From NCBI RefSeq assembly GCF_947623445.1, contig NC_135242.1, positions 20,212,001-20,276,000 of the forward strand: a stretch of DNA of 64,000 nt. The letters are read 5' to 3'. How positions within the stretch are numbered: the first letter of the stretch is position 1; the number at the start of each line of letters is the position of its first letter. Below the pieces are notes generated by a model that saw nothing but the letters and a program-made list of their open reading frames with translations, was not told the origin of the DNA and made no database searches. This DNA is from Clavelina lepadiformis. Taxonomy: Eukaryota > Chordata > Ascidiacea > Aplousobranchia > Clavelinidae. Shown piece after piece: positions 1 to 64,000 of the stretch. A program made the translations under genes and the position numbers.

Positions 1-60
1 GCCAAGTACTTTATTTTCTCATATCAGGCCCGACGACCAAAAAAGTTGCCCGCTCCTGGT

Positions 61-88
61 CTAGACTCTAGACTCTAGACTCTAGACT
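61..88. repeat. CTCTAGA microsatellite
   Basis: About four tandem copies of a 7-bp CTCTAGA unit lie here, and a shorter stretch of the same unit occurs at 1166-1180. The two stretches flank the hAT element at 97-1165. TCTAGA is a preferred target core of many hAT transposons, so the element may have landed inside this repeat. Confidence 0.7.
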
Positions 89-96
89 TTAGAGTC

Positions 97-1165
97 CAGG
101 GGTCGGGAACCTTTTTGGCGAAGGAGCCATGTGTGGGGATGGTGGTGTGGATTGCTTTTAGGTTGGCCTAAAGCCAAGACTTCAATCTTATTTTTATGAC
201 TCCTTGACTAATTTTATCTTTGACTCCGTTTGCGTGTGCTATTTTCTGATTGTCTCTTTAAGTCAGCACAACTTCATAAAGTCTAAATTGTTATATTGTC
301 CGAATAGTCGTAGTCAAATCAGAAATAATTTCATCACCGTTCCACATTAGAAATAAACATTTACTTCCATTGAATAATGAGTAAACCAGAATAGTACAAC
401 AGATCCAAATTGAAACAGAGAGGTGCTAGCCAATCCTGAAGAGACAAGCCCTCAGAGACTAGCCAGCCAGCCAGCCAGAGCCGCCAATTTGAACCAAGCT
501 TAACCTTTTATATCATACACCTCAACCAATCAGCTAACGCCATGTTATACTGTATTTTCATTGCTACGTATATACAGTATGTGTAATATCTATTATTTTA
601 CGTCATCCAAACGTTTCATCAAGTACACTTCAAACTTTACGCCGTAAATACAAGGTACTTGAAATACTTATCTCTGCGTCAAATATGTCAGTTAGAAATA
701 CAATTTGTTTGAATAACAGAATTTACCAAGTGTAACACAGCTGTTATATATTTTTATCTAACTGGAGAAACACACAATCCGCTTTTAAAATGCCAATTAA
801 TTATATAACTTGTTATAGTTTGTTATCACGACGCCACACATGAAAGCCGCATATTGTTAATTTTATTTCCGTTAGAGCCATATAATATTTTTCAACACTT
901 AATGCAACTAACGTGTGCATTTTTAAGCAAAACCAACTATTTTAGACAACGGTAAATGTCTGAATTTACTCTTTAATAACATGCTAATTACTGTTAATGC
1001 GATTTCTGGTGCTGCATAGTACAGAAATTACAAAACTACAAATAACAGAAAAGTTTTATTCGTAACAATTGTGCTAAGAAATGCCAGCTTAGATTTATCT
1101 GCGAGCCAAATGCCGTCATCAAAAGAGCCATATCTGGCTCGGGAGCCATAGGTTCCCGACCTCTG
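97..1165. mobile_element. Non-autonomous hAT-type element, about 1.07 kb
   Basis: The left end reads CAGGGGTCGGGAACC and the right end GGTTCCCGACCTCTG, forming near-perfect terminal inverted repeats. A subterminal AGCCA/TGGCT motif sits inside each end. This is the typical end structure of hAT (buster/Charlie-like) elements. The interior is AT-rich with no transposase reading frame, so it would be mobilised in trans. The flanks are both CTCTAGA repeats, which blurs the 8-bp target duplication. Family assignment rests on end similarity only. Confidence 0.8.
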
Positions 1166-1629
1166 CTCTAGACTCTAGAGTTAGGCCATCCTGAAAAGGC
1201 CTGTACATCGTGGTTAACAGTTATGGTACTATTGCAATCGTACCGTATTTTGTTCAGATACAAACTTCAAACTAACCACAACGAAATAAGCTGAATTATA
1301 GCTGACAGAATCCCTCTCTCTGCTATAGGTAAGGTTATTCGTTTATTTTCAAAATAATAAATTCACTAGAGACAAGCGACTTATACTATTCTCAAAATGT
1401 TCGATCTCCCGATTCAAAATTATTTGCGGGAAATTCTCATTCCGATCAACAAACAGTTGTTTCTAAGGTTTCAGTTTTAATGGACTTGTAGGCTTTATTT
1501 ATTTTTCGCTAAGCAGGCCTACTAGTTACAACAGTTAGGCTAATAATTATTTTTAGCATAAAAATGTCACAGATGACAGCACATAAACTGGTAGGCTAAG
1601 GTATTTTTGTTTTTACTACAGTTACAGGT

Positions 1630-2680
1630 ACTGGACTAGACTAGAGCCAACGTTTTAGATTCTAACAGTAGTAAAACTTTTCTGTCTGGAGTAGGCTTTG
1701 CGTACTTGATAACATGTTTCAGCCAGTCCACAAAAATATCTGATGTCATCCATCCCTTTCTCTGTATACAATAACAAATGAAACCTAATTGGCTAGCTAG
1801 AACACCGCCAAACAACTTTTTAGTTTCGTTTGAAAGTGCATTCAGCGCAGATAGGCTACACAACTTGCTTGTACTATTATATTGTTTGTGAGCGAATGAT
1901 TGTCAGTCATGTTACACAATAAAAACATCTTTATCATTGCAAATGCACTTTTATTTTATTTATAGTCCTATTATTTTAGTTCCTCAATAATTACAAATTT
2001 GAGGCTTGAGCATAGCATGTAGGCCTACAGACAAAAACAAACTTCTTTAACTCACCTGACATTCAAACATGCTCTCTGGAGGAACACCATCTTGTAATTC
2101 AGTTTTTATGCAAACACGAGGAAATATTAATCCTGGTGGAATAAAGTTACCTATTGCATTCATGCTACAAATAATAGCCACATTTTGCCCCTTTCCACAC
2201 TTGTTATGGTGCCGACCTAATGTTTACCTTTGAGTGCAATAATACTTAATGGCTTCTGTAGGATTGTAGATTGTAAACTCATCCATATTGTATAGAGACT
2301 GACTAGCAATATTATTTATCTTCAAAGTATCAAACAGTAGAATCAAAGAGGTTGTTGACTTGAGTCGAATTAAAGCATGATGCGCGTGCGGCCGTACCAG
2401 ACATGTAACTTCGGGTCTTCGTAATGAAAGCTGTGGATGTCTTTCAAGAAAACCTCTCAACCATTCTTGTCCAGCCATTTTAGTATTTAAGTGGAAGTTT
2501 GTTTTCAAATTGTTAGCTTCTGCAATTTGAAATGCTAGCCTTCTCAAATCACTAAGCTTCTAGCCATAAAATCGCTCTTCAAGTTGAATCACATGGTCTG
2601 CAAGTTGTTGTTCTAATTCCATTGATAAATCAGTCTGGCGTCCAATGTGTTTAGTTGGCCATTTTAATTCTTTATTGGAG
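1630..2680 (-). mobile_element. Pogo/Tigger-like transposase fragment
   Basis: Reading on the minus strand, the upstream part (about 2670-2224) encodes a CENP-B-type helix-turn-helix remnant with MAGQEWLRGFLERHPQLSLR, then the start of a DDE domain (SLYNMDEFTIYNPTEAIKYY). After a gap, 1863-1636 encodes a further DDE piece (KGWMTSDIFVDWLKHVIKYA, then a degraded LLLLESK in place of the usual LLLLDNH). In-frame stops and gaps, including a TAG just before KLSDLRRLAF, show it is dead. It is a degenerate copy of a plain DNA transposon of the pogo/Tigger group. Family is recognised from motifs, not from a search. Confidence 0.75.
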
Positions 2681-2689
2681 GTTTCTCAA

Positions 2690-3760
2690 TACGATTTCTA
2701 GATGAGCCAATGTAAAAAGCTTGTAATTTATCGAAGTTGACTTCACAGCCAGAGACCTTAGTAAAATCGCTTAAAATATCGTCAACCGTTGAAAATACCT
2801 TGAAGATCCTTTCAGAAAAACTAACGTGTCATCCGCAAACAGTGATGCTTTAAATTCACTACCTCCTATCTGTAATCCGTTAAAATCACTTTTTCGTAAC
2901 ATAATACCTAAAATTTCTATACATAATACAATAAAAGAAGGCGGCAAAGGTTTTCCTTGACGCACGCCGTGTTGAATCTGAAAGTTTGCAAACAGGTAAC
3001 GGTTGTTTGTAATAATAAATTTTGGACGCCAGTAAAGTGCTCTCACCCAATTTATTAATTTTGAATGATAACCCAAAAGCTGCAAACCAATAATAAAGAA
3101 AATTCCAGTTTACAATGTCAAATGGTTTATATATATATCTAAAGAAAGTATTGTTCCAAGGATTTCGTATTCGTCCGCGTAGTAGGTAATATCAAAAAGC
3201 AAACGAATGTTATTACCAATAAAACGGTCTTTTATGAAACCATTCCGGTCAAGAATCAAGATGGACTAAGTCAGGGATGTCCAACCTGCGGCCGCCTGAG
3301 ATTTTTGTGCGGCCCGCTAGTCATTTTCACTCCAAAAGTATGTACTTCATGTACCCATTTTTCTTGAAATTTAATAGGTTTTGCGGCCCATTCAATTATT
3401 TCAAGTGACAATGCGGCCCACTATAATAAAAGGTTGGACATCCCTGGACTAAGTGATCAACATGTCTTTTAATTCTGTTGCAAATTATTTTGGAAAATAT
3501 TTTATAATCTATATTTAAAAGAGTAATTGGGCAGTAGTTGCCAACCAACAACCGACTTTTGTTAGGTTTAGGAATAAAAATAATTACCCCTTCCCGTTGA
3601 ATGTCAGAAAATTGTCCTAAATCTCTAGATCGCTTCAGCAAAGCCCTAAAAATTAGTTTAATATTCTGCCAAATCGTTTTATAGAACTTTATTCCTAAGC
3701 CATCAGATATTTTAAAAGTTTATTCCCGAAAGAACGTTTATTCCCGCTGTTGTAAATGTT
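2690..3760 (-). mobile_element. LINE reverse-transcriptase fragment (L1/Tx1-like)
   Basis: On the minus strand 3641-3450 encodes QREGVIIFIPKPNKSRLLVG then NYCPITLLNIDYKIFSKIIC. This corresponds to the conserved fingers block of L1/Tx1-clade reverse transcriptases (IPKKG...NWRPISLLN.DYK). Further downstream, 3085-2771 encodes HGVRQGKPLPPSFIVLCIEI and the catalytic-site segment FKASLFADDTLVFL with the FADD motif. The copy is 5' and 3' truncated, contains stops, and is interrupted by a MITE at 3272-3446. Clade assignment is by motif resemblance. Confidence 0.75.
3272..3446. mobile_element. 175-bp hAT MITE inside the LINE
   Basis: Ends are CAGGGATGTCCAACC and GGTTGGACATCCCTG, perfect 15-bp terminal inverted repeats. 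Both sides carry the identical 8-bp duplication GACTAAGT (3264-3271 and 3447-3454). Internal sequence repeats the GCGGCCC motif typical of this hAT group. It has no coding capacity. The intact duplication and ends suggest a fairly young insertion into an older LINE copy. Confidence 0.92.
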
Positions 3761-4371
3761 TTGCAAAGTACTACCACCGAGTGTACAACAAACTGCAACC
3801 AACAACGATCTCCTAAGCCCTTATTGTATTTAGTCTGAGAAGTATGCTCCATCGTTTGTGTCTGACATTACCTAATAACATTGCTGTGTTTGATCTTTTT
3901 GTATTTAAATATAAGATATCTATGTACCAACTAAGAACTTATCTTCTTTGTGACGCATGACTTATCTTCTTTGTCTATTTCATAGACATCATAACAAAAT
4001 CACGCTGACTAATAAATGAGCATATGTTACTCGCAAACATGCAAAGTAAAGAGAAAGAAGGAGTGTCATTAAGTTACAAAAAGTAACTTAAAAAGAATAT
4101 CCATAATCTAGAACAGAATAAAACAACAGGTCAGTGAAAGTGTTAGAGCTAGTCTTTTCTTGACTCAGCTTTTTATAGTCATTTGACAAAGGTACAGACG
4201 TAGATGACAGACGTACGATCAAGATCAGGACACGCTAAAAGCCTGAAATGGCTAAATGGGTGTCTATTTTATAACCTATAGGCTAGATATTACATATTTT
4301 CTAAAATTTTGTCTACTTTTCTTGTGATTTAAGATTTGACATGGTTTTGTAATTTGGAATATTACTGTATC
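3761..4371. other. Intergenic, upstream of EMC5
   Basis: No open reading frame or recognisable repeat was seen. This must hold the promoter and 5'UTR of the EMC5-GPN2 pair, but no TATA box or other clear core element could be assigned. Confidence 0.5.
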
Positions 4372-6977
4372 ATGAGTCATCCACTTAAAAAAGTTGCCAT
4401 TATTGTTGGTCTGGCTTGTATCGTTCATGCTGGTTTTTCTGCTGCTCAACGTGAGTAAAACTTGTGTTTTATGTATACAGTTAATACCTAACCGACTGAT
4501 AAATAATAAGACTACACAAAAGCAATTTTTAAAATTAGATTTTTAATACCCTGCTAGCCCGACTGCAGACTATGGCAAGAGCATACCCAAGATTTATTTT
4601 AGAACGGCATTGCACACCAGGGCAAACCGGTGCTCCAAAAGAAAAATGGAGACACTAACTTTTTCTCCAATTTATACTGTTTAAAACCACTATTTCTTTA
4701 AAAAATGATTTAAAATATACAAAATACGAGTTTAAAACTCGTATTTCTATTGCATGCATAAACGCTGGGCATCCATGGGCCACGAGTTGCAGTGCGTACC
4801 AGCTGCTTCCTTGCACATTGGAATTTTGCTTCTGCACACCCAAGATATCGGCGAAAACTGCCATACTCTACAGTCCAGCCTGCTGGAAAGTTCGCTTCTG
4901 TGCCAACTTTCTGGTGCAGAATTCTGTTTTGCCTTATATTCTATTTTATAAGTATTACAGTAGGATATTCCGTTGACATGGCACAAATTTTGAAAATGAA
5001 CTTTTTGGCACATTTATCCGTTACACTGAAAGCAAGCTTTCCAGTAGGGGTTAAATAGAATGTTCTAAACTTTATGAAGTGAACAACTGGAGTTCATTTA
5101 CATTGTTAATAAATTAATCTTAAAAATACTGCTTGTTATATTATTGCTATGATAAAAAGAACTAAATACAGTTTGTGCCGCTATGTTGAAAAAATGAATA
5201 GTCTAATCAGCTATAATTTCCAAACACAAGTATGGATGTAAAAAAATCTGCACCCGTCATCATAAAAGGCAAACAAAAAATCGATCACTTCCTATGTCCT
5301 TTTGTTGCTCTATCCACATCGTAAAGATAAGCTCGTTGCATGCAGTCTATCATTTTCTCTGAATGCATTTTGACAGGGATCATTCTCCAGGCTGGAAGGT
5401 TTGCTAAGTGTGCTGTGGATTAAAATCATCTGTGCATATATCTGTACTGTTGTTTCATCTTGTTACACAGGGACAGCACAGGACCCAAAAACAGCAAATT
5501 TTCCAATCTGGTTTATTTTAATCTAAACGCATTTTGACAAGTCATAGGCCAACAACGAGTTCTGTGGTGAACCTAACTGGAAAGTACGGCAGTTTTTAAC
5601 CAGAAATCATGCGTGCAAAGACACAAATTTTGTCTGCTACTATTTTACCAGAAAAAATTGTGCGTTTGAAACTATTTTTCATGTTTTCTTGTTAGTAACT
5701 TAAACGTTACAATATATACCAACTTGAACCTAATGTAAATCTACCTTCTAATCCAAATCTAACTCCAATAAGACCTTAAACAGTTAAAATCTAAACAGCC
5801 TATTTTAAAAACCAGCTGTGTGACCTACATACAGTGAAATAGTCAGTTTGTGCTCTTTATTTATTATAAATCGGCATGAGGATAAAAAAGTTTGGTGTGC
5901 AGGTGCCACACTTTCCACTATAGGTGGCAGCTGTATGAACTTTGCTGTGGCAGGTTTCACCCTGGCAAATTCAAACAAGTTATTGTGTGATGTACCAAGA
6001 GATAGATTTATTCTTTGTTTACATCATATAAAAAACTTCTGCTTAGTAAGAAGCAGTAACGTTCAGATTGATTAGGCTCTTAATTTTAAGGTTAGGTACT
6101 TGAAAATCCAGATATAACTTGTGGTAGTGCATCGAGAATAGGGAGATTTGTCATGCACTCATGCTTGTTATCAGGTTTTTTAGCATTACTAAAGTAAGTT
6201 AATTAATTTTTTTCATGTCTGTTAAGATTTAAATTTTCTTTTTATCTATTAGATATGTTCTATCAACCAGTTTATTTCTGTCCATAACCCTGGCTTAAAG
6301 TTAAAAGGTTTATAAAAGTGCATACGCTATGCAATGGGTTAAAATACCAGATTTACTTCATTAAAAGGCACCCTAGTATGCGTATAAATTAATTATTTAT
6401 ATAATTTACTGGAAGAAAGATTTTCAAGTTTGAACATGGATATATTCTTTCACCTTGTTTATAACTGGCTACTAGTGTAAAAACGTTTTGCATTTATATT
6501 TAGAAATTAGAAAAAGCTGGGAACTTTCTCAATTAGAGGAGAGAATGTCAGGGGGAGCACCCAAAAAAGAATAAAAACCCCAAGCTCTTACAACCTTTTT
6601 AGTTCATTTTTTTACCATTCCAGATCGCTCATTTGTACGTCTTACTGAACAAGAATTTTCATCTTTGCCATTAGATGTAAGCCTCAATGTTTTACTTTGT
6701 TGTTGTGTTAGCACTTTTTATTATGGTTGCTAGTAGTTTTACATGATGGTAACTTAAAGCAAAAAGGAATTATTAACCTTTCGTTTTTTTCTAGATTGTT
6801 GTGCAATCCATTCTTGGCTTGTTCTTGGCCTCGTATGGTATTCTTATGGTGTCAGGGGATTTTAAAAACATTCAAGTTAATGCTGATATGAAAGAAAAAT
6901 CCTTTGAAACTGTTGGAAATCGCTTTGCTTTTTGTACCTTTGAACACCGTGGAAAGGCTTTGTATTCACGTCAGTGA
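4372..6977 (+). CDS. EMC5: ER membrane protein complex subunit 5 (MMGT1)
   Basis: Three exons: 4372-4450, 6624-6676 and 6795-6977. The spliced protein, about 104 residues, starts MSHPLKKVAIIVGLACIVHA. It then has the family signature GFSAAQHRSFVRLTEQEF, SLPLD, a second hydrophobic helix (IVVQSILGLFLASYGILMVS) and a tail ending FCTFEHRGKALYSRQ. This matches vertebrate MMGT1 (131 aa) across its length but with a shorter C-terminus. EMC5 is a two-helix core subunit of the ER membrane complex, which inserts transmembrane helices; the protein has also been described as a magnesium transporter. Intron 1 (2.2 kb) contains a MITE and a dispersed repeat. The stop lies only 45 bp before the GPN2 start, with no AATAAA between, suggesting one polycistronic transcript. 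All junctions are GT-AG. Confidence 0.93.
4558..4878. mobile_element. 321-bp MITE (GACTG-TATGGCA family), copy 1
   Basis: Left end CCCGACTGCAGACTATGGCA and right end, read on the other strand, CTGGACTGTAGAGTATGGCA form inverted repeats. The flanks CCTGCTAG (4550-4557) and CCTGCTGG (4879-4886) match at 7 of 8 bases and could be the target duplication. It lies in EMC5 intron 1. Related copies are at 34099-34363 and 54375-54669. The short ORFs within it on both strands are fortuitous. Confidence 0.7.
5625..5860 (+). repeat. Dispersed CTAA-rich repeat, copy A
   Basis: This segment aligns by eye with 21935-22195 (same strand) and with the reverse complement of about 54040-54290. Shared landmarks in order are TTTCTTGTTA, a run of CTAA-type units (ATCTACCTTCTAATC), AGTTAAAATC and a right end around GCTGTGTGACC. 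It lies in EMC5 intron 1, has no coding capacity, and its class is unknown. Confidence 0.6.
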
Positions 6978-7022
6978 TTGCAACAAAGTCGTTATAAACT
7001 TCTATATCAAGCACAACAAACA

Positions 7023-9198
7023 ATGGCTGCAAAAAACAAATCAAAAACTTGCTTTGGACAAATTGTAATTGGGCCACCTGGCAGTGGCAAGACAACTTAC
7101 TGTAATGGCGTGCAGCAGTTTTTAAAAGCTGTAAATAGGGAGTGTTGTGTTGTTAACCTTGATCCTGCCAATGAATTTATGCCATACGACTGCAATGTTG
7201 ACATCCACGAACTTATAACAGTTGAAGACGTAATGTCAAACTTGTCATTAGGGCCAAATGGTGCCTTGTTGTACTGCATGGAGTTTCTGGAAACTAATCA
7301 AGACTGGCTGAAGGAAAAATTACAAAACTTCAATGCTAAGTAATTGTTCAATTTTGTTACTTGAATTAACAGTTTATCAAGTTATATCTCAACTTGGGTG
7401 CCTTCAAAATATTGCTTAAAAAAGTATGGTGCCAGAAGATAAAACTGACTTAATTTAAAAATTTGAGCAACTCTGTGCCAAAATGTCTGCAAATATATGA
7501 CCAAATGTTAATGTTTATTTCAATAAAAATCGGTAGTTCGGACAAAAGCAGTGATTTTGTTGAAAAATGTAACAGGTCCTAAGTCATTCTGCACACTACT
7601 ATATATGAGTTATTAGTATTGCACACAACTCGAGATTTAAATACGTATCACACAACCGTAAGTGATCAGGTAATTTTTGTTCTTACATCACACATTGTTT
7701 CACTTTAGCATCGAGGTATCATTGTTGTTTTTTGACAACACGGATTTCTATAACAAGTAAATAATATGCTGAGTATTAATGTCGCAAATTTTATGTTGTT
7801 TTTCAACAGCAGTCACAAGAATTTTTTTATTCCAATGGACTATTTTCAAACTGTAATTGTCCTTGTTTTTTTGTTTTTTTATAAAAGCAAGGTAAAAAGT
7901 AAATAAAGGTTATTTTTTATAAAATTTTTAATGATCAAACCTATTTTCAGACAAAAATTCCTCCAAACTTAAAAGTGCTTTTTTAAGTTTCAACTAGTTG
8001 TGAGCACCATTGTACCATGAAATTTTCCATCATGAATTGACCAAATATAGCCATACCGCAGTTGGTAACTTCTGTCTATTCGATCATAGTGTTAATCATG
8101 TCACATTGCAAACATTGATCTGCTATTGCCCGGTTTCGAAAAATGCTAATGTGATCCTTGAGTCAAGTACCACACATTTTATTTATGCTTGCATAGTGAG
8201 CGCAGACAAATTAAAAAGCGAGCTAATGATGTTCGGTGTGGATAAAATATTCCCAAAAAGTATGTTACGTAATAACTGGATTTATGCCAAACGTTTGTAA
8301 CAAGTAGCTCTGGTTAATATTTATGTAACTTTTGTAGTTATTGTCGGTTACATGCAACACTATGGGTAGTTCATTTTTAAACAACTGCTGTTTTTTTCAG
8401 ATATTATATCTTCGATTGTCCGGGTCAGATTGAATTGTACACCCATCATCAGTCATTACGAAATGTAATCACAAACTTAGTGAAATCAGACCTCAGGCTT
8501 ACAGCTGTTAATTTGGTGGATTCACATTACTGTTCGGACTCGAGCAAATTTATTTCAGTTCTTCTGACATCATTAGCAACAATGCTTCACATGACTCTGC
8601 CCCATGTAAACCTTCTATCAAAGATGGACATAGCGGAACAGTATGGAAGGTAAAAGTGTTGACACCCGTATTTATGTCAGGTTACTTGTGCGAGCTCTCA
8701 CATTATCATAGTTCTGAAGGTTCCTTTAATTTCTGCAGGTTTCCGTATCATTTGGAATATTACACAGAAGTTCTGGATTTAAATAAGTTGCTACAAATTG
8801 ATGATGATGATCCATTTTCAAAGAAATATCATCAGTTGAATGAGTAAGAATTAATTGCAATATGTACTCAGTCGAAATATGATTGTTAAATGTTATTTTA
8901 CCTCATTAAATAAAACTATTCTCATTTCTTGTTGTAAAGGAAGTTATGTGGAGTCATTGAAGACTACAGCCTGGTCACATTTGTTCCATTAAACGTGCAG
9001 GACAAGGAAAGCATGCTCAATGTGCTGAAGCAAGTTGATAAGGCCAATGGTTATTGCTATGGGAGTGTTGAAGAAAGGAATATTCAAAAACTCCTATCTG
9101 TTGCCATTGGAGCAGACTATAATGCTTTTAAGTCACCAACACTTCATGAGAAATACCTGGATAAAGAGATTACTGAGAAACTGAATATCACGCCATAA
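7023..9198 (+). CDS. GPN2: GPN-loop GTPase 2
   Basis: Four exons: 7023-7339, 8401-8649, 8739-8843 and 8940-9198, all in phase (about 310 aa, as in vertebrates). The Walker A/G1 motif GPPGSGKTT begins at residue 17. It is followed by NLDPANE, the defining Gly-Pro-Asn loop in [11 protein letters not shown], the G3 region [16 protein letters not shown], and LLSKMD at the G4 position. The C-terminal part has [18 protein letters not shown] and [15 protein letters not shown], which are GPN2 rather than GPN1/GPN3 signatures. GPN GTPases work as dimers in cytoplasmic assembly and nuclear import of RNA polymerase II. Notably the polymerase's largest subunit is the next gene, convergent, 0.7 kb away. 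The start is the first ATG after the EMC5 stop. GPN2 is probably the downstream cistron of an EMC5-GPN2 operon. Confidence 0.95.
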
Positions 9199-9634
9199 TA
9201 TGCCTGGCAATCAGTGATTATTGTCAATTACAGCACTAGACGTAAATTATGGCATATTTATGTGTACTTAACCATGTACTTCGTCCAGTGTTCTGCTTTC
9301 ACTGAATACCCATCATTATGTCTAGCATTTTGAGAAATTGTTTTATGAAGACAGGTTGTTTAGTATTGTGTAGTGACAACAAAAACCTTGATTCTTACCG
9401 TTCATAAATAAGGTGTGAAAGATTGTATTATAAACGGAATTGCAGTCACCAGTTTGCAACTGAGAAACCCAACAGACTGAGGTGATCTGAACTTCATTGA
9501 ACTTGATTTTGTAATGATAAATCAATCAATCAATGATACATGTTAATCGTCCCGTCACTAGTATTGTGTTGTTGTTGATTTAGTTTGCTGTGTATTTAAT
9601 TACCGAGTGTACCCAGTGCTCAGAATTATTTAGC

Positions 9635-9640
9635 AATAAA
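9635..9640 (+). terminator. Candidate GPN2 polyadenylation signal
   Basis: The first canonical AATAAA on the plus strand downstream of the GPN2 stop, about 440 bp beyond it and 300 bp before the convergent POLR2A stop. It would also serve the upstream EMC5 cistron if the two are cotranscribed. Confidence 0.45.
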
Positions 9641-9942
9641 ATGTGCTAGACTAGACTTCAACAATCCCTGCAAAGCTCAGACACACGATATGATTCAGTC
9701 TTGTATACACATAAAATTTAATAAACAGGTTGGGAAAAAAGTTGCAGCTAAAAATACAACATTGGTGGCACCAGATGATATGAAACAAATGAAAGTTTTG
9801 CAGATTTCTCAATCATCACAACTTATCCGTCACATGACAAATTAACAATTCAAAGGCAGAGAGAACGAAATAAAACCAACACAATGTACATTGAATTATT
9901 AAGAATTGTATTTCAAAGTCTTTTCGATGAAGATCTGGATGT

Positions 9943-20923
<10,981 letters not shown>

Positions 20924-21029
20924 GGTTACTTGAAATTGGCGCGTGTAAACACTGCTGAACAGTGAAGCAACTCCACGTGCAGAGAAGTGTGGTGCGCTCT
21001 GCTAATGAGAACAACTCTTCGCGCGCGTC

Positions 21030-21058
21030 TTTATATACGAGACGGGGTAGTGACGTCA
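21030..21058 (-). promoter_or_regulatory. POLR2A core promoter: TATA box and CRE
   Basis: On the minus strand TATATAAA occupies 21037-21030, about 107 bp upstream of the POLR2A start codon. A perfect palindromic CRE, TGACGTCA, lies at 21051-21058, just upstream of the TATA box. Initiation would be expected near 21000-21010, giving an 80-bp 5'UTR. A CACGTG E-box lies in that UTR near 20973. Assignment is from motif and spacing only. Confidence 0.65.
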
Positions 21059-21316
21059 CAACTGGCTTACCAGACCAAAAAATGGGCTACGAGAATATGC
21101 AAAATAAGGCTGATATTGACAATTTTTTTTCAGTGAGATAACAGAAAATCTCTTTTTTTACTGCTATTTACAATTTGAACTTCAAAAGTTCATTTTTAAA
21201 CGGCGTATTTCAGCATTGACAATATTGTTGCATAGCCTGACGCAGGTTCCCTTTCTTGAGAGACACAAACACCACGAACTACCGTAGCCACTGAAGCTGA
21301 AGCACGCTGATCGGGG

Positions 21317-21415
21317 TATTTATAGCCAGCGACATAAGAAAAGCGTTCCGCTTGGATGCTGCCAAATCTACCAAATATGGCAAGAAGGTTGTGACGTAGA
21401 AAGCGTTTGATTGGT
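21317..21415 (-). promoter_or_regulatory. Second promoter-like cluster upstream of POLR2A
   Basis: Read on the minus strand, in upstream to downstream order: a CCAAT box (ACCAATCA, 21415-21408), a CRE half-site (ACGTCA near 21391-21397), a perfect CArG/SRF box CCAAATATGG (21371-21380), and TATAAATA (21324-21317). Order and spacing resemble a complete TATA promoter pointing towards POLR2A. No downstream gene other than POLR2A is evident, so it may be an alternative POLR2A promoter, a non-coding RNA promoter, or the remnant of a lost gene. Confidence 0.4.
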
Positions 21416-21934
21416 TGAAAAGCGCTACACATGGGGAGTCACGGAAAAGGAGAGAAAAAAAAAGACATGAGAACGAAAAAAAAAGTTGCTGAAGCCCCAT
21501 AGCTTCTCTCTTGTGAGCCACGAGATATTGTCAGGGATTGGGCGAGTGTAAGCGTTAGCAAGAGAGAAAAGATAGGGTGAATTGTCTAGGTCTACTTGTG
21601 TGGAAGTGGTGTTACAGGCATGATAGCGAAATCAGTAATGATGAAGTGGAAACCAAATTACGCGATATTTCTTACACAATTAACAATATTTTTGGTAATG
21701 TTAAAGTGGCGACCATTAAATGTTGCTGGTAAAGGATATAACCTTATACTGTTTGTGTTGATAATTCATATACACTAATGACTAATCCAACGATACTGTT
21801 TGGGCGATAAATACACCAACTCTTCGTTGTCGAAAACACGGACCTAGCCGCCATTTTGTGACGTCACAAAAGCATTCGCCATCTTGGATTTCGTTTTGTT
21901 GTGAAATGAGAAACGAAACACTCATGTTTGCATT

Positions 21935-22195
21935 CATGTCTGTAATTAAACTGTACTACTATATTTTCCTCCACAGATAACATTAGTAGGTAGTAGGCTA
22001 AAACTATTTTCCTTCAATTTGTTCTAACTTGAATTTTATAGCTTAATAACCTAAATCTACCTTCTAATCTAAATCTAACTCTAATAAAACTGTAAATAGC
22101 TAAAATCAATTTTTACATACCCATTCTCCTAAATTAACCGCCTATCTTCAATAACAGGCTGTGTGACCAACATACGATGAAGTAGTCATTTCATT
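21935..22195 (+). repeat. Dispersed CTAA-rich repeat, copy B
   Basis: Same family as 5625-5860 and 54040-54290. The best-conserved part is 22030-22180, containing ATCTACCTTCTAATC, TAGCTAAAATC and the right end CAGGCTGTGTGACC. Non-coding; class unknown. The region just upstream (21840-21935) contains another perfect CRE (TGACGTCA, 21859-21866). Confidence 0.6.
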
Positions 22196-22449
22196 CAATT
22201 AAATTATCAAGAAATACTTTATGACTCCTGTAAAATAAGTTTAATTGCTGATATTAATGACTTTATACATTCCATATCCTAAAAAAAATTACAGACATTT
22301 AATGTCTTCTGAGATTTGTATGCGGTTTTGTTTGTAACGTGTTCATTAATGTGATATCTGTTAATTATTACCAAGTCTTTCTAACAACCTTGATGCTTTA
22401 AAGGGATGTCGGAAATATGGAATTATTTTGTTCGCTATGCTAATAACAA

Positions 22450-24440
22450 TACATGCACAGCTATAATACCATAGTGGTAATAGTACCACCAATCTATGGC
22501 AGCACAAAAAAAGTCTGTCAAGCTCATAATAGCTGTAATCCAGACCTTACAAATAGAAAGACAAAAATTGAAAGTACTGAAGCAATTAATTGTGCACGTT
22601 TACAAATCTGTGAATTTTTCGACAATTGCACTGATGGTGACAACTCTGCGACATGCAAAACTTGTGGAATAGTTGTAAAACAGTCATCATCAAAAGTACA
22701 ACCAACCTTTGGATGCATAAAAAGCGCTGTGACAAGTGCAAAGAGATTATAATAAATACAAAAAATGAATACCAGCATTCTTGTGTATGGAATTACTTTG
22801 ACAAAAGCCCTGTTGATAACTGATTGGTTATGTGCAAGACATGCCAACAAGTAATACGGCGTCCTGCTGGAAACACAACTAATTTTTGGCCGCATAAACG
22901 GAAATGTACAGTGTCACAGGCTGCATTAACGGCCCCCAGGGCCAGACAAACTCTCCGGAAAGATTGCTGAAATCAAGGGTTCAAAATTTCAACGACACCA
23001 AACTACCACAATATTTTAAATGACTCAGTCCATCTGTTGCTCTATGCAAAAAGTGCAGTTACAAGATTAGATATAAACGGAAAGATAAACATGACCTCTG
23101 GGTTCATGTTGGGAGCTGTTATTTTGCTCCAAAGCTTTTTGATGGCAGTAGTTAGCAACACAGTTTTCAGAATCTATGTGTTTTGAGACTTTTACTACCA
23201 ATTCTGCATTATCTATAACAGAAGATCTGCCATCTCTTGGCATTCTTCAAGGAACAGGCTTAGAATACTTTTAATGCAAAACTATGATTTTAACAAAGTC
23301 TGTGATTCCTTGTATAAAGCAATCAGTTTTTTATCATTGAAGGCGTCTATCGAAAATTTACTATCACTCGTATTTTTGTATAAGGCTGGTTTTCCAGTAA
23401 CAGAAATTCACAAGATGCGATCAAAGCCGAGTGCACCGAAGTTCTGAGTCTTCATATCTATTAGGTGTAGTCAAACCACTTGAAGTTATAAAAGATGAAA
23501 CACTGGACTGGATGTCGAATCTAATGATGCTGCACCGCCTATTCGAGCTGAGAAATGCCATTTCGATTAAATTATGAATGAAACCAGCAGTGTGCATGGG
23601 AAATGTTGTTTTATGAAAGATGTTGACTGGAAATTAGCCATCTTGATTATAAACATTTTTAGCAAATTTGAGCAGGCAATGAAGGTCTTAAAGACTTCAT
23701 TTTTGGGTCAAGTTCTACCAGTTATGCAAATCCTAGAAAATGACCTTAAAATTTTCTGAGATTTCTGTGGCCAATTGTTTGTCATAGTTTAAAAGCTTTT
23801 GTAACATCTTTGCAGGTGTCACTCAGAAATCAAATTGATAGCATTTTTCAAAATGGGCACTATTGTACAAATTGACACTATTGGGCAAATACTGTTGTAT
23901 CCTGCTTTCTAAATCCAAGGTAAAAATATACTTGATAAGTGACTAAGAACTGTGAACATGTAAATTAAAAAGTTAAACTGGCTTCTTTATACTATTGTTT
24001 CTTTAACGATATGCTTTTGCTTATTATTTAAATTTTCTGTTTCATAAATGTAGAAATGATTTGCCATCACCAAATCGTCAACAAACTATAGATACAGTCA
24101 CGACACCATTAATATATGGCCAGAGCATTGAACCTAATGCTATGTACGTTATTGCGCCCTTGCTTCAACCAGAAAAAGTGGATGAAATAGATGCTGTAGA
24201 TCAATATGCTACCACAGTGTTTCAAGACGATATAAATCCAATAAGTTTCTGGATAAAGGAAGCTGATGATGAAGGTCGGCCTTGTCTTTCCAGACTTGTG
24301 CTAAATTACCTCACCATTGCAGCTTCTGTCACTTCTACAAATAAGCAGCTATTTAATGCTTCAATTTTTTATTCTGTAGCAGTTAGTGTCGAAGAAAATG
24401 CAATGATTGAAGACTTTTATTTCTTCGTCTAACCAGTTTC
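22450..24440 (+). mobile_element. Decayed hAT transposase
   Basis: The 5' part (22620-22940) holds two degraded BED-type zinc-finger remnants: CKTCGIVVKQ followed by a lost His/Cys half, and CKTCQQVIRR with PHKRKC. The middle (23574-23760) encodes an RNase-H-like segment (KFEQAMKVLKTSFLGQVLPV). The 3' part (24061-24432) encodes the C-terminal hAT dimerisation region (ISFWIKEADDEGRPCLSRLV, then NYLTIAASV). Numerous stops and frame changes show the copy is inactive. It looks like an ancient autonomous hAT element. The ends could not be placed with confidence. Confidence 0.75.
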
Positions 24441-25441
24441 ATCTGGAAGTGTTTAGTTTAATGTGTAGTAAATTAATGCTAGACTGTATTATGTTTATTT
24501 CATTTCCATGTTTAAACCAACAGTTTTCAGTAAAAGGTTGCTTTGTGTCTGATGTTTTTTGTGTGTTTGAGATTATTATCAATTTAAGTGTGGGAGTTAC
24601 CATTTATGTTTCCATCCAATCTGTACAAATGGTGAAATGTTCCAAGTTATGTGGTAATTTAAGTAAGACAGGTCAAGTACTTTCGCACTGATTTAAGATT
24701 TCAAGTGAGATTCTGACAGTACTTCTGAAGATACAAGACCACAAGTGATTCTGGAAAACCTTCACATACTCAACACAATCTACCTAAAAAATTTGTTTTA
24801 ACACATGAACAACAACACAATTAGTAAGATCTTGTATTAAAAAGAAATACTTAGTGAATTTAAGCTCAAATCAAAGCTTTTGTAGGTCAAGATCCTATTA
24901 GTATGTATATCTAGTCCAGCAAATTTGGCAAATTAAAATAAAACAAAGCGTGTTAACCTACTACATTCTGCTTACCAACAGTTAACTTGAAGAACAAGCA
25001 AGGATGTTAACGTAACACTTTACAACTTCATGTAATAACTGCACTGAAGTGTAAAACTAAAAATACAACAAAACAAATAAAGTATTTGCAATGAAAACAG
25101 AAAAATTATAAAAACGCAACTTCTGGCAAGTTGTGAAATATATTGCATTTGTCAACGACTGATGTTTTTTGGATTTCTTTATATGGTTAACTGAGTACAG
25201 TAACCATTTCCAAGTACATGTCTATCTGCAGCTTTAAAAACATAAATAGGCAATGATATAATAATGTTATTTACAAAAATTTTGGAGTTTATATAGAACC
25301 TAACAATATAGTTGCTTGAAACAAAAACTTGCATTTTAAATGCAATGTGTTCAACTAAAAAAAAGACACCATGCATTGATGTATAAGGACCAATTGAAGT
25401 AATAATAGCAAAAATAATGAACAAAATAAAATGAATAACAA
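24441..25441. other. Intergenic between hAT relic and LMBR1
   Basis: AT-rich sequence with no supported gene. It must contain the 3'UTR of the minus-strand LMBR1 gene, whose stop is at 25442. Short ORFs here show no recognisable domain. Confidence 0.5.
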
Positions 25442-28400
25442 TTAGCTTGTAACATGGCCGTTTTCTCTAATAGGTTGCTTGCGCTTTCTCACAGTCAAGG
25501 CTGCTTTACGCGATGGAGTGCATAAAAAGGTACATTTGTTGTCTATATGTAAAGATTCAGTCAAAGTTTCCAATTGTTCCTGTGAATCTAGAAGAGGTGA
25601 TTTTTTCATCATTGCCTCCGCAGATACACTTGAATTGGCTGAAGTCTCTGGTGACGATTGCATAGTTTTCACCTTTTTCGATTTTGGCACTGGTGTTCCA
25701 GGTACTTTTTCATGTTTCTTTGATAGCTTTTCACTGATTAAAACTGCGCTGGATTCTAAAAAAAACAGTTAAGATTATTGCATGAAAGTTGTAATCAGTG
25801 TAAAACAAGCATATTCCATGGGCTTACGTAAAGCTTTGAGAAGTTCTCTGCGCATCTTGCTTGTCATTTTGTTTACAAGGCAAAGCGCCGTGGTAATGGC
25901 AAAAATAACATTGAAAGACAACACTATGTAGAAATTGCCAAGCCAGTAAAATTTTCCAAAATTCCCTTGTAAGTCAAAATCAGTGATGCCTAAAAATGAA
26001 TTTAAACAATTGTGTTTGATAAACAATCATAATAGATGTTTGTTTGCCAACAAGAATGCTTAAGAATTGTGAAATTGAATATTGAAGTCTATTACAATGA
26101 AATATCCAAACATAGTGCATGTATAACATGCTGTAGTGCATATCTAATGTACAGTACATGTATAACAGGATTTATGAATCAAACACTTGCCTAAAACGCG
26201 AGACAACACCGGTAATGAAGGACCAATAAGTTGCAAAACTAAACAGTTAAGAATAATTTTTGTCATGGTTGTCTCTTGCACTTGAGGTTTCAGTAAACGA
26301 AAGCCTGGTAGGTTGTACAAGCCAACAACAGAGGCAAGCAGCAGATAAAATATGACACAGACTTCAAGAATTGTTCCAACAATACCAAATGAAGACAGTG
26401 AGTTAGCTCCTAATGAATACATGTGGGATTTTACAGCTGGTGTCGGTATGGAATTTAAAACAGCTTCTTTCTCTTTTTGTTTTGACGACCAAAACTTCCA
26501 TTTCCACCACCAGTGAGTGTCCACATCTGCTTCAGCATCCTTTTGAAAAAATAACCCATCCACCTTCCTTTCGATATTTATGCTCCTGAAAAAAAAACAG
26601 TGCCTTATTGTTACTGTATTTATTGGAGTTTTGTATGCTTGCATGTATGGTGTTAAATTGTACGTTTTTTATTGCAACGAACTTAATTTCATGACCCTAT
26701 CAAACCATTTGGCATGTTGTAATACAATGGTAATTATGTAATCGGTTGATGCTCATGGTACTTTATGACAATTAATAAAAATAATTTTAAGCTTTAATAT
26801 AGTCTGAGATATAAACCGACCCTGGCATACAACCAACAGAAAAACAGATACATTTTGGTGCTTTAAAACGGCCAAAATAGCCTCTAATTTTACTCATAAG
26901 AGAAGGACATCTGTGTAATTACAGATTCAAGAAATAATCCAGTCATCCAGTCCTTATTAAAAAAAGCAGAAATGTTAATCATCACTTCTACAACCAGCTC
27001 AATATAAATTATTGTGTTGCCAACTTCCTGTAAATTTACGTCACAACTGCATTTGCCCGCGCAAAATAATAACTTAAAATCATGCTCAAAAAGAATAGAC
27101 GCATGTTCCAATCCTCTTTATGTCACTCTTTATCATGGTTTGAACAACTTTACGCAGATTGGGTCTAAACTTTATGACGTCCAACTCTGACATCCAACAA
27201 CAATCATAACAATCTAAGTATATACAGTAATTTTGTTTGGACAGTATGTTCGAATTACAGTCTACGGTTTTGGCTCTTGTTTTCATTCAATATATGAGTC
27301 GTATTTCCCAATGCTTTGTTCTTATATTCGAATTGCTTCTAGAAACAATATTAATTCCATGCAATATCAGTACAATGTCGTCACCAATTTTGAAATAACT
27401 ACTGGTTCTTCTACAGTGTGTGCTGTGGCCCTGTGGTGGGAAGCCAGTGCTTTAACATACCTATAATCTTTTCTGTAATCCTCCCACACAGTACTTGGGT
27501 GCAGTTCATGATCTCCAATGAACACAAGTTTTAAGACATGAATCGAAACCTTAAAACATTAACTTTTAATGTTTTGCTCACAAAGGAAATTTTTTACCAT
27601 AGGTGCTAACATTTGCAAAACATAGCATTTTTGCACAATACTTACCAAAAACAGAGCAAGTGCAGTAAGAGCAAGCAGAATAAGCATTGTAAGTGGAAAG
27701 GCCAAATTACGCTCAAAGGCAGAAGCCTTTTTCCGCCGTTCCAGTTTTTTTCGTGACTGTTTAACTGATTCTAACTTTTTTACCAAGGAAGCTTTTTCTT
27801 CAGAGGTAATTCGTTTCAGAGAGGATTCAGATGTCAGCTTGATTTTTAAGGCATTCTAAACACAATAACGTTATATTGTCGGTTGCTATCGTCAATCACA
27901 TAAAAATCCAATAAATATAAACAAAATTTAGATCATGTAAACTACTATAATAGCCCAAGAAGCAATATTTAACTTTGATATTGTTTCCACATACTGTTCA
28001 AAATACCTCTTCCATTTCTTCTGTTTCAATTTTGCTCTCATTATTTTCAAATATTTTTGGCTTCACAAGAAGATGACCAACAGAATCAAAAAGAATAGTA
28101 AATCCAAACGGGGCACATGCAGCAAGCATGAAAATAACACAGGCACAAATGAGAAAAGAATATAGATATTGCAAATAATATTCTCCCACCATCATTAGGA
28201 TATCCTGAAAAATATCACATGTCATATTGCTGATACTGATTTTGAATAATGTATATATCTACTAAGCCAACAAGAAGGAAGTTTTTTGGTAAATACATAT
28301 AATTTTACAGTTTCAAGCAAATACACCAAATAAAACTTTTCGCATCGGTCAGCCAGTCAGGACAGATATAGTGTACTGCATGACTAACGTTTAGCCATTT

Positions 28401-29867
28401 GGCAACAAATATAAATTTATATAACGCTTTAAGATGAGAAACTTGAATGACAGACATTACGCGCAGCAAGCAAGACGAAAGTAACTTACTAAAAATTACC
28501 ATAGTGATACAACAACATACCTGAGCAGAATCATCATTGTCAACAAAGGCAAGTGCTAATACAGCCAGGCCAAAAACAACGGCAGCCAGTAAAAGTAGCA
28601 CAGTGATTGTCTCATACACTCGTGGCATTAAGCCACGACGTTGACCGGTAAAACCCTCAGACTCGGTGAAGAAATAAGAAAACGGAAGTAATACAAAAAG
28701 CGATGTGTTACTTAAGATAAAAATCCATTTCCAAAAAGCTAATAAAAACAATTGCAATTATTACAGTGTGGAGTAAATGCATTGGTATTTTAGCAAGGTA
28801 TAGCATTAGATTTATATATAGTTAGACGAAGTTAATTCAAACATTTTTGTTTCGTCAAAAAACGTCATTTTAGCAATGGTATCCAGATAATCGAAATCAA
28901 AAGAATATTACAGTGAAATCAATTGATATAAGATAGCATGTAATTAAGCCTGTCATACTAATTAAAGACTCAAAAAAACTGTATTGAAGATCCATCTACG
29001 TCCACAACCACAAAAAATAAGTAAAGAAATTTAGAAAATTGGTCATTGACTGCGGCTAAAACAAAGTTTGATTTGTGACAGGTATGAAGATTCAATCCAT
29101 AAATAGGTAACATTTCGATTCAAAGGGGCAAAATCAATTGCTAGCAGTGTCAAGTTGGATGGTTGGGATTTTTTTTCAAGGTTCGGATAAACGAGGTCTG
29201 ACAGTAAATGTACAAGTGTACATGTATGCAAATAGCAGCCCAGACTACAACAAAGCAAATAGTAGGCTTGGTATCAAATCATTGGTCTAAAACTTACTAT
29301 GTACCAGAGCTCCATTTAGCCACTGAACCCAGTAGCTATCTGGGTACAAATGAACAACTTCATTTCCAAGCATAGACATTGGCAACATCAGCACGGAGCC
29401 AAAAGAAACAGACAACGAAAAGGTGCACAGATAAAATGATATCCTAGAAAAATTACAAATTGCACTATTTTGCAATCAACAACATAAGCTACATAGAAAG
29501 AAGCATTTACTAAATCAATGTTAATTTAACATAACAACTGTTGAAGTGCAAGGAACCTGTATGCTTTAGCATCTTCATCTTCAGCATAAAGTCCAACTCT
29601 TTCTTTCTTTTGATGGTATGATGCCACAACCACGTAAGAGAAAAGAAAAAGCACCACGAAAGTTAACAGATTAATAATATATTCTCTCACCTGTAAAAAA
29701 ACACAGTTTTTATCATATTTCAAGCTATAGTAACTGAAAAACATAGGCAGTCTGTGTACTACTGCAGTGACGGCATAGGTGTTACTCACCACATTATTAA
29801 ACTCTTCTTCAATTTCTTCGATGCTCTGCTGCTTAATTTCAGCACTCGCTGTCTCCCACTCAAACAT
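25442..29867 (-). CDS. LMBR1: LMBR1/LMBR1L family multipass membrane protein
   Basis: About ten exons from ATG at 29867 to TAA at 25442. In order: MFEWETASAEIKQQSIEEIE; TM1 in VREYIINLLTFVVLFLFSYV; DEDAKAYR; TM2 plus NEVVHLYPDSYWVQWLNGAL; the family hallmark PFSYFFTESEGF with RVYETITVLLLL; then LLVKPKIFENNES. The coiled-coil stretch KKLERRKKASAFERNLAFPL follows, then FGIVGTILEVCVIFYLLLAS, and NFGKFYWLGNFYIV before a polar tail. These match LMBR1 and its paralogue LMBR1L (lipocalin-interacting membrane receptor), which has nine or so TM segments. LMBR1L has been linked to lipocalin uptake and to Wnt/ER-associated degradation. One exon (about 26420-26590) adds an unusual Trp-rich charged loop not obvious in vertebrate relatives. 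A pre-duplication orthologue of both paralogues is likely. Exact splice borders were only partly worked out. Confidence 0.9.
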
Positions 29868-31999
29868 TTGCAGGTATCAATGATTTTGTGATTAATGAGA
29901 ACATTTGTGTAATTCATGCGACACTTTAAAAACAAATTGGCATTTGCTAGTGAAAATGAACACACCAGTACCTAAAGCACTTTCATTATATCGACTTAAT
30001 ATCAGAGCAGAGCACAGTATACAATAAAAGTATTAGCACCACAAAACTTACCTAGTATTTCCAACTTTTGTTCGTTTAGGTATATATATATGTTTTTCAA
30101 TGTTGTTTTCAGTTTACAACATTATGTTACGGTAAAACTAAAGAAATAATAGAAAGCTGAGCATGTCATACATATAGCAGAAGTTGAGACCTGTTAACAT
30201 GTTACATAGAAGTAATAAATAATAAATTAGAAGCTGTCACTAATAGCCAAACATTTTATATATGTATATAGTGCACAACGTTAACAGAATTATAATCACA
30301 CATAGCAATAAAATTAATATAGCAACAGTAGCAACAAAATCAGTAAACTTAAGATTTAAGCCATGGCATATTAGAATAATGTTTACATAATGCATATATT
30401 TTCCAAATTAGTTAAAAGGCTCATTTTAAGAAATAATTCCATCGGATTGAATCATGAAACACTTTTTCACAATAGAGCGGCACTTACAGCAAGAAAAAGC
30501 ATTTAAAATATGATAATTTGCAATATGCAAAAAAACACTTGAAATCAGAACTTTTTTATGTATTTATAAGAGAACAGCGTTTAAGTGATTCACAGCTCTG
30601 TGCACATAAATACATAAAAGATTAATGAGATAAAAATTTGTTAATAAACAAATGTATAAATATAGAAACGAAAACTAAATGCTTGTTATTTATAAGTAAA
30701 TTAAAGAATATGTGCACCACTTCCAAGAAGGTGAAAGTAATAATTTTTTTGACCCTAAAATGATGTAATACCAAACTAGGAACACTATTAATTACAAGCT
30801 ACTAAAGCGCCAGGATACAAAAAACATATGATTGATGGTAGATATTTATTTTTTAAAGGTTACCATACAGTGCATTATATTTAAAACGTAACATACCATG
30901 AAATATACATTAACAGTAGATATTCTGTTAATAATACTTTATTAGATACCAATACGAGTATATAACCAGGGCTTTGGAGCCGGAGCCCCGGAGCCGTGCA
31001 TATTCAACGAAGCTGGAGCTCTACATGAAATTCAAATGGAGCTGGAGCCCATTGTTTGAAAAATAGCTCCAGCTCCGATGTATTTCATAAGATGCTATGC
31101 TACTAGCCTACTACTATTGGCTGAATTCACATAATTTAACAGCAACCCTTCACAAAATTAAGAATTGTTGCCTCTTTGGGGCCACCTTTTCTAACTAACC
31201 ACGTTGCTGGGGATTTGACAGCAGAGCATTCACATGTTCATAGCTGCACAGTTTTTGACGTAATGGAGCCGGAGCTAATTTATGATAAAAAAGAGCTTCG
31301 GAGCTGGAGCAATTTAACATTTACGCCTGCTCCAAAGCCCTGTGTATAACCATCAAAAATTTGAAAAAAAGCACACCAAATCATGGCTATAATCCTCAAA
31401 ATGGGAATTAAAAACAAAGATGGCAACAAACAGTGTTACTTTAATCCTTTTGAAGTGTTTGTAATCATCATGTAGAATATTCTTCACAAAATACAAGAAA
31501 TATAAATTTTTGTGGCAGTTTGACATATTTGTTTAAACATAGTCAAGTCACGGAAAAGTGACTGTTTATAAAACAGCAATTTCAGATATAATTGAAGTTA
31601 ATATCAGGACAGGAATACATTAGAACTATTTATGTTTTCAGAATATTCAAGCCTCACCTGAAAAATCGATGAACAAACTGGCTTAAAACACTAAATGGAA
31701 ATGTATCTATGCACAAAGCTGTGACAATTGATATTACCAAATTGACTGAATAACAGTAGTTTTGACTTTATTTTAATTAATTACAACCTCAAGAAATCTA
31801 CTGAACAACCAATAATATGAAATATTTAATTATATTTGTTTACAAAATATTACAATAAAAATGCAACAAGCACAGGAATGCTTCAAAAGAGAAATAATAG
31901 AAGTATTACACACTAACAAATACTGATGGAATGCAGCACATTCTACAACAATTCAAGCAAACTAAAAAAATAAATTCTATGAAGAAAATACAACATGTT
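29868..31999. other. Intergenic between LMBR1 and NCKIPSD
   Basis: AT-rich, with no coding segment recognised. Holds the LMBR1 promoter side, the NCKIPSD 3' end and the hAT MITE at 30967-31342. Confidence 0.5.
30967..31342. mobile_element. 376-bp hAT-like MITE with GGAGC arrays
   Basis: Ends CAGGGCTTTGGAGC and GCTCCAAAGCCCTG (the latter interrupted by CT in the right arm) form inverted repeats. Flanks TATATAAC (30959-30966) and TGTATAAC (31343-31350) match at 7 of 8 bases, as expected for an 8-bp target duplication. Subterminal GGAGCTGGAGC/GCTCCAGCTCC repeats are typical of some hAT MITEs and can form strong secondary structure. No coding capacity. Confidence 0.85.
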
Positions 32000-33850
32000 T
32001 TACACTAAACAATCCTTATGCTCTTGTAAAATAATATTAACAATTCTCTTATCAAACTCAACATTTGTTTGCAGATTGTCCTCTATGAAGGCATCTTCAT
32101 CCCTTATGCGTTCCAACACAGACAAAATTTCATTTCCTTTGTGCTTGGTTTCATGGTAGGATGAACGTTTCAACACATTGAGCAACAAATCCAAATACTC
32201 TGTTCTTAATTTGTCACCCGGTGAAAGATCAGAAATGTTTCGTGTAAGAATATCTATCAGAACCAATAAGTCATTGGTATAGAGAAAAGACTGGGCTGTG
32301 TCATCACGTGAAAAAATATCTTGAAGAAACTTCACAACAGAATGAGGAGGTGGGCAATCGTTGGCCTCACAAGTAACCACCGGGTCATCTCCCCTGTTGA
32401 CCAGTAGCATTATTTTCTCACTAAGAGTAGTGCTTGATTGTCCGGTAACTACTGCATTCAACGTCAGATTATCTTGTGGAATAAGAAAGTGTAAGTTAAT
32501 GGAAAGAATGAGACGGACGAAGATGTCACCAACTTGATCTTGAGAATCCTCTTCTAAACCATTTTCAATGCATTTTAAGAGAAAACCAATAAACTTTTCT
32601 CCAACAGTGTCATAATAACCTACAGGAACTGGTTCTCCTGTGGAAAACACCATACTCAGCACCAATGCTGAAAAACATATCCTTTGAATGTCATCACAGT
32701 GTTCTGTGATATCTCGAACAAGTTCATCTGGTAAAACAGTTGGCAAAAGAGCAGATATAAACTTCGTTGACAGGGAACAAATCACACCTAAAACCTGCAA
32801 CACTAAGATTCTGATGCTAACCCTAGACTCCATTTGGTGATAAACTGTGAGCATAGTTACAGATTGGCAGTCATCTTTCAATAGCTCATTGATACAGTCC
32901 TCCTTATTTCCATTTGATAATGACTCAATAATATCGTTTAAAATAGTTGTAATTTTCTGTTTGTCATCTTCAATGGCCCAATTCCTTTGTTGTGCATCAT
33001 CTTTTATTTCTGTCAGATTAGCGAGGGCAAGACCTAACTTCTCTATATTGGGATCAGACATGATTTCAGCTGTGGGTAACACCTCAACAATTTCATTCAT
33101 GACGTTTGATATTGATGGGATGCTTTCCCCAATCATTTTGGCAATAGACGCAACCAATTCTCTTGAACGTCCTTCTCTGAGTTTTGTTTGCTCTTGAACT
33201 AAATGGACCAAATCCTCACCCAGATGATTTGGAATGCCAACTACTATGTTTGAGCGGTCAGCTGCAAAATTATCTTCTTGTGTTTTTAATGATACAGTTT
33301 CAGTATGGCTGGCTTCCAGGACAAACTCTTCAACAGCTTTGCTCACTCCTTCAGTACATACAGATGTATTGAAAGATTGCAATTGTTGTGGTTGACTTAA
33401 TGCTGTTTCCTGGTTTAAAGAAATACTTCTTGGTGGTGGCGGAGGAGTGATAGTACATTGCACAGGTGGTGCAGGAGCTTGTCTTTTTGAGTGATTTTGC
33501 TTGTTATGCTTCATTGAAGTCAGTGTTTCATCTTTGTGCTTTGTCAACTTTTTTAACAAACTCTGCTGTTGATCTGAAAGCCTGCCATTTTCAGCTGAAG
33601 CATAAACTGCAGCTATCGCTCGATCAACAGATTGCAGCACAACATCTTTTGAGTCATACTTGTGATCTAATTTAACATAAGTTACCGGAACATACCCTAT
33701 TTTTCCATCAGCATTCGAAGCAAGCCACCAAGAGTCATTGGTTTTCTCAAGAACACAAAGAATGTCTCCATTATTAATTGGCAAAGTGTGGCTACCGCCT
33801 TTACGGCCACTGTAGCTGTGTATGGCTTTGTACATCTTCACCATGCACAT
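32000..33850 (-). CDS. NCKIPSD: NCK-interacting SH3 protein (NCKIPSD/SPIN90), single exon
   Basis: One uninterrupted 616-codon frame. The family's usual N-terminus (human MYRALYAF) aligns with MYKAIHSYSGRKGG, so the true start may be the third Met at 33835 rather than 33850. An SH3 domain spans residues 6-60 (WWLASNADGKIGYVPVTYV). A short proline-rich segment (residues 128-145, TPPPPPRS) follows. The C-terminal leucine-rich region runs from about 215 to 605 and contains KDDAQQRNWAIEDD, NRGDDPV, PPHSVVKFLQDIF and LSPGDKLRTEYLDLL. SPIN90 binds Nck and N-WASP and activates the Arp2/3 complex to nucleate linear actin filaments; it localises to the cortex and endocytic sites. It is shorter than human (722 aa) mainly in the proline-rich linker. 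The vertebrate gene is multi-exon, so the lack of introns here is unusual. The frame is intact. Confidence 0.95.
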   Translation of the reverse strand: MCMVKMYKAIHSYSGRKGGSHTLPINNGDILCVLEKTNDSWWLASNADGKIGYVPVTYVKLDHKYDSKDVVLQSVDRAIAAVYASAENGRLSDQQQSLLKKLTKHKDETLTSMKHNKQNHSKRQAPAPPVQCTITPPPPPRSISLNQETALSQPQQLQSFNTSVCTEGVSKAVEEFVLEASHTETVSLKTQEDNFAADRSNIVVGIPNHLGEDLVHLVQEQTKLREGRSRELVASIAKMIGESIPSISNVMNEIVEVLPTAEIMSDPNIEKLGLALANLTEIKDDAQQRNWAIEDDKQKITTILNDIIESLSNGNKEDCINELLKDDCQSVTMLTVYHQMESRVSIRILVLQVLGVICSLSTKFISALLPTVLPDELVRDITEHCDDIQRICFSALVLSMVFSTGEPVPVGYYDTVGEKFIGFLLKCIENGLEEDSQDQVGDIFVRLILSINLHFLIPQDNLTLNAVVTGQSSTTLSEKIMLLVNRGDDPVVTCEANDCPPPHSVVKFLQDIFSRDDTAQSFLYTNDLLVLIDILTRNISDLSPGDKLRTEYLDLLLNVLKRSSYHETKHKGNEILSVLERIRDEDAFIEDNLQTNVEFDKRIVNIILQEHKDCLV

Positions 33851-34098
33851 GTAAGCACCTTAGTTAAATAAAAGCAAATTAGTACTGATAACCTAGTAAA
33901 ATATAGTGTTCAAAAATAAATAATGCAGTATATTTGAAAAAAGATAACAAAAAATGCATGAAGCAATGCTAGTTTATTCACCCTGTAATGTGCGAAAGAT
34001 ATTTGAAAGACATATCCATAAGACAACTTGAACATATATATAATACTTTATCATATAGATCTTTTTACAATGCCATCTGCCATATTCAAATGAGAGTA

Positions 34099-34363
34099 TC
34101 TCGGACTGTGGAGTATGGCAGTTTTCACCAAAACTTTGGATGTGCAAAGGCCAAACTGCAGTGCACAACCAATGTATCGTAGTTTGTGGCCAAAGCCGAG
34201 ATGGGCAAAGTGTGGTTTTTTAGTATTTTTTTGGTGAAAAGACAACAAAAAACAACGTCTTTTTTAAAAACTGCAATTCCCCTACTTGTGTAGCGATGTG
34301 CAGTACCATTAGCATTTCGGCCAAAACTTTTTGGGTGTGAACCTACCACACTCTACATGCTGG
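34099..34363. mobile_element. MITE (GACTG-TATGGCA family), copy 2
   Basis: The left end CGGACTGTGGAGTATGGCAG and the right end, read in reverse, CCAGCATGTAGAGTGTGGTA form imperfect inverted repeats. The interior shares TTTTCACCAAAACTTTGGAT-type sequence with copies at 4558-4878 and 54375-54669. No clear target duplication was seen. Lies just upstream of NCKIPSD. Confidence 0.6.
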
Positions 34364-35564
34364 GGTATGTCTACCTCTGATCTAGCTTTAACAACGGGAA
34401 ACAGCAAAATTTTTCAACATTTTATTAAAGCTGTAAAGTGTTTAAAAAAGTACTAGGATAAATATTATAGTTTTTACTACATATGTTGCACAATGCTTCA
34501 AGAACACACAAAAAAAATTGTCTATTTTATTGTTTACATATGTTTTCTTTATGTTCTGTGGCTATATTGGTAACGTTGAAACATACAAAATGCCCGGGCA
34601 TTTTTCGCTGAAGTACCAATTTGGGGAATCACGACTCATAATGGAAAGTGTGGCACATGCACGCACGAGATTTATTAACATGCACACATGATATTTTACT
34701 CATCATGCCGAGTTACAATAAACAAAGAAAAACAGATTGTTTGATTGCCAATTTACAATAAACAAACAAAGCATTTAGTCTTCAGTGAACATCATCATTC
34801 ATCACACAAAATTTAAGTGATTGCACACATGATTTCTCATTAAAAAGTGCCATACTAACCAGTCGGAATCACTAGGACAGTGAATCTTTACTAATTTATG
34901 AAACCTGTCGATCTATATGTTGGTACCATATACCCCCATTCTGTACACCAGCTACGGGACTCCAATGTCAAAATGATATGATTGTTTTTAAACTTGAAAA
35001 TAAACGCCAACCTTTAACACTGATGTGCATGTTTCATTATAAGTTTGGATTGTTCAGTTTCAGAATATTTGAAATAAACAAACCTCAATTCTAGCGTAGA
35101 TGTTTCGTTGACATTACCCATTGGTGACATTGACCCATTCTGTTCATCAATTATATGAGGCCTACTAGGCTATTACAATATTATGACTCTTAACAAGCAG
35201 ATAAATGTGAAGTATGAGCATTCAAGTAGACGTTACAAAATACGTTTAAACATGAAATTTCTAGCTTACAAGCAATCGGTATGTTTATGGTGTAAATGTA
35301 TCATAATTATAAATAAGTATACACACAAACTGACATAAACATGCCTGTAATACTTTAACATACCGTAATTACTCATTTTTATTAATCAATTAACTAGTAA
35401 AACTGACTTAAACATAACTAATGTTTATGACAATATGGCTGGCCTCTTAATCAGGACTTCTCTTTCCAGTAATGCCCGACCCCTATTCATACATCGATGA
35501 CGTATGACCCCTTTTCAGGTGTCCCTAATGTGACCATAATGTAAATGAAATATCCTACTGTGAT

Positions 35565-36000
35565 CGTAATGAACCGTTAATATGGACAAAGCTTCCATAC
35601 TGTACAGTGTACACTGTATGAGCGTCTCTTATTCTTTTGCACTCCGACTTGAAGGCCTAAAGCCCTAAATGGAATAGAATTGTGAGGTAATAGAAAAGAA
35701 AATATGATGTGATAATTCCTCAATACTCGATCTTGATATGGGAGTGCGAAAGTGAAAGAGATATCACTGTGCAGCATTTACTGTAGACCCTATAATTGTT
35801 TCTTACACTTTTACACTCACAGATGAGGATTAATTATTATGTCGTAAATTCTTTTCTATCACCTCATAACTCCTTCGTATCAAACCTTTATGTTGTCACG
35901 TGGGCGTACCGAATGCAAGAGAAAGTTAGAGCGAAACCAAAAACTAAAGCCGAGGCTCAAGTGCTTGGTCTACCACTGCCCATATTAACCATTTCTTACT
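35565..36000. repeat. Long imperfect foldback (inverted repeat), arms about 200 bp
   Basis: The left arm (35565-35770) and the reverse complement of the right arm (35790-36000) share, in order, GTTAATATGGACA/GTTAATATGGGCA, CTCTTATTCTTTTGCACTCC/CTCTAACTTTCTCTTGCATT, TGAGGTAATAGAAAAGAA/TGAGGTGATAGAAAAGAA and GAGTGCGAAAGTGAAAGA/GAGTGTAAAAGTGTAAGA. The apex is near 35780, so the loop is short. No coding capacity. Probably a foldback-type transposon. A transcript through it would form a long hairpin. Confidence 0.7.
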
Positions 36001-36359
36001 TTATAAATGGCTGGCTTTGACTCATTCTTTGCAATCCACATGAAGTCGGTTGTTCACAAACCCAATAACCGAAACTACGCCACATATTTGCAAAGAAGGC
36101 AAAAAGCAAAGCAACACTAGGCCTAACACACATTTCTAGCATCCGATCTTTCATGTTGATGGTTTATAGGATGTCTATAAACAATGCTCCAAGAAGCGCA
36201 ATGAGCCATGATAAATATCTTGGGATTATATAAAATGTTAGGTGGTCAAGGTATCAAACGCAGTAGTATGCAAAAGTCAAGCTCACAAGCTGCCTTTTTT
36301 GTTGTCCCTGTTAATGTCTTTGAAGGTTTAGGCCTACCACAACTAGAATCTTAGTTTTT

Positions 36360-36880
36360 ATTGGAAACACAAGAAAATGAGAACGTTTTCGGTAATAATG
36401 ATGAAGGCCTTCTAAAAAAGCTTGGCATCTCAGACTATAATCCTAATGATCGGCGACTGCTCATTGACGGCTGAAATGTGTTCATCTGCATAACGTAACA
36501 CTTTTCGATCTATTCTTCTATAGCTGGGCACTCAACAATTTTCAAAGAAAAGTATATCGAAATTAAATTTGTACTGGAAAATTATCGGCACAACTGGATT
36601 ATTTGTGTTGATTTAAAAATGGTGGGTTTCTACTTGGGCTGCAGTGTGGAAATACGAAGTTCCCATGTGTTTTGTGCTAGAGGGGTAGCAAACCACTGGA
36701 CACACGAAGATTAGCCTGGGAGAGAAGAATTGTTACCTGGCTTGAAAAATGTTCAAGCTCATCCTCTGGTGGAAAGATCTACCTCAAACTTGTCTCCAAG
36801 CGCCTCAAACTAAATAAAGCGTTGAGATATTACAACATCATTGCCGTAACGCACATTGTATGCAAAAACAAATCACTTGT
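36360..36880 (+). mobile_element. Broken transposable-element relic of uncertain class
   Basis: A short conceptual stretch (LLKKLGISDYNPNDRRLLID, followed in another part by NWIICVDLKMVGFYLG) resembles a protein widespread in repeat-rich invertebrate genomes, with the theme of a YNP-x-RLFID segment followed by WxICVDLKMV and a Cys-rich block. The copy is heavily broken and covers only part of that protein. The element class is not known to me, so only a fossil fragment is claimed. Confidence 0.45.
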
Positions 36881-36933
36881 TACAACTTAGCTTTCGGCTA
36901 CGATTGCTATAGGATAGGCCATCTATTGTCTGG

Positions 36934-38329
36934 TCAAGGAGACAAACCCCAACATTCAGTTACTTCACGTTCGCCCTTATTATGAAGTAGAGCAAGTATA
37001 TCGGGCCAGGAGGCAAAGTGTCCCTGTGTTGGTTTATCCAGATGCAGGCCTTGATGTAGAGCTCGTAGTGACATAATGTAGCTCGTGACACAACGCGCCA
37101 TGGTGCCATGAAAAATAACACGTCTCTCAGTCGGGGATAAAGTAACGTATTCTTGAAATCCGTTAAGTGTTTTTCCGGCAAGTCTGATCGGATCCAAGGC
37201 ATTTCTCTGAGCTAATGACATAACGTATGCCATACAGGTGGTTAATTCAAAAACCGTAGGCCCATAGAAGCAATCCGCAAAGTCGATGATGCCATACTTT
37301 TCCAAAACTGAAGACGACTTGCTTCCTATTTCATTGGAATATGTCCCGGCGATCAATAAAATATTACCATCGTTGAAATCGCCATGTGCAAAGCCTGTAA
37401 AATGATGAATATTATGCTTTTCACACAAGGCAGTTAATTTTTAAAGACAAACTCACCAAGTCGTAGTTGCGATAAGATAGGTGAGATATTTTCCTCAAAT
37501 TTGTGGAAAAAGTCTACAATGATCTCATGCATATTAACATCATCGATAAGTTTAGCATATTTCTTTAATTTCATGACATTTGTGGTCTGCCATACAGTGA
37601 AATTGTCAGCTTGTCTAAAGTCCGAAACGGATCCGTTTGGTCCGTCATACGCCTACAAAACAAAACTGTAAAAAATGGAGAGCCAGAAAGCTTTTTCAAC
37701 CACTACGCCGTATAGGTTTAATATAAATCAAAGGGCAAATCTTACCTGTAGGCATTTGTTTAAACGCCCAAGCAAAAAGCCGAGGTCCTCAGCGACGACA
37801 TGGCAGTCGTCAACGGACAACGAAGTTTCAGCCAGCGTTTTTCCATGCATGAATTTACATAGCTGAACTAAATGCTGGCTGTCAGTTCCTGTTTCTTCAA
37901 CTTTAAAAGACAAACAAAAAGATAACCTGAATGACTCAGAATTCGTACGAAAAAAAGCACTTACGAATGGTTTGAATGCTCCTTTTCCCACTAGCGTTTG
38001 TTGGTATTAAGCAAGGAACTTGAAAACCATGAGAATGCAGATACTCTGTCATATCATCAACGAGGGGTGCTGCATTGTATCATGCTGTGTTAGATGATGA
38101 TTAGATCATGATATATTCACTATGCGATTGAAACCGTACAACAATGTGGTTATATACCTATGCCGGGAAAATGCGGCTCGTAAATAATCCGTAGTATGTA
38201 TTCTTCACCCGAAGTAGTATCTTTCAACCAAAAATTTTTATCCAAAGTACCACCGAGCATTTTCAATTCAACTGAATCCAAATTGTAAAGATTTTTTACT
38301 ATTTGCCTAACTGTATTTGTAATAGCCAT
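36934..38329 (-). CDS. HYKK: Hydroxylysine kinase (AGPHD1/HYKK)
   Basis: At least five exons. Exon 1 (38158-38329) encodes MAITNTVRQIVKNLYNLDSV, then LGGTLDKNFWLK and EYILRIIYEP. Later exons encode APLVDDMTEYLHSHGFQVPC, QLCKFMHGKTLAE and FRQADNFTVWQTTNVMKLKK. The last exon (36934-37394) carries the kinase Brenner motif HGDFNDGNIL, completed across the GT-AG junction, and the metal-binding IIDFADCFYGPTVFELTTCM. These are the aminoglycoside phosphotransferase-like (APH) catalytic elements. HYKK phosphorylates 5-hydroxy-L-lysine with GTP in lysine/collagen catabolism. The start lies in a good context (GCCATGG). The C-terminus ends ECWGLSP. Exon borders for the middle exons are approximate. Confidence 0.92.
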
Positions 38330-40968
38330 GGCTGCTAGCCTACTACTGCCAAAACCGGAATCTGTACGTAAAATAACAAACGCATGTGTAAAATAAACGT
38401 TTTAACAACAACCCTCCCCTAGTTCCAATCCAGGGAATGAAGCATAAGGTAGATGAATTTGTGGTTTCCGTTTCCTGTTATTTGCGGTAAGCTCTTACTG
38501 AATTATGCTGCGTTGCATTTTTCGCGGCCACACACACAGTCTACTCTTTTACAATGGGGTTATAATAGAGTAGATACTGAAAAATGTTACAGAAATAGGT
38601 TAGAAACTAATTAAGTAGGCCTACACTGAAATATTAATATGCTCTTAACCATATATCTAGTTTCATAATAAATTTCTGCAAAGGACAAGAACCATCCAAC
38701 CGGAAAAAATGTCGTCTTTTCAGAATGCCTACATTTCTGCTGTAATTTGATTGTATACCAGATACTGCATGCAAGCTAACACACTACTGTAATAACGAAA
38801 AACCTAATTCATTGCTATAAGGCATTTACGTCCAACCAAAATGCCTTAGTGGGCCAAAAATTACGTCATTAGTTCAATTGGTGCCGAACATTGTCATCAT
38901 GAATAACTAACCAGACAAACACAGCACTAACAACAAACACAATAATGGACTTCACGACGCTCAAGCAATTTGCAAATGAATAAAATAATAATCAACGGCA
39001 CACTTTCATACACATAGATTTCTTAAATATGTTATACACATACACTTTGCATATAAAATACAACGATACCAACCCCAGGGATGCACAAAACTTTTAAAAG
39101 GGCTGCATGCGGCCTGTGGGTTGGCTATAGCTGCTACAGAGCAACAAGGTAAAACTAACGAGAGCTACTTTACTATACTAACGTAATGACAAAACCGCAA
39201 CGGTGGACTGCGTGTAACCAACTTAGCCTATTGTGTTGATTTGCATGTGAAACCGGTCACCGGTGCGCTCAGAGTACGCTTTATTTTATTCACTCTTATT
39301 TCATCCCTACCCTCATTGACCAATGTAGAATCTTCAGTGTCTCACTTAACGTGGGAGGTCGTACGTTAACGACAGGTCGTAAACAATCTAGTGAATGTTA
39401 CTTCTTTGTTACTACTGCATCACGCTGTTCACCAAAGATTTAGCGCAACTAGACAATGCCTATCGTAGCCTTCTTAGGCTCTTTACTTTAGTAACATAAA
39501 GCTTACGAGAGAACGACGAAAGCGCTTTTTCAACTTTAAAGCGAAAAAGGAACGGCGTTGATTTCCAAGACGTTTATTGTCCTACTTAGTCAGCCCAATA
39601 CATTACACGTCTAGGTTTTCATTTTTGCCCTGTAGAGCTTGTCATAATTACAAACGGTTTGCTGCAGTTTTTCCATTCATTGTATGCCAACATGTTGCTG
39701 TTTACAGTAATAATACGACTATATAATTGCATATAATTTACTTCCGTGTAACAATTGAACCTACGTGTATAATTCCATAGTATGAAAGGAATTACATTCC
39801 TACGTAATTTCTCCAACATGATTTGCACCCATACAAAATAAATCACACATACGCTGGCTTCAAGTCAACTTGGACGTTGTATCCCTGTTTACGTGATAAC
39901 CGACACAGGCAAAAGGCATTAGCCAAATTCGGGACTTGAAAATTTGAACGATGTGGATAAAAACGTAATAAACGGGTGTATGTAGTAACGCGGTTTGACT
40001 GTGTCTTCTGACGCAGTCTGTTTCCAAACTCCGTTGATTAAATCTGCAGCACAATATTTGCTCATTTTCTTTTCTCTGACAAATGGATTTGTGACCTATT
40101 CACCGCAACACGTTGCCTTGTTTGCATTACCGATGTAACGGCCAAATATGACCGGGAAATGCATCAACATAGCCTACACAGGTTAATTTCATTATAGTAT
40201 ACCAATATACAGTTATGTCAAGTATAAATCTAAACGACTTTAATGAAAAATTTATTGCACGATTCGTTGTTTTCATACACAAAAAGACAGCGCCATTTTC
40301 GAAATATTGTAGGATTTGTAGCATTAACCACCATGGCCGCCAACTGGTGGCAGGGCAATACGTAGATCTCCAGAAAAGGTTCAGTGTGTTGAGCGTTTGG
40401 TATGTATCACAGATCGTATTTCGTTCACTAAAGTTGTCAACAATACAAGGAGGCATACTGGCACTCTTGTGAAACACTAAAAAGTGTATAGTATTTTCGC
40501 TATCCGACAGCATGAATTTGGCCAGAAAGTGTTCGACATGTTGATTAGTCTCATATGCAATTTGAAAGCCAAAGGTACACAGCAATGATTAATTATTTGT
40601 AAATGATATGATCAATGGCGTCTTTCAACCCATTGGAAAACAAAAACTGTAAAACTTAGTAATAAGCGATCAAAACAATATTCCGATTACTAAACATTTA
40701 AAATGCAAAAGTCACAATATTTTGACATGTAAGCAAACAAGACTGTAAATCACCATAGTGCCACAATGAACTGGCAGTGATTCAATATACAGTGAAAGCT
40801 TGTTAACTCCGAGTTGAAGATACCAATTAAATTACTTAAAATCATCTGAACTGGGTGATTTTACTATGCCAGTTTTTATTCAGGGCCAGTTAAGTAGCTT
40901 TTAGTAATTCGAAATGCTAAATTAAACAAAGCTAAGTTAACAAGTTTCCACATTCTCTTATTTATGCT
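38330..40968. other. Intergenic between HYKK and COMMD4
   Basis: About 2.6 kb without a supported gene. Near 39066 CAGGGATGCACAAAAC followed by GCGGCC resembles one end of a hAT MITE, but no matching opposite end was found. A 152-codon minus-strand ORF at 40127-40585 has no recognisable domain. Confidence 0.45.
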
Positions 40969-42502
40969 TCATAAATCTAGCTGATGCATTTGACTTTGAA
41001 CTTGTTTCATTTCTGTAAAAACAAACATGAAGGTAACCTTCTCAATGATATTCACAGGCAAACACACATATCATCATTAAATTTGGAGATTTCCCACATC
41101 TTAAAAAATTATCTTTTTTAACTAATGGCCGAGGAAAATCTTCAACTAATGCCAGTGACTCACCATGCAACAACACTTGGAATTTTGTTTCATTTGCTGT
41201 TATTTCAATCACTTCGTTTTTTCCAGTAGTAGGATCTTTTAGCTTTCAAAAAGACATTACCTCATTGTACCATGAATCATGTCAGTTCCCAAAAAGATTA
41301 AGCTTATAAGCACTTACAATTAATCTAAAGTCAATTGTTCGGTTTTTCGTAGCACCAGTTGTTGGGTTAATTTTCCAGTCAACATTCTGAAGACAAGATG
41401 TTTTACGAAAACTTTTTCTGAGAAATTCCTGACGAAGTGCGGCAAGTTTGCTTTCGTATGTTTTACACAAGCCAAGAGAATGCTCTGCAGTCACAAAAAT
41501 TAAGTTTTAAACAAAGGTGTTAAATTGCATTTCAACACAAACATAGATAAAAACTGTTGGTTTAGGTTAAGACCAACAATAACATGTGTCAAAAGACATT
41601 TACTAGGAATTTCAATGATAATTCTTACTCCTTAACTTACACTGCTGTATTTTATTATTATCTACGCACCTTTTGGCAGTCCTAGTTGTTGCAACTCACT
41701 GGATAATGTATCCCCTTCTACATCATGCTTGGCAGCACTTGACAGAATAAATTGTAATCCAGCAATGCTGGCCTTAATGTCACCGACATCTGAACGAAGA
41801 TAATGGTTTATAAACAATTGCGATATATTCAAGAATTACACCGACTTACCATACTTTGCATCGGAAGTAATCTTCTCTACTTTGTCAAACTAAAATTGGT
41901 GCAAGAATACGATGATAAAAAAACAACAAAAGGAAAAAATAGAAAAAATTAATCAACAAATTTCAATGTTATGCAATTTTCAAAAATACAAAGAAATGTT
42001 TTGCATGGCTGCAACTGCCACATACATCAATTCCTTCTTCCAAAAGGCCTTTTATAACTTGACCAACCAGAAGCTTCATCTTAACGGATGTCTTAAAAAT
42101 ATATACAAATTAAAGTTATCAGCAATTAGAAAAAATTCAACATTTACATTGGTGAAAGATTGTTTTATCACATGTTATGTGGATGACAACCAGTATACTG
42201 TACTATAACAATAGCCTACTGTTAATTATCAACTATAACAAGAAATAATGTATCACTCCTTAAAAATGGATTTAGTTAATACTAAACACGCAAACCAAGT
42301 TTGTATTTGGAATAACACAATCTTGCAAATTTTTCACTTAAAAGATAAACATTAAAATCAGCTGAAAACCCAATACCCTGACAGCTTTATACCAGTTTAG
42401 TTTTGATAAAATGCAAATGAATTTCTATACCAGTCGAGCCAAGATGTTGATTTCCGCCAGAACCCAATCTGGGCAGTCAAGATCACCACAAAACCTGAAG
42501 CG
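40969..42502 (-). CDS. COMMD4: COMM domain-containing protein 4
   Basis: Six exons carry all but the first codon: 42431-42502, 42026-42091, 41850-41889, 41670-41789, 41318-41484, about 41164-41240 and 40969-41012 (the last two split the COMM domain). The spliced protein reads [67 protein letters not shown] and [10 protein letters not shown]. It ends in the COMM domain [20 protein letters not shown], matching vertebrate COMMD4 end to end. COMMD4 is part of the Commander complex (endosomal recycling, NF-kB control). The human protein begins MRFRF. Here the base before CGC is a splice acceptor (TTTTTGTAG), so the initiator Met must come from a separate upstream exon; one candidate is ATG at 42793-42791 followed by GTAATA. 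One intron uses AAG as acceptor. Confidence 0.9.
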
Positions 42503-42506
42503 CTAC

Positions 42507-43535
42507 AAAAAGATACCAATTAAAGATGTGCAAGCTACAGATCTTAGTCTTGTTCAATATATATCTGACACAATTCAGGAATACTCATTGCTACGCTTCC
42601 ATCCTGAAGATATGCAATTATTTATGGAATGTTTTCTATTTTGTTGCATTGGATGTTGTACTGAATGTTTACACTTATACAAAACAAATTATGATCACTG
42701 TTGCTCAATACAGTAGTACAGTGAATATTGATCAATGTTAGTATTACAAGTACTCAAAAAACGTAGTGCAGCAAGTAAGGATAGTATTACCATGATTATC
42801 GTTAACTTGAAACCAGGCTTGAAATACGAGCAGCTGAAATCTTTAAAACTCTTGCAAAAAGGAAAGACACAATCTAAGCTAGTCTTTCATTTTTCAACTA
42901 CATCGTTAATTTTCAATCTACCCTGCTATAATATGAGTAGGTGTTAGATGTCTATACAGTTTACTAAGAAATTCAGTTTTTATGTGAAAAAAATCACTGG
43001 GCACACGATAACTTCAATAAAAACAAAAATCACAGTTATTATGCATGGTTCTGTTTCGAGGGAGATATAATTATGTTGAAATGGCACAATTTAACAGAAT
43101 ATTCAGTATTAATTTGCACAAACAGCGTGACTAAAAATGGTATCAATTAATTGTTATTAGTGGTAGTGGAGAATTAGTTCATCAAAGGCACAAACATTTG
43201 AAGAATAAATAGACAGCTTTCTGACAAAATTTACGAAACACAACAATCATGTAGAGCAGACCAAGAGTTAAAGGCCACACAGTCATTAATGTTTATCAGT
43301 TGCTAAGCACCTGTTTACATTGATACGACAGACAAGTGGACCAACTTTTATTACGACAGAGGTATGTATGCTCTCTTAAATAAAATAGACTGTGAATGCT
43401 AAATTCATTGTGTTTGCGCATACCTAAGTGGATAAGCATGTTATCAAATGTTACTTTCACGTGCTATAATGTGTACTACAACCATGAATTCCATTTAAAA
43501 AAACCATTCAAATGATTTTCAAACTTGTAAAAAAT
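42507..43535. other. Between COMMD4 and KAT5
   Basis: Holds the COMMD4 upstream region, including the candidate isolated ATG exon at 42791-42793, and the 3'UTR of minus-strand KAT5. Nothing else was recognised. Confidence 0.45.
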
Positions 43536-46071
<2,536 letters not shown>

Positions 46072-48261
46072 ATGTTGTTAGTTACTTGGCTGTTTACTAC
46101 TGCAGTGCTGTTACTGTCTGTATGCAATGCAAAGAACCTGTCAGCTTTCAGGTTACCCATTTACAAAAACTGTCAGATCATCCCTGAACATCATGACTTT
46201 ACATATCAGATATCATGCCACAATGCTGCCAATGTTTCCGCTTTAGAAAAAACAGATAATGATATTGAATGGTTCATCTTTAACAACATGGCTGGTAAAA
46301 GGCATATTGGCTTAAGACTTTCACTTACCAATGAAGAAAACGTTATTATGTACAGTCATGGAAGCTCAGATACAATTCCAAATAAATGTTCTATTAGCAA
46401 GAACACTGTTCAAAAAGCACACAACCCTTACATACTTTTAAACGGATTTTCACATAGAGAAAATATAAAACCTGGTCAAGAATTGTATTTTTTTATCAGC
46501 ACACGAACCATCCGACACATTGCTGTGCCTGGATGTCATAATGATAAAGTTAAATGTGTTGATGATTGCAAAAGACACCGCATGGATGACATAGGATCTG
46601 TAAGCATAAAAGAATGTACCAAGGATACTGCCAGGGTAATTTTTCATTACCATTTGCCAACTTCACTTGGAACTGTTGCTGAAGTTGCTGCTTTGCAAGA
46701 CGTTTCTGGGGAAAACTCCCCCAGGCCAGTACAAAAGCCGATTCATCGAAATTCCTCTGGAAGTTTGGAAGTTGATTTTTATAATCATTCTGGCAATAGA
46801 AATTATTTTACTATTCGAGCATATGATATGGACAAACAACAAAACTCTAGAAAACGCTTCAGAGTACCTGTTGATTTATCAAAGTGTACCCCGCGATCTA
46901 TTACCTTTCTTTATGGGTTGCTTGGTTTAGTAGCTTTTATCATATTGCTTTTATTTCCTTGTATCAAACTGAGTGCTAAATTAGTTCTTTCCTCTTGCTT
47001 GAGTTTCATCCACATGAATGAGCAACTGCTAGTATCTCAAGAAAAACCTCCTGTAAAGCAGAATGGTAAAAAAATCTATCTACTATATGTTAATGATCAC
47101 CCCAGGCATAGAGAAATTGTTTTAAAGTTTGCCAGTTTTCTGAAGCTTCAGCTTGGGTTTGAAGTGCTATTTGAATTGTATGCTCACAAAGAAGTGTATT
47201 CTGATCCAGTTTCTTGGATGGAAACAAGTTTCCAGAAAGCAGATAAAGTTCTTGTTATCTGGTCTCCTAGAGCTTTAAAAAAGTGGAAGTTAGGTAAAGA
47301 CTTGACCAAAATACAACAATGTGATATGTTTACACCTATTGTTAAAAAAATCCAGCATAGCCTTATCCTTGGAAATAACATGAAACAACATGTTTTTGCT
47401 TACTTCGATTATTGTGACAAGGACATCATACCAAAGGACTTGAGAAGTTATACAGTACCGTGCTTTAAACTGATGGGGCAATTTAATGAGCTTTACTATA
47501 ATTTGGCAAACCAGGTTCAGGCTAATCAGCTTTGCATACCAGTCGTTTGTAACTACCACTGCAGCCATCAAAACCATGTCAAAATTGGGAAGTCTTCTGA
47601 AAATCTTGCTGTAACCATTATGGATATGTGTTGCTTTGTAAAAGAGAATCCTGGCTGGCATGCAGAAAATTCAAAGAGTGATTTTGATCCATCACATTAC
47701 ACCATTACATCTTGTGCTTATTCTGCAGAAGATAACCTGAATAGTTGTGCAACTTTTGTCGGCAGCCCTCATTACCAAAGCCGGATATCCAATTTTACAA
47801 TCACAACTGATACAAACCATGCTCCAAATAAAAACGGTTCAGATAAAATGTCCATTGACAGTATTTGTTTTTCATCGGAACTTGAATTTGATGAGACATC
47901 ACTATGCTATGCTGATGAATTATATCAACAGCATGCTTTTATTCCTCAGAGTTGTGTTGAAACATCTCTCACTTTAAAGCCATTGTTAATGGATGACTTG
48001 TCAAGTAATTCTTGTTTGCAAAACGGAATTGAGATGTCCTGTGACGATGTGATGTTTTCTAAAAATGATGTTAATTTTCAACATTTTGTCGCTGACACAG
48101 CAAATGGGCTTGTACCTTCTGACCCTAGACAGGAAACGAACGACAACCTTTCATGCAGTTCCAAAGCGAATTATCCTTTTGCTCCAGTATTAGAACCATT
48201 AGCCTTAACTGGTGATCCAATGAATTCTTTGCATGTAGTCAATCAGGCACGGAACCATTAA
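46072..48261 (+). CDS. IL17R: IL-17RA-like receptor 1 (SEFIR), single exon
   Basis: 729 codons, intact. A signal peptide covers residues 1-20 (MLLVTWLFTTAVLLLSVCNA). The ectodomain (21-275) contains the cluster-wide motif IEWFIFNN followed by IGLRLSLT, and paired cysteines. TM is at 277-300. The SEFIR domain, about 334-480, has KKIYLLYVNDHPRHREIVLK, FELYAHKEVY, SWMETSFQKADKVLVIWSPR and FAYFDYCDKDIIP. The C-terminal extension (to about 530) has LMGQFNELYY and FVKENPGW, the layout seen in vertebrate IL17RA. The 200-residue tail is polar and ends PLALTGDPMNSLHVVNQ. IL-17 receptors sit at the plasma membrane and recruit Act1-type adaptors through SEFIR-SEFIR contact. The tail also contains PRQE, which fits the TRAF2-type PxQE consensus (weak). 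First of four tandem paralogues. Confidence 0.92.
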   Translation: MLLVTWLFTTAVLLLSVCNAKNLSAFRLPIYKNCQIIPEHHDFTYQISCHNAANVSALEKTDNDIEWFIFNNMAGKRHIGLRLSLTNEENVIMYSHGSSDTIPNKCSISKNTVQKAHNPYILLNGFSHRENIKPGQELYFFISTRTIRHIAVPGCHNDKVKCVDDCKRHRMDDIGSVSIKECTKDTARVIFHYHLPTSLGTVAEVAALQDVSGENSPRPVQKPIHRNSSGSLEVDFYNHSGNRNYFTIRAYDMDKQQNSRKRFRVPVDLSKCTPRSITFLYGLLGLVAFIILLLFPCIKLSAKLVLSSCLSFIHMNEQLLVSQEKPPVKQNGKKIYLLYVNDHPRHREIVLKFASFLKLQLGFEVLFELYAHKEVYSDPVSWMETSFQKADKVLVIWSPRALKKWKLGKDLTKIQQCDMFTPIVKKIQHSLILGNNMKQHVFAYFDYCDKDIIPKDLRSYTVPCFKLMGQFNELYYNLANQVQANQLCIPVVCNYHCSHQNHVKIGKSSENLAVTIMDMCCFVKENPGWHAENSKSDFDPSHYTITSCAYSAEDNLNSCATFVGSPHYQSRISNFTITTDTNHAPNKNGSDKMSIDSICFSSELEFDETSLCYADELYQQHAFIPQSCVETSLTLKPLLMDDLSSNSCLQNGIEMSCDDVMFSKNDVNFQHFVADTANGLVPSDPRQETNDNLSCSSKANYPFAPVLEPLALTGDPMNSLHVVNQARNH

Positions 48262-49894
48262 TTCAGTGCTTTTTGGAAATTTCAGACTTTCCTGAGATTT
48301 CATGTTTTTCCTACTTTTAATAACCTTTGTAAACTAACACTTATCTCACAATCCATTGACATGTAAATTTTTGCACTTTTTGTAATGCTTGGTAGCTTTG
48401 GCTTCATTGTTTTTGTTGTCATTGTTCTCGGAAAGTTTTTGCACACAGCTCAATTTGCTCAAGGTTCGATAATGTAATTTGCAGTAGCTTGTTTTTGTAA
48501 TTTGCAGTAGCTTGCTTGCTAAAACTTTACCTTAAAAAATGAGAAGTATTTTAATACTTTTCACAAGTTTGTAAATTTTCCACTTTCCCTTAATTGCTTT
48601 TTGTGCCGTCACAACAACAGTTTTATTTTTTACCTGTTTTGCACCGCTTTAGCATTGTGTGTAAGACTATGCAATACTTGCAGTTCTTCAGGATATCCTT
48701 TCTTTGACCGCCCATTCTATTCATGGCCACATTGTGTGAAGTAGTCTTTTTATTTAAAAAGGGTTTCTAGTATTGTGTTTTAGAATTTTGCCATAGCTTC
48801 GTTTCATGTAGCGCAGCATTCCAAATGTATGTTTTAGTAGCATGATATGCAAAACTTTTCATATTAGCTTTTTAAAGATTATTTTTTCCTATATCTTCAT
48901 TTTTTGCAAGCAGTTTGCCTTTATGTCAGTTTGCATTTCCAAGGTAATGTGACGAAGTGTTTTATGTATAATACGTGCTGCGCAGCCATACCACTATACT
49001 ATGTCAGCTGAAAGTTTTCATATTGCTTTTATGCCGCCATGCTTGTGTATTGCGCCTTTTATTTGTCTTCAAATCATTTTACAATTCTTGTTTTAGCTAA
49101 CAGTAAACTAACAATCACCCAATAGCAGTACAATGTTGTTTTTGTAACTCAAACTTTCGTTACGGATTTATTTACAACAAGTGGGGTAGTTCTGTAGGAA
49201 CGTATTAGGATGAACTTTAAATGCAGTAATAACGCAGAGTAGTACCTTTGCCGACACAAAAGCTATTTTTGTTAATATATACGCTTGGCTAAGCATTTGT
49301 GACCTACAGCTAAACTGTATAACTCGTGCGAGACGAACTCGCATCAATATGGCGTGATCTGGACATTCGTATGACGTCAACGAAACTAAGTCATTTTCTT
49401 CTTGCTTTAGTGCAAGAATGTAGTCGCTTGTTCACTTTGCATGCGACTGGCTACGTTAAAAACAACTTAACAATTGAAATACTTGACACATGTTTTTCAT
49501 TACAAGCACCGTTTACGTACGCATTTCGTCGCCCTTGGCGTTTTTGATAGCGTAATTACTACAAGTTTTTCAACTTTTTATACCCTCCATACATAACATA
49601 TACTTCATGTTCTCGCTGATTGCAGTATGATGCAGCAAGTTTGCGATCACTTGAGAATTAGCGAAAAAGAATATATATATGCGGGCATAAAAAATACTAA
49701 TGACGTACTACGCCTACTTTCAGAACAGCTTATCAATTATTATTTCAAAACAGGTTTACGCTGAAGCAAAGCTGGCAGATAGATGGGCGTTAAAAGACGA
49801 AGTTAATCACGTCCATGTTTGACGTTGCAAGGGAGCTCATTTTTAATTTCGTTATTTCAGGTCGCTTGCTGTTAGTAGTGTAAAATCATCACTC
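48262..49894. other. Spacer between receptors 1 and 2
   Basis: Holds the 3'UTR of receptor 1 and the promoter of receptor 2. A TATA-like GAATATATATATGC occurs near 49668 and an acceptor-like TTCGTTATTTCAG ends at 49860, 35 bp before the receptor 2 ATG. No gene seen. Confidence 0.5.
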
Positions 49895-52066
49895 GTGGAG
49901 CCTAAAGTTGTTGCCATGAAACCAATCTTCATTTGTGTATGCTGTATTTTTTGTTTAATTTCATCTGCATTGCCCCAAGTACAAGACTGCGCAGTAATAT
50001 CTCAGCCTATTTTAAAACAAGATTTATGCAGCGAAAGTTCCCATGCCGCGCATGTTAACGGAGGATCAAGCATTGGTTGGTTTGTCTACCGGAATCATAC
50101 GACCAACAGAAATGAGATTGCATTAAATATCACCTGGCTAGCGCAGTCCGGGCTCGGTTTACAAATTACACCCTCAGTGGTTTCTGTGTCGAGACTCATT
50201 GGCACCTTCACAAAGTGTGAAGCCACATATTCGGTTAAGAAGGGCTTTAATCGGACAAACCATCATATCTATATCACCAGTTTATCAAACCAAGAAGCTT
50301 TTAGACCCAGCCAGGAGTTTGTGATAAAAACCGAAATAAGAAACGTGTCATCTTTTTTTCAATTGTCTTTACCGAACTGTCGCCATCCAAATCTATCATG
50401 CGCTTCTGAATGCCAAGGATCAACTTTAGAAGGAGTTGTGCATGAAGACTGCAAAAAAAGATCTGCAACTTTGTCTTACCGCGTGCCAGGCCATTTTGGA
50501 TCCTTTGCGCAATTCATTGTGTATGAAGATAACGCTGTATTGTATGAACCAAAGAATGTCAGTTTAAAAGGTGATCTTACAACAACTTTTGCTGACATAG
50601 CAGACAAAACTTATTATTTTGAGTTCTGGGGATACGATGTTGTTAGACAGGCGCAATCGCCACGGAAGAAAGTTAAGATCGATTTCAGTCAATGTCCATC
50701 AGTGCCAAATGGAATGACCATGAAATTGATCGCTGGAATTGCTGGTTTCTTTGTTACATTAAAGATAATTTGCGTCACAATCAAAGTCGCCATTGCGAAA
50801 TGTGACATTAAAATTACCTTCAATCACGCTTATACTAGACTGATGATGGCAAAGAAAAAGGAAAACGGCATTTCAGTTAACCGGCAAGTCGAAGATTCCA
50901 GCCAAAGGAAAAGAAAAGTGTTTTTAATATACGTCAACGATCATCCTAAACACAAAGAGGTTACCCTAAAGTTGGCATCTTTTCTAAAGTTTGAACTCTA
51001 TCTTGACGTATTATTCGAACTTTACGCAAATAAAGACATCTGCTCCGATCCAATGAAATGGATGGACAATAGTTTTGAACAAGCAGAAAAAGTCGTGGTG
51101 GTCTGGTCACCAGAAGCAGAAAAGAGATGGAGTACAAAAAATTGTGGCAAATTTTACCATTTTGATATGTTTATTCCTATTGTTCAAAAAATACAACAGG
51201 ATATGTCACTTGGCAAAAACGTGAACAGATACCTTTTTGTTCATTTCAATTATTGCCAAAAAGCTGTAATTCCTATGCCTTTCGATCGCCACAGGTCTTA
51301 CGAGTTGATGAATGAATTTGTTGAGTTTTGCCACTGTTTGAAATCTGATGCAAACACAAAGACAACAATTCTGCCAATAATCAACAGCTGTTTGTCACGT
51401 TTTCATTATAGAGAGAATAGGGTGAAGTACAATGCAGCGATACTTTCTACAAGTGTGGAGGAAATGTATTCGTATGTGAAGGAAAATCCTGACTGGTACA
51501 GGTGGCAAGTACATCGCCCAAAATCATCTTTTTACGTGAATTCTTTACCGCCAGAAGACGAGACAAGTTACTGTTTGGACGCCTTACGCGAAGTCGGAAA
51601 CAATACCTCAAGCTGTAAGCCAGTACTCTTACTTGACGTTTCGCGTTTTCCTATTACCAAAGTAGGTTCTGATGACAGCCCATCAAACAAAACAACGTTC
51701 ACCGATCCGTACAATGCAAGACAAGCGGTTGTAAAATTCAGCGACACGGACGAGCTTTATTCACTACAGCAAGCGGCTGACGATAAAATGCAATACAGTT
51801 CGTTTAAATTCGAGAAGTCTGGTAAAAATATTGTTCGTAGCGCTGGTCTTTTTAGCGCCGAACCGGAAGTTAATGCTGGAAATTATTGTGACACAAACAA
51901 TTCGCATGAGGACAAATCATATAATTCAACAACTGCAATCGACATTGCCACGGACAATGTAAATGCTGTACCAGAGTTTGTTACAGTGGACTTTCTGTAT
52001 GTGCCGCAGGGTGCTCCCTACAACTCATTAACGTCAATGAATACGATTGAAATCTCTACTGACTAA
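49895..52066 (+). CDS. IL17R: IL-17RA-like receptor 2 (SEFIR), single exon
   Basis: 723 codons, intact. The first Met (49895) gives a polar start; the second, at residue 8 (MKPIFICVCCIFCLISSALP), begins a better signal peptide and may be the real start. The ectodomain has SIGWFVYRN and EIALNITW, several N-glycosylation sites and paired cysteines. TM is at 277-300. The SEFIR domain (about 341-500) has KVFLIYVNDHPKHKEVTLKL, FELYANKDIC, EKVVVVWSPEAEKRW and FVHFNYCQKAVIP. The extension region is more divergent than in the other copies but keeps FHYRENRVKY and YVKENPDWY. The tail ends APYNSLTSMN, a degenerate version of the DPM motif of its paralogues. Its base composition is visibly richer in G+C than receptor 1. 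Probably the most diverged member of the cluster. Confidence 0.9.
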   Translation: MEPKVVAMKPIFICVCCIFCLISSALPQVQDCAVISQPILKQDLCSESSHAAHVNGGSSIGWFVYRNHTTNRNEIALNITWLAQSGLGLQITPSVVSVSRLIGTFTKCEATYSVKKGFNRTNHHIYITSLSNQEAFRPSQEFVIKTEIRNVSSFFQLSLPNCRHPNLSCASECQGSTLEGVVHEDCKKRSATLSYRVPGHFGSFAQFIVYEDNAVLYEPKNVSLKGDLTTTFADIADKTYYFEFWGYDVVRQAQSPRKKVKIDFSQCPSVPNGMTMKLIAGIAGFFVTLKIICVTIKVAIAKCDIKITFNHAYTRLMMAKKKENGISVNRQVEDSSQRKRKVFLIYVNDHPKHKEVTLKLASFLKFELYLDVLFELYANKDICSDPMKWMDNSFEQAEKVVVVWSPEAEKRWSTKNCGKFYHFDMFIPIVQKIQQDMSLGKNVNRYLFVHFNYCQKAVIPMPFDRHRSYELMNEFVEFCHCLKSDANTKTTILPIINSCLSRFHYRENRVKYNAAILSTSVEEMYSYVKENPDWYRWQVHRPKSSFYVNSLPPEDETSYCLDALREVGNNTSSCKPVLLLDVSRFPITKVGSDDSPSNKTTFTDPYNARQAVVKFSDTDELYSLQQAADDKMQYSSFKFEKSGKNIVRSAGLFSAEPEVNAGNYCDTNNSHEDKSYNSTTAIDIATDNVNAVPEFVTVDFLYVPQGAPYNSLTSMNTIEISTD

Positions 52067-53668
52067 ATTCATGTCTAGTGTCTTTACCCTGTCAAGTTTT
52101 GCTGTTATAATTGTGTCGTTTTGAGTGCCAAAATTTCATATTAAGTTGCAAAACAGAAAAGGATACTTTAATGGGAGTACATAAGGTAATGGAGAGGAGA
52201 TCAGGTTTGAAACTCCGTTTGAAACGGTTTGATTTATAGACTATAGTACCCAAAATTCACTCGACTTTTTACCAGTTATCGAAAAAATAAAACCCGTCTG
52301 TTTCTTTATGAACTATACATCGTTGTCATTGTTTTGGATTTTTTAATATGATTCACCGGAATTCAAAAAAATTCTCAACGGTAAAAACCTCACCGGTAGC
52401 TGTAGAAGAAAGTTCCCGTGGCATCTTTGTTCCTTAGGTTGTTAATAACTACAAAATTTACGTGACAAATTGAAGTGCACCGCTAGCAATTATTTCCAGC
52501 TTTTAAGGCTGGTCATTTTTTATGTTGCTTCTAACGTCGATGAATGCGACACATAGGTGAGCATCGAATATTTTCATTTCCACGCAGAGTTATTGCCAAT
52601 ACCAACATACTGTTCCACATCCTTGATTAGAAAATAACATTTGTAATGCATTGTTAGACATGAATAAAATGAGCGATAAGCATGTAGAATGAGTTTTCGA
52701 TTGGTCTTGTTCTCTTCCGCCTGGATTGAAGAAAACAGTGATTGAAACTCGACAGTTGCTTCGTCATCATCACTGATTATTATTATCAAGACATAGCCTA
52801 CCATCTAAGCTTATAGCAGAAAAACTTATGCAATATTTTTGTTAAAACTGTATTATTTTGAACAGCACAATTTTGTATAACTTACGTTTATTAAGGTTGT
52901 TTACTGTGACCTGCTAAGGGAATTACGATTATGATGAAAATAATCGTATATACTATATAGGCTATGGGCTATGTAAAATATTTCATATGACAAGATCGTG
53001 TACTATTAAACATTAATCATTTACTGTTTGTATCCTACGTAACGTACGTGACACATGACATGCAAGTACTCAAATATGATTTTTTAGGCTATAGACTATC
53101 ATAAAACTTTCATAGTAGTCTATGATTAGGCTCTGTTAAAAAGGTGTTTTATGTCAACTCTTACTGCTTAACGAAGACATAGTATATCTGCCACAAACTC
53201 TATCCGCATGGCTGTTATAGCAATTTTATAATATAGCAAATATAATAACGTTGATTCGAATTTGTTGAGCATGTTTAAATGAGTTTTATTTTGTGTTCTT
53301 TCAAACAGTAATAACGGCCATGAAACTTATTGGTTGCTTGCGCGTGTATTCAAGAACTGCCGTGAATGTAGAATATTAACCTACTCACTACTGTGAAAAG
53401 TTGATAAAAATTCTTTGGATAAAATACAAAGTTAGTAAGCAAAAACTTATTATGTCTTTGAATTTTTGAAATAAATGGAAAAAGCGCTTTCGATTCCTCT
53501 TTTTTCCCTTCGGCGCAACTAAAAGAAAAAGAAGAATCGAAACTCTTGTTGTTGCGTCATAATCACTGAGGGGAAATACCCATCCAGGAACACTTGTTTA
53601 CGTCGTTGACTATAGCTCAAGAAGGGATCGCCAACGGTTGCGTCCATAACCTGTAGGATACCATAGGA

Positions 53669-53986
53669 CAGGCATGCACAACTCAAAACAGTACACGGGC
53701 CGTTTTAGGGAAAAAAATTTTTCGCGGGCCGCGTGCTAACATTGTTGTAACTAACGTGTAGCCTACTTTATATAATGTGACCGATTAACCGTCGAATAAG
53801 AGATATTATTGAGAAGATGGTTACTGTCAAGAGACGGTTGCCTCTCGCACTACAGTATGTAGTTGTTTTTAACGCTTATCGGCGGTAAAGCATCGGATTC
53901 GTTGATTATGTAACTGTAACCGAAATCACGGAATATCTCGTGGGCCGCACGAAAAGGTTTCGCGGGCCGTATGTTGTGCATGCCTG
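53669..53986. mobile_element. 318-bp hAT MITE with perfect target duplication
   Basis: Ends CAGGCATGCACAAC and GTTGTGCATGCCTG are perfect inverted repeats. Identical 8-bp CCATAGGA copies flank it (53661-53668 and 53987-53994). Internal CGCGGGCCG motifs occur near both ends. Non-coding. The perfect flanks indicate a relatively recent insertion. Confidence 0.93.
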
Positions 53987-54039
53987 CCATAGGAGAAAGG
54001 GTACTAAGTAAACCGACAGGTTAAGTTTAGTTGAGTGAT

Positions 54040-54290
54040 TATTTTACCATAAGTAGGTCACGCAGCCCGTTGTTAAAGATATGCGGTTAGGTTAGAAAAA
54101 TGGGTTTGCAAAACGTTGATCTTAGCTATTGGAGATTTAGTTGGAGTTAGAATTAAGTTGAAAGGTACATATAGGTTAGGTTTAGGTTACTTTGTTACAA
54201 AATTTAAGTTAGGTTAACAAGAAACTGTAAAAAATAGCTTTGGACACAAGATTCTTTCCAGTGAAATAGTGCTATGATATGATGGTAATG
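54040..54290 (-). repeat. Dispersed CTAA-rich repeat, copy C
   Basis: The reverse complement aligns with 5625-5860 and 21935-22195, sharing TTTCTTGTTA, AACTTAA, TAACCTAAA, ATAGCTAAGATC and the end GGCTGCGTGACC. On the plus strand this appears as GTTAGGTT-rich sequence. Non-coding; class unknown. Confidence 0.6.
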
Positions 54291-54374
54291 TTTATTCTCT
54301 ATTAAGTAAAATCTTCGCATGACTTAAACCCGCCGATAATTTCTCATCGCTCGAGAACCGTGGCAACCATTGGG

Positions 54375-54669
54375 CCGGACTGAAGAGCATGGCCGATTTC
54401 AGCAAGATCTTGGGTGCGCTAAACAACCAAAAATAACAAGTGTGGTACCGTGGGGCGCAAAAATGCCCAGACCGAATGGAAGTGCACACTTGGGTGTCCA
54501 ATTACATAGTAATGTACACATTTTGACTTATTCAATCTTTAAATCAATTGAAAATTGTGTGCATAGAAGTTCTGTCCTAGTCATTAAGTGCAGAATAAGT
54601 GTGGTACTGAAGCTCATGAAAAGCATACGGTACTTATTGAGTGCGCCTCTGCCAAACTCTGCAGTGTGG
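54375..54669. mobile_element. MITE (GACTG-TATGGCA family), copy 3, with 8-bp duplication
   Basis: The left end CCGGACTGAAGAGCATGGCC and the right end, reversed, CCACACTGCAGAGTTTGGCA form inverted repeats. Identical CCATTGGG octamers flank the element (54367-54374 and 54670-54677). This defines the family's boundaries and its 8-bp target duplication, consistent with hAT-type transposition. Lies 130 bp upstream of the receptor 3 start. Confidence 0.8.
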
Positions 54670-54802
54670 CCATTGGGTTATGTTAATGTTTGATCAAAAC
54701 AATCCATTTATGAAACTACATTTTGTTTTTCAGCTTACTGGTATTTACTTACTCGTTTAGAAGCAACAAATTGTGTACCAGTGATACTCATCCCAGTAAA
54801 AC

Positions 54803-57274
54803 ATGCACTGTTTTTCTGGCACCTCATTAACGTTAATTTTTATAATATGGAGGTTTTTTACTGTTAATGCACAGCTCTTTGGAAGCAATTGTTCAACATT
54901 ATCAACTTTTAAAAGCACTGCTTTCCCAGTTTACTGCAAGATTGAAAATGAGCAATGCAAAAATACCTCTAAGGTCACTGCTGCAGTGCCCAAGGACAAG
55001 ACAACTGGAAATGGATGGTTTTTGTATCAAGATAGTCAATCAAATAAAACAAAAATAGGATTGAATGTGACATGGGGCCCTAACCATGATAGTTCAATGT
55101 CTGATGTAGATGGTTATAGAATCAATGTGTATAGGATAGGGAATAGCAATGACAAAAACTTGTTTAATAACTCATTTTATTGCCTGGAAACAAAACTCAT
55201 TTATCCTTACCATGCTGGTGCAACATTTCACTTTGAATACAAATCGGGTTCTGCCAGTCAGAACATAAAGCCTGGACAAGAAATTCTAGTAAACGTACAA
55301 AATATTCCTGGGCCGTTGGAGGACACAGATGATCAAAGTTTGCTGATGGAAATTAATATCCCTGAATGTAGTGACGCTATGATGAAAGATATTTATCTAT
55401 GCCAAGATAAACTGTCTGGTTCCGCATCGGTTAACTGTGCTGATGAAACTGCCAATTTAACGTATCATGTTCCTGAATATAGTAAAGCAGCAGCAAAATA
55501 TAAGCATGCATATCTTCATGTATGTGAAAATATCGCTCCTTACAATTGCCCCTCAAAAAAAGGATATGATGAGTTGCCACTAGATGGTTTTGTATTGTGG
55601 AACTTTTCCAGTTACCACTACTTAACAAAAAACTATACTTTTAAGATTTTGGGAGTGAAAGAAAATGACCGCTGGGGTATTGAACAACACGCTGTTAATA
55701 TTAACTTTGAAGAATGTCAGCAGTTCGAGATTCCAACACAATCGCTTTCATTAAGTCTGCTAATTGTGTTACCACTTCTTGGCTTATTGTCCTTGGTTGT
55801 TTGCCTGCTACTACTGAGAAGAAGAAAATCACTTAAAGAATGGATTGATAACAATCCTGACGTTGTCAACGCAGGCAAAGTTATTGACTCAAAAATTGAT
55901 CCCTCGATTGAAGAAAATTTAATTGCCTTGGAAGAAAAATTATCAAAGCAAAGCAAAGAAGAAGTAAAAGTGTACATAATATTTGTTGATGACCACCCAA
56001 AACATAAAGAAATTATTTTAAAGTTTGCAGGTTTTCTAAAAGCTGATTTACAGCTTGATATCATATTTGAGTTGTACAATCGCCAAGAAATTTATGGCTC
56101 CCCAGCAGATTGGATGGAAAAAAGCTTGGCTAAAGCAGATAAAGTCATTGTCATATGGTCACCGGGTGCTTCAAAGCGCTGGGATCAATATAACAGCCGT
56201 GATGATGTTCATGAAGACATGTTTACCCCGGTTTTGAAAAAGATCAAGCGAGATTTATTTTATGAGAAAAATAAATCTAAATATTTCTTCACATATTTTG
56301 ATTACTGCAGTAAAGATGTCATTCCACAGGTTTTTCAGGACGATGCGTATTACCACTTTCAGCTTATGAAGCAATTTGAAGAATTGTATTTTCAGCTTAA
56401 AGGCGTTGAGAAGTTTATGCCTGGTCTTGAAATACGGGAGGAAAAGGTTGCATTTGACTGCTTTTTTGATCCCAAGATCAACAAATTTGGACCAGCCCTT
56501 GAACGTGCTATCAATGAAATGGCTGCATTTGTAGAAGATAATCCAAAGTGGTATGAATGTTCACTTGAACAAAGTCATGCCTATACACAACCTTGCAACT
56601 CGGCTGCAGGATGTGCCTCTGATCTTAATACATCTGTTGTACTAAAAAATAGTCTAGAAATTGTTCCTCCTCCCTCATTAAGTGGTTATATACAGAGTGA
56701 CTCGGGTAGGAATGTAGGAGATGAAAACGTTGCATGTCCGTTTGTTGAAATTTCGCCGAAAGAAACTGAAGAAATGGATAAAGTGTGTGTTAGCATAGAA
56801 CCACTTAAACTTTCGGCTGATTTAAGGTCCAAGAATATAGGTTTACAAGACCTAACAAGTCAACAGAGAGCTTTAGCTGAAAAATCTGATATAATCAATA
56901 ATCAGCATATTCCAAGACAGCTTTGTGAAAATGACACCGGTTTTGAACCTCAATCTGAGCGCCAGTTCACAAATGAATTGATTAAAGTTGGGCCAAGTGC
57001 TGTTTCTGCAAATTCAGGATATGTTAATGAGGAAAGAAATAATGTCTTAGACAGTGGTATCAATTCTGGTGATGTATCGTTGGACTTGGGCAGCAATTTC
57101 AGTATAAGTGACGACGGAGTTGATGTTCAGCCAGAAGAAGACACAGAACGGTCGCGAAGTTGTCCCGCCGCAAAGAATGATGTGCAGAAGTCATCTTTGA
57201 ATTTTGTTCCACTTGATATGCACAATGACCCAATGACCACATTGATGCTGATTAATGGCTTAGCATCTTTGTGA
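54803..57274 (+). CDS. IL17R: IL-17RA-like receptor 3 (SEFIR), single exon
   Basis: 823 codons, intact. The signal peptide is residues 1-23 (MHCFSGTSLTLIFIIWRFFT). The ectodomain contains NGWFLYQD and KIGLNVTWGPN, with many N-glycosylation sites. TM is at 315-338, followed by RRRK. SEFIR, about 388-545, has KVYIIFVDDHPKHKEIILKF, FELYNRQEIYG, ADKVIVIWSPGASKRW and FTYFDYCSKDVIP. The extension has LMKQFEELYFQLKGVEKFMP and FVEDNPKWYE, very close in pattern to vertebrate IL17RA. The tail of about 220 residues contains a DSGINS motif (750-755, DSGxxS phosphodegron pattern), PKETEE (fits the TRAF6 PxExx-acidic pattern, weak) and the terminal motif DPMTTLMLIN (809-818). It shares most tail landmarks with receptor 4, suggesting the two are the closest pair. 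Confidence 0.93.
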   Translation: MHCFSGTSLTLIFIIWRFFTVNAQLFGSNCSTLSTFKSTAFPVYCKIENEQCKNTSKVTAAVPKDKTTGNGWFLYQDSQSNKTKIGLNVTWGPNHDSSMSDVDGYRINVYRIGNSNDKNLFNNSFYCLETKLIYPYHAGATFHFEYKSGSASQNIKPGQEILVNVQNIPGPLEDTDDQSLLMEINIPECSDAMMKDIYLCQDKLSGSASVNCADETANLTYHVPEYSKAAAKYKHAYLHVCENIAPYNCPSKKGYDELPLDGFVLWNFSSYHYLTKNYTFKILGVKENDRWGIEQHAVNINFEECQQFEIPTQSLSLSLLIVLPLLGLLSLVVCLLLLRRRKSLKEWIDNNPDVVNAGKVIDSKIDPSIEENLIALEEKLSKQSKEEVKVYIIFVDDHPKHKEIILKFAGFLKADLQLDIIFELYNRQEIYGSPADWMEKSLAKADKVIVIWSPGASKRWDQYNSRDDVHEDMFTPVLKKIKRDLFYEKNKSKYFFTYFDYCSKDVIPQVFQDDAYYHFQLMKQFEELYFQLKGVEKFMPGLEIREEKVAFDCFFDPKINKFGPALERAINEMAAFVEDNPKWYECSLEQSHAYTQPCNSAAGCASDLNTSVVLKNSLEIVPPPSLSGYIQSDSGRNVGDENVACPFVEISPKETEEMDKVCVSIEPLKLSADLRSKNIGLQDLTSQQRALAEKSDIINNQHIPRQLCENDTGFEPQSERQFTNELIKVGPSAVSANSGYVNEERNNVLDSGINSGDVSLDLGSNFSISDDGVDVQPEEDTERSRSCPAAKNDVQKSSLNFVPLDMHNDPMTTLMLINGLASL

Positions 57275-59684
57275 AATGGGTCCTATTATTACAGGACCTT
57301 TACCAACTACGTTCAAGTTTTTTTTTTTTTATTTGGTTTATGTAAAAATGGAAAAAGTTGTTGTACATCCATTTTTCGTTAATTTTTATTTTATGCGTAT
57401 GCTATACACAATTAAGCCATTATGTTTATGCATTAAACGATTGACAAAAAGTTGACACAAATACTTAAGCTTGTTGAATTTAACATTTTGTATATCTTTT
57501 TTCAAGCTGCCTAAACTTAAAGTTTGTTTCATTTAGTGTGAAAATATGTTGCTAACTACAAACTAAAATCATATTCATTTGCTTGAACTAATGTTTGTTT
57601 AATATTTAGCAGGATCGACTTGCTCTGCGTAACTCAATGTCATACATTGTATATGTTTCTGAGTAGTTTCAGTGTTTTATTTTTATCTTAATAGTTGCAA
57701 ATCAATTGTTTGTGCAATATGGACCGTTGCAGAATATAATGCCAAAGTCATAACCGACATATTATATATTAGATATATATATACATTTTTTCCCCTGGTA
57801 AATGCGTGTAGCAACAATTCTTGTAATTGTGTAAGTGTTAAGAAATGTGCCATAACTGGTGTTGTAAAATTGCTCAAGGCAGTGTAATGACTCGCTTACA
57901 ATTATTTCCTGGTATTTAATTCTTCCTTAAATAGTTTTATGACGTTTTCGCTTATCAGGATTCCCATTGACTAGCTAGTAGTACGTCAACCGGAAGTGAA
58001 ACTATTTATGAAAATACGTACTCATTTACTGGATCTTGATTGTATAATACTTGTGGTTTTTTTTTTTCAGTTTTTGTAGGCTAACATGAATAATGCAAGT
58101 TTATAACTAGATATGGTTATCATTTACTGGGAATTGTGGCTTCCAGAATATTTTTTTTCTCAGACACCTCCAAGTCATATTGAGTAAGTGAATCAATTAT
58201 TGTTTTTAGACATTTTAAACAATATAAGTGAATATAAGACGTGTTAAATCCAACACAGTGATATAACCTAGGGGGGGAGGCGTTAATTAAGAGTTGAAAT
58301 GACTAGTTACATATTACTATAATATATTACTATAGTTATATATCTATGGTTTATAAAATTGGCAAGAAATGTGCACAAAAATAACACAGGGTGGTAATGC
58401 AATTTAGCAATCAACATACATAAGCTGTAATTTGTTAGGACACCTTTGCATCAAATCTTTACATGTGCAGTATTATGGCTGTGGTTACACCCTATCTTTA
58501 GGGTCATGTAAAAATTTAACCTTCATTTCATCTTAGTTGATGTAGCAACATAACAGCTAACAACTTAGTCAGGATAAATCTGTACTTTAAACAATGTAAA
58601 TGTACGTACGTGTAACATATATTACAAGATGATATGTTTAGAATAGGCTCACAAGTCACAACAAAAACATTACGCTAGCTTTTTAACCAAATGTCGTATG
58701 TCTACAATATTGATGTACCAATTAGCTCATAACTAAACTGGTATTAATTTCAAAAAAATAAGTGCTGCTCATACCTGGAGCAAGAAAAAACACTTTGACC
58801 TAATTGGAATTTTAAATTGGTGATTATTGAGTTGAACCTTTTACAGATATTCATTAATTATACTGTGATATATGAATCTAGTCAAAACAAAACATTGATA
58901 TAAGTTTTTCAATGTCAGCACCGTTCTTTTCCTCTAAAGTTAATGAAAAGTTGCAATTACATTTTTGGAGTGTAGTTACACCAGAACTTCTGAAATAGAA
59001 ATTTCAAAGATAAGCAAATGTTACCTGCAACAGTTTTTTGAAGTTTAGAAATAGACAGCTTAAAGTACTTACTGATTTGTTATTCATTAAAAAAATACAT
59101 GATGCTAAGTAAAAAAGCTGTCTTGTACCCTACATTAAACGTAACTTCATTTTTATGTGACAGTTTATAGAGGTTTGTATTAATTGAAAGTATATTATCG
59201 CCTTTTCCAATTCTGACGAAATGCAGTGTGCTACATTTAAATATTAGGGTTGTAACCAATTCATTTTATTTTGACTTGAGTCAATGCTTTTAACACAAAA
59301 AATTTTCGGAGGTCACGCTATACATTGCATTAAATTGGTTCTAGTTGATACTTTTTACAGAGAAGTGTAATTTTTAGAAAAATATCTGTTTTTGTCACAA
59401 CTGTCATAAATCATAATGTGACACGAGTCAATGTCTTGAAGTCTTATTTTAGGAGTTTCAAATCATCTTTTTTTAATGTGTTTTTTGCTATAAATGGTAT
59501 CAGTAGAAAACAGTAATGTAAGGCTGGTATTTGTATTGGAAAGTATTTCTGCTCCTTCAAATTCAATTATCACGTCATGGCAACACATAATGTGTAATTT
59601 TTTCGTTATCGTTTTCTGTGTGAAGTACTTACTATCTGTACTCTTCTTTGTGTATTTCAGAGGCTGGTGCTGAGTTAAAATGGA
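57275..59684. other. Spacer between receptors 3 and 4
   Basis: AT-rich, with no gene or recognised element. An acceptor-like GTGTATTTCAG ends near 59660, about 25 bp before the receptor 4 start. Confidence 0.5.
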
Positions 59685-62177
59685 ATGATGAATGTAACTT
59701 TCTTTTTTGTCATAGCTTGCTTGGCCTTTTGCTCTGTGCTGTGTATTGTTGATGCACAAGAATGCATCAAGAATGATTGTTCTACTTTCAGTGAAAATAT
59801 CAACTCTGATTACAATAAAAGCTTTATTTCCTGCTCAATTCAGCCTGAAATGTGCGAAATCATTGACACCACTGAAAAACCAGATGACACAACTTATCAT
59901 GGAGATGGTCGCTTGATAGATTGGTATTTATATCCAGATCCAGTACATGCAGGCCTAAAAAGTATAGCTGTTAATATTTCATGGGGACCAACTAACAATG
60001 GTTTAGTGACTCACCTGCAAGGCTTTGAAGTAGTTTTCTCTAATGGCAAAGCAGCTTATCCACCCTTGTACTATTGCTTACACACAAAATTAGATTTTTT
60101 TAAACATGCTCTTTCAGACTTCCATTATGATTGCTTTGGGTTGATAAATCAAACTTATGTGAATCCAGGGGATCAAATTGACATTCTTGTAAGAAGTCTT
60201 CCACGGTCTCAAACCAATGAGAAAAAGTTCCGAATTGAAATACCCTGTTGCAAGAAACGAAAGAAGTTTTCGGAAGTTTCCTATTGTTCGCTAAAGAAGT
60301 TTATAAATGCAACCGCTAAAGTAGTTTCCTGCAATGACAGACTTGTACAATTTACGTATGTTGTACCAGATATTTATAGGAACAAATTTCACATTCAGTC
60401 TCTTGTATCCAATCCTGCTTACAAAACTGTATCTGTTTATAATACTAGTCAGCTTGCTGGAAATATTACTTTCACCCTTCCTGAAAAATGTAATTTTAGC
60501 CAAATCTTTGCAGTTGCCATTGTAGAGTCATCAAGATGTAGAGAGCGTTTATCTCTGACAACTTTTAACTTTACAGAATGCCAAAATGCTGCTGATGTCA
60601 CAACCTTCTTCACTATTGGGTTGGTGGGTACTATTTTTGTAATTATAGCTGCTGCCATAGTTGTGGTAGTTATTTCAGATAAGCGACATCACGTATCCAT
60701 ATGGTTAAGTTTAAAATGCGATCGTGATTCTAAGTTTGGAGGTGGAGTGATGGAGTCAGTTTCTCAACAACGTCAAGATGAAACTGAGCAGAGTGATGTC
60801 AAAGCTGGCATGAAAGACAAAGTCCAGAAATTGTTTGTTGTATTTTGCGATGATCATGATCAACACAGGTGTGTAATTCTCAAATTGATTAACTTCTTGG
60901 TGGAGGACTTGGGTTTCCAAGTGTCATCTGAACTTAGTGAAAGCTTAAATCTTATTGAAGATGCTTTTAGCTGGATGGATCAAAAACTCTCTGAAGCTGA
61001 TAAAGTTGTTGTTATTTGGTCTCCCTTAGGAAAGGAGAAATGGCAAAAGTATATGGAATGTTCAGTTATTGATTCTAATAGCCCTGATGTTTTTTCTCCA
61101 GTAGTAAAGCAAATCCGGAATGATTTGAGATGTGGAAGGAACCTGGGAAAATATATCTTTGCTTATTTTGAATACTGTTCGACAGATGTTATTCCTGATA
61201 TTTTTGCTGAACTTGCTGTCCCTTGCTTCCGATTAATGAATCAATTGGAAGACATTTATTTCAAGATAACTGGTGAAGAAAAATATAACCCTGGTGGTAC
61301 ATTGAGGGTGGAAAATGTGGAATCTGAACGCTATTTTTTGCACGGTATCAACAGGCATGGATTAGGCTTAAAAACACGTGTTGATGAAATGTGCAAATTT
61401 GTTCGGATTCATCCGAAATGGTTTGAAAGAAAAATTTCAGTTGAACCTTCCTGCCTTGTTTCAAGTTGTGTAAATCATGATTACATTCAAACCAACAGCA
61501 TTCATGTAGTGCCACCACCCATCGTTAATAATGTTCAAAAAACGGCTTTTATCAATAATGATGAAACTACTTCATTGTTAGACAACGGCTGCATAAAAGA
61601 AGTGCAGGTCCAGTCCGTAAATCATCAAATCACCACAGTACCAAGAAACAAGCCTGCACTTGAAAAAAGTGAAAATCTTTGCAGCATATCAACACCATCT
61701 TCTATAACACCTTACACGCATACATGGGAAGATCATGGGAATGTGTCTCCACCATATCAACCAATGCCGGGACAAAGCCATGATATGGCACCATGCCTAG
61801 AGCAGGACATCAAAGATGACAATATCATCATCAATAGTGTTGAAAAGATGATTAATCAGGATTCTGGATGCTACAAGGACTATAGAGATAATAATGTAAA
61901 TGATGCTGTTGCTTCCAGTCATGATTTATCTGAGCAACATGCATCAGACAAGCAACTTGGGAATAACAATGTATTAGACAGTGGAATCTGTAGCTATAAA
62001 CCACATTTTTCCAATGCAACATTTCATAATGAAAGAGATGCTTTGCTTAACAACGACCAAAGCTATGATGGTGTCATTCCAGAGGTTGCAAACCTTGCCC
62101 CTTTGGTGGTTTCTGAAGACCCGATGAAATTGCTAATGTCAATTAATTTACAATCAACCTGTGGAGGTATAAATTAG
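59685..62177 (+). CDS. IL17R: IL-17RA-like receptor 4 (SEFIR), single exon
   Basis: 830 codons, intact. The signal peptide is residues 1-24 (MMNVTFFFVIACLAFCSVLC). The ectodomain contains IDWYLYPD and SIAVNISWGPT and is cysteine-rich (CCKKRKK, CSLKK). TM is at 306-331. SEFIR, about 382-530, has KLFVVFCDDHDQHRCVILKL, ADKVVVIWSPLGKEKW, DVFSPVVKQIRNDL and FAYFEYCSTDVIP. The extension LMNQLEDIYFKITGEEKYNP through FVRIHPKWFE closely follows human IL17RA (MDRFEEVYFRI...CPDWFE). The FELY-type motif of the other three copies is replaced by SELSESLNLI. The tail carries DSGICS (765-770) and DPMKLLMSIN (812-821). The first two codons are both ATG; either could start translation. Confidence 0.93.
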   Translation: MMNVTFFFVIACLAFCSVLCIVDAQECIKNDCSTFSENINSDYNKSFISCSIQPEMCEIIDTTEKPDDTTYHGDGRLIDWYLYPDPVHAGLKSIAVNISWGPTNNGLVTHLQGFEVVFSNGKAAYPPLYYCLHTKLDFFKHALSDFHYDCFGLINQTYVNPGDQIDILVRSLPRSQTNEKKFRIEIPCCKKRKKFSEVSYCSLKKFINATAKVVSCNDRLVQFTYVVPDIYRNKFHIQSLVSNPAYKTVSVYNTSQLAGNITFTLPEKCNFSQIFAVAIVESSRCRERLSLTTFNFTECQNAADVTTFFTIGLVGTIFVIIAAAIVVVVISDKRHHVSIWLSLKCDRDSKFGGGVMESVSQQRQDETEQSDVKAGMKDKVQKLFVVFCDDHDQHRCVILKLINFLVEDLGFQVSSELSESLNLIEDAFSWMDQKLSEADKVVVIWSPLGKEKWQKYMECSVIDSNSPDVFSPVVKQIRNDLRCGRNLGKYIFAYFEYCSTDVIPDIFAELAVPCFRLMNQLEDIYFKITGEEKYNPGGTLRVENVESERYFLHGINRHGLGLKTRVDEMCKFVRIHPKWFERKISVEPSCLVSSCVNHDYIQTNSIHVVPPPIVNNVQKTAFINNDETTSLLDNGCIKEVQVQSVNHQITTVPRNKPALEKSENLCSISTPSSITPYTHTWEDHGNVSPPYQPMPGQSHDMAPCLEQDIKDDNIIINSVEKMINQDSGCYKDYRDNNVNDAVASSHDLSEQHASDKQLGNNNVLDSGICSYKPHFSNATFHNERDALLNNDQSYDGVIPEVANLAPLVVSEDPMKLLMSINLQSTCGGIN

Positions 62178-64000
62178 GACTTGGGAATTTGATCAATAAG
62201 AGACATGTGTCAAAGAGTATATAGTGTGTACCGTATTTCTTCAATTATAGGCCATCGCTTATGGTTATATTTCGTATCTGTTTTGTGCAGCTTATTATGT
62301 TTAACGTTTGTCGCAAAGCCTGAACCTAAATTAATTACATAAAACCTTTTACAAATCGATCCTCTAATTGGGCTACACATTTTTCATCATTCATTTTCTA
62401 AACCTAATTACTCATCTTTTAACAGGCTGCAAGGTCCAATTTGATAAAATACCCTACGTGTCACTGAAATTATTTCATGTTGTGGCTAATGTTCAAGGGC
62501 AATTTATAATTATTTTTTTTCTGCAGTGGCGTACAATCCTGGTTATACAAATTTATTTTATTTATTATCAGCTTATTTCCTCATTCTGAACGGCAAGACT
62601 ACTCCTTACACTGGACGTACATTCCGAAATGTTTATTAGACTGGTTAATAATCTTGCTTGTGGTATGGCTGGTAACATATATATTTATAAAGGCTTTGGC
62701 ATTTGCACAATAGTGGTGTTGCCTGTGAAGACATAAGTTCCGTTTGTACAATGCCACTTATAGTATAGTCAATAGTAGCCTACATTTAGTGCGTCATATC
62801 TACTGTATGTATTGCTTTAGTCTGATATAGGCCTATATGTAGGGACTAGGATACTTTTTCACACCATTTGTTCAATCTTGAAAATTTCGTCTTTGCTTAC
62901 TGTACTGCTGATTTTCCTTTGTTACTAATATGTGTTCCTAGTGTTTTGATAAAAATACATTGATTGTGCTAGTATGCATGATTTTGGTTTCTAGATAAAA
63001 GAGTTATTGGTTGTTACCTGCAACAGGCTATCATCACGGTATGTGCAGTAAGATATTTCCTCTTAAGTGTCTAAGAGTGCCACCATAAAAATTTACTTGG
63101 ATTCGGAAGTAAATGGAAAACGTAGTAGAGAAAGATCAAATAATCGATGGAATGATCATGGATGTAATTGAGAAAGACATGACAAAGATTGTGTTGTATT
63201 ACTTGAGGACGCTGGTATTAAGTGGGAATGGACGAAGCGGATCACCCGCCAACCCTTGCATTGTGAAGGGATCGCAACCGTAAAAACCCTCCGACGAGTG
63301 TCCACTAGTGAACTTAGAGTCTTAGAAGAGGCATAATACGAAAGACGGCTTGGGGTTCATGTAAATTAAGTAAACACGGTTGTTAACGCCATTTCAAAAA
63401 ATTTTCACTAAAATTATAATATTCAACGGTTAATCAGCAGCAATGAAGTTCCAAATCGCTTTTTTCTTTTAAGTATTCAAAATCGGTGTTGGCTTAAAAT
63501 ATTAAACATCATAGGAGCTGGTTCCCATTCGGTTTCTCATGCTTCAAGTGGTTTATAGATTCCAGGTCAACAATGTTTATGCACACGCCGGACATCATTA
63601 AAGTGACAAAACAAGGCTCAAATTATTTAAACTTTTAGTCTGTATGACGTGAAGAATGTGGTAAAAGTAGTCGAATCATTGCTCGGTGGCCTAATGGTTG
63701 GAACGCTGGTTTCGGACTGAGTGGAGCTGTACCGTTGCAATGTCCTTGGGCGCTGCATTAATGACACTTGCTCCTATTCTGTGGACCTGGTGAACAGTTC
63801 CAAAATCGGGCAATACTAAAAAAAAAACACAAAATAAACAATGTGTGACAATCGGAACTTTCACAAAGTGTAACTCAGTAGCTGGGGCATGAGTGATGAG
63901 TAGGGCAAGTTTTTGTTGCACTAAAAAGGTGAGAAAGTTGCACTTAATTTTAACAAAAGTTGCAGTAAAAAGTTGCATTTATGCACAAGTTTTTAAAAGC
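62178..64000. other. Downstream flank of the receptor cluster
   Basis: Contains the receptor 4 3'UTR and a candidate SINE at 63681-63831. No fifth receptor, complete or broken, was found. Confidence 0.5.
63681..63831 (+). mobile_element. Candidate tRNA-derived SINE
   Basis: GCTCGGTGGCCTAATGGTTGG contains a sequence fitting the pol III A-box consensus TRGYNNARNNG at 63687-63697. A weaker B-box-like GTTGCAATGTCC follows at 63734-63745. An A-rich tail is at about 63818-63830. No full tRNA cloverleaf could be drawn, so this is tRNA-related at best. Single copy in the window. Confidence 0.4.

Follow-up and report, generated by a model that had tools for sequence, protein, structure and literature searches.

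Single-coding-exon IL-17RA-like receptor genes in a tandem array and at dispersed loci of the sea squirt Clavelina lepadiformis

Tunicates are close relatives of vertebrates, in which the IL-17 receptor gene IL17RA is multi-exon. For vertebrate receptors, ligand binding is described as promoting contacts between the tips of the D1 ectodomains, which are thought to set the spacing of the SEFIR domains and the adaptor Act1 (PMC9477748). Helix C of the IL-17RA SEFIR domain is needed for Act1 binding, and a long CC′ insertion is named as a feature of IL-17RA (PMC4014126). Invertebrate IL-17 receptors with SEFIR domains have been described in sea urchin (IL17R1 and IL17R2) and mussel (IL17R-A to F). 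The sea urchin axis comprises 35 ligands and two receptors, the latter encoded by genes of 17 and 16 exons (PMC5457136), and in mussel there are six isoforms with as many as 11 exons, the membrane span of IL17R-A at residues 221–243 indicating a short ectodomain (PMC8353272). For the tunicate Ciona, a 2023 paper describes one IL-17 receptor and three ligands (PMC10433773), and seven IL-17 entries are given elsewhere (PMC8353272). Expansion of a receptor family as intronless tandem arrays has been reported for an unrelated receptor, the bivalve nAChR, where retroposition was argued (PMC6896357).

Here, we analysed a 64,000-nt stretch of the C. lepadiformis genome (the window, C3:20212001–20276000), which carries four head-to-tail receptor genes on the + strand. 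Like vertebrate IL-17RA, their products combine a D1 signal, a putative FN3-like D2, a single span, a SEFIR domain with a helical C-terminal extension and a long tail. In contrast to it, they lack the long CC′ insertion, are encoded by one coding exon each and occur in many copies; they may be orthologues of IL-17RA or of another IL-17R, and we call them IL-17RA-like. The SEFIR domain is also what they share with the sea urchin and mussel receptors, which differ in their many exons. Among the matches listed in a literature search of titles and abstract openings, covering a minority of subscription papers, we found no paper on this array or on a Clavelina IL-17 receptor. New here is a dispersed expansion of single-coding-exon IL-17 receptors that includes reduced architectures and an apparent SEFIR homogenisation tract.

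Four receptor genes in the window

The four genes (W1–W4) span window positions 46072–62177. W1 lies at 46072..48261 (+; ATG at 46072, stop included), W2 at 49916..52066 (+; frame opening at 49847, likely ATG at 49916), W3 at 54803..57274 (+; frame opening at 54800, ATG at 54803) and W4 at 59685..62177 (+; frame opening at 59679, ATG at 59685). Their stop-to-stop frames in the open reading frame list measure 729, 739, 824 and 832 codons, and from the likely start each is one uninterrupted frame of 716–830 codons. Counted from a given codon and at this base composition, a stop-free run of such length is expected by chance with a probability below 1e-22 for each gene. As these are genomic frames, "single exon" refers to the coding part only. 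The earlier note had read this region as four intact frames on one strand encoding IL-17RA-like receptors with single coding exons, arranged as old tandem paralogues; the exact span, frame lengths and the domain and divergence data below bear this out.

Pfam detects a SEFIR domain above the curated cut-off in all four products (E 2e-27 to 6e-24): at 47068..47505 (+) in W1 (residues 333–478, E 1.9e-26), 50912..51334 (+) in W2 (residues 356–496, E 6.2e-24), 55967..56398 (+) in W3 (residues 390–533, E 2.2e-27) and 60828..61265 (+) in W4 (residues 384–529, E 6.6e-25). In W3 an IL-17RA-type extension then runs to ~56563 and aligns to the structures 4nux and 9ot1 as far as residue 588. The family profile reaches residue 213 of the 216-residue 4nux chain, indicating that the C-terminal helical extension typical of IL-17RA is present, and the conserved end of this extension is common to W1–W4. 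Ahead of the SEFIR domain, hydropathy alone marks one strong hydrophobic, transmembrane-like span in each product, at 46891..47001 (W1), 50714..50809 (W2), 55730..55825 (W3) and 60588..60689 (W4), all on the + strand. By the same measure, putative signal sequences were flagged as hydrophobic N-termini in W1, W2 and W4; that of W3 is visible at a level under the threshold.

The ectodomains are less easily recognised. Only W3 gave a direct Pfam match to D1 (IL17R_fnIII_D1, E 3.3e-7). W1, W2 and W4 searched alone gave no Pfam D1 match, and their D1 was located by alignment to W3, with which they share cysteines. A profile of seven ectodomains matches IL-17RA, which is the best PDB match for the family both by sequence and by fold. 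Two AlphaFold models were poor (mean pLDDT 49.5 and 52.4) and lend weak support, and a second look (VIA) returned many FN3 proteins, with no IL-17RA chain among the 50 matches listed. Genome searches with Pfam D2 (PF16578) and the IL-17RD N-domain (PF16742) gave no match, and neither did the controls, so that these searches say nothing about absence of either domain from the genome. The CC′ insertion measures 16–20 residues in eight of nine aligned family A sequences (that of X4 was not fitted by the pattern; for the families see below) compared to 28 in human IL-17RA.

The cytoplasmic tails of W1–W4 are 183–247 aa long. Three of them carry the C-terminal motif P-L-x(4)-D-P-M-x-x-L-x-x-[IV]-N by pattern match, at 48196..48243 (W1), 57209..57256 (W3) and 62100..62147 (W4), all on the + strand. 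A looser form, P-[LIV]-x(3,5)-[DN]-P-[MV]-x-x-[LI]-x-x-[IV]-N, ends the tails of W1, W3, W4 and the related genes X2 and X4, i.e., five of 12 tails, compared to a mean of 0.001 in shuffled tails and no equal count in 5000 shuffles. Aligned tail pairs are only 19–37% identical. In addition, W3 contains DSGINS (57050..57067, +) and W4 DSGICS (61977..61994, +), which resemble a beta-TrCP phosphodegron. The pattern DSG-hydrophobic-x-S is present in the tails of W3, W4 and the C7 pair (three of 12 tails, reached in 0 of 5000 shuffles), and plain DSG, which three of 12 tails also hold, was matched by 81 of 5000 shuffles. For the set of 12 tails, C7b and B3 were excluded as near-copies and X1 and X3 as tail-less; since we had read the tails before writing the patterns, all these shuffle counts overstate significance.

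Taken together, W1–W4 are most probably IL-17 receptor chains, with D1, a putative FN3-like D2, one span, SEFIR plus extension and a tail, that would signal through Act1.

The genes are separated by stop-to-ATG gaps of ~1.7, 2.7 and 2.4 kb. A tunicate operon was considered and rejected, since operon genes are defined as same-strand genes less than 100 bp apart (PMC2760879). Scans of the 64,000-nt window with Rfam (gathering threshold) and for tRNAs gave no matches. Non-coding stretches upstream of W3 (54077–54669) are 72–74% similar to stretches upstream of X5, which also match one elsewhere in the window (22047–22147; 79%); judging from these similarities, they are probably a dispersed repeat. 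Positions 1636–3719 (−) hold reverse transcriptase pieces below the curated cut-off together with a piece of a DDE endonuclease, and 24007–24432 (+) gives a weak hAT dimerisation match; both are probable transposon remnants. At the exon encoding the RPB1 C-terminal heptad repeat (9816–11339 / 9943–11496, −), the same strand carries a second long open frame of 507 aa in a different register, probably an artefact of the repeat.

A dispersed family with reduced members

Genome searches covered 209.06 Mb in 95 contigs, and all genome counts given here are lower bounds. The Pfam SEFIR search found 17 places: W1–W4, five intact frames plus a broken fragment at C3:19.49–19.51 Mb, three places on C1, two on C7 and one each on C4 and C2. 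Members on C5 and C9 came from the D1 search instead. Overall, 14 single-frame SEFIR receptors are distributed over four chromosomes, nine in family A and five in family B, and a SEFIR-less relative lies on a fifth; all 15 genes are single frames. Family A comprises W1–W4 and X1–X5, the X cluster lying on C3 ~0.75 Mb from the window array. Family B comprises the three C1 genes and those on C4 and C5, each single-frame. Its members have D1, span and SEFIR in common and nothing but an acidic linker where D2 would be expected, and the family B profile aligns to IL-17RA over D1 only; the short ectodomain resembles that of mussel IL17R-A.

On C2 the search had hit Act1 (E 8.7e-29 to TRAF3IP2), the one Act1 gene found. 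The C7 pair consists of two closely similar receptors on opposite strands. In Act1 and both C7 receptors the SEFIR domain is split over separate frames, i.e., by introns (exons read by eye). We also found 13 IL-17 ligand-like places (E 0.01 or better), one of them with an internal stop. They include places at C7:18.065–18.088, C9:15.07–15.11, C2:22.82 and C4:18.80–18.84 Mb, and some of them form small clusters. With 14 single-frame SEFIR receptors alongside its 13 ligand places, Clavelina differs from the published description of Ciona, another tunicate with an IL-17 receptor.

Several members are reduced. X1–X3 align to the other receptors only from D2 onward and start with a hydrophobic segment of their own (flagged in X1 and X2, below threshold in X3). 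A D1 search beside these genes found none with a profile that also misses W1, W2 and W4; X1–X3 appear to be D2-only chains, and a D1 exon that escaped the profile is possible. The X1 and X3 frames end early, with similarity continuing past their stops. At C9:5748909–5750054 a single frame encodes an IL-17R-like membrane protein. It combines D1, a D2-like part and a span with a cytoplasmic end of about a dozen residues and has no SEFIR domain, which makes it a possible decoy receptor. A search with this protein recovered only itself and the family A and B genes. Such members raise the question whether some of W1–W4 could likewise have no function or act as inhibitors (decoys) instead of signalling. 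The SEFIR-less C9 gene, the broken SEFIR fragment and the early-stopping X1 and X3 give this idea some footing; W1–W4, however, are full-length with SEFIR and extension, and W1, W3 and W4 keep the C-terminal motif. We consider either state unlikely for any of them and regard all four as probable signalling chains.

On a SEFIR tree, in which the vertebrate comparison sequences were IL-17RA and IL-17RB only, family A groups with support of 90/91 (80/91 without Act1) and family B with 99/99 (100/100 without Act1). The earlier note implied that the four window genes would group with one another. This held for W1 and W2, which are sisters with support of 100; a single clade of all four was neither recovered nor rejected (AU p 0.34 for full length, p 0.38 for SEFIR), and the best full-length tree places W4 on the side of the X cluster. 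Families A and B as one clade were not rejected (AU p 0.36), which makes a single intron-free ancestor of both possible, as far as these alignments can tell, and a clade of family A with human IL-17RA was not rejected either (AU p 0.44).

The window copies are old. Among W1–W4, X4 and X5, all 45 comparisons (15 pairs, three regions) gave a dS of 1.66 or more or an undefined value. Synonymous sites are thus saturated, so that no dN/dS ratio bears on the fast, ligand- or pathogen-driven ectodomain evolution that the earlier note had offered as one explanation for the divergence of W1–W4. Younger family B pairs are mixed: dN/dS of B1/B2 is 0.62 in the ectodomain versus 0.24 in SEFIR, a faster ectodomain as the earlier note would expect, whereas B2/B3 show little contrast (~0.70 versus 0.61).

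A different route to such a contrast is indicated by the neighbours X2 and X3, whose SEFIR segments (C3:19494731–19495159 and C3:19498121–19498555) are nearly identical. Their SEFIR domains share 98.4% identity over 147 codons (dN 0.017, dS 0.013), compared to ectodomains with 29% protein identity and saturated dS; the extension is intermediate (dS 0.60). DNA similarity runs beyond SEFIR into the tail at 85% overall, indicating a recent tract inside an older duplicate. Gene conversion of the SEFIR domain would be the simplest reading, the alternative being misassembly. If so, part of a SEFIR/ectodomain contrast can arise without any acceleration of the ectodomain. Among W1–W4, no SEFIR homogenisation was detected.

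Single coding exons and their origin

Since the sea urchin receptors are multi-exon, introns were probably lost on the way to the Clavelina genes. How special this state is depends on the background. Among the other window genes, five have a Pfam family, and two of these five are single frames that hold all domains found (a sixth, phosphotransferase-like gene comes in addition). One is a MYST acetyltransferase gene at 43536–44867, presumably KAT5-like by its domain order; the other is a SPIN90-like gene at 32000–33859 (−), whose SPIN90 domain occurs nowhere else in the genome. The genes for RPB1, an ATP_bind_1 GTPase-type protein and LMBR1 are split. Genome-wide, seven MYST places correspond to four loci, two of them single-frame, and frames of at least 987 aa contain 11 of the 18 TIR places. 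In the three TIR genes examined, the LRRs and the first half of TIR are in one frame. Toll-like receptor genes are found at C4:21.377–21.410, C3:24.38–24.39 and C7:18.079 Mb, some of them clustered, with a frame of ~1,000 codons; in the three examined, its end falls at almost the same point of the TIR domain. Thus, single-frame genes look common here, albeit in small samples, which makes the intronless receptors less striking.

It is a real possibility, if somewhat short of an even chance, that single coding exons simply follow a genome-wide trend in this tunicate and call for no special event. The window neighbours, MYST loci and TIR places just described point this way, as does Ciona, where single-exon genes make up 15% of the genes outside operons and 38% of those within them (PMC2760879). 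Yet these are small samples, Act1 and the C7 pair are themselves split, and 15 single frames out of 15 would exceed the rate among the neighbours if the genes were independent, though not if a single ancestor passed the state on to all of them.

The earlier note had instead suggested a single-exon founder, perhaps a retrocopy, followed by tandem duplication. The old tandem paralogues fit this, but the array is not self-contained: five more family A genes lie ~0.75 Mb away and five family B genes on C1, C4 and C5. It is therefore doubtful that the array goes back to one retrocopy of a multi-exon receptor, inserted at this site and multiplied there in tandem. Such a history would explain why the A, B and SEFIR-less copies, 15 in all, are single-frame while IL-17 receptors elsewhere have many exons (16 and 17 in sea urchin, PMC5457136; up to 11 in mussel, PMC8353272), and intronless molluscan nAChRs are described as the product of just such a sequence of events (PMC6896357), which for Clavelina is one of several readings. 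However, the single-frame copies are spread over five chromosomes, so that any founder common to them predates this array; the C7 pair, the only multi-exon receptors found, is a candidate parent; and step-wise intron loss fits equally where single-frame genes look common, as two window neighbours and the long TIR-gene frames suggest. As stated, the retrocopy origin thus finds no support. With synonymous sites saturated among the window copies, poly(A) or target-site traces would probably be gone. Our preferred reading is an old lineage of single-coding-exon IL-17 receptors that would have spread by local and dispersed duplication, and would have diversified as members lost ectodomain modules, tails or SEFIR; at least once, neighbours would have had their SEFIR domains homogenised.

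Sequences resembling 3′ splice acceptors occur 55 nt before the ATG of W2 (49841..49860, +) and 24 nt before that of W4 (59641..59660, +), against a background of 186 of 2,699 window ATGs. Such sequences precede the ATG in four of the 15 genes (W2, W4, X4 and C5; P 0.017, with a distance limit set after the hits were seen), a hint at a 5′UTR intron or trans-splicing.

Proposed signalling and significance

Based on the domain order and on the vertebrate system, dimeric IL-17 ligands would bind the ectodomains of W1–W4 and bring receptors together via their D1 tips. The paired SEFIR domains would then recruit the sole Act1 adaptor found, leading to NF-kB/MAPK-type signalling, and the conserved C-terminal motif and the DSG motifs may tune adaptor recruitment or receptor turnover. 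The D1-only chains of family B would keep the part that makes the tip contact as well as two of the ligand sites described for IL-17RB. Because D2-only chains would lack the tip-contact part, their role would have to differ, e.g., as co-receptor or inhibitor.

One could go further and picture a modular system in which D1+D2 chains (W1–W4, X4, X5), D1-only chains (family B), D2-only chains (X1–X3) and the SEFIR-less D1+D2 chain (C9) combine on the cell surface, neighbours sharing their SEFIR domain by gene conversion while the outer domains diverge. This scheme is speculative and, as a whole, unlikely. If true, this sea squirt would possess a diversified recognition set with one fixed output. 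The D1-only and D2-only chains would, moreover, test which ectodomain contacts signalling needs, and the SEFIR-only homogenisation of X2 and X3 would offer a clean example from nature of recognition domains that diverge although the signalling domain is kept alike. With 14 receptors, 13 ligand places and one Act1, Clavelina would show an expansion of the IL-17 axis on the receptor side, unlike the sea urchin.
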